A DNA stretch of 40,517 bases from an uncultured Clostridia bacterium (GTDB lineage Bacteria > Bacillota > Clostridia > Christensenellales > Borkfalkiaceae), in contig CAMWQS010000002.1 in the NCBI GenBank assembly GCA_947176485.1, positions 1 to 40,517 on the forward strand, in the 5' to 3' direction. Position 1 is the first letter of the stretch; each line of letters opens with the position of its first letter. Both the position numbers and the translations under genes were made by a program. Shown here piece by piece: positions 1 through 40,517 of the stretch. Under the pieces are notes generated by a model. That model searched no databases. It worked only from the letters and a program-made list of their open reading frames with translations, and had not been told where the DNA came from.

Positions 1-34
1 TTCGTCGGCAGCTTCTGATGTGTATATGAGACAG
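1..34 (+). other. Residual Illumina Nextera transposase adapter (non-biological)
   Basis: Positions 2-34 match TCGTCGGCAGCGTCAGATGTGTATAAGAGACAG at 30 of 33 positions by eye (mismatches at 12, 15, 26). Confidence 0.93.
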
Positions 35-63
35 TTTTTAAAGCGGCTTGTTATAATAAATTT

Positions 64-948
64 ATGAGAATTGCCGACGACTGGAAAGATTATAAAATAA
101 TTGCCACTTCCGACGGAATGAAACTTGAAAATTGGAAGGGCGTAATTTTACTCCGCCCCGACCCCCAGGTTATTTGGAGCGGTAAAGATTTATATTCTTA
201 CGACGGCGTGAACGCCGTGTATCACCGCAGTGAAAAGGGCGGCGGCGTGTGGGAAAACAGAAAACCTTTCCCCGCGGAGTGGACGGTTTCTTACCGCGAT
301 CTGACCTTTAAAATCAAGCCGATGGGCTTTAAACATACGGGGCTTTTCCCTGAGCAGGCAGTCAACTGGAATGAGCTTAAACGGCTCATATGTGGGGGGC
401 AATTGCAAAATCCTGGGCGTGAAATAAAGGTTTTGAACCTTTTTGCATACACGGGTGCGGCGTCCGTTGCTTGCGCGAAGGCGGGTGCGAAGGTTACCCA
501 CGTAGACGCGGCTAAAGGCATGGTCGAAAGGGCAGGCGAGAATGCGCGGCTTTCGGGCGTGGAAAGCGGAATACGCTACATAGTGGACGACTGTATGAAG
601 TTCGTTGCAAGGGAGATTCGCCGCGGCAACAAGTACGACGGAATTATTATGGACCCGCCCAGCTACGGCAGGGGGCCCGGCGGCGAGATGTGGAAGATTG
701 AGCGCGACCTTTTCGGCTTCGTTAAATCTTGCGCGCAAATTCTTTCGGATAAGCCGTTGTTCTTTTTAATTAACAGCTACACTACGGGCTTGCAGCCTGC
801 GGTTCTCAAAAACATTTTAACGCTTGCCTTGAAAGATTTTAAGGGCAGCACGGAAGCTTACGAGGTCGGTATTGCCACCGAAGAAGGCATACCCCTTCCT
901 TGCGGCGCAAGCGGACTTTTTACGGGAGAGGGCTATGGACAAGAGTGA
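64..948 (+). CDS. Class I SAM-dependent rRNA methyltransferase, RlmI/YccW-like
   Basis: Motifs VLNLFAYTGAASVACAKAGAKVTHVDAAKGMVERAGENARLSG and IIMDPPSYGRG. Confidence 0.88.
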   Translation: MRIADDWKDYKIIATSDGMKLENWKGVILLRPDPQVIWSGKDLYSYDGVNAVYHRSEKGGGVWENRKPFPAEWTVSYRDLTFKIKPMGFKHTGLFPEQAVNWNELKRLICGGQLQNPGREIKVLNLFAYTGAASVACAKAGAKVTHVDAAKGMVERAGENARLSGVESGIRYIVDDCMKFVAREIRRGNKYDGIIMDPPSYGRGPGGEMWKIERDLFGFVKSCAQILSDKPLFFLINSYTTGLQPAVLKNILTLALKDFKGSTEAYEVGIATEEGIPLPCGASGLFTGEGYGQE

Positions 949-1618
949 ACTTATAATTTTATACGAAGATAACCACGTCATCGTCGTTTTAAAGCCGCAG
1001 ATGGTTGCGTGCTGTCCCGACGAAAGCGGGGACTATAACCTTTTCGACTGCGTAAAGGACTATTTGAAAGAGACTTACAACAAGCCCGGCAACGCGTTTT
1101 TGGGGCTAGTACATAGGCTAGACCGCCCTACGGGCGGTGTTATGGTCTTTGCAAAGACCTCCAAAGCGGCGGCACGGCTTTCCGAGCAGATGAAAAACGG
1201 CGGGTTTGAGAAGAAATATTACGCCGTGCTGTGCGGTACGCCTTCGAAGAAAAAAGCCGTTTTAGAGAATTATCTGAGGAAGAACAGCATCAACAATACC
1301 GTTTACGTGTGCACGCAGACCGAAGAAGGCGCGAAGTTTGCCTCTTTGGAGTACGAGATAAAGGAAGAAAAGTCGGGGCTTTCGCTTGCCGAAATCACCT
1401 TGCATACGGGCAGGACGCACCAGATACGCGTTCAAACCGCATCGATAAACTGCCCCGTTTACGGCGATATGCGTTACGGCGGCGATAAGGCGGTTAAAGG
1501 TAAGCTTGCGCTTTGGGCGTACAGCTTGCGTTTTAAACACCCTACAACGGGCGAAAGCTTGAAATTTATGATAGAACCGCCCAAAGAAGAAACGCCTTGG
1601 AAATTGTTTGATATTTAA
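935..1618 (+). CDS. RluA/RluD-family pseudouridine synthase
   Basis: GLVHRLDRPTGGVMVFAKTSKAA and HTGRTHQIRVQ motifs; internal ATG at 935 preferred over ORF start 872, overlapping the upstream gene by 14 nt. Confidence 0.9.
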   Translation: MDKSELIILYEDNHVIVVLKPQMVACCPDESGDYNLFDCVKDYLKETYNKPGNAFLGLVHRLDRPTGGVMVFAKTSKAAARLSEQMKNGGFEKKYYAVLCGTPSKKKAVLENYLRKNSINNTVYVCTQTEEGAKFASLEYEIKEEKSGLSLAEITLHTGRTHQIRVQTASINCPVYGDMRYGGDKAVKGKLALWAYSLRFKHPTTGESLKFMIEPPKEETPWKLFDI

Positions 1619-1633
1619 TTTAGTATAATTTAA

Positions 1634-1666
1634 AACCCCGCCGTGCGCTGCACGGCGGGGTTATTT
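1634..1666. terminator. Rho-independent, probably bidirectional terminator between convergent genes
   Basis: 13-bp stem AACCCCGCCGTGC/GCACGGCGGGGTT with 3-nt loop. Confidence 0.85.
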
Positions 1667-2878
1667 CTATTTTATTGCAAAAAGTTTATCTATAAGTAAA
1701 TGCCCTTGCGGCAAATACTCGCCCGTTTTTAGGGCTTCGTCCTCGGTATAACGCTTGGCGCCGTTGGAAAGGTTTTTTATATTCGAATACAAAAGGTAGG
1801 GTATTGGGTCGGAGGTGTGCGTCTTTATCTCGCAAGGGGTGGGATGGTCGGGGCAAACGAGCATTGCAAAGCCCTCGCCAGCCGCGCTTAAACGGTTGAT
1901 AAGCGTTTCAACCACGCCGTCTATCTTTTCAATGGAGTAAACCTTATTTTTGAAGTCGCAGTGGTGCGCGCACTCGTCGGGGGCTTCCATATGAATATAA
2001 ACGAAGTCCAGCCCGCTTAAAAGCCCATCTGCGGCGGCGTTAGCCTTGCCTTGGAAGTTGGTATCGTAATTGCCCGTTGCGCCGTCAACTTCAATAATCT
2101 TCATTCCCGCAAGTAAGCCTAAACCCTTAACGAGGTCAACCGCTGAAATTACCCCGCCCTTTAAACCTCTCAGCTTTTCAAAATCTGCAAGCGCGGGCTT
2201 GGTGCCTTCGCCCCACAGCCAGATACTGTTTGCGGGTTTTTTGCCCTCTTTTACGCGCTTAATATTTACGGGGTGTGAAGACAAAATTTCATAGCTTTTT
2301 TTCAGTAGACCCCTATATATGCTTGAATTAACGCCTTTCGGCAAGTAATTTTCAATGATTTTATCGCTTATATCGTGCGGGGGAGTAAGCTCTGCGCCAG
2401 TTGCACCGCCGTCTACAACCAAGCAGTGTCTGTACTGTATTCCCGCGTAAAACTTATAATCTTTGCAGTCAAAATTTTCTTTTAAGCAGTTAATTAATTC
2501 TTCGGCTTCCGCCGTGGAAATTTCGCCTGCGGAATAGTCCAGCATAACTTTCTTTTCGTACGGCTCGTCTTCGGATAGTGTAACGAGGTTACACCTCAGC
2601 GTTACGTCAGTATCTTTCAGCTTTATGCCAATAGAAACGGCTTCCAATGGCGACCGACCCGTATAAAAGCTTTGCGGGTTGAAACCCAAAACCGACATAT
2701 TAGCCACGTCGGAGCCGGGTTTAAAGCCTTGGGGTACCGTCTTGCAAAGCCCCACTTCCGAAGATTTTACTATCTTATCCAAGGTGGGCGTCTTTGCATA
2801 TTCAAGGCAAGTTTTATTGTTAAGCGATGGTATTTTCCAATCTGCCATACCGTCGCCCAAAACTACAATATACTTCAT
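1667..2878 (-). CDS. apgM: Cofactor-independent phosphoglycerate mutase (archaeal-type ApgM)
   Basis: MKYIVVLGDGMADWKIPSLNNKTCLEYAKTPTLDKI N-terminus; GSDVANMSVLGF; HMEAPDECAHHCD. Confidence 0.88.
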   Translation of the reverse strand: MKYIVVLGDGMADWKIPSLNNKTCLEYAKTPTLDKIVKSSEVGLCKTVPQGFKPGSDVANMSVLGFNPQSFYTGRSPLEAVSIGIKLKDTDVTLRCNLVTLSEDEPYEKKVMLDYSAGEISTAEAEELINCLKENFDCKDYKFYAGIQYRHCLVVDGGATGAELTPPHDISDKIIENYLPKGVNSSIYRGLLKKSYEILSSHPVNIKRVKEGKKPANSIWLWGEGTKPALADFEKLRGLKGGVISAVDLVKGLGLLAGMKIIEVDGATGNYDTNFQGKANAAADGLLSGLDFVYIHMEAPDECAHHCDFKNKVYSIEKIDGVVETLINRLSAAGEGFAMLVCPDHPTPCEIKTHTSDPIPYLLYSNIKNLSNGAKRYTEDEALKTGEYLPQGHLLIDKLFAIK

Positions 2879-2890
2879 AATTCTTATTCC

Positions 2891-2923
2891 GATTTTGCGT
2901 TATTTAAGGCATATATGGGGGTC
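2891..2923 (-). repeat. Dispersed ~33-bp intergenic repeat, copy A (reverse orientation)
   Basis: Minus strand: GACCCCCATATATGCCTTAAATAACGCAAAATC. Confidence 0.5.
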
Positions 2924-3590
2924 AATTCAAGTCCCAATCTACGGTTTTTTTGCCGTGAGCCAATAAATACTCGTTAGTTTTAGAGAAATGCTTGCACCCG
3001 AAAAAGCCGTTATACGCCGATAAAGGCGAGGGGTGCGCGCACTGTAAAATCAAATGCTTTTTATTATCTATAAGGGGGACCTTGCTCCGTGCGTTGCCTC
3101 CCCAAAGAATAAACACCGTATTTTCTGTATTGTCGGAAATCAGCTTTATAACGCTGTCAGTAAACCACGCCCAGCCGCAGCCCGCGTGTGAGTTCGCTTG
3201 GTGTTCCCTTACCGTCAAAGTCGTGTTCAGAAGCAGAACGCCGCTTTTCGCCCACTTGGTCAAATCGCCGCAGTACGGCTCTTTAATGCCCAAATCTGCC
3301 TCGATTTCCTTATAAATGTTTACAAGTGAAGGGGGAAGCTTAACGCCCTCTTTAACCGAAAAGCACAGCCCGTGCGCCTGATTGGGCTCGTGATAGGGGT
3401 CCTGCCCCAAAATTACAGCCTTTATCGAGGACAACGGCGTGTAGCGGAAGCAGTTGTATAAATCGTACATATCGGGGTAAACGATATGCGTTGAATATTC
3501 TTTTTTCAGAAATTCGCGGATTTTAAGGTATCTTTCGTCCGCAAACAGGGGGGCAAGCACCTCGTCCCAACCGCCGCCGAAAGGTTTCAT
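2922..3590 (-). CDS. ung: Uracil-DNA glycosylase family 1
   Basis: AVILGQDPYHEPNQAHGLCFSV and CAHPSPLSAYNGFFGCKHFSKTNEYL motifs. Confidence 0.96.
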   Translation of the reverse strand: MKPFGGGWDEVLAPLFADERYLKIREFLKKEYSTHIVYPDMYDLYNCFRYTPLSSIKAVILGQDPYHEPNQAHGLCFSVKEGVKLPPSLVNIYKEIEADLGIKEPYCGDLTKWAKSGVLLLNTTLTVREHQANSHAGCGWAWFTDSVIKLISDNTENTVFILWGGNARSKVPLIDNKKHLILQCAHPSPLSAYNGFFGCKHFSKTNEYLLAHGKKTVDWDLN

Positions 3591-4015
3591 AGGTTATTTA
3601 AAATCTCCAAATATTTTTCACATTCAAGCTTTGCGCCGTCCAAATCGTGCTCCAAGTAGTTTCCGCATTCCTCGCGCTTGTTGCCGGGTACCTCGGTAAA
3701 GTTAAGCGCAACGGCAAAGCTTTCCTTCAAAAGCGCAAGCACTTGAGGGTAACCGAGGTTTACGGTAAGAAGATAGAACCCCGTTCTGCATCCCATGGGG
3801 CCGAAGTAGATTATATCGTCCTTTTTGGCAGAATTTCTTAAAGCGGTTGCAAGAAGGTGTTCAACCGTGTGCAAAGCGGCGGGGGAGATATAGTCTCCGC
3901 CGTTGGGCTTTTTAAACCGCAGGTCCCAAGTGGAAATGCCGTGCAACTCGTTACAAAAGTGCAAGCCTGTCGTAAGCTCGTCGTGATTTTTCGTAAAGGA
4001 AGGTATCTTATCCAT
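3587..4015 (-). CDS. luxS: S-ribosylhomocysteine lyase (AI-2 synthase)
   Basis: HTVEHLLATALRN zinc motif, MGCRTGFYL, CGNYLEHDL; start at ATGGATAAG (4015), overlapping the end of mtnN; ORF extends to 4024. Confidence 0.95.
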   Translation of the reverse strand: MDKIPSFTKNHDELTTGLHFCNELHGISTWDLRFKKPNGGDYISPAALHTVEHLLATALRNSAKKDDIIYFGPMGCRTGFYLLTVNLGYPQVLALLKESFAVALNFTEVPGNKREECGNYLEHDLDGAKLECEKYLEILNNL

Positions 4016-4667
4016 AAATTTCATCCGTTATGTTTTTTAGTTCGCGTTTAAGCGTTTCAAAGCAGAGGGTAAGGTTTTTCAAATATTGCTCGGTCGTGCT
4101 GCCGCTGCCCGCCAAATCCGAAATAATTTTATACGAATAGCACTTCAAGCCCGTTTGCATACAAACCTGCGCAATCGCACCGCCCTCCATATCGCGTATA
4201 TCCGCTTCAAGCTCTTTAGTAAGCAATTTATAGTCGTTTTTATCGTCGTTAAATCTGTCGCCCGTTGCAAGCCTTTTTGCGGGGTATTTGCCACATATAT
4301 TGAGGGGAATATAGTTTTCCTCGTGGCCGTCAAGCGTGCCGACGGGCTTGCCGCTTATCTGAACCAAATCGAAATCGTATTGCACTGCGTGGGAAATTTG
4401 ATAGACCTCACCGACGGTAACGCCATCGTTCAGCCCGCCTGCAACGCCGATATTTACAATCTTTTCGGCTTTTAATTTGTCAATGGCGATTTGCGCGCCG
4501 CAAGCTGCGTTAACCTTGCCAACGCCGCAAATTACTATTGCAATCTTTTTCTTAGACAAAGTGCCTAAAACGACGCGCTTGCCGCCCGTTTTGCGCTCTT
4601 TGACGTGCTCCATAGCCGAAATTATAGGCGCGGCTTCCTTGTCCATAGCAATAACAAAACAAATCAT
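4008..4667 (-). CDS. mtnN: 5'-methylthioadenosine/S-adenosylhomocysteine nucleosidase
   Basis: MICFVIAMDKEAAPIISAME, NIGVAGGLNDGVTVGEVY, DMEGGAIAQVC. Confidence 0.94.
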   Translation of the reverse strand: MICFVIAMDKEAAPIISAMEHVKERKTGGKRVVLGTLSKKKIAIVICGVGKVNAACGAQIAIDKLKAEKIVNIGVAGGLNDGVTVGEVYQISHAVQYDFDLVQISGKPVGTLDGHEENYIPLNICGKYPAKRLATGDRFNDDKNDYKLLTKELEADIRDMEGGAIAQVCMQTGLKCYSYKIISDLAGSGSTTEQYLKNLTLCFETLKRELKNITDEIYG

Positions 4668-5146
4668 TTACTTTCTCCCGTGCATACGGCGTAAACGGCG
4701 CGGTCGGAAAAGGCGTCAACCGTGATTTCGCAGTCGGCTTGTTTACCGTCAAAGTAGAGTACGCCGCCCGCGTATTCAAGCCTTTTTATCCAAGCTATCG
4801 TTCCGCCGAGATATTTTATATAAGCTTCTTTTGCAACCCAGTTCTTTAAAAAGAGTTTATCATCTTCCCGTATTTCCGCCTTTTCGCGTTCGGTAAGTCG
4901 GTTATAATACGCGTCGGTTTTGCGCTTTTTATAAACCTCTAAATCTACGCCGCACTGCTTGTCCGATACTAAAATAACGCCGTCGTCCCCGCTGTGTGCA
5001 ACTGAAAAAAAGACGGGATTTCCCTCAATATAAGGTTTCCCGTAGACGCCGCGACTTATAGCGTAATTGCCACATATATGGGGGTGTAACGCGTTTTTCA
5101 GCGTTTCTTCTATATCTTTCGTGCGGCAAAAATATAACTTAATCAT
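4664..5146 (-). CDS. 4'-phosphopantetheinyl transferase (Sfp-type, short)
   Basis: FFSVAHSGD, GVDLEVYKKRK, FLKNWVAKEAYIKYLGG. Confidence 0.88.
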   Translation of the reverse strand: MIKLYFCRTKDIEETLKNALHPHICGNYAISRGVYGKPYIEGNPVFFSVAHSGDDGVILVSDKQCGVDLEVYKKRKTDAYYNRLTEREKAEIREDDKLFLKNWVAKEAYIKYLGGTIAWIKRLEYAGGVLYFDGKQADCEITVDAFSDRAVYAVCTGESK

Positions 5147-6054
5147 AACATAAGTGATTCGATATATTCAATCTGTTCTTTGGTTGCAAGGTCGTTGGTG
5201 AAGGCGCACGCGCTTCCCGCCGCCGTTGCAAAGTTCAGCGCAGAGAAGTAGTTGCCCGTTTTAATATACTCGTGGATAAAGCCCGCAACCATACTGTCGC
5301 CCGCGCCAACCGAGTTCACAAGCTGCCCGCGTGTTGCCCTTACGTACATTGACTGCGCCGTTTCGGTTACCATAGCCGCACCTGCGGAGCCCATTGAAAC
5401 TATTACGTTTCTTGCGCCCATTTCTTGCAGCTTGCGTGCGCACGCAAAAATACCCTCTACGTCGGGCACTGCGCTGAGCCCGAAGATTTCACACATTTCG
5501 TAAACGTTGGGCTTAATGAGGAAGGGCTGGTATTTAAGCGTTTCGGTCAAAAGCTTGCCGCACGCGTCAACTACGATATTCACGCCCTTAATGGTTTTCA
5601 ATTTTTTGAACATATCTGCGTAGGCGGTGAAGTCAAGCGTGGAGGGTACGCTTCCGCACACGACCAGCCAGTCGCCCTCTTTCAAAAGGGTTTTCAACTT
5701 CCGCACGAGTTTACCTACGTCGCTTGCGGAAACCTTGGCGCCCGTGCCGTTAATGTCCGTTTCGGTGTTGCTTTTAATTTTGACGTTGATACGGCTTTGA
5801 CCTTCAACTTCGATAAAATTATAGTTCAACCCCAGCGCGGTAACCTTGTCACGGATATACTTACCCGTAAACCCCGCAACGAAGCCGAGGGCAAAGGTTT
5901 CCTCGCCAAGCTCTTTTAAGGCAAGCGAAACGTTCAGCCCTTTGCCGCCCACTGCAAGCCTTTCGGTGGTGGTGCGGTTGACGATTCCGCCTTTAAGATT
6001 ATTCACTTGTACGTAGTAATCCAAAGAAGGATTAAACGTTACCGTGTAAATCAT
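5143..6054 (-). CDS. fruK: 1-phosphofructokinase / PfkB-family hexose kinase
   Basis: MIYTVTFNPSLDYYV, GGKGLNVSLALKELG, NSVGAGDSMVAGF. Confidence 0.92.
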   Translation of the reverse strand: MIYTVTFNPSLDYYVQVNNLKGGIVNRTTTERLAVGGKGLNVSLALKELGEETFALGFVAGFTGKYIRDKVTALGLNYNFIEVEGQSRINVKIKSNTETDINGTGAKVSASDVGKLVRKLKTLLKEGDWLVVCGSVPSTLDFTAYADMFKKLKTIKGVNIVVDACGKLLTETLKYQPFLIKPNVYEMCEIFGLSAVPDVEGIFACARKLQEMGARNVIVSMGSAGAAMVTETAQSMYVRATRGQLVNSVGAGDSMVAGFIHEYIKTGNYFSALNFATAAGSACAFTNDLATKEQIEYIESLML

Positions 6055-6062
6055 ACAGTAAA

Positions 6063-6091
6063 ACTTTAATTCTTTTTACTTAATTTGTCAA
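6063..6091 (-). promoter_or_regulatory. Candidate sigma-A promoter for the fruK-apgM operon
   Basis: TTGACA - N17 - TAAAGT on minus strand, ending 9 nt before the fruK ATG. Confidence 0.6.
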
Positions 6092-6111
6092 TAAAAATCA
6101 AAATTAATCGC

Positions 6112-6140
6112 TTGATTTTTTGCGCGGCGTTACGTATAAT
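6112..6140 (+). promoter_or_regulatory. Sigma-A promoter of ssrA
   Basis: TTGATT - N17 - TATAAT upstream of the tmRNA. Confidence 0.75.
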
Positions 6141-6165
6141 AGTTGTACTTGTTTATACTTGCATT

Positions 6166-6554
6166 GGGCGAGTTTCAGATTCGATTGCGGGTAGAGAATG
6201 AGAAAAGCATACCAAAGGCTCGGCTTTGTAAAAACGGAAACTTAAATTTAAATGCAGAATCGAAAGATTCCAAAGTTATTGCTTTCCCCTCTTTCAGAGC
6301 GGCAGGCGTAGCTTGCGCAGCGTAACTTAACGCTGTCCGTCGTAGCTTTTTCACCGTTGGAAGGCTCTCGGCGTTAATTAAACGGTAAACTCTTTCTCGC
6401 GTTTTGCCGTGCGCGGGCAAGAGAATTTTAACGGCATGCGCTTTGCGTTCCCCGTCCGTCGGGGATACGAGGTTAAGTTCAAAGGCGGAATAAGTATGTA
6501 GAAAGCTCAAACGAAACTTGTAAGACTCGGGTGCAAGTCCCGACTCGTCCACCA
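6166..6554 (+). ncRNA. ssrA: Transfer-messenger RNA (tmRNA)
   Basis: 5' GGGCGAG pairs with 3' CTCGTCC followed by ACCA; T-arm TCGGG-TGCAAGT-CCCGA; GTTTCAGATTCGAT start resembling tmRNA GGATTCGAC; internal tag ORF ending ...GVACAA-stop with stop-codon hairpin CAGCG/CGCTG. Confidence 0.9.
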
Positions 6555-6570
6555 AATTCATTTACAATAA

Positions 6571-6599
6571 AAAAGCGGCACCGCTTGGTGCCGCTTTTT
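6571..6599. terminator. Bidirectional terminator between tmRNA and the M6 protease gene
   Basis: AAAAGCGGCACC-GCTT-GGTGCCGCTTTTT. Confidence 0.9.
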
Positions 6600-6609
6600 C
6601 TATGCAATT

Positions 6610-8394
6610 TTATGCTTTATAGGTAATCGTTATAGTTGCTTCCGTTGCGGAAACGCTGTCCATCGTGATATCGAAGATAAGCGTTTTGTTGTCGTTCGTT
6701 TTGTAGTTCGGGAACTTTGAGCTGAACTTGCCGCCCGTCAGCCACAAGTCGGTATCGGTTGCGTAACCGCTCGAGCTTTTAAACTTCGTTTCGCCGTCCG
6801 CTTCAACTAACTTTATAAGCGATATGTCGGACGAAGAGTTGTTGTAATCGGTAAACGAGCCGAAATCGTTATTGAACGGGTCGTTTATCCAAGACGATAC
6901 GTGGTAAATTCTTACGCCGTATTTAGCTCCGTCGTATAGGTAGCTGTTGCTCATCGTAGCGTGCAGCTTGTTGAGCCCTTGCGCGGAATACAAATCGATT
7001 AAAAGATATTCGCAGAAGTACGAGTTGTCAAATTTCAAAGGAATGAGGAGCGCGTCGCCCTTTGCTTGGGAGCTTTGAATGGTAATGGTTTGTGTGGAGG
7101 TAACTACCGTAGGAGTAAGCCAGCCGAGCATCGTTTTGGAGTAAACGTTCTGGTCGCCCACCGTGGCGTCCATCATATCCGCGCCGCCAAGCCCTTCGTT
7201 GCAGCCCTTACTTTCTTCATAGTCGTAGTAATCGTCAAGCCCCAAAAGGTGCCCCGTTTCGTGAATGTAGGTGGAGGCGTTAATTTTAAGACCCGATATT
7301 TCGGGATAATACTCGTCGGTGTATCCGCCCTTCACGCTTTCTTCCATAAAGCCGATGCCCGTAAACATATAGTAGAACGCTTTTTTGCCGTCGTACTTAG
7401 TTTCGTCGTAGTTCCAGGTTACGTACGCCCAATAGAAGTCGCCGTCGTCGTAATCGACGGGGGCGGAATAGAGAAGGTAAACCGCGTCAAGCGTGCCGTC
7501 TTTGTTGTAGTCGTATTTCGTAAGGTCAAGCTTGCTTGCGTAATATTTAAGTACTTCGTGTAAAAGCACGTTATCGCCGTTGTTATAAGTTTGCCCGTCT
7601 TCCGTTGCGGTAAGCCCCGCGTAGTGGGTAGAGGAATTCGACGCCGTGTAATAGCTGACGCTCCCCAAATTATATCCCGCTATATCGAACGAGAGATTGA
7701 GCTTGCCGTAAGAAGCCTTCTGATAGTAGGTTTTAACGCTTTCCCAGCCCGTCTGTTCGGAGGTGCCGTTAAACGCAATATTAAGGTTTGAAAGCTCTGT
7801 TTGGGATATCGTCGTGTTACTGAATTTAATGGGAATTACCAGTGCGCTATAGGTGCCCGTTGAGGGTAAGCCCGTTGCAGGGTCGCCGCCCACCGAGGTC
7901 AGCTTCTTTTGCAGCCTTTCGTCGTCAAAGGTCGCCGCGTCGTAGGTCTGCTTAGTCATCGCGTTGGGGTCGCTCGTGCCCGTGCCCGTTCCTGTACCTG
8001 TACCCGTACCCGTTCCGGTGCCTGTGCCAGTACCAGTACCAGTGCCTGTACCTGTGCCGGTGCCGCCCGTGGCGTCGTGTTTTTTGGGTAATACGGTAAA
8101 CGATAAGTCTTTACTTGCATTGCCTATCGTCAGCGTAACGGTAAAGTATCCGGGGATATTCGTGTTCGCGTGGTGCGTGTCAACCATATCCTCGGTTACC
8201 GTTATACGGTAACCATTCTTGTCTTTTACGATAAAATACTCGTTGTAATCTATCGTGTCGCCGGCTTCTATTATGCAAGATTTGCTTTTATCGACTGCAA
8301 TGGTATAGTCGCTATCGGTGCTGCACGCGCCGACGGTAAAGGTTAGCGCTACGATTAACGCAACGAGAATAACTAAAAATTTTGACCTTTTCAC
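6610..8394 (-). CDS. M6-type (immune inhibitor A-like) metalloprotease domain lipoprotein
   Basis: Signal peptide with lipobox-like VGAC; HETGHLLGLDDYYDY zinc site; (GT)15 linker; GTG start with AAGGG upstream. Confidence 0.88.
   Translation of the reverse strand: MKRSKFLVILVALIVALTFTVGACSTDSDYTIAVDKSKSCIIEAGDTIDYNEYFIVKDKNGYRITVTEDMVDTHHANTNIPGYFTVTLTIGNASKDLSFTVLPKKHDATGGTGTGTGTGTGTGTGTGTGTGTGTGTGTGTSDPNAMTKQTYDAATFDDERLQKKLTSVGGDPATGLPSTGTYSALVIPIKFSNTTISQTELSNLNIAFNGTSEQTGWESVKTYYQKASYGKLNLSFDIAGYNLGSVSYYTASNSSTHYAGLTATEDGQTYNNGDNVLLHEVLKYYASKLDLTKYDYNKDGTLDAVYLLYSAPVDYDDGDFYWAYVTWNYDETKYDGKKAFYYMFTGIGFMEESVKGGYTDEYYPEISGLKINASTYIHETGHLLGLDDYYDYEESKGCNEGLGGADMMDATVGDQNVYSKTMLGWLTPTVVTSTQTITIQSSQAKGDALLIPLKFDNSYFCEYLLIDLYSAQGLNKLHATMSNSYLYDGAKYGVRIYHVSSWINDPFNNDFGSFTDYNNSSSDISLIKLVEADGETKFKSSSGYATDTDLWLTGGKFSSKFPNYKTNDNKTLIFDITMDSVSATEATITITYKA
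7975..8064 (-). repeat. Hexanucleotide microsatellite, 15 units, encoding (Gly-Thr)n linker
   Basis: 15 consecutive hexamers NGTNCC with variable third-codon bases. Confidence 0.95.
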
Positions 8395-8430
8395 TGTTAT
8401 TACCCTTTCGTATATTTTTTTGACTTCTTC

Positions 8431-8459
8431 ATTATATATCGCCGCGTTCTAATTTGCAA
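8431..8459 (-). promoter_or_regulatory. Candidate sigma-A promoter of the M6 protease gene
   Basis: TTGCAA - N17 - TATAAT on the minus strand. Confidence 0.6.
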
Positions 8460-8548
8460 TAGAAATTATTAATCTATATTAAGCCGCGCCGCGTTTTTCC
8501 AAATACTGTAAATACCTATCAAAATAAGTAATTTTTTAACAATCACCG

Positions 8549-8577
8549 TTGACAAACAAATATATAAGTAGTATAAT
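8549..8577 (+). promoter_or_regulatory. Consensus sigma-A promoter of the Big_2 lipoprotein gene
   Basis: TTGACA - N17 - TATAAT, perfect consensus. Confidence 0.85.
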
Positions 8578-8593
8578 TATTGAAATAAGAACG

Positions 8594-8630
8594 AAGGGCA
8601 GCTGCCCTTGTGCGTTGCTTGCAACGCACA
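8594..8630 (+). other. Tandem hairpins in the 5' leader of the Big_2 lipoprotein gene
   Basis: Palindrome AAGGGCAGCTGCCCTT followed by TGTGCGTTGC-TT-GCAACGCACA. Confidence 0.75.
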
Positions 8631-8722
8631 ACGATACCTAATCGTATTAAACGCGCATTTCGTTTTTAATAAATCCGTTCGCGGTTTACGCCGCGGCTAT
8701 AAAACTATTTGGGGGAAAAAGA

Positions 8723-11700
8723 ATGAAGAAATCAAAGCTAATGAAAGCCTTATTGACTTTCGGAATGAGTATGGTAACGGCGACAGCTATCGTCGGTTTT
8801 ACCGCATGCGGTGACGAGCACGACCACGTTGACGCGGATAATAACGGCAAGTGCGATATATGCGAAACCGATATGACGCCCGCAGACGGCGGCAACCAAG
8901 ACATTACGGTAGCCGTTGAAAAGGTTGAGCTTAACAAAAACTCGATTACGCTTGATATCGGCGGTGAGGAAACCTTAACGGCAACCGTTACGCCCGATAA
9001 TGCAGATAATAAAACCGTAACTTGGTCGAGTGATAAACCCGATATCGCAACGGTAGTGGGCGGCAAGATTACTGCAAAAGCAGCCGGCACGGCAACCATA
9101 ACGGCAACCGCGGGCGGCAAAACCGCAACCTGCTCGGTAACGGTAAACGAACCCGCACCCAAGCCCGACGTAACCAAGGAAGAATGGGCGGAAATTTTGG
9201 AAAGCGTAGATAACTTCACGCTCACGGAATCGACGGAAAGTAAAACGAGTATTCAAAAGGTCGACGGCGATAAAATCGGGCTTGCCGACGGCAGCATTTT
9301 AGTCAAAGACGGTGAAAAGTATTACGAATACCGTCAAGACGTCGAAACCGAGAAATGGGCAAAAGTAGAAATTTCAGCCCAATTTTACGAAGCCACGGCA
9401 AACGTCTTTTCGGGTTTTGTAAGCGGTATTAAAGACCTTTACGAGGAGTTTGACCTTAACGACGGAGTATACGTTGCTAAACACGCCGTCAATATGGCGG
9501 GGATAGGTGAACTTCATAACTTGGAAGTTAAATTTAATCACGGCAAGTTGACGGGCATAACGTTCCAAACGATTATCGAGATTGGCGGCGACGTCATCAT
9601 CGAAGGTACGCCTGCGGAGCAAGCCGACGAACCCACAGAGAGCGGCGGTGCAACTACCGAAACCCCCAACCCTACCGAGAATCTTTTGATTACGAGTTAC
9701 GAAGTTTCCGACGTCGGCACGACCGTCGTTCCCCTGCCTAAGATTGACGGCGGAGAAACTCCCGACCCCGAAGACAAAGCAGCAGTAACCGCAGACGAGT
9801 GGGCGGAAATTTTCAACGGCTTAACCAACGTTACCGTTGAAATGAAGTTGGAAGGCGAATTACAATCGACGCTTAAAACCGACGGTGTAAAAGTTCATCT
9901 TATTTCTGCGGACAATGAAACCATTTTCGCTGAGTCCGAAGGCAGTTACTACAAATATGAAAAGACTGATGGCAAATGGTCAAAAGAAGAAATAACTCAA
10001 GAAGCTTACGCCAGCGAGCTTGAAGAAGATAATGCGTATTTAGCTGTATTAAAGTCTTTAAATGCTTATTATAGCGAATTTGATTACAAAGACGGCAAGT
10101 ACAGTGTAGCAGAAATCGAAGACGTAGTTATTAAAAACATAGAAGTTACTTTCGATGACGGCAAATTGGTAAGCGTAAAATGTGAAGTCGAGGAATTAGA
10201 GCTTTCTTACGGTAACGCAAACGCAACTACAATTGAAGTGCCTATGGTCAACGAAGTTCCCAATATCACTATGTGGACGGAAGTAACCGACGCGATAAAT
10301 GGTGAAGTGCACGAAAACGACGCCGATTTTATATGGCACCATATTTTCTTTAACGATGCAGTTGCTAAGCAATATAATTTCGACAGCTACGAAGCAACGG
10401 TAAAGCTTGACGGCGTTGACGGCGAAGTTGTTACGAGTATTGCATTCAACGAAAACGACATTAAAGCTCACACCTATCATATGCAAATCCGTATTAAGGG
10501 GAATAGGTATCAAACGGCAGAATTCACAATCACCTTCAAGAATGGCGACGACGTAGTTGCAACCGGCACCTATACCCGCGAGGGAAGTAAAGAAGTAGTT
10601 CTTAACAAAGCTGTTGCGACCATATTAGTAGAAGCAACCGAAACCATTTCAATTACGTCCATTAACGGTAGTACTGATTGGAATGGTAAGAAAATTACTT
10701 GGTCTATCGACAATGAAAGCTTAGCAACCATTGTGGATAACGAAGACGGCACCTGCACCGTTACCGGCGTTGCAGAGGGCGAGGTTATCCTCACGTGTAC
10801 CGTTGGCGAGGGCAAAGAAGCATTCAGCCAGACCTGTGAAATAACCGTCAGTGAAAGCAATGAACCGACAGAACCAGAGGACGTTTCTAGCCAAGTCGTA
10901 CATAATAATAAATTCCCTCACGGCGATAGAAAGGGCGTACAAATTTATTATGATTTACAAGGCAGTGATTACTCTAAACTTGTTAAACAAATCGTTCCCG
11001 CTAATACAGTGATAACGGCAACTAAGAATGGGGAAGCATATACGGTTCAAGTTCTCCGCAAAGAATGGGAAAGCAATACTACAAATAAACTGTGGATTCA
11101 AATTTCAGTAGATGGCGACTGGTCGGATAACGATTACGTATTTTCAATTAGTTTCAGAGATGCAGATGGCAACGAGGTTGCTTACGGCACTTATAGTGAA
11201 ATGGCAACAGACGCGGCTTTGTATATTAGCAAAGATACGCTTAGCCTTACGCTTAAAGAAGATGAAACGGTTACCGGAACGATAACGGCATCTAAAACTG
11301 CCGCGGCTGTGGGCGATATAGAGTGGAAAATTGAGGATACGGAAGGTGAGGGCGTTGCATCAATTGAAGTAAGCGAAGATAAGCTTTCCGTAACGGTAAC
11401 AGCACTTACGGCAGGTACTGCAACTATTACCGTAACAGTAGGCGGTTTGACAAAGACTTGTGAAGTAACCGTACACGCTGTGGGCGGGGGTGGTGTTCAG
11501 CTCCCCGATATACAGCTTAAGTTTACGGCTGTACTTAACGACTATTACCCCGCGGCTGGTGCAATTTATCACGACTTTATCAGCTTAGCTGAAATCTACG
11601 ATAACTTTGTATACTCTCTTGATAACATACAAGTCAGTGCAACGCTTAACGGAGAAGAAATTGCAGTTGAGTTGCAACCCAACGGTTCGCTCGGCGGAGA

Positions 11701-11836
11701 TAAAAATATGCATTTCCACGCTAAAATCGGTGACGCAAGTACTACTGTTGACGAGATAAAGTCGGGCTTGTCTATTACGATGATTTTTATCGATAAAGAC
11801 GGCAACCCTTGTGCATACGCTATCATTGCGAACTAA
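8723..11836 (+). CDS. Modular surface lipoprotein with Big_2 (bacterial Ig-like) domains
   Basis: Lipobox GFTAC; DHVDADNNGKCDICETDM motif; Big_2 module VEKVELNKNSITLDIGGEETLTATVTPDNADNKTVTWSSDKPDIATV... Confidence 0.88.
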   Translation: MKKSKLMKALLTFGMSMVTATAIVGFTACGDEHDHVDADNNGKCDICETDMTPADGGNQDITVAVEKVELNKNSITLDIGGEETLTATVTPDNADNKTVTWSSDKPDIATVVGGKITAKAAGTATITATAGGKTATCSVTVNEPAPKPDVTKEEWAEILESVDNFTLTESTESKTSIQKVDGDKIGLADGSILVKDGEKYYEYRQDVETEKWAKVEISAQFYEATANVFSGFVSGIKDLYEEFDLNDGVYVAKHAVNMAGIGELHNLEVKFNHGKLTGITFQTIIEIGGDVIIEGTPAEQADEPTESGGATTETPNPTENLLITSYEVSDVGTTVVPLPKIDGGETPDPEDKAAVTADEWAEIFNGLTNVTVEMKLEGELQSTLKTDGVKVHLISADNETIFAESEGSYYKYEKTDGKWSKEEITQEAYASELEEDNAYLAVLKSLNAYYSEFDYKDGKYSVAEIEDVVIKNIEVTFDDGKLVSVKCEVEELELSYGNANATTIEVPMVNEVPNITMWTEVTDAINGEVHENDADFIWHHIFFNDAVAKQYNFDSYEATVKLDGVDGEVVTSIAFNENDIKAHTYHMQIRIKGNRYQTAEFTITFKNGDDVVATGTYTREGSKEVVLNKAVATILVEATETISITSINGSTDWNGKKITWSIDNESLATIVDNEDGTCTVTGVAEGEVILTCTVGEGKEAFSQTCEITVSESNEPTEPEDVSSQVVHNNKFPHGDRKGVQIYYDLQGSDYSKLVKQIVPANTVITATKNGEAYTVQVLRKEWESNTTNKLWIQISVDGDWSDNDYVFSISFRDADGNEVAYGTYSEMATDAALYISKDTLSLTLKEDETVTGTITASKTAAAVGDIEWKIEDTEGEGVASIEVSEDKLSVTVTALTAGTATITVTVGGLTKTCEVTVHAVGGGGVQLPDIQLKFTAVLNDYYPAAGAIYHDFISLAEIYDNFVYSLDNIQVSATLNGEEIAVELQPNGSLGGDKNMHFHAKIGDASTTVDEIKSGLSITMIFIDKDGNPCAYAIIAN

Positions 11837-11862
11837 TTGCAACAATTACACACAACGAAAAA

Positions 11863-11894
11863 CGGGACGGAATTTTCCGTCCCGCTTTATTTTT
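11863..11894. terminator. Rho-independent terminator
   Basis: CGGGACGG-AATTTT-CCGTCCCG followed by a T-rich tract. Confidence 0.75.
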
Positions 11895-12542
11895 TTACCA
11901 AATAAAGGTTGCCTTTGCCTGCTCGCCGTTGTCGATTAAAATATCCTGTGCCGTCATGGAACGATTGACAACCGTAACAAAGTAGGCCCACTCCGCAATC
12001 TCCTCGGGCTCTGCCCATTTGGGCAAAAGCGTCTCGTCCATAATTTGTTTCCAGAGCACGGCGTCGTTCATCACGCGCTCGTTTAGCTCCGTCCTGACGC
12101 CCCCCGGAGAGAGACTGTTTGCCGTCGCCCCGTATTTCGCCACACGCAGGGCAACGTTCTTCATATAGGCAACCATACCCCCCTTGCTTGCGCAATATTC
12201 GGGGAATTCTGCGCCCGAGCTTGCACTCGCAGACGCAATAAATAAAACACTTTTAATATTCTTTTGAAATGCGTATTTCTCGGTTATGCGGATACTGCCC
12301 TTTAGGTTGATATCGATATCCTGTCCCGAGTCCTGCACGCCTGCGTTGTTGATTAAAATTTCCGCACCCGAAACCTCGGGCAACTCCCCCGAAAAAACAT
12401 CCGTCTGAACGTGCGTGTAGTTCTTATGTTCCAAGGAGGGGGGCAGAATATCGAGCCCGATAACCTCGTGCCCGCACGTTAAAAATTTCCGTGCAATCGC
12501 CTTACCGATTCCCTTACTCGTTCCCGTCATAAGCACTTTCAT
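11895..12542 (-). CDS. SDR-family oxidoreductase
   Basis: MTGTSKGIGKAIARKF, ILINNAGVQDSG, YCASKGGMVAYMKN, SPGGVRTEL. Confidence 0.9.
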   Translation of the reverse strand: MKVLMTGTSKGIGKAIARKFLTCGHEVIGLDILPPSLEHKNYTHVQTDVFSGELPEVSGAEILINNAGVQDSGQDIDINLKGSIRITEKYAFQKNIKSVLFIASASASSGAEFPEYCASKGGMVAYMKNVALRVAKYGATANSLSPGGVRTELNERVMNDAVLWKQIMDETLLPKWAEPEEIAEWAYFVTVVNRSMTAQDILIDNGEQAKATFIW

Positions 12543-13287
12543 GTTGTACCTCCCTTTTCAGTGTAAAATACTCTTCCCCTAAGCCGTTTTGTTTCCACCG
12601 CTTTGTAATCATGAAGCCCGGATAGAAAAAGATTGCCTCGCACAAAAGTTCGACGAGCATGCCCGTCACCGCGCAGGTCAGGCACTGCACTATCGTCCAG
12701 CCGAAGAAGAAGTGGCTAACGAGCAGTGCAAAAACCAGGTTGTCTACAAACTGCCCCACAGCCGTCGAAACGTAGGTACGCATTACGTACGCGCCGAGCC
12801 CGTCGGGCTTCCTTTTAAAAATCTTACCGATTCCGAAGTTGGACAGGTTATTCACAATAGACGAGGAAAGAAAGGCAACCGTACTGCCGAGGACGACGTA
12901 CCAAGTTCCGCCGAAAGTGTGATTGAGCGCATTGCCTATCACTTTCTCGCTCCCCTCAACGTAAGATTCGCCCCAAGTTCCCGGAACTACGCTGCCGATA
13001 AAGAGCAGTAGGCAAAAAAACAGATTGACGACAATAGCTAGCACGGTGACCTCGGTCGCCGCCTTGGGCCCGAAGTGCTTGGTTAAAATATCCATGGTGA
13101 AGAAGGCAAACCAAGACACGATAATTCCGCAGTCGAGTGCCAGCCAGTCGCAGGGAATATCTAAACTCTTATTTGCAAGCAGGTTCATGGAGAACACGGA
13201 TAGAATAAACAGCACGACGACAATTGTCGGCACGCTTTTAAGGAGTACACAAAACTCCTTCCATTCTTTTTGTATCTTTTGTTTCAT
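12514..13287 (-). CDS. Queuosine precursor transporter (VUT/YhhQ family)
   Basis: Multipass; VFSMNLLANKSLDIPCDWLALDCGIIVSWFAFFTMDILTKHFGPKAATEV and QFVDNLVFALL; ATG at 13287 (ORF extends to GTG 13338). Confidence 0.85.
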   Translation of the reverse strand: MKQKIQKEWKEFCVLLKSVPTIVVVLFILSVFSMNLLANKSLDIPCDWLALDCGIIVSWFAFFTMDILTKHFGPKAATEVTVLAIVVNLFFCLLLFIGSVVPGTWGESYVEGSEKVIGNALNHTFGGTWYVVLGSTVAFLSSSIVNNLSNFGIGKIFKRKPDGLGAYVMRTYVSTAVGQFVDNLVFALLVSHFFFGWTIVQCLTCAVTGMLVELLCEAIFFYPGFMITKRWKQNGLGEEYFTLKREVQHESAYDGNE

Positions 13288-13320
13288 AAAAATAAAAGCG
13301 TCTTTAACTTCCGCAAAAGT

Positions 13321-13347
13321 CAAAAACGCGGGGCGCACTTCGCGCCC
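13321..13347 (-). terminator. Putative intrinsic terminator (expression platform) after the preQ1 aptamer
   Basis: GGGCGC-GAAGT-GCGCCC followed by CGCGTTTTTG. Confidence 0.55.
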
Positions 13348-13351
13348 TAAT

Positions 13352-13407
13352 TCCTCCTAGTTTTGATTTTGCTTTTATATGCAAGGCAGGATGGTTACGA
13401 ACTGCCC
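13352..13407 (-). promoter_or_regulatory. Candidate preQ1-I riboswitch aptamer
   Basis: Minus strand: P1 GGCAG/CTGCC closing loop TTCGTAACCATC, tail CAAAACTAGGAGG; upstream of a queuosine precursor transporter. Confidence 0.68.
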
Positions 13408-13425
13408 GATTCAATTTTCTAACAT

Positions 13426-13454
13426 ATTTTATCACAGCTATAAGCAAAATGCAA
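13426..13454 (-). promoter_or_regulatory. Candidate sigma-A promoter of the riboswitch/transporter operon
   Basis: TTGCAT - N17 - TAAAAT on the minus strand, about 19 nt before the P1 stem. Confidence 0.6.
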
Positions 13455-13505
13455 CTCATTTTACGGTTGCAAAAATTAATTTCCCGTACCCGCAAAAATT
13501 CAGTT

Positions 13506-13538
13506 GCCCCCCTAATATGCCGCAAATAACGCGTTTTT
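13506..13538 (+). repeat. Dispersed ~33-bp intergenic repeat, copy B
   Basis: GCCCCCCTAATATGCCGCAAATAACGCGTTTTT. Confidence 0.65.
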
Positions 13539-13561
13539 CGGCGTGGAATTGTGCAAAGGTA

Positions 13562-13590
13562 TTGACATTTTCCGACAATATAGCTATAAT
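13562..13590 (+). promoter_or_regulatory. Consensus sigma-A promoter
   Basis: TTGACA - N17 - TATAAT. Confidence 0.85.
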
Positions 13591-13622
13591 CAAGACGTAT
13601 AAAATATATAAGAGGTGTGTTA

Positions 13623-14552
13623 ATGAATAAAAAATTTACTGCCTTTTTCAACGGCTTGGGTATGACGGTAAATAAGAATTCCGCATACGGCGTTGTAAAC
13701 GGGTATGAAACTAATGCGCGGCTAAATAATTTTGATAACGTTGCGCCTCTTTTGGTACATATTACTTGTTACACCACGGACGAGGCAAAGCGCAATATTG
13801 CAAACGCTTTGCGGGCAGCGGCGATTAAGTTTTGCAACTTTCAATTTTCGCCTTACGGGCTTACGGTCGGGCTGAACGATATGACGGGCGGCAGACTTTT
13901 AAAAAGGCTGAACGGCGTTTTGGATTTATTGTATAGCACCATTGCGGCAAACGGCGGCTTGGGCGTAGGCTATTGCCCCGTGTGCGGCAAGGCGTTGGAG
14001 GCGGAGCAAGCTATTCTTTGCCAAGTTGACGGCTTCACTATAAGCCTTGACGAGGAATGCAAAACCAACTTGAACGCTTTAATCGACGCCGAAAATAAGG
14101 ACTTTAAGGAGGCACCCAACAACTACTTGCGCGGGTTCCTCGGTGCGGTGGTCGGTGCGCTTGCGGGCGTAGTGGTGGCAATACTGTTAAATGTCGCGGG
14201 CTTCGTATCCTCGCTGTCGGCAATAGTTTCCGCAGTTCTGGGCGCGTTTTTATATGAAAAATTCGGCGGAAAGCCCAATAAAATGATGATAGTGATAGTT
14301 TCGTTGACAACCTTCGTTTTTATGGCGGCAACGGTTCCGGCAATTTACATAGTAACTTCGGGAATAGCTGCAAGCGAATATGGAGTAAATATTTCAATGT
14401 TTGAAGCCTTTGCTCTCCTTATGCAAGACTCGGAATTTGCAAGCTGGTTCTACAGCGACCTTGCTCTCATCTTATTGTTCTCCGCACTTGGCGTCGGCTG
14501 GATTATCTTCTATCTTTCAAGAAAAATCAAGAGAAGACAAAACATACAATAA
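13623..14552 (+). CDS. Hypothetical membrane protein with zinc-ribbon-like Cys motif
   Basis: SD AGAGGTG; YCPVCGKALEAEQAILC; four predicted TM segments in the C-terminal half. Confidence 0.75.
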   Translation: MNKKFTAFFNGLGMTVNKNSAYGVVNGYETNARLNNFDNVAPLLVHITCYTTDEAKRNIANALRAAAIKFCNFQFSPYGLTVGLNDMTGGRLLKRLNGVLDLLYSTIAANGGLGVGYCPVCGKALEAEQAILCQVDGFTISLDEECKTNLNALIDAENKDFKEAPNNYLRGFLGAVVGALAGVVVAILLNVAGFVSSLSAIVSAVLGAFLYEKFGGKPNKMMIVIVSLTTFVFMAATVPAIYIVTSGIAASEYGVNISMFEAFALLMQDSEFASWFYSDLALILLFSALGVGWIIFYLSRKIKRRQNIQ

Positions 14553-14565
14553 TTGCGGTTAATAC

Positions 14566-14600
14566 AAAATCGGGCGGTATCAATTTACCGCCCGATTTTT
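14566..14600 (+). terminator. Rho-independent terminator
   Basis: AAAATCGGGCGGTA/TACCGCCCGATTTT stem followed by T tract. Confidence 0.88.
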
Positions 14601-14605
14601 TAATT

Positions 14606-14640
14606 GGTGCCCACATATGCCGCAAATAACGCGTTTTTTT
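14606..14640 (+). repeat. Dispersed ~33-bp intergenic repeat, copy C
   Basis: GGTGCCCACATATGCCGCAAATAACGCGTTTTTTT. Confidence 0.65.
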
Positions 14641-14645
14641 GCGGG

Positions 14646-15131
14646 TTATTCTTGCCTTACGCCTAAAATATGTATCCCCCGCGCCACGGCAAAGTTGTAG
14701 GAAGATAGCGGCTTATTGAACGCGTCGTAGGTGTGTGCCGCAACCAAAATTTGCCCGCGTGCAAACCCGACCACGACGGGCGAATGGTAGAAGTCTCCCG
14801 TACCCGTGCCGAGCTGAATTATATCGCCCACCTCGACTTTATCAAGCGAAACTTCCTCGGCAAACGGGCCAACGCTCTCGTTTTTAACTAAAAAGTTATA
14901 CAGGTATTCTACGCCCGTCCACGAAGGGGTGCGGTCGTTCACGCTTTTATAAAACCACCCGAAGGTGGGGGTAAAATTCATTATTTTTGCGCCCGCGTAA
15001 ATACATTGTGATGCGTAGTTCGTGCAGTCGCCGCCTATCTTCGAAAAGTCGTAAAAGGCGGGATTTCTGCCGAATGCCCACTTTTTTGCATAGGCAAAAG
15101 CTGCCTCTCTGTCATACTCTAAAATTCTCAT
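14646..15131 (-). CDS. Amidase-domain (Amidase_6-like) protein
   Basis: YDREAAFAYAKKWAFGRNPAFYDFSKIGGDCTNYASQCIYAGAKIM and late conserved His (YHSPVVVG, AAHTYDAF). Confidence 0.8.
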   Translation of the reverse strand: MRILEYDREAAFAYAKKWAFGRNPAFYDFSKIGGDCTNYASQCIYAGAKIMNFTPTFGWFYKSVNDRTPSWTGVEYLYNFLVKNESVGPFAEEVSLDKVEVGDIIQLGTGTGDFYHSPVVVGFARGQILVAAHTYDAFNKPLSSYNFAVARGIHILGVRQE

Positions 15132-15132
15132 A

Positions 15133-15165
15133 CACCCCATAATATGCTTGAAATACCGCGTTTTG
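15133..15165 (+). repeat. Dispersed ~33-bp intergenic repeat, copy D
   Basis: CACCCCATAATATGCTTGAAATACCGCGTTTTG. Confidence 0.5.
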
Positions 15166-15176
15166 TTACGCAAAAG

Positions 15177-15205
15177 TTGACTTTTTTTACGAACTCGGTT
15201 ATAAT
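15177..15205 (+). promoter_or_regulatory. Sigma-A promoter of LMW-PTP gene
   Basis: TTGACT - N17 - TATAAT. Confidence 0.7.
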
Positions 15206-15242
15206 TACGGGGTACATAAATCGTTTAAGGAAATAGAAGTAA

Positions 15243-15728
15243 ATGATAACGGTTTCTTTCGTTTGCCTTGGCAACATTTGCCGCTCGCCTATGGCAGAGC
15301 TTATTTTGAAGCACCTCGTGAAAGAGCGCGGGCTTGAAAACAGTTTCGATATAAAATCGTTCGGAACCTCGGACGAGGAGGAGGGCAACCCCATTTACCC
15401 GCCCGCAAAGCGCACTTTAAGGGCACACGGTATAGATGGCGAGCACATCGCAAAGCAAATTTCATTAAAAGATATTATTAACAGCGACTTTATTCTCGTT
15501 ATGAATTCAAATAACCTTTTCGACGTTTTACGGCTTACGGGCGGGGAATTCGGAAACAAAATTTTCAAGCTTTGCTCGTTCACCTCTAAACCCCGCGACG
15601 TGGCGGACCCGTGGTACACTGGCGACTTCGAAAAGGCGTTCGTTGACGTATATGACGGGGTCAATTGCTTTTTAGAGTACGTTTTAAAAGAGAAAAAAGA
15701 CGCCATAAATTACGATTTAAGGCACTGA
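15243..15728 (+). CDS. Low-molecular-weight protein-tyrosine phosphatase
   Basis: VCLGNICRSPMAE P-loop and VADPWYTGDF acid loop. Confidence 0.93.
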   Translation: MITVSFVCLGNICRSPMAELILKHLVKERGLENSFDIKSFGTSDEEEGNPIYPPAKRTLRAHGIDGEHIAKQISLKDIINSDFILVMNSNNLFDVLRLTGGEFGNKIFKLCSFTSKPRDVADPWYTGDFEKAFVDVYDGVNCFLEYVLKEKKDAINYDLRH

Positions 15729-15734
15729 ATTTCA

Positions 15735-15766
15735 GCCCGCGTTTCCCCGGAAACGCGGGCTTTTTT
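15735..15766 (+). terminator. Rho-independent terminator
   Basis: GCCCGCGTTTCC-CC-GGAAACGCGGGC-TTTTTT. Confidence 0.92.
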
Positions 15767-15824
15767 ATGCGTAAATTTACATATTTTGACAACGCAATTT
15801 TTGCCTTTCGAAAGCGAAATTTTC

Positions 15825-15853
15825 TTGACACGCGTATATTTTATTATTATAAT
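15825..15853 (+). promoter_or_regulatory. Consensus sigma-A promoter heading the AAA+/MBG cluster
   Basis: TTGACA - N17 - TATAAT. Confidence 0.85.
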
Positions 15854-15944
15854 AGTAAAACACGTTTATTATAATACACACGCACCGCGCAGGGCGCGGA
15901 CGGCGAAAAAGTAGGTAAGCACACCGCTTTAAATGGAGGCGCAG

Positions 15945-18900
15945 ATGTTGGCGAACGAACGGCTCATCTTCAAAATGTCAATAGAGCAGAAAGTCAAACT
16001 GGTAACGAGCTTGAAACTGTACGAGAATTCGGCTAACGAAAATTACGAATTCCCCGTATTCAAATTGACCCGAAACCCTTTGGATGGGGAGTCGGGCGTT
16101 TACGCTACGCAGTTTCCTTCGGACAGGGCGCTTGCGTCTTGTTGGAATAACGCCCTCGTTACCGAGGTTTATTCCAAGCGCGGCGAAGAGGTTGCCGCCG
16201 TCAAAAAATACGCTTGCTTCAACGTTACCGACTCTCTTTCCGCCGAAAATATTGCAGAAGATTACTTTTTAACCGCAAGCACCCTCGGCAGCAAGGCAAA
16301 GGGACTTGCCCGTGCAAGGCAGTTCGTTAACTTTGAGGAGTTTATCCCGCAAAGCGGCGAAGAGCAGTCCGTCAAGAATTTGCAAGACGTCGTTTTGAAA
16401 GCCGCTTCGCCCCGTTCGGTTTACTTGAAAAACCCCGAAAATATCGAAAATTACAAAAACCAAGAGGACGCGGGTTGTCTTTTCTACGGTGTAGCCGGCA
16501 GTGCGGACGAGGCGCTTAAATACTTTTTAAACGGCTGTACGCTGGTATTTTTGAAAGGGGACTTTACGGCGGAGATTATCGCCAAGCTCAAAGTGCTCAC
16601 CGTCGAGTACAGGTCGGCATACGCCGATTACCGCTCGAAGGCAATAACTTTATCACAGCTTGACGCACGCTGTCAGTCGCTTGAAATCTTCGACGAAGAG
16701 ATTTTAAACGAGGCTTGCGACAAGCTTATTTCAACTCTGCTTGAAATGCGCAAGCGCAACCAAGAGGTTCCTCCCACCAAGACTGCGGTTAACCCCAACC
16801 ACGCTGCGGCTTTCGACGAGATTTCAAACGACTCGCTTTCAATAACGGCGGCAAGGCAGTCCGTAGTTTTACTTAAAAACAGCGGAGTTTTGCCCCTTCC
16901 CGCGACGACGAAGGTTGCCGTCTTGGGCGACAGTGCAAAGGACTATATTTACCAAACCGAGTTTTATAGCGGTAAGGCAACCGCAGAAAGATTGCCCTTC
17001 TACACGGTAAACAATTACGAGATTGACGCCGCGGGTTTTGCTAGCGGCTACGCAAAGGGCGAAGGCGTAAGGCAAGATTTAATCGATATCGCCGTAGACC
17101 TCGGCAAAGACGCGGGACTTGCCATCGTGTATTTAAGCGCGGAAAAGGACGCTAAATCATTGCCCGAAGGGCAGCTGGCGCTTATCGACGAGCTGAACAA
17201 AAACGGCGTTAAGCTCATCGCCGTGGTTGCGTCGGACGGCATTATCGACTTTGCATTTGCGCAAAAGTGCGATGCGGTTCTTCTGACTTACCGCGGCGGG
17301 CAAGGCAGCACCCGCGCAGTGCTTGATATTATCAAGGGCATTGCCACCCCTTCGGGACGCCTTACACAAACCGTCCCTATGGATATAAACAACACCCAAA
17401 ACTATTTGACTATACCCCGTAACGAAGTGCGTTATCCCTTCGGTTACGGGCTTTCCTATACCAAATTCGAGTATTTGAACCTTAAAATCAACGAGCGCGG
17501 CATAAGCTGCACTGTAAAGAACGTGGGCGATTGCGACGGCTTTGCCGTGTCGCAGTTCTACGTGCAGAAGTTCCGCTCTTCAAGCATTTTCAAGGATAAA
17601 ATTCTGCGCGGCTTTTCGAAAGTTTATATTAAGAAAAACGACTCCGTCCGCGTTGAAATTCCCTTTGACGAAAACACCTTTAAAATCTACGACGCCCAGT
17701 CGGGGCTTTACCGCATCGAGGGCGGCGAGTATACCGTCAAGATTTCCGAAAACTATTTTGACGATAGGCTGGTCGGCTCGATAACGCTTGCAAGCTACGT
17801 GTTTAAAGACGAGTACAAGGGCGAAATCGTCCAAAGCGTGCAGAACTCCGACGGCACCGCGGTTAAGTTTGACGTAAACCAAGAACCGCCCGAAGTCAGA
17901 AAAGCCAAAAAACAGCTTTCCTTCGGCGTGAAGCTGTTCGTTGCAATCCTGATTGCAATTTACTACGAGGGCGTGATGGCGGTGCTTGCCTTCACCGATA
18001 TCGTCTGGGACAAAGATTTGATTTTCTACCTCGTAATAGGCGGGCTTGCGGCGGTGTGCGTCGCGCTGTTTATAACCTACGTGGTCATAATCGCCAAAAA
18101 GCGCAAAAAGCAGCACTATATTCCCGTGAACGACGTTTTGACCGACCTCGTTGAAAACGTCAAAGAATTCGACGAAGTTTCCAAAGTTACTTATATCGAG
18201 CCCCTGAAGGAAGAACCCGAGGAGGAAGAGCTGCCCGTAACGGCGGCGGAGGAAGCACCCAAGGAAAAGTCCTACGACTTGTCGCTTGAAGAGGACGAAG
18301 AAGTTGAGCTTACCGAAAGGGTTACCTTCCACGAAATCTGCAATAATTTCCAAGCCTTTGCCAATAGCCGCGGCGTTACGGTGGATATAACCTCCGTAAG
18401 GGCGTTGTTCGCCGCAATAGGTGCAAGCAAGATAGTTATCGTTACCACCAAGAACACGGACGTTATGCCCGACTTCCTGACGGTGTTAAACGGCTACTTC
18501 AACAGCCGCGAGCTGACGGTTGTGGGTGAGAATTGGAAGTCGCTTTCGGACCTTATCTGGAAACAGCAGGAAGACAAGTTCGTGCTTTCGGATTTTGCAA
18601 ACACCGTTTATTCGGCAACCAAATCGCCCGATAGGCTTTACGGCGCCGTAATCGACGGGGTCAACGCAGAAACCGTTTTAAGCTGGTTTGCGCCCTTCGT
18701 AACCTACGCAAACCACCCCACCGAAGAGCATAAATTAAACCTGAACGAAGAACTTTCGATAATTCTTCCCAACAACATTTGCTACATATTATCCCCCGCG
18801 GAGGGCTCTGGCGACAAGTTCCCGCGTGAGGTTGCGGACGCGGCAATTCAGCTTGATTTGGTTTTAAGCAAAACCGAGACGGGCGAAGAAGTCGAGGCGG

Positions 18901-19265
18901 ACGTCATCTCGAAGTCCGCGCTTTCGGACCTCGTCAAGGAAGCGAGGGAAACCTTCTACCTTCCCGAAAAGGTTTGGAAGAAAATCGACGAGCTTTTCGA
19001 AACTATCCGCGCCACCGAAAAATTCCGCCTTGGCAACAAAAACACCTTGCAGCTTGAAAAGTTCACCTCCGTGCTTTTGGAGTGCGGCGGGGACGAGGCG
19101 GAGTGCATAACGGATATCTTCCTTGCAAAGCTCGTTCCGCTTTTGAAGCTAACCAAAGCCTACGCGCAGGACGGCGGCGACAAAACGGTTTTCGGCATAG
19201 TCGAAAAGCTGTTCGGCGAAGAAGAACTTACCAAAATTCAAAGGGCGCTTGCTAAATCCGTATAA
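15945..19265 (+). CDS. GH3-like protein (degenerate N-terminal barrel plus GH3 C-terminal domain) - TM hairpin - degenerate AAA+ (McrB/MoxR-like) domain fusion
   Basis: GH3 signatures AARQSVVLLKNSGVLPL, GRLTQTVP, RYPFGYGLSYTKFEY; two TM segments with positive flanks; C-terminal region collinear with the adjacent AAA+ proteins; SD GGAGG 5 nt before ATG 15945 (ORF opens at 15933). Confidence 0.8.
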   Translation: MLANERLIFKMSIEQKVKLVTSLKLYENSANENYEFPVFKLTRNPLDGESGVYATQFPSDRALASCWNNALVTEVYSKRGEEVAAVKKYACFNVTDSLSAENIAEDYFLTASTLGSKAKGLARARQFVNFEEFIPQSGEEQSVKNLQDVVLKAASPRSVYLKNPENIENYKNQEDAGCLFYGVAGSADEALKYFLNGCTLVFLKGDFTAEIIAKLKVLTVEYRSAYADYRSKAITLSQLDARCQSLEIFDEEILNEACDKLISTLLEMRKRNQEVPPTKTAVNPNHAAAFDEISNDSLSITAARQSVVLLKNSGVLPLPATTKVAVLGDSAKDYIYQTEFYSGKATAERLPFYTVNNYEIDAAGFASGYAKGEGVRQDLIDIAVDLGKDAGLAIVYLSAEKDAKSLPEGQLALIDELNKNGVKLIAVVASDGIIDFAFAQKCDAVLLTYRGGQGSTRAVLDIIKGIATPSGRLTQTVPMDINNTQNYLTIPRNEVRYPFGYGLSYTKFEYLNLKINERGISCTVKNVGDCDGFAVSQFYVQKFRSSSIFKDKILRGFSKVYIKKNDSVRVEIPFDENTFKIYDAQSGLYRIEGGEYTVKISENYFDDRLVGSITLASYVFKDEYKGEIVQSVQNSDGTAVKFDVNQEPPEVRKAKKQLSFGVKLFVAILIAIYYEGVMAVLAFTDIVWDKDLIFYLVIGGLAAVCVALFITYVVIIAKKRKKQHYIPVNDVLTDLVENVKEFDEVSKVTYIEPLKEEPEEEELPVTAAEEAPKEKSYDLSLEEDEEVELTERVTFHEICNNFQAFANSRGVTVDITSVRALFAAIGASKIVIVTTKNTDVMPDFLTVLNGYFNSRELTVVGENWKSLSDLIWKQQEDKFVLSDFANTVYSATKSPDRLYGAVIDGVNAETVLSWFAPFVTYANHPTEEHKLNLNEELSIILPNNICYILSPAEGSGDKFPREVADAAIQLDLVLSKTETGEEVEADVISKSALSDLVKEARETFYLPEKVWKKIDELFETIRATEKFRLGNKNTLQLEKFTSVLLECGGDEAECITDIFLAKLVPLLKLTKAYAQDGGDKTVFGIVEKLFGEEELTKIQRALAKSV
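18321..19262 (+). other. Degenerate AAA+ domain within the GH3-like fusion
   Basis: VTFHEICNNFQAF...DITSVRALFAAIGASKIVIVTTKNTDVMPD aligns with ITLKELCEEFRNF...DIEDIRRFIGALAVTKLIILQGMSGTGKTS; VIDGVN vs VLDEMN; LLECGGDEAECITDIFLAKLVPLL vs LVACGGTELEALDDILARKVFRKL. Confidence 0.75.
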
Positions 19266-19283
19266 CGCTCGAAGGAGAAACTT

Positions 19284-20759
19284 ATGTTAAACTTAATATC
19301 GGCGTTCTCCTTTGCTGAGTTCTTCGGTAAGGTGTGGGACGCGCTGACAAGTAAAATCGCGCTTATAGTCTACGCCGCAATAATATTGGTTCTGATTTTG
19401 GTGATAGTTATCCGCGTAATCGTAAACGAGCAACGCCGTATTGCCGAAATTCAGGATAACGACGCAAGGCGGCACGAGGTTCACGAGAACGAGCAGCTTG
19501 AAACCGTTAGGGCGGAGCTTGACAAGAAGATGAACAAAATCAGCCTTGACGTAGCGGCGGTCAAAAGAAGCGTAGCTTACGGCCCGCTGAGCGTGATGCC
19601 CGTAGGCGCAACGCCCGCGCACGCCGGAAGCGGCGCAAGCACGGATGCGGCGGAGGGCGAAGAGGAAGTGAACGAAGGCGGTTCGCGCTTCTATATGCTT
19701 ACCGAGATAGACAAAGAGTACGAGAATTACACCCGCCCCGACTACGACGACGATATAACGCTTAAAGAGCTGTGCGAAGAATTCCGCAACTTTTCGGCGG
19801 GTAAATTAAAGCTCTACTACGATATCGAAGATATAAGAAGATTTATCGGCGCATTGGCAGTAACCAAACTGATTATTCTGCAAGGTATGTCGGGTACGGG
19901 TAAAACCTCGCTTGCATACGCTTTCGGCGAGTTCCTTGAAAATAAGACCGTAGTCGTTCCCATCCAACCTATGTGGAAGGAAAGAACAGACTTAGTAGGT
20001 TACTACAACGAATTCACTAAGAGATTTAACGAAACCACGCTTTTGTACAAAATGTACGAAGCTAACAACAACGAAGAAATATACATAACCGTCCTCGACG
20101 AAATGAACATAGCGAGGGTAGAGTACTACTTCGCAGAATTCTTGTCCTTGCTCGAAATACCCAACCCCGACGGAAGAAACCTTGACGTAGTGGCAGACAG
20201 ATGGGAAGACGACCCCAAGCTGTTACAGCACAACGGCAAGTTAAGACTTCCCACCAACATGTGGTTCGTAGGCACTGCAAACAACGACGACAGTACCTTC
20301 TCGATATCGGATAAGGTTTACGACCGTGCAATGGTCTTGAACTTAGATAAAAAGGCAACGCCGTTCGAGGCAGAGGGAAGTTGTAAGAAGATATCCTCAA
20401 CGCACCTTGAAACACTTATGGCAAAGGCGCAGAGGGAGTACGACCTCAGCGACAGAAACCTTCGAAGAATTAAGAAACTCGACGAGTATATGATAAAGAC
20501 CTTCCACATCACTTTCGGTAACCGTATTATGAAGCAGATACGCTGTTACGTACCCGTACTCGTGGCTTGCGGGGGAACGGAGCTTGAAGCCTTGGACGAT
20601 ATCCTTGCAAGAAAGGTATTCAGAAAGTTAGAAAGCAAAAACCCCGTACACGTCAAACAGATGGCGGACGGAGTGTGTGCGTACTTAGACGAGCTTTTCG
20701 GCGAAGATAAGCTCCCGCTTTGTAAAGAAACAATTAGATTAATTGAACAGAACGTGTAA
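19284..20759 (+). CDS. Membrane-anchored AAA+ ATPase, McrB/AAA_5-like (copy 1, single TM anchor)
   Basis: N-terminal TM IALIVYAAIILVLILVIVI; Walker A GMSGTGKTS; VLDEMNIARVEYYFAEFLSLLE; FVGTANNDDSTFSISDKVYDRAMVLNL. Confidence 0.88.
   Translation: MLNLISAFSFAEFFGKVWDALTSKIALIVYAAIILVLILVIVIRVIVNEQRRIAEIQDNDARRHEVHENEQLETVRAELDKKMNKISLDVAAVKRSVAYGPLSVMPVGATPAHAGSGASTDAAEGEEEVNEGGSRFYMLTEIDKEYENYTRPDYDDDITLKELCEEFRNFSAGKLKLYYDIEDIRRFIGALAVTKLIILQGMSGTGKTSLAYAFGEFLENKTVVVPIQPMWKERTDLVGYYNEFTKRFNETTLLYKMYEANNNEEIYITVLDEMNIARVEYYFAEFLSLLEIPNPDGRNLDVVADRWEDDPKLLQHNGKLRLPTNMWFVGTANNDDSTFSISDKVYDRAMVLNLDKKATPFEAEGSCKKISSTHLETLMAKAQREYDLSDRNLRRIKKLDEYMIKTFHITFGNRIMKQIRCYVPVLVACGGTELEALDDILARKVFRKLESKNPVHVKQMADGVCAYLDELFGEDKLPLCKETIRLIEQNV
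19644..20759 (+). repeat. Direct repeat, copy 1 of AAA+ module (1116 bp)
   Basis: Same protein as 23013-24128; nucleotide-identical over 20242-20621. Confidence 0.95.
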
Positions 20760-20765
20760 AACCAT

Positions 20766-22616
20766 ATGACACTTTTAGACATTTACTATCGCGCATTTAA
20801 AGGATACCGCAAGCAGACGGCGGATAACACCGGCTGTGAAAAGGACAGACGCGCCCTTGCGGAATCCAATACTGACGAAGATAGGCTACAAGCAACTAAA
20901 TATTTGTGCAAAATCGAAGAAGACTGGATTCAAGCCATTGAAGAAGGGTTGGTTTTCGTTGAGAAGGCGGTTGCGGAAGAGCGGCAGTTCATAAGAACTA
21001 ACGGCGAGGTCGTGCCCATCGAAAAGGTGCGCAAGATTTCAAAGGACTCCGTAGAACACCTTGCCAAGCACAGCGATATGATAACGCACGTGCCCGAAAA
21101 CGAGGGCGACTTGCTCGTTCCCGATAAGCTGTATATGGTCGAAAAGCTTTCCGACTACGCCGTATACGAAAACCGTTTCCTCTATATGATGCTTTGCTAC
21201 ATAAAGGCTTTTATAGAGTACAGGCTTGAAAAGATTGAAAACCTTCGCCGAACCTACGTCGGCAATATGGAAATTTCAAAGGAAGTCGTAACCAAGAAAC
21301 GCACCTTAAAGGTTAAAGCCGCGGTTTACGAGGAAAGAACGGATAACCCGTTCCCCTTGCCCGACGAAAAATCTGCAAAGCAGGTTCAAAGAATTAAGGA
21401 CTGCCAAAGCATAATAAACGCGCTTTTGAACACCGACCTTATGATGCAGGTTGCAAAGGCGCCCATGATTAAGCCGCCCATCGTTAAGACCAACGTCTTG
21501 AAGATGAACAACAACTTCAAGCGCGCATTGGCTTTATACGACTATATCGCGTCCTACAACGGGCAGGGCTACGACTATGAAGAGGTAGTTTTCAACTACG
21601 CACCGTTTAGCGATAAAATCGCCGACGAAATTGCGGAGGCGGCAAACTTAACCTGCTTCCTTGCCTACAAGACGGGCAACGACATCGAAAGCATTCTCGA
21701 AGCCGAGTACGAGGCGGAGGAAAGAAGGCTTAAAGACGAAGAAGAAAAGAAGCTTATTCAGCGTTTAAAGCGTTTGAAAAAGCGCGCCTTGGAATCTAAC
21801 AAGACCATGGAAGAATACATGCTCGTGTTAGAGGAGCGGAACCGCCAGCTTGAAAAGGACGGCGAGGAGCTTGTAAATTTAAGGCAAGAGGTAGTTGCGC
21901 TTAACGAAAAGATTGACGAGATTAACCGCGAGAAGGAAGAGCTGAACAGACAAGTCGACCTTCTGCGCGAAACCTTGGAAGAAAAAGAGCGCGAGATAGT
22001 CGAGCTGAACCAAAAATATATAGAGGATATGGCGGCGATAAAAGACGAGCATATCCGCGAAATTGCAGAGCTTAACGAGGAGCACGACGGCGAAATAGCA
22101 CAGCTTAAAGCCGACTTTGCAGACGAGCTTGCCGGGACAATCGAAGAACACGAAACCCGCGTTGCAGAGCTTACCGACCAGATTGACGACTTGAACGCAA
22201 CCCTTGAACAAACGGTTGCCGACTTCGAGGAAAAGAACAGTGAGCTCGATAGGCAATTAAACGATTTGGACGCGGCAAAACAGCGCGTTATAGACGAGTG
22301 CGCCGTGAAGATACAGCAAGCCGAAGAGGGCTTCAACAAGGATATCGAAAAGCTTGAAAAGACCCAGCGCATAGAGTTAAAGAAATTGCGTGACGAAAAC
22401 GCGTTAATCCGCGGCGAGCTGGACGGTATACGCGCCCAGCAGGGCAAGCTTACGCCTAGCAGCGACTATACCTCCCGCGATAGGTTCATCGAGCTTGAAG
22501 AAGAATATATGGCTTACCACAGATTTTTCAAAACCCAGTGGGAGTTCACCAAGAAGGAAATCAGAAAGACCATTCTTTGGACTAAGCAAGAAAAGAAAGA
22601 CAGAAAGAAAAAGTAA
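20766..22616 (+). CDS. Coiled-coil protein, tentative DUF2357-like N-terminal region
   Basis: DYAVYENRFLYMMLCYIKAFIEYRL resembles the ENRF-type motif of DUF2357/McrC-like partners; long Glu/Lys heptad-rich coiled coil after about residue 320; no recognisable nuclease motif. Confidence 0.55.
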   Translation: MTLLDIYYRAFKGYRKQTADNTGCEKDRRALAESNTDEDRLQATKYLCKIEEDWIQAIEEGLVFVEKAVAEERQFIRTNGEVVPIEKVRKISKDSVEHLAKHSDMITHVPENEGDLLVPDKLYMVEKLSDYAVYENRFLYMMLCYIKAFIEYRLEKIENLRRTYVGNMEISKEVVTKKRTLKVKAAVYEERTDNPFPLPDEKSAKQVQRIKDCQSIINALLNTDLMMQVAKAPMIKPPIVKTNVLKMNNNFKRALALYDYIASYNGQGYDYEEVVFNYAPFSDKIADEIAEAANLTCFLAYKTGNDIESILEAEYEAEERRLKDEEEKKLIQRLKRLKKRALESNKTMEEYMLVLEERNRQLEKDGEELVNLRQEVVALNEKIDEINREKEELNRQVDLLRETLEEKEREIVELNQKYIEDMAAIKDEHIREIAELNEEHDGEIAQLKADFADELAGTIEEHETRVAELTDQIDDLNATLEQTVADFEEKNSELDRQLNDLDAAKQRVIDECAVKIQQAEEGFNKDIEKLEKTQRIELKKLRDENALIRGELDGIRAQQGKLTPSSDYTSRDRFIELEEEYMAYHRFFKTQWEFTKKEIRKTILWTKQEKKDRKKK

Positions 22617-22625
22617 AGGAGTTAT

Positions 22626-24128
22626 ATGAAAAAGGGCAACGGCAACAACAAAATAGCAAAGTTGATTGCACTGGTTATTCTCATAATCGGTATTTTCGCG
22701 CTGTTCGTTTTTGCTCTTTTACGCCAGTACCAAATTTACAGCGGCAAGTTCCCCGAAATTTCTACGGGAATAAAATATCTTTATATCGTGCTCGTGGTGC
22801 TGCTGCCGTTATTGCTCGTTTTATTAATTCGCGTAACCTTTTCCAAGCGCGACAATACCGACCTTATCACGCCCGACTACTTTGACGTAAACTTCAAAAA
22901 GCTCGAGCGGGAAAAGCAAGCCGTACAGAGCCGCGACGTTCCCAAGCTTGCCAACGTCGATTTTCCTATTAATAATTACGCGCCTGCACGCGTAAACGCA
23001 GCTGCAAGCCCGGATGCGGCGGAGGGCGAAGAGGAAGTAAACGAAGGCGGCTCACGCTTCTATATGCTTACCGAGATAGACAAAGAGTACGAGAACTACA
23101 CCCGCCCCGACTACGACGACGATATAACGCTAAAAGAGCTGTGCGAAGAATTCCGCAACTTCTCGGCTGGGAAATTAAAGCTGTACTACGATATCGAAGA
23201 TATAAGAAGATTTATCGGTGCATTGGCTGTAACAAAGCTTATAATCCTTCAAGGTATGTCCGGTACAGGTAAAACCTCATTAGCATACGCCTTCGGCGAG
23301 TTCTTGGAAAATAAGACCGTAGTCGTACCCATCCAGCCTATGTGGAAGGAAAGAACGGACTTAGTAGGTTACTACAACGAATTCACCAAGAGATTTAACG
23401 AAACGACGCTTTTGTACAAAATGTACGAGGCTAACAATAACGAAGAAATCTACATAACCGTCCTCGACGAAATGAACATAGCAAGAGTTGAGTACTACTT
23501 CGCAGAATTCTTGTCTTTGCTTGAAATACCCAACCCCGACGGGCGCAACCTTGACGTAGTGGCAGACAGATGGGAAGACGACCCCAAGCTGTTACAGCAT
23601 AACGGTAAACTAAGACTTCCCACCAACATGTGGTTCGTAGGCACTGCAAACAACGACGACAGTACCTTCTCGATATCGGATAAGGTTTACGACCGTGCAA
23701 TGGTCTTGAACTTAGATAAAAAGGCAACGCCGTTCGAGGCAGAGGGAAGTTGTAAGAAGATATCCTCAACGCACCTTGAAACACTTATGGCAAAGGCGCA
23801 GAGGGAGTACGACCTCAGCGACAGAAACCTTCGAAGAATTAAGAAACTCGACGAGTATATGATAAAGACCTTCCACATCACTTTCGGTAACCGTATTATG
23901 AAGCAGATACGCTGTTACGTACCCGTACTCGTGGCTTGCGGGGGAACGGAGCTTGAAGCCTTGGACGATATCCTTGCAAGAAAGGTATTCCGCAAACTCG
24001 AAAGCAAAAACCCCGTACACGTCAAACAGATGGCGGACGGAGTGTGCGCGTACTTAGACGAGCTTTTCGGCGAAGATAAATTGCCTTTGTGCAAGGAAAC
24101 TATAAGATTAATCGAACAGAACGTATAA
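22626..24128 (+). CDS. Membrane-anchored AAA+ ATPase, McrB/AAA_5-like (copy 2, two-TM anchor)
   Basis: Two N-terminal TM segments; 371 C-terminal residues identical to copy 1 by reading the ORF track. Confidence 0.88.
   Translation: MKKGNGNNKIAKLIALVILIIGIFALFVFALLRQYQIYSGKFPEISTGIKYLYIVLVVLLPLLLVLLIRVTFSKRDNTDLITPDYFDVNFKKLEREKQAVQSRDVPKLANVDFPINNYAPARVNAAASPDAAEGEEEVNEGGSRFYMLTEIDKEYENYTRPDYDDDITLKELCEEFRNFSAGKLKLYYDIEDIRRFIGALAVTKLIILQGMSGTGKTSLAYAFGEFLENKTVVVPIQPMWKERTDLVGYYNEFTKRFNETTLLYKMYEANNNEEIYITVLDEMNIARVEYYFAEFLSLLEIPNPDGRNLDVVADRWEDDPKLLQHNGKLRLPTNMWFVGTANNDDSTFSISDKVYDRAMVLNLDKKATPFEAEGSCKKISSTHLETLMAKAQREYDLSDRNLRRIKKLDEYMIKTFHITFGNRIMKQIRCYVPVLVACGGTELEALDDILARKVFRKLESKNPVHVKQMADGVCAYLDELFGEDKLPLCKETIRLIEQNV
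23013..24128 (+). repeat. Direct repeat, copy 2 of AAA+ module (1116 bp)
   Basis: Same protein as 19644-20759; nucleotide-identical over 23611-23990. Confidence 0.95.
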
Positions 24129-24157
24129 TTTACCCCTGAAATTGTGAGGGACTACCC

Positions 24158-26392
24158 ATGTCTAAATTCAGAAGTTTAATTTTAATAATCGGATTAACGG
24201 TAATCGCCGTGGCGGCTGCGCTTTTGACGGTGCTGGTTTTGTATGCAACGGGAACGATAGTTACCGACCCCATCGAGCTCGTCTATACCGTCGGCAGCAA
24301 AAGCAAGTATTACGACGGCACGCCTTTGACCTTGGCTGACGACGATTACAGCCTCGTAAGCGGAAGCGTTTTGGAAGGACATACCGCACAAGTCAAAATA
24401 ATAGGTTCACAGACCAACGCGGGCGAAAGCGAAAGCACGTTGGAGGTTAAAATTCTCGATAAGAACGGCTTTGACGTTTCGGGCGAATACGCCGTCAAGG
24501 TCAACACGGGCACCCTCACGGTAGAAAAACAGATTTTATCGGTTTCCGTTAAAAGTGACGAGGTTTATTACAGCGGCAAGGAAATCGTGTTTAATAAATA
24601 CGAGGTTACCGGTGGCGAGCTTGCAAGGGGGCACAAATTGGGCGGCGTAAGCGGCACGCTTTTAAACGCGGGGGAAAGCCTTCCCAAAAACGTTGCGCCC
24701 GTCGTTTACGACGCTTTCGATAACGACGTAACCGCAAACTACGACTTCGGCGGGTTCAATATCGGCGACGTTACGGTCGTTGCCCGTCCCCTTACGGTAA
24801 AGCCCAAAAACGTTACTAAGGTTTACGACGGAATTCCGTTTACCGCGTACGAGTACGAAATTACCGAAGGCTCGCTTGCACCCGGGCATGAAATAGAATG
24901 CACCATAACCAATATGGGTGGCGACGTTGCAACCTTTACCGACTGCACCGGCAGCAACGGCGAAAGAATAAGGATAGATTCTTTTAAAATCGTCGACGAA
25001 AACGGTAAAGAGGTAGAGAATTGGGAGAAGAACTACGATTACTCTACGGGTGATGCAGGGCTCGTTACAATCGAGCAACGCCCGCTCACTATAAAAACCG
25101 CGTCCGAAACCTTTATATACGACGGCGAAGCGCATTACAACGATACCTATCAGATATTCTACGGCACGCTTGCGCCCGGGCAAAAGCTTACCATAACGGA
25201 ACCCACTAAGGTTACTACGGTGCAGCAGGGAGTACTCAACAAAGTTAGCTGCGTAATTACCTTGGATGACGACGACGGCTCCACCGTTGACGGGAACTAC
25301 GATATTACTTATATCGAGGGCACCTTGTCGGTTAAGCCGTTTGACCTTACGGTTTACACCAAGTCGTACACGCGGGTATACGACAAGGATAAAACCTTGG
25401 GCGACGCTATGGACGACGATAACTACTGGCTCTCCGTTAAGCTTCCCGAAAAGTTCACTTTAACTGCCGAATGCCCCGACACGATAAAGGCTTTGGTTGA
25501 CGCCGTTGAAGAAACTTATTACAAGCTTCAAAATATTACCATTACTACCGAGGGCGAAAACGGCGTTATCGACTGCACCGGAAACTTCAATATCAACGTA
25601 GTAGACGGCACTTATTCCATAACCAAGCAACCGGTAAAATTATCTGCAAGCACGACGCTAAAAAGTACTTACGACGGCGAAGCTTACACTTTTGATAACG
25701 ATGAAGTATTCGCGGGCGTAAATTTCAGCGACTACGATTTCACCGCCGCTAACTTTACGGTAGACGGCTACTACGAAATCAAAGACGTCGGCAAGCATTA
25801 CTACACTGCCGAATTTACGGGTAGTTCCGATAACTACGACGTAACGGTAGAAAACGGCGTAGTCGAAATCGAGAAAATGTCTGTAACCCTTAATTTTACG
25901 GGCGAGCTCGTAATGAATTACAGCGGTGCGTTCGGCTATTACGATAAGGACGAGGATATAATCGACGGACTCAGCGTCGGCGAAATAGGCACGGTAGAGG
26001 CGGCGGTATTTTCAAAAAACAAGATAGAAGAAATTACCGTTAAAAGCGTTACGGTATACAAAGACGGTAAGGATATAACCTCCAACCTCGAAATCGATTA
26101 CGAAAGCTTAAAAATACCCGTTACCATAAACAAGATAGCGTTCACCTTAAAGCCCGCTCCGTTCTCGGGTACCAGCATTGACGGCGTCGATTTTTCAAGC
26201 TTGGTTACCGCTACCGGACTGGTTGGCGGCGATTACGTAAAGGTTACGACGTGGGACGACGGTTACAGTGAGTATGGCGTAGAGTTCTACACGGTATACG
26301 ATTCAAAGGGTGAAGACGTTACCGACAAGTATTACGAGTGTACCAATCCTAACGCAACAGGCGTAATTAATCTTATTTACATAGACTACTGA
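24158..26392 (+). CDS. MBG-domain repeat protein with N-terminal TM anchor
   Basis: TM LILIIGLTVIAVAAALLTVLVLYA; repeated YDG...GTLTV type MBG modules. Confidence 0.82.
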   Translation: MSKFRSLILIIGLTVIAVAAALLTVLVLYATGTIVTDPIELVYTVGSKSKYYDGTPLTLADDDYSLVSGSVLEGHTAQVKIIGSQTNAGESESTLEVKILDKNGFDVSGEYAVKVNTGTLTVEKQILSVSVKSDEVYYSGKEIVFNKYEVTGGELARGHKLGGVSGTLLNAGESLPKNVAPVVYDAFDNDVTANYDFGGFNIGDVTVVARPLTVKPKNVTKVYDGIPFTAYEYEITEGSLAPGHEIECTITNMGGDVATFTDCTGSNGERIRIDSFKIVDENGKEVENWEKNYDYSTGDAGLVTIEQRPLTIKTASETFIYDGEAHYNDTYQIFYGTLAPGQKLTITEPTKVTTVQQGVLNKVSCVITLDDDDGSTVDGNYDITYIEGTLSVKPFDLTVYTKSYTRVYDKDKTLGDAMDDDNYWLSVKLPEKFTLTAECPDTIKALVDAVEETYYKLQNITITTEGENGVIDCTGNFNINVVDGTYSITKQPVKLSASTTLKSTYDGEAYTFDNDEVFAGVNFSDYDFTAANFTVDGYYEIKDVGKHYYTAEFTGSSDNYDVTVENGVVEIEKMSVTLNFTGELVMNYSGAFGYYDKDEDIIDGLSVGEIGTVEAAVFSKNKIEEITVKSVTVYKDGKDITSNLEIDYESLKIPVTINKIAFTLKPAPFSGTSIDGVDFSSLVTATGLVGGDYVKVTTWDDGYSEYGVEFYTVYDSKGEDVTDKYYECTNPNATGVINLIYIDY

Positions 26393-26444
26393 TTCCATAA
26401 GAAAAACAAACACAAAAAATAACTGCAATTTATAAGGTTTAGTA

Positions 26445-29400
26445 ATGGCATTCGTATCGTATGACAGCTATAAAAACCGAATAGAAAAATTAGCCAAGTT
26501 CAAGAACTTCGTCGTAAAATACAAGTTCTTGATTATGGGCGTGCTCGCAGTTATTTTGGGTGGCGCGTCCGCCCTTATGGCAACTAAGGGCATGATTACT
26601 ACCGATATCACCTTGTCTGCCGATACCTACACCTACGGCGACAGCTACACGCCAACGGTCGGCACCGCGTTTTTAAGCGACGTCGGCTACGAATACAGCG
26701 TGCAGGGCAGCGACGAGTGGACGGAGCAAAAGCCCGTAAAGGTCGGCAAGTACAGCGTAAGGGCGGTATCGAACAAGTTAGTGGGCAAGGGCTACGGCAC
26801 ACCCGTCGACTTTGAAATTCTTCCCAAAAAAGTCGAATTTGCATTCGGCGACGAAACTTCTTTAACTTACGGCAACAAACCTCAAAGATACAACGTAGAC
26901 GGTTTGGTTTTAAGCGATAAAATAGACGTGAACGGCGCAGCCTTCGCTTACGATTATCACGACGAAGCCGACGACGTAAGCGATTGGACGGTTGACGTAA
27001 CCGTTGCCGCGGGCAGCGTTAAGATAGTCGACAAAAACGGAAACGATTCTTCCGATTGCTATATTTACGAAACGGCTGAAAAAACCTTTGCACTTACGAA
27101 GCGCAATCTTCCCGTTAGGCTTCAAAGCTCAAACGATATCTATCGCGGCGCGGAAATTTCCTACGCGGGCGAGCTCATGAGCCCCAACCTTGCCGAGGGC
27201 GACAGCATAGCGTTTGAAACCGAAATCACCCAAAACGGCAGCCCCGCAAAATTATTGGACGCGGGCACTTACGGCGTAAGCATTAAAGAAAATTCAATCA
27301 AAATAACCAAAGGCGGCTCGGACGTGACCAAGCGTTACGATATCGGCGCGCCCCAAAACGGCACCTTCACCGTAAGGCAAAGACCGTTAACTATAACCAC
27401 GCAGGACGGCAACAAGGTTTACGACGGCAAAGCCCTTTCAAACGAGGGCGCAACACCCGACAACTTAGTGACGGGGCACAAGCTTTCGCCTATCGGCGTT
27501 GCACCGTCCATAACCGACGTCGGCAAAATACCGAACGCGCAAACCTTCGATATTTTGGATGCAAACGGCGTAGAGGTTTCGCACAACTACGACTATCAGA
27601 ACAATTATAAATACGGCTATCTCACCGTAACGCCCCGCCCGCTCACTATAACGACCGAGGGCGGCGAATGGGAGTACGACGGCAAGGCTCACCCCGTAAC
27701 GGAATATAACGCAATCGGGCTTGCAGACGGGCAAGTGCTCGTAGTCAATTCCTACGCTTCTCAAACGGCAATTAACGTGGACGACAGCGGCAAAAACTCC
27801 GTCGAGTACAGTATCGCATGGCAAAGCGGCGGCGACGTATCCCGCGACAATTACGCGGTAACCGAAAATTACGGCGATATAAAGATAACCCCGATACCAT
27901 TAAGGGTATTCACGGATAACGGTAGTAAGCCTTACGACGGCACCCCGCTCAGCGTTGAAACTTACACCGTATTTTACGCAGGCACACATCTGAGCGGCAC
28001 GGGTTCAATGTCGTTAGACCTTACACCCGTCGGTAGTATTCCCCGAATTATTAACGTCGGCACAAAGGAAAACGCGATTAACTTCGCCGTGCCAAACAAT
28101 AACTACTACGTAAAAGAAACGGTTAACGGCACTTTGCAAATAACCCAAGCGGAAATAACTATAACGCTTGATAACGCTTCGTGCGACTACGGCGATACGC
28201 TTCCCGCACCCAATATCACGATAAGCGGAAGCGGCATCGTGGGCGGCGAGCTTTTCGGCGGCGATACTTTAACCCCCGCTTTTAAATATCTTAAAGACGG
28301 CGCGACCCCCGCAAGCTACGAGGCGGGCAAAACCTACGATATTTCGCTGGATACCTTAAACAGCAAATTCACCTACGGCAACGACGAACCCGTAACACAG
28401 CCCAACTATAAAATAACTTCTAATACGAGCACCCTCACCGTCGGCACACGCGCAATCACCGTTTATCTCAACGATACTACGGTAACCTACGGCAACGCAC
28501 TTATATACAACCTCGGCAACGAAGAGGTCGAAGGCGTAGTCGGCGGTCAAACCGTTCAAGTCAATTCTTCACAAGTGGTATTCGATATATCGTCGACTAT
28601 GCCCGACGCGGGCACGTACCCCGGCAAAATATCCTGCCCGACCACCGCAATTAAGATTTCAAACGGCACTACGGACGTAACCTCCAACTACGAAGTAACG
28701 GTAGAGGTCTCCACTCTCTATATCAGCCAACGCCCGATAACAGTTCACGCAAAGGATATTCTCGGCGTAATCTACGGCGTAACTCCTCAGTACGAGGTAG
28801 AGGTAGGCAACTATAAATCGATTACCGAAGACGGCCTTGCAAGCGGTGAAACGCTTACGGTTAACAACGTATCTTACCTTACGACAAACGGAATTCCCGT
28901 TGACCCGAGCGATAACCCCGACGTAGGCACTTACAAAATCAAACCCAGCAGTGTATCGATTACGAAGTCTAACGGCGACGACAGCTTGAAAAACTACGAT
29001 ATAACGCCCGCCGACGACGGCGTGTTTACTATCGTTGAGCGGCCTATCACTATACAGTCGGCAACCGACCTCGATTTGATTTACGACGGCACGGCACAGT
29101 ACAGAACGGGCAAAGAAGTTACTTCCGAGCTCAACGTTCTCGGTGGACACCGCATCGAAGTTACTAAATACACAACCGTAACCGACGTATCCGAAGGCAC
29201 CGTTACCAACGAGCTTAAATACGCAATTAAAGACTCGTTCAATAACGTCGTAACTACAAACTACGCTATCACGGACAACTTCGGCACGCTCAAAGTCAAC
29301 CCCAGACCCATCACTATACAGCTTAATAATTACACGGCGGTTTACGGCGAAAGCTACGCGTACGCGACGGGCGCGGGAAATTATGAAAACACCCCCGACC

Positions 29401-32400
29401 TCGTTAACGGCGAAACGCTTGAAGTAACCAAAGTTGCTTACGAGTTCGGCTTCGTTGTAACCCCCAACGTAAGGGATACGGCTTACTGGGTTAGAGGGGA
29501 TACCTTCAAGGTAACCAAAGCAAATGGCGTGCCCAGCACGGGCAACTACAAGGTTGAATGGGTAGACGGCTCGCTTGAAATTACCAAGCGCCATATCGAG
29601 GTTACGCTTAAATCCGACTCGGCAATCTACGGCAACGGCTACGCATACGCCACCGCGTACGCAGGCAACTACGCCAAGACTAAGCTTCTTGACCTTGAAA
29701 CGGGCAACGCGCTAGTTTCGGGCGAACAGCTTAAAATTACCGCAGTTACGTACGAGTACGGCACTGAACAGTACCCCGAAGTGAAAAAAGACGGAGGCGG
29801 TTATTGGATACGCCAAGACGGCTACGAAATAACCAAAGGCAGCGTAGACGGTAAGGGCAACTATGAAATTGAATGGGTAGACGGCACGCTTACTATAACC
29901 CAACGCGGTATATACGTAACCCTCAACGATATTGCCACCGTAAAATACGGCGAAGAAGTCAAGTACCCCGAAGGCTACAAGTCGGAGATGGGCGTACTGG
30001 ATATACATACCGTAACCGTAGGCGCAACTGCGGACGATATGTCGTTCAACCCTGCCGGGGCTGACGCAACCTTCGCTTACCCCGACGCGGGCAGTTACAC
30101 CTTCACTTGCGACGAAAGCTATATAAGCATTTCCGACGCAAGCGGCAAAGACGCAAAGCACAACTACACGGTAAACGTAGTAAAAGGCAGCCTTGAAATA
30201 GAAAAGCGCGAAATCACCGTTAAGCCTACTTCTTATTCGGTAGTGTACGGTGAAAACTTCAACTATTCCACGAACGCTAATCCCAACTACGAAAAAATAA
30301 CCGAGGGCAGCCTTGCAAACTTCGGCGGCGAAACGGAAACCCTTTATATTTTCGTTGACTTGCTTGAATTCGACGGCTTCGTTAAAAAGGACGTCGGCAA
30401 GTACACCTTCACCCCTAACCGTTACACAGTAACCAAGGTTGACGGCACAACCGACAGCTCGAACAACTACACCGTAGTTTTCGAAGAAGGCACCTTAACC
30501 ATAACGCCAAAAGTAATCCCTGTTGAGCTTGAAGAAGTTCCTTTCGTTTACGGCGAGGACGGCCACACGAAGAAAAGCTATGCCGAGCTGTACGCAGAAA
30601 AGATAACAGAGGTTACGATAACCCCCGCAGAAACTCTTAAACTTACTTTCAGCTTTACGAAAAACGGCACCCCCGCTGACCCCAAAGACGCGGGCGACTA
30701 CGGCGTTAAGATAACCAACGGTAAAACCAACAACTATGAAGTCGTATCTAACGATACGGGCAAGCTGACTATAAGCAAAAGACAAATTCACCCCGTACCT
30801 TATTTTAAAACCGCAGAATACGGCACTACGGAATTTATATATCCGTCGGTTGCGGCAAACGGTTCAACGAACTACGACGAGCAATTTAAAGAGTTTTACT
30901 ATAATTTGCCCGCGTATAACGAGAAGATTGAAATTTCAGTTAGCTACGATATCAGTGAAGAAGTGCCTTCCGTGGGCTTCTATAACGCTATTTGCGACGG
31001 TGTAAAGGTCTACGTTGACGGCGTTACCGGCGGCGCGATTGTCGCAAGCGGCAGCGACGGCTTGTTTGAAACCAAAAACTACACTATTTTCATTGACGAA
31101 GACAATTTCGCGGAAAAGCTTGAAATTACTCACCGTAAAATCAAGGTTACTTTAAACAGTATGCCCAACGCGGTTTACGGCGACGAAATCGCCTATAACG
31201 CGGGCGGCGAAACGGCGGATAACCTCGTCAACGGGCACGAGTTAACGGTAGACCCCAACGGCATAGAATTCGACCCTATTGGCAACGCAATCTATCCCAA
31301 CGCAGGCAGATACACTATTACTTCAAACGAAAACTTCATAAAGATTTTAAGCGGCGGAGACGAAGTTACCACGAATTACGAGGTAACCGAGGTTATAAAC
31401 GGCACGCTTACTATAAACGCACGCAAAATTACCTTGACCTTGGAAGATATGGGTGAAATCGTATACGGCACAAAAACACCCGTACCCACGATAACGGGCA
31501 CGGTCAACGGCGATACGGTAACGAACGACGAATTTATCTATAGTAATATCACTACGCCCACTATGTCGTCGTATTTTGAATCCGATTGGTTGAACGGCGG
31601 CGAAAACAGATACTTAACCGTGGGCACTTACCGCGTTTCTATCAATTTGAAAAACGTGCGCGTCTATACGTTTGAATATGCGAACGGCGCACCCGCAGAC
31701 ACCAAAAACTACGACGTTCAAGCGGTTCAATACGCTAACCTTATAGTAAAGCAGCGTCCAATCACCGTTGAATTACAACCCTTTACAAGGGTATACGGAC
31801 AAAACAACTCCGACACCTTAATTTGGCAGAAGAATGGCACCTCGACGGGCTTGTCGTATATCTCCGATATGGATATAAACGACTTGATTTCGATTGATAA
31901 CTTGGCAGCGGGCGAAGGTGTTTACAGCTTGTCCTTGGCAGTATACGCCGAAGGCACGGAAGACGGTGTGGTATGCAAAAACGCGGTCAAGTATTCCGTC
32001 GGGTTAAGCACGCTGGTTTTCCACTACGAGAATGAATCGTCGCAATATACCGAGAACTACGAATACACTTTACCCGCAACGGTAATCTTTGAAATAACCC
32101 CCAAGGACTTAACGGTTAACCTCGGTAATCTAACCTCCGCCTACGGCGAAGACCCGTTTAAAGACTATTTAGGTAAAACGACGACGGAAGGGCTTGCCTT
32201 TGGCGAAATGTTAAGAATTTACTCAATCTTTGCGGAAAAGGACGGCGTAGCCGTTGACGCTCAATACTCCGACGTGGGCAGTTATGACTTGAACGCAAAC
32301 GCTAAGGACACGTATATCTACCCTACTGCAACCTCAGCATTACCGATATACGAAGGCTATAAAAACTACGATATAACCTTTGAAGGCACCCTTAAAATAA

Positions 32401-35400
32401 ACAAGCGTAAAATCACCGTTCAGCTTTACGATAACGAAGTTTACTACGGTGAGGACTACGATTACTTAAATATAAGGGAAGGCGCGTACGTGGGCGTAGA
32501 CGGCGGCCTTGCCACCTGTGGCGAGCAAACGGAAACGCTTGAAATTACCCTCGTCGACTACGGCTTTGAAGCTGACGTATTCCCCAACGCAAGCCGCTTA
32601 ACCTACCCGGTAACAAACTTTGACTGTATTATCACTAAGGTTGACGGCGAAACGCCCGGCACTGATAACTACGATATCAAATTCACCGGCGCAAACCTTA
32701 CGGTAAACAGGCGCCCCGTTACGATAACCTTGCAGTCCGTAGAAGATATTATCTACGGTCAAGACCTTCCCATGCCCGAATACGTAATCAAATACGGTGA
32801 AAAGGACGGACTTGTAGGTAGCGATAAGTTCAACCCCGAATATCTTTGGAGGGAGAGCGGCAGTAACAATTATTACGGCTACGCCTATGAACCCCTTAAG
32901 GGCAACGTGGGCAAGTACGGAATTATCCTTTACCAGGCGTTTAGCTACTTCACCGACGCGGACGGTAACGAGGTTGATAACTACGATATCGTTTCAGAAA
33001 GCTCTTCAAACGAAGTAACCCTCAATATAACTCCGCGCCCCTTAACTATAGAGTTAAAGGATATAACGGTTGAGTACGGACTGTTTAATTCAAGCAGTGC
33101 ATACTTCACCGATGAGAGTATATACGATTTATTGGAAATAACCGGCGAAAACAAACTTGCCTTTAAAGAATCGTTTACTTTGGCAGAGATTCAGCCGATA
33201 AAAGATTCCGACGGCAACCGTCCGATAATGAAAAACGTGGGCAGCTACGACGTAGAACTCGTCGGGCTGAACGTGCTCCGTGGTGATAACGGTACAGACT
33301 TAATTTTCAGCACGCACAGCAACTACGAATTTGCGGAAGATTCCGTTTTAACTGCAACCGTAACCATTAACGCCAAAAAGATTGAAAACCTTAACCTTGG
33401 CACTTACAGCTTTACCTACGGCGAAGAAGAGGAGTTCAGGGAAAAATTCACCTACATAGCAAAATATCCCTACCTTGCCTTTGACGAAACTCTTACCCTT
33501 AAAACCTTCTACGCACTCGATAACGGCGGCAACCCTATTTCCGATAGGCTTGACGCGGGCGATTACACGATAAGCGCAAACCAATCAAGCGCAGTATTCT
33601 CCGACGAATACGGTCAAACCAACTACGAAGTAACCTTCACCGGCACCTTGACGGTTAAGCAAAGAGAAATTACGGTTGTATTGAACGCCTTAGGCTCTGT
33701 AAAATACGGCAAACCACTTGCTTATGCAACGGGGGACGGCAATTATAGGAACACCCCCGACCTTGTGTACGGTGAAAAGCTTGAAGTAGCAGTCAGCTGG
33801 TCGTTTAACGGCGAAATTATCGAAACGCCCAAAAACGCAGGTAGGTATGACTATGCGTTGGACGAAGATAACAGCAAAATTTTTGACGAAGACGGCAACG
33901 AAAAATCGAACGGAATTAAAAACTACTCGATTACTTGCACAAGCAAGATGGCTGTTATAACCAAGTACGGTATCACGCTAACTATCTATGACGAAGAAAT
34001 CTGTTACGGCGACGAACTTCAAGGCAAATCCGGCGTATTCTATCCCATAGATTTCTCGGGCGACGATTTGCCTTACAACGAAACCGTAGAGGTGGCTCAA
34101 AAATACGTCAAAGTAGTAGACGGCGTTGAAGTGGGCGAAGTAGAGAACCCCACGGAAGCGGGCATCTATAAAATTAAGTACGCAGCACATCAAGCTCGCA
34201 ACGAAGACGGAACCGTTTCGGAATACGTGAACTACTCGATAACGGTAGATACCGAAGGCACGCTTACTATTAAACCGCGCCCGATTACCGTCAACACCGT
34301 TGGTTTACCCGACGTATTCTACGGCGAACCCGTAAGCTACCCCGACGACTTAGACGACTACTGCGTGGTAGGCGGAGATGGACTTGTAGAAGGCGAGCAC
34401 GTTGCAATAACCTCGGTTGAGTACTACGACGAAAACGGCAACCCCGTCGACGGCGTACCCACGGCCACGGGCACCTACTTCATAGTTCCCACGGGCGTTG
34501 CAATTTACGACGATAACGGCAATTCCGTAAGCGTTGACAACTACGCTATTACTTATCCAGTCGTTCCCGACGAATTGACAACTTGCGGCACTATCAAGAT
34601 AATGCCCATATTGCTGCATTTGGTAACCGTCGACCACACTTGGGAATACGACGGCAAAGAGCATTCCGACACGGGCTATACGCTTTTACTTATTGACGAC
34701 GCGGGCAATATAACGGATAAGGAGTTCACGCTTTCCGAGGAAGAGGCAAAGCTCGTCAAGGTTGAGGAGAGCTACGCAACGATTAAAAACGCGGGCAGCG
34801 TTCCCAACGAAGTTACATACGACTTCTCCGATACCAACTACGTAATTGCAGAACCCATCGAAACCGGTACGCTTACTATAACCAAGCGCGAAATAACTTT
34901 AATAACGCCCGATTGTATTTATATGGTGTACGACGGTAAGACACACACACCCACGGAAGACACGATTGTAAATAAAATCGAAGAGCACCACTATTTGCTT
35001 GATTATATTACCGTTCAAGATGCGGGAGAATATGAATACAACACCACTATAACGGATATACTCGACGAAGATTTCGTGTCCGTAAAAGGCAACTACAAAA
35101 TTGAATACGAACACGGAACGTTAATCGTAAAACCCCGCCCCATAGGCTTACAGTCGGACGATAAAGAATTTATCTACAACGGCGAATGGCAATATTGGGA
35201 GGGCTACACTCAGCTTGCCGACGAAGATGAAGCGGATTACGGACTGGTTAGCGGACACGAAATTGCCGTTACGGACTACACCACAATCCTCACCGTTATG
35301 CAAGGCGAGGTTGACAACGACCTCGAATACAAAATCACCGACGCAGACGGCAACGTCGTTACGGACAACTACGAAATAAAAGAGGTCAACGGCAAGCTTA

Positions 35401-38400
35401 AAATCAAGCCCGTTGAAATCACGGTTGCTTTAAACGACCGCGTAGTAACCTACGGCAACGAGCTTTATCCCTACGAGCTGAACAATTACGACTTGAATAA
35501 TTCAAGCGGGCTCGTCAAGGACGAACAGCTTCAAGTCGCGGTTAAGTACGAGGACGGGAACGGCAAAGCCGTTGACCCCGTGGACGTGGGCGAGTACACG
35601 GTAGTACTTGACTTATCGGGCTGCTACGTTGAAACGGCTTACGGCGAAAACGGCATCGGCAACTACACGATACTCAACGCCGAAAGCGTTACGGCTCAGC
35701 TTACGATTATCCCCAGGGAAATCACGGTAGAGCTTGACCCGATGACGAAGCAGTACGGCGAAGCGTTCAACGGCTCCGACGCGGGCTATCAATTAGTCAG
35801 CGGCGAGATTGTAAACGACGACGATATAAAGGTATCCGTCTATTGCCCCGACGGCGATATCGACGAAAGAACGGCAGTCGGCGAGTATACGCTTGCTATC
35901 GAGCACTGTACGGTTAACGGCGTTTACAATATAACTATAAACGACACGCCTAATCTTATCCACGCATGGAACTACGATATAACCTATATAGAAAGTAAGC
36001 TCACCGTTACAAAACGCGATATAGTGGCGGTTGCGGCAAGCGCGGAAAAAGAAGGCTATTACGACGGCACTGAATTTTCTTGCACCGAATACGCGGGCGC
36101 GTACAGCGAAGATTACGAGTACGGCGTAATGCCTTGGGACGATATCGCGGACGTTCTCGTATACGTTGAAGGTACGGCAAATTCCGTAATCAACGCGGGC
36201 GACTGGGACAACGAAGCGCAGTTTGAAAGCGCGTCTACAAACTATAACGTAGTCAGAACGGACGTCGGTACGCTTACGATTAAGCAAAGACCCGTCACGA
36301 TTACTTTGTTAGAGATAAGCGACCAAACCTACGGCACCCGCCTTACCTACCCCGACGGAACGGAAGAACCCAACTACGGCTATACGGAAGGTTCGTTGGA
36401 AGTGGTAGAGGGCGAAAAGCTTATTATTGCAGTTACCTTCTACGGCTCCGACGGCGAAGAGGCAGACCCCAAAAACGCTGACGATTACATTTACTCCTTC
36501 TATTTGTACGGCAGCGAAGTTCAAGACAGTATCGGCGGCGCGGGTATAGATAACTACGCTATAACCTGCACGGACGAGATAGGCGCAACCGTAAGCAAGC
36601 TCGAGGTTTCCTTGACCCTTCAAGCTTGGACTTCTACCCACTACGACGGAGAGGAGCACGGATACGACGGCGGAATTGACTACGACTTCCCGTACTACGA
36701 AACGATGGAGCTGGGAGTTGATTACTACTCGGTAGTAGGCGACGGGGAAACGCTTATGGACGGCAAGCCGAGGAACGCGGGCGACTACGTTGCTAAGTAT
36801 AACGAGTCGAAGTCCACTATAGGCGGCATCGCACCTGACGTAAACTACGTAATAAATATTAGCCCCGACGGCGGTATTCCCTTTACTATTATTCCTTTAG
36901 ATATTACAATATCTATGGACACGGAAGAATACACGTACGACGGCACGGTTTACGACTATAAAGATTACAACGACAATTTCAGCGTATCCGAAAGGGTAAC
37001 GGGTGAAACGATAGTTCCCGCCGTAAATTATTACGAAGACGCGGAATTCTCAACCCCCGCAACCCCCAAGAACGCGGGCACCTATTACGTCAAGTTCGTA
37101 TCGTTCACCGTTACGGGCACAAACGACGTAGTTGAAAACTACAACTTATTGAACCCCGAAGAGTGGTGCAAGCTCGTAATCAACCGCAGAGAAATTCAAA
37201 TTCAAGCAGTGCTTAACGGCAACGATTTCTTCTCTATCGAGCGTTACGACGATTTGCCCGAAGAAGGCTTTGAAGACTTCACCTTCGTTGAAGAAGATTT
37301 GGCTAATCTTACGCCCGTATATTCCTACGGCTACTTGGGCGTGGACGGAACCTCCGAGCCCCAAGAGGTTGCAAAGGAGGACGTAAACCAGACCAGAGGT
37401 ACTTACGAATTATACGTAGACTTTACCGAAACGGAAGAGGACGGCAACGTACTCGGCAATTACTTAATCACAGAAAACCTGCCCGCCACGCTTGAAGTAA
37501 CCGCAAGAAGGGTTACCGTAGAGGCGGTGTATAACGGAGAGGAACGCCAATACAACGGCGAAGCACTTGAAGCAACCGATTTCAGCTTCAATCACTGGCA
37601 CGGCGATAACAAGAGCGAGTTAGGCTTCTACGACGACTTCGAGGCAGAGTACGAGCTACTGTTTACCAAGGACGGAGAAGAATCTAACGACCTTCCTGTC
37701 AACGCGGGAACCTATTCCGTAAAGATTAGGGTTACCAACGCCGACGAATCGGTATACTTAGTTTCCGATTCCCAAACGGAGGTTACGGTAACTATTTCGA
37801 AGCGCGTGCTCGTTGCTACGGCACACTACGACGCAAGCGAGTTTGAAGGTATCACCTACAACTACGGTTTGTTACCTACTTCGGTTACCGTTACCGACAC
37901 CGACGAAAACGGTGATATAGGTATCCTCGATAAAGACGTCGAAAAAGGCGTTAAGATTGACTTCGTCTTCTACAACGACAAGCTGAGAAAGGAAGTCGTG
38001 TACAACTACGCAGGCGTTGACGAGATAAGGTTTAAGATTGCAGGCGACAAAGACAAAAACTATCAGCTTTCAACCGCAAGCTCGGGCGAAACCTTCACCG
38101 TAAGCCCGGCAAAAATTTACGTAACCCCCGTGGGTCAAACTGCGGACTACGACGAAGTAGGCAAAGTACTTTCACTTGGCGCATTCGACTACTTACTTTG
38201 GGACGAAAACGGAAACGCAATCGAGGAGCTTTACGGCAGCGATACGCTCAGGATAACCCAATCCAGCGGCGAGAACAAAAATCAACGCTATATTGACGTA
38301 GGTATCAGAGGAGTAGAGATTAAGCAAGGCAACCTTGAAGTAACCCACTGCTACGATATTCACTATTCATACGAGGAGGGCAGCCCCCTTCCTGCAAGTG

Positions 38401-39038
38401 CGTTCAAGGCAAGGCTTGCGTTCAATCCCGTGGTAATCAAGTACGAGCAAACTTCGCTCAACTCGGGCAACCCCTTGATGCTTCCTTACCTCGGCAAAGC
38501 GTACGATTTAAGCGTTTACGGCGTAACCAAGAGCAACGCGGGAGATTTCATCAATATAATTGACGGACCCTTCGTCGGCGACTGCACGCTCAGGTACACG
38601 CTCGTTACGGTGGCAGAAGCACGCGAATACGAGAAGTGGATTCAAATCGTAGTATTCGACAGCTACGGAACCAACGTAACCGCACTGTACAGCTTCCAGC
38701 TTCAGAACGCTGACCAATCTAAGATAGTCGTTTACGGCGATTATCTGGACTTCAACCTCGACGCAGGCTGCGATTTCAGCGATGTTACCGAGTCCACGCT
38801 TTACAAGGGCTACTACGTGCTGAACAGCGGCTACACCATCACGGGCTTTACGGACGAAAATCATAAGTACGAAGTCCTCTTAAAGGACGGCGTATTGAGG
38901 GTTATTGTCTTTACCGAGGCGGACGGCGTGCGCACCAACGCAAGCAAAACCTACTCGTTAAGGGTTCCCGACGAGCTTAAAGGTAGCGTAAAGCTTACCA
39001 CTATATCACAAATACTTGCTTCAACTACAATAAACTAA
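26445..39038 (+). CDS. Giant (4197 aa) MBG-domain repeat surface protein with N-terminal TM anchor
   Basis: TM FLIMGVLAVILGGASALMA; dozens of modules such as RPITIQLNNYTAVYGESYAYATG...GTLTIT; SD AAGG; no LPXTG or C-terminal TM. Confidence 0.88.
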   Translation: MAFVSYDSYKNRIEKLAKFKNFVVKYKFLIMGVLAVILGGASALMATKGMITTDITLSADTYTYGDSYTPTVGTAFLSDVGYEYSVQGSDEWTEQKPVKVGKYSVRAVSNKLVGKGYGTPVDFEILPKKVEFAFGDETSLTYGNKPQRYNVDGLVLSDKIDVNGAAFAYDYHDEADDVSDWTVDVTVAAGSVKIVDKNGNDSSDCYIYETAEKTFALTKRNLPVRLQSSNDIYRGAEISYAGELMSPNLAEGDSIAFETEITQNGSPAKLLDAGTYGVSIKENSIKITKGGSDVTKRYDIGAPQNGTFTVRQRPLTITTQDGNKVYDGKALSNEGATPDNLVTGHKLSPIGVAPSITDVGKIPNAQTFDILDANGVEVSHNYDYQNNYKYGYLTVTPRPLTITTEGGEWEYDGKAHPVTEYNAIGLADGQVLVVNSYASQTAINVDDSGKNSVEYSIAWQSGGDVSRDNYAVTENYGDIKITPIPLRVFTDNGSKPYDGTPLSVETYTVFYAGTHLSGTGSMSLDLTPVGSIPRIINVGTKENAINFAVPNNNYYVKETVNGTLQITQAEITITLDNASCDYGDTLPAPNITISGSGIVGGELFGGDTLTPAFKYLKDGATPASYEAGKTYDISLDTLNSKFTYGNDEPVTQPNYKITSNTSTLTVGTRAITVYLNDTTVTYGNALIYNLGNEEVEGVVGGQTVQVNSSQVVFDISSTMPDAGTYPGKISCPTTAIKISNGTTDVTSNYEVTVEVSTLYISQRPITVHAKDILGVIYGVTPQYEVEVGNYKSITEDGLASGETLTVNNVSYLTTNGIPVDPSDNPDVGTYKIKPSSVSITKSNGDDSLKNYDITPADDGVFTIVERPITIQSATDLDLIYDGTAQYRTGKEVTSELNVLGGHRIEVTKYTTVTDVSEGTVTNELKYAIKDSFNNVVTTNYAITDNFGTLKVNPRPITIQLNNYTAVYGESYAYATGAGNYENTPDLVNGETLEVTKVAYEFGFVVTPNVRDTAYWVRGDTFKVTKANGVPSTGNYKVEWVDGSLEITKRHIEVTLKSDSAIYGNGYAYATAYAGNYAKTKLLDLETGNALVSGEQLKITAVTYEYGTEQYPEVKKDGGGYWIRQDGYEITKGSVDGKGNYEIEWVDGTLTITQRGIYVTLNDIATVKYGEEVKYPEGYKSEMGVLDIHTVTVGATADDMSFNPAGADATFAYPDAGSYTFTCDESYISISDASGKDAKHNYTVNVVKGSLEIEKREITVKPTSYSVVYGENFNYSTNANPNYEKITEGSLANFGGETETLYIFVDLLEFDGFVKKDVGKYTFTPNRYTVTKVDGTTDSSNNYTVVFEEGTLTITPKVIPVELEEVPFVYGEDGHTKKSYAELYAEKITEVTITPAETLKLTFSFTKNGTPADPKDAGDYGVKITNGKTNNYEVVSNDTGKLTISKRQIHPVPYFKTAEYGTTEFIYPSVAANGSTNYDEQFKEFYYNLPAYNEKIEISVSYDISEEVPSVGFYNAICDGVKVYVDGVTGGAIVASGSDGLFETKNYTIFIDEDNFAEKLEITHRKIKVTLNSMPNAVYGDEIAYNAGGETADNLVNGHELTVDPNGIEFDPIGNAIYPNAGRYTITSNENFIKILSGGDEVTTNYEVTEVINGTLTINARKITLTLEDMGEIVYGTKTPVPTITGTVNGDTVTNDEFIYSNITTPTMSSYFESDWLNGGENRYLTVGTYRVSINLKNVRVYTFEYANGAPADTKNYDVQAVQYANLIVKQRPITVELQPFTRVYGQNNSDTLIWQKNGTSTGLSYISDMDINDLISIDNLAAGEGVYSLSLAVYAEGTEDGVVCKNAVKYSVGLSTLVFHYENESSQYTENYEYTLPATVIFEITPKDLTVNLGNLTSAYGEDPFKDYLGKTTTEGLAFGEMLRIYSIFAEKDGVAVDAQYSDVGSYDLNANAKDTYIYPTATSALPIYEGYKNYDITFEGTLKINKRKITVQLYDNEVYYGEDYDYLNIREGAYVGVDGGLATCGEQTETLEITLVDYGFEADVFPNASRLTYPVTNFDCIITKVDGETPGTDNYDIKFTGANLTVNRRPVTITLQSVEDIIYGQDLPMPEYVIKYGEKDGLVGSDKFNPEYLWRESGSNNYYGYAYEPLKGNVGKYGIILYQAFSYFTDADGNEVDNYDIVSESSSNEVTLNITPRPLTIELKDITVEYGLFNSSSAYFTDESIYDLLEITGENKLAFKESFTLAEIQPIKDSDGNRPIMKNVGSYDVELVGLNVLRGDNGTDLIFSTHSNYEFAEDSVLTATVTINAKKIENLNLGTYSFTYGEEEEFREKFTYIAKYPYLAFDETLTLKTFYALDNGGNPISDRLDAGDYTISANQSSAVFSDEYGQTNYEVTFTGTLTVKQREITVVLNALGSVKYGKPLAYATGDGNYRNTPDLVYGEKLEVAVSWSFNGEIIETPKNAGRYDYALDEDNSKIFDEDGNEKSNGIKNYSITCTSKMAVITKYGITLTIYDEEICYGDELQGKSGVFYPIDFSGDDLPYNETVEVAQKYVKVVDGVEVGEVENPTEAGIYKIKYAAHQARNEDGTVSEYVNYSITVDTEGTLTIKPRPITVNTVGLPDVFYGEPVSYPDDLDDYCVVGGDGLVEGEHVAITSVEYYDENGNPVDGVPTATGTYFIVPTGVAIYDDNGNSVSVDNYAITYPVVPDELTTCGTIKIMPILLHLVTVDHTWEYDGKEHSDTGYTLLLIDDAGNITDKEFTLSEEEAKLVKVEESYATIKNAGSVPNEVTYDFSDTNYVIAEPIETGTLTITKREITLITPDCIYMVYDGKTHTPTEDTIVNKIEEHHYLLDYITVQDAGEYEYNTTITDILDEDFVSVKGNYKIEYEHGTLIVKPRPIGLQSDDKEFIYNGEWQYWEGYTQLADEDEADYGLVSGHEIAVTDYTTILTVMQGEVDNDLEYKITDADGNVVTDNYEIKEVNGKLKIKPVEITVALNDRVVTYGNELYPYELNNYDLNNSSGLVKDEQLQVAVKYEDGNGKAVDPVDVGEYTVVLDLSGCYVETAYGENGIGNYTILNAESVTAQLTIIPREITVELDPMTKQYGEAFNGSDAGYQLVSGEIVNDDDIKVSVYCPDGDIDERTAVGEYTLAIEHCTVNGVYNITINDTPNLIHAWNYDITYIESKLTVTKRDIVAVAASAEKEGYYDGTEFSCTEYAGAYSEDYEYGVMPWDDIADVLVYVEGTANSVINAGDWDNEAQFESASTNYNVVRTDVGTLTIKQRPVTITLLEISDQTYGTRLTYPDGTEEPNYGYTEGSLEVVEGEKLIIAVTFYGSDGEEADPKNADDYIYSFYLYGSEVQDSIGGAGIDNYAITCTDEIGATVSKLEVSLTLQAWTSTHYDGEEHGYDGGIDYDFPYYETMELGVDYYSVVGDGETLMDGKPRNAGDYVAKYNESKSTIGGIAPDVNYVINISPDGGIPFTIIPLDITISMDTEEYTYDGTVYDYKDYNDNFSVSERVTGETIVPAVNYYEDAEFSTPATPKNAGTYYVKFVSFTVTGTNDVVENYNLLNPEEWCKLVINRREIQIQAVLNGNDFFSIERYDDLPEEGFEDFTFVEEDLANLTPVYSYGYLGVDGTSEPQEVAKEDVNQTRGTYELYVDFTETEEDGNVLGNYLITENLPATLEVTARRVTVEAVYNGEERQYNGEALEATDFSFNHWHGDNKSELGFYDDFEAEYELLFTKDGEESNDLPVNAGTYSVKIRVTNADESVYLVSDSQTEVTVTISKRVLVATAHYDASEFEGITYNYGLLPTSVTVTDTDENGDIGILDKDVEKGVKIDFVFYNDKLRKEVVYNYAGVDEIRFKIAGDKDKNYQLSTASSGETFTVSPAKIYVTPVGQTADYDEVGKVLSLGAFDYLLWDENGNAIEELYGSDTLRITQSSGENKNQRYIDVGIRGVEIKQGNLEVTHCYDIHYSYEEGSPLPASAFKARLAFNPVVIKYEQTSLNSGNPLMLPYLGKAYDLSVYGVTKSNAGDFINIIDGPFVGDCTLRYTLVTVAEAREYEKWIQIVVFDSYGTNVTALYSFQLQNADQSKIVVYGDYLDFNLDAGCDFSDVTESTLYKGYYVLNSGYTITGFTDENHKYEVLLKDGVLRVIVFTEADGVRTNASKTYSLRVPDELKGSVKLTTISQILASTTIN

Positions 39039-39072
39039 CAGGCTAAAAAGCCATAATCGGAGGAAATTTATT

Positions 39073-40517
39073 ATGAACCGCGGTTTCGGATTTTATTTCG
39101 GCAACGCAATCAAATCGTCTGCAAAGACGCTTTGGCACAAAGGTAATCTAATAAAATATTTCGCTTGGGTGATAATGGAGCTTTTATCTCCGTTCACGGT
39201 AATTCTCGGCGCTATGTTTTCGCTTGCAAATATACGGCAAGCGAAGATAGCCGAGCGGGAGAATACCGTCGATATTCCCCAGTCCTTTAAGTTTGCGTGC
39301 CAAGGAAAGCCGTTCTGGACGATGCTTCTTGCAATCGTTTTGGAGGCGCTTATATTCCTTGCGGGCGTTATTCTTATATTGGTTGCCGGCGCGCTTTTGG
39401 GCGCAATAGGCTACGCAATAAGCTGGTACGTTGAAGATATCGCACCGATTTTGATGATGCTTATCTTCTTTGCACCGGCGGGAATAGTGCTTGCCGTGTA
39501 CTGCGTGATAATGCCCATACTTATGGCACCCACCGCGTACGTAATCGAAACCAACCCCGATATCGGCGCGGCTGACGCAATTTCCATTTGCTTCAACACT
39601 ATGAAAAGCCGCGGCAAGGGCACTTGCTTTTTGAATAGCTTCATTACCGCGCTTATACTGGGCGCAATCCTCGGCTTAGGCGCGGCGATAGAGGTGGTGC
39701 TTGCACTCTTCGTTGACGATATGCGCCTTGCGTTGGTTCTCGGAATACTCGTTGCAATTATATTCTTCGTGGCGTTCGCGCTCGTTGCGCCCACGTTCAC
39801 GCTTGCAAGAAAAATTGCCAACAAAAACCTTTTCGAGGATATCGTTTTAGACCCCGTAAACGCATCCAAGCACACCAGCGGCGTGAACATTAAAAAGTGC
39901 AAGGGCGTCAAGTTCGACCCCGCCGAGTACGAGAACGAGCTTGCCCTCTTGTTCGACGAAACCTACTCCGACAGAATACCCCTTCCCGAAAGCCCTTCGG
40001 CAAGAAGAAAGCGTCAGCTTGAAGAAAGGAAGGCGGCAAAGACGGCGGTAAGCGTGGACTACACCAAAACCCTTTTGGAGGACGACGCGCCTTACACCCC
40101 CGCACCCGTAAAGCCTACGGGCGACGAGGACGGCGACCTTATAACCGTCAGCGACCTTATCCGCGACGTGGATACGGAAACCCCCGCAGAAGCACCCGCG
40201 GAAGCTCCGGTTGAAGAACCCGCAGCGGTTGAGCCCGAAACGGTTGAACCCGCAGCGGAAGAAAATACCGAGACACCCGCCGAGCCCGAACCCGTTAAAG
40301 AGGAGGAGCCCGCAGCGGAAGAGGTAAAGGAAGAGCCCGCCGAGGAGCCCGCGCAAGAGGAAGCGGCGGAAGAGCCCGCAGAAGAGCCCGTTAAAAAGGC
40401 AACCAAGACTACGGCAGCCAAAACCACGGCAACCAAGTCAACTGCAACTAAGACGACCGCAGCTAAAACTACGGCGGCTAAGTCGACGGCGGCAAAGTCA
40501 ACCGCGACTAAATCAAC
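39073..40517 (+). CDS. Multipass membrane protein with acidic Pro/Glu/Ala tail and Lys-Thr-Ala repeats (truncated by window end)
   Basis: SD GGAGG before ATG 39073; open frame to the end; several TM segments; EEPAAEEVKEEPAEEPAQEE then KTTAAKTTATKSTATKTTAAK. Confidence 0.8.
   Translation, partial: MNRGFGFYFGNAIKSSAKTLWHKGNLIKYFAWVIMELLSPFTVILGAMFSLANIRQAKIAERENTVDIPQSFKFACQGKPFWTMLLAIVLEALIFLAGVILILVAGALLGAIGYAISWYVEDIAPILMMLIFFAPAGIVLAVYCVIMPILMAPTAYVIETNPDIGAADAISICFNTMKSRGKGTCFLNSFITALILGAILGLGAAIEVVLALFVDDMRLALVLGILVAIIFFVAFALVAPTFTLARKIANKNLFEDIVLDPVNASKHTSGVNIKKCKGVKFDPAEYENELALLFDETYSDRIPLPESPSARRKRQLEERKAAKTAVSVDYTKTLLEDDAPYTPAPVKPTGDEDGDLITVSDLIRDVDTETPAEAPAEAPVEEPAAVEPETVEPAAEENTETPAEPEPVKEEEPAAEEVKEEPAEEPAQEEAAEEPAEEPVKKATKTTAAKTTATKSTATKTTAAKTTAAKSTAAKSTATKS
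40396..40517 (+). repeat. 15-bp degenerate tandem repeat encoding K-(S/T)-T-A-(A/T) pentads
   Basis: AAR-(ACN/TCN)-ACN-GCN-RCN units continuing to the window edge. Confidence 0.85.

Follow-up and report, generated by a model that had tools for sequence, protein, structure and literature searches.

A conserved, membrane-anchored AAA+ domain without catalytic motifs, encoded together with McrB-like AAA+ proteins in Clostridia and Acholeplasma-related bacteria

The analyzed window, i.e., a 40,517-nt stretch of contig CAMWQS010000002.1 from an uncultured Clostridia bacterium, encodes a degenerate McrB-like AAA+ domain (18303..19262, residues 791-1110) as the C-terminal part of a fused protein (coordinates refer to the window; operon genes and their motifs lie on the + strand). 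This "dead" domain has lost its catalytic motifs and is best understood, with a rough probability of 0.55, as a conserved, fixed and membrane-anchored non-hydrolysing partner or subunit of a nuclease-less McrBC-like motor complex. Common ancestry with the McrB-type AAA+ proteins of the NxD branch is strongly supported by sequence profiles and by the predicted fold. The first-pass annotation had regarded the domain as a degenerate paralogue of the neighbouring AAA+ ATPases, an assignment now borne out by sequence, profile comparison, predicted fold, loss of catalytic motifs and synteny.

The region translates as previously described, with the anchor VTFHEICNNF starting at nt 18321, and its proposed collinearity with the AAA+ neighbours is reproduced by BLASTP (E=1e-18, 22 % identity over 321 aa), all anchor pairs named at the time aligning as given. 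When 19 orthologous C-terminal domains were compared with 17 AAA+ cores at the profile-profile level, the check suggested in the first-pass annotation, the probability was 99.9 % (E=1.4e-31, 318 columns). Searches of Pfam, NCBIfam, PADLOC and PDB with the single dead-domain sequence returned nothing useful, and profiles alone gave matches: a profile of 53 orthologs, compared with all PDB sequences, retrieved E. coli McrB (6hz4, 6ut6) as the sole match (1.3e-5), which argues against a chance AAA+ match; the same protein is the best PDB match of the active AAA+ profile. In the AlphaFold2 model (pLDDT 94.1, pTM 0.92) the domain adopts an AAA+ rather than an unrelated fold, and Foldseek relates this model to MCM, McrB, NorQ, CbbQ and RavA, all of them AAA+ proteins, at modest TM-scores (0.3-0.56) and with large rmsd, as would in our own explanation be expected if the two subdomains were rotated. 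Neither motif inspection nor Pfam revealed an intact nucleotide site elsewhere in the domain.

Loss of the catalytic motifs was assessed from the listed alignment rows and from column counts over the dead copies, with 68 distinct dead and 90 active copies remaining after removal of duplicates. As stated earlier, GMSGTGKTS of Walker A aligns with TKNTDVMPD (18447..18473) in the alignment of dead and active copies, and the Walker B DE is changed to DG (VIDGVN, 18648..18665, aligned with the AAA+ neighbours); in addition, even the Asp of this DG is not conserved across orthologs. While GMSGTGKTSL, VLDE-N, GTANND and YDRA are essentially invariant in the active copies, none of the dead copies listed retains Walker A, Walker B, the sensor-1 Asn or the Arg of YDRA. 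Among the 101 columns invariant in the 90 active copies, no more than 15 persist in half or more of the 68 dead ones, including the GN pair of the lid (Asn in 99 %) and the lid residues CGG/ALD. Further residues are specific to the dead copies and near-invariant therein (G24, E222, W225, K226, D229 and E252).

The retained lid motif reads G-N-K in the window (19032..19040) and GNR in active copies, its third residue being basic in 96 % of orthologs and representing the only basic position noted; an invariant Arg is present nowhere among the 68 dead copies. In AAA+ proteins with a pre-sensor-2 insert (MCM, MoxR, McrB), a residue of the lid is able to act in trans, on the nucleotide bound by the adjacent subunit. 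The basic GN(K/R) residue of the dead domain may still act on the nucleotide of a neighbouring subunit. Since the Arg of YDRA is lost, the domain cannot supply that residue to its neighbour. An analogous situation is known from LAP1/LULL1 and Torsin (PMC4358337), where a membrane protein with an AAA+ fold devoid of nucleotide motifs is the partner of an active AAA+ protein. The dead domain resembles LAP1/LULL1 in being the motif-free AAA+ fold of a membrane protein, no sequence kinship being claimed, and differs from LAP1, which keeps a strictly conserved arginine (PMC4358337); a LAP1-like arginine-finger role is ruled out by the missing conserved Arg.

The dead domain is part of a 1110-aa double pseudoenzyme (15933..19265), composed of a GH3-like region, an Fn3-like domain (17547-17747), a two-helix membrane hairpin and the AAA+ domain. 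Its gene is preceded by a strong terminator-like hairpin (15734-15761) and by a putative operon promoter, a sigma-70 consensus site TTGACA-17-TATAAT (15825..15853, + strand; 12/12 positions, by pattern match only); the operon accordingly possesses one promoter-like site 5' of the fused gene, and its intergenic gaps are short. The earlier label "GH3-like protein" stands as to kinship, the N-terminal part sharing its domain order with GH3 beta-glucosidases (best PDB match 7ms2, 1e-34) and containing a Glyco_hydro_3_C match upstream of the Fn3-like domain (16863..17459, residues 311-509), but has to be extended in that this half (15933-17800) is degenerate too: the nucleophile Asp motif (SDW/SDY) and KHF occur in none of the 52 aligned orthologs, as opposed to the genuine GH3 proteins of the source genome and of one related genome. 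This rules out an active glycosidase.

Hydropathy places the helices of the hairpin at residues 668-686 and 696-714 (17934..18074) with both ends predicted to be cytoplasmic. The two helices were found in 44 of 52 dead-subunit orthologs, and Lys plus Arg residues, counted over these orthologs, number 390 in the flanks vs 32 in the loop, as expected from the positive-inside rule. Together with the lack of an apparent signal peptide on the fused protein, this topology suggests that the GH3 pseudoenzyme half probably faces the cytosol; an extracellular position was discarded on account of the even number of helices and the strong positive-inside bias. No membrane helix was predicted for six orthologs of the dead subunit, which counts against the reading as a motor complex. 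In several loci (e.g., L071, L085, L088, L106) the GH3 module is missing or substituted, so that the dead AAA+ domain rather than GH3 represents the constant part. Other N-terminal parts joined to the dead domain contain many membrane helices or a zinc-ribbon (L096:7210-9594, L077:4224-6185, L106:3131-4882).

Downstream of the fused gene, two active McrB-like AAA+ proteins are encoded, the first (19284..20759) with one and the second (22626..24128) with two N-terminal transmembrane helices, an arrangement that is also the usual one for upstream and downstream copies in other loci. GMSGTGKTS (Walker A, 19884-19910 in the first protein), VLDEMN and GTANNDD (NxD motif NNDD at 20280-20291) show little or no variation among active copies and agree with the signature of the NxD branch; distant relatives carry GTVNMDET. 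The last 371 residues of the two proteins are identical (homogenised motor domains, 19644..20759 and 23013..24128); at the DNA level, the copies share 380 consecutive identical nucleotides and differ at 63 positions, all silently, where random changes would be non-silent in ~79 % of cases. Within genomes, the motors of two-copy loci are 98-100 % identical in 27 of 33 cases, despite only 27-63 % identity of the paired N-terminal anchors and 58-99 % between motors of different genomes. This combination points to repeated gene conversion and strong selection as the likely cause of motor identity. Diverged active copies (66-81 % identity) in loci of the Borkfalkia/Gallimonas type count against a motor complex of the proposed kind.

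The two motor genes flank a gene for a 616-aa protein with an McrC N-domain-like DUF2357 region and a long coiled-coil tail (20766..22616). PF09823 matched it above the curated cut-off (20991..21257, 8e-7) and likewise matched 40 of 42 homologs at the search threshold. Foldseek comparison of the modelled DUF2357 region with PDB (pLDDT of the protein model 81.8) did not retrieve McrC, again counting against the motor complex, and the McrC-like assignment therefore rests on the Pfam profile. A nuclease domain was not matched on the 616-aa protein, nor were PD-(D/E)xK nuclease, modified-DNA-binding or other effector domains detected by Pfam in the operon proteins. The operon continues with two membrane-anchored repeat proteins (24158..26392 and 26445..39038), the first being MBG/YDG-like by eye without a Pfam match and the second comprising 4197 aa, having one membrane helix at its N-terminus and remaining without a Pfam match at a threshold of 0.01. 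The repeats of this giant protein appear MBG/YDG-like by eye as well. Another surface protein (8723-11836, 1037 aa), with bacterial Ig-like domains (Big_2), is encoded further upstream.

Scanning of contigs with the AAA+ alignment, covering the best 80 matches of >500 relatives, yielded 67 loci, the gene orders of which were read from six-frame profile scans. The usual order comprises six genes: dead AAA+, AAA+ with one transmembrane helix, DUF2357-coiled-coil protein, AAA+ with two transmembrane helices and two surface repeat proteins. The succession dead AAA+, AAA+, DUF2357 and AAA+ is present in 39 loci, and in most loci these genes are followed by two for repeat proteins, each with one membrane helix at the N-terminus. 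The dead gene was found upstream of AAA+ or DUF2357 genes in 54 of the 55 loci with enough upstream sequence; among loci devoid of it, L082 alone extends more than ~1.2 kb upstream. Loci with a single active AAA+ gene (pA in 11 loci, pCA in 1), several of them ending at contig edges, count against the motor-complex reading. The genes preceding the loci vary (DnaJ, threonyl-tRNA synthetase, NUDIX and FAD proteins).

The arrangement is preserved in two bacterial classes: clostridial loci include contigs titled Pumilibacter muris, Anaerocaecibacter muris, Candidatus Borkfalkia and Candidatus Gallimonas, and further loci are located on contigs titled Acholeplasmatales, Anaeroplasmataceae, Anaeroplasma and Haloplasma contractile. 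Within the family the distribution is patchy, with the domain matched in 56 of 151 genomes and the long fused form in roughly twenty. In the phylum sample, the system was found in the source genome only, the remaining matches representing more distant NxD AAA+ genes; hence, it is not a general feature of the phylum. The Anaerocaecibacter muris contig carries the full order and that of Pumilibacter muris a fragment of an active motor, and since both are labelled as cultivated mouse-gut species, experiments are conceivable.

According to PMC11090510, a large branch of McrB GTPases, to which those of CoCoNuT and CoCoPALM belong, is defined by NxD with a subsequent D or E, and none of its members had been characterised; CoCoPALM GTPases are described therein as bearing an FtsB-like transmembrane and coiled-coil part. 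In common with these systems, the present one combines McrB-type AAA+ proteins (NxD followed by D) with a coiled-coil DUF2357 partner and lacks the McrC nuclease. It differs from them in possessing two motor copies on different anchors, a dead paralogue and giant surface repeat proteins; the available part of PMC11090510 does not mention a dead third McrB-like subunit. The fusion of a membrane helix to the NxD GTPase and the coiled coil of the DUF2357 protein agree with the brief CoCoPALM description therein, while the signal-peptidase-like pilus assembly gene of that description was found neither near the operon in the window nor in the sampled neighbours. The system thus corresponds to only part of this description. 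Features of type IV (McrBC) restriction systems are a DUF2357 partner, here recognized by Pfam profile (PF09823, 8e-7) and not by fold comparison, and a PD-(D/E)xK nuclease plus a modified-DNA-binding domain, for neither of which Pfam gives a match in the operon proteins; the failure of the type IV definition and the partial agreement with CoCoPALM together place the system with the NxD kind of McrBC. E. coli McrB itself differs in that it has a DNA-binding domain, carries an NxxD motif and lacks a membrane anchor (PMC11090510 and general knowledge).

In the proposed complex, two active NxD AAA+ proteins have one motor domain in common and different anchors of one or two helices, by which the AAA+ rings that they would form should be held to the inner membrane face. 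The DUF2357 coiled-coil protein would stand in for McrC, stimulating the ring and serving as its output arm. The hairpin-anchored dead domain may pack with active subunits via its retained lid and, being non-hydrolysing, would provide a fixed position and asymmetry for the ring. The N-terminal module, which varies between loci (mostly a dead GH3, elsewhere missing or of another kind), could serve as a cytosolic docking scaffold, and motor motion might be passed to the co-encoded giant surface repeat proteins. Near-obligate synteny, purifying selection, selective retention of the GN(K/R) lid motif and membrane co-location all raise the likelihood of the earlier suggestion that the dead domain could enter or cap the AAA+ ring. 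Coupling to the surface proteins is suggested only by co-encoding. One may tentatively envisage a membrane machine, not described before, of gut Clostridia and of relatives of Acholeplasma: its McrB-like ring would be hetero-oligomeric, with two identical motors anchored differently and a single obligatory dead subunit, and would act together with the DUF2357 coiled-coil protein on the giant surface repeat proteins, such that a restriction engine would be reused for cell-surface mechanics or adhesion.

A decaying duplication remnant without a role would be compatible with the loss of all catalytic motifs and with fast evolution, the dead clade being ~4.6 times deeper than the active branch in the FastTree phylogeny, in which long-branch effects are possible. 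This explanation is nevertheless hardly credible: dN/dS values between the window and three relatives amount to 0.10-0.18 for the dead domain (GH3 part 0.13-0.18, active motor 0.016-0.032), frames are open in two bacterial classes, and the dead copies have near-invariant residues of their own. Moreover, with more distant NxD AAA+ genes as the chosen outgroup, dead copies are monophyletic with a support of 1.0 (active copies 0.71). The dN/dS values and the wide conservation show that the dead domain is not decaying; it is under purifying selection, with function retained.

Alternatively, the dead domain could be a membrane tether or adaptor, recruiting ready-made active rings via lid and N-terminal module without ever becoming a ring subunit. 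The N-terminal parts of the active proteins and of the dead subunit vary while the motor core does not, retained conservation resides mostly in the lid, and the N-terminal module is GH3-like in some loci and a zinc-ribbon or missing in others, all of which would suit an adaptor; yet the whole AAA+ fold is kept (pLDDT 94) and not the lid alone, and the active proteins are equipped with membrane anchors themselves, so that we regard this role as the less probable one, albeit of some weight. An anti-phage defence device, a restriction machine of the McrBC type with the dead subunit as its sensor or brake, appears unlikely, because no nuclease or other effector domain was detected in the operon and the co-occurring genes encode giant surface proteins, not methyltransferases or nucleases. 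This holds despite the kinship to McrB/McrC, a match of the AAA+ proteins to the PADLOC candidate PDC-M26A (4e-44), patchy presence within the genus and the proposal in PMC11090510 that NxD relatives are defence systems.

McrBC, known as a DNA-cutting defence engine, appears here in a nuclease-less and membrane-tied form, together with a permanently dead, conserved paralogue and with two motors that selection and apparent gene conversion keep identical. The system makes directly testable (i) how a bacterial AAA+ ring uses a non-hydrolysing subunit, (ii) why two motors stay identical while their anchors differ, and (iii) whether McrB-like motors act on surface proteins.

Other NxD McrB-like AAA+ genes of the same family adjoin shorter DUF2357-like genes (L020, L024, L025, L028-L030, L033), and the short stretches seen at these loci contain no dead subunit; such pairs possibly represent an ancestral two-gene form. 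The gene directly 5' of the dead subunit shares sequence between 19 loci and is absent from the window. In one case (L083:2286-6101), the gene at this position encodes a membrane-anchored leucine-rich repeat protein of the BspA type, the only Pfam match among those tested.
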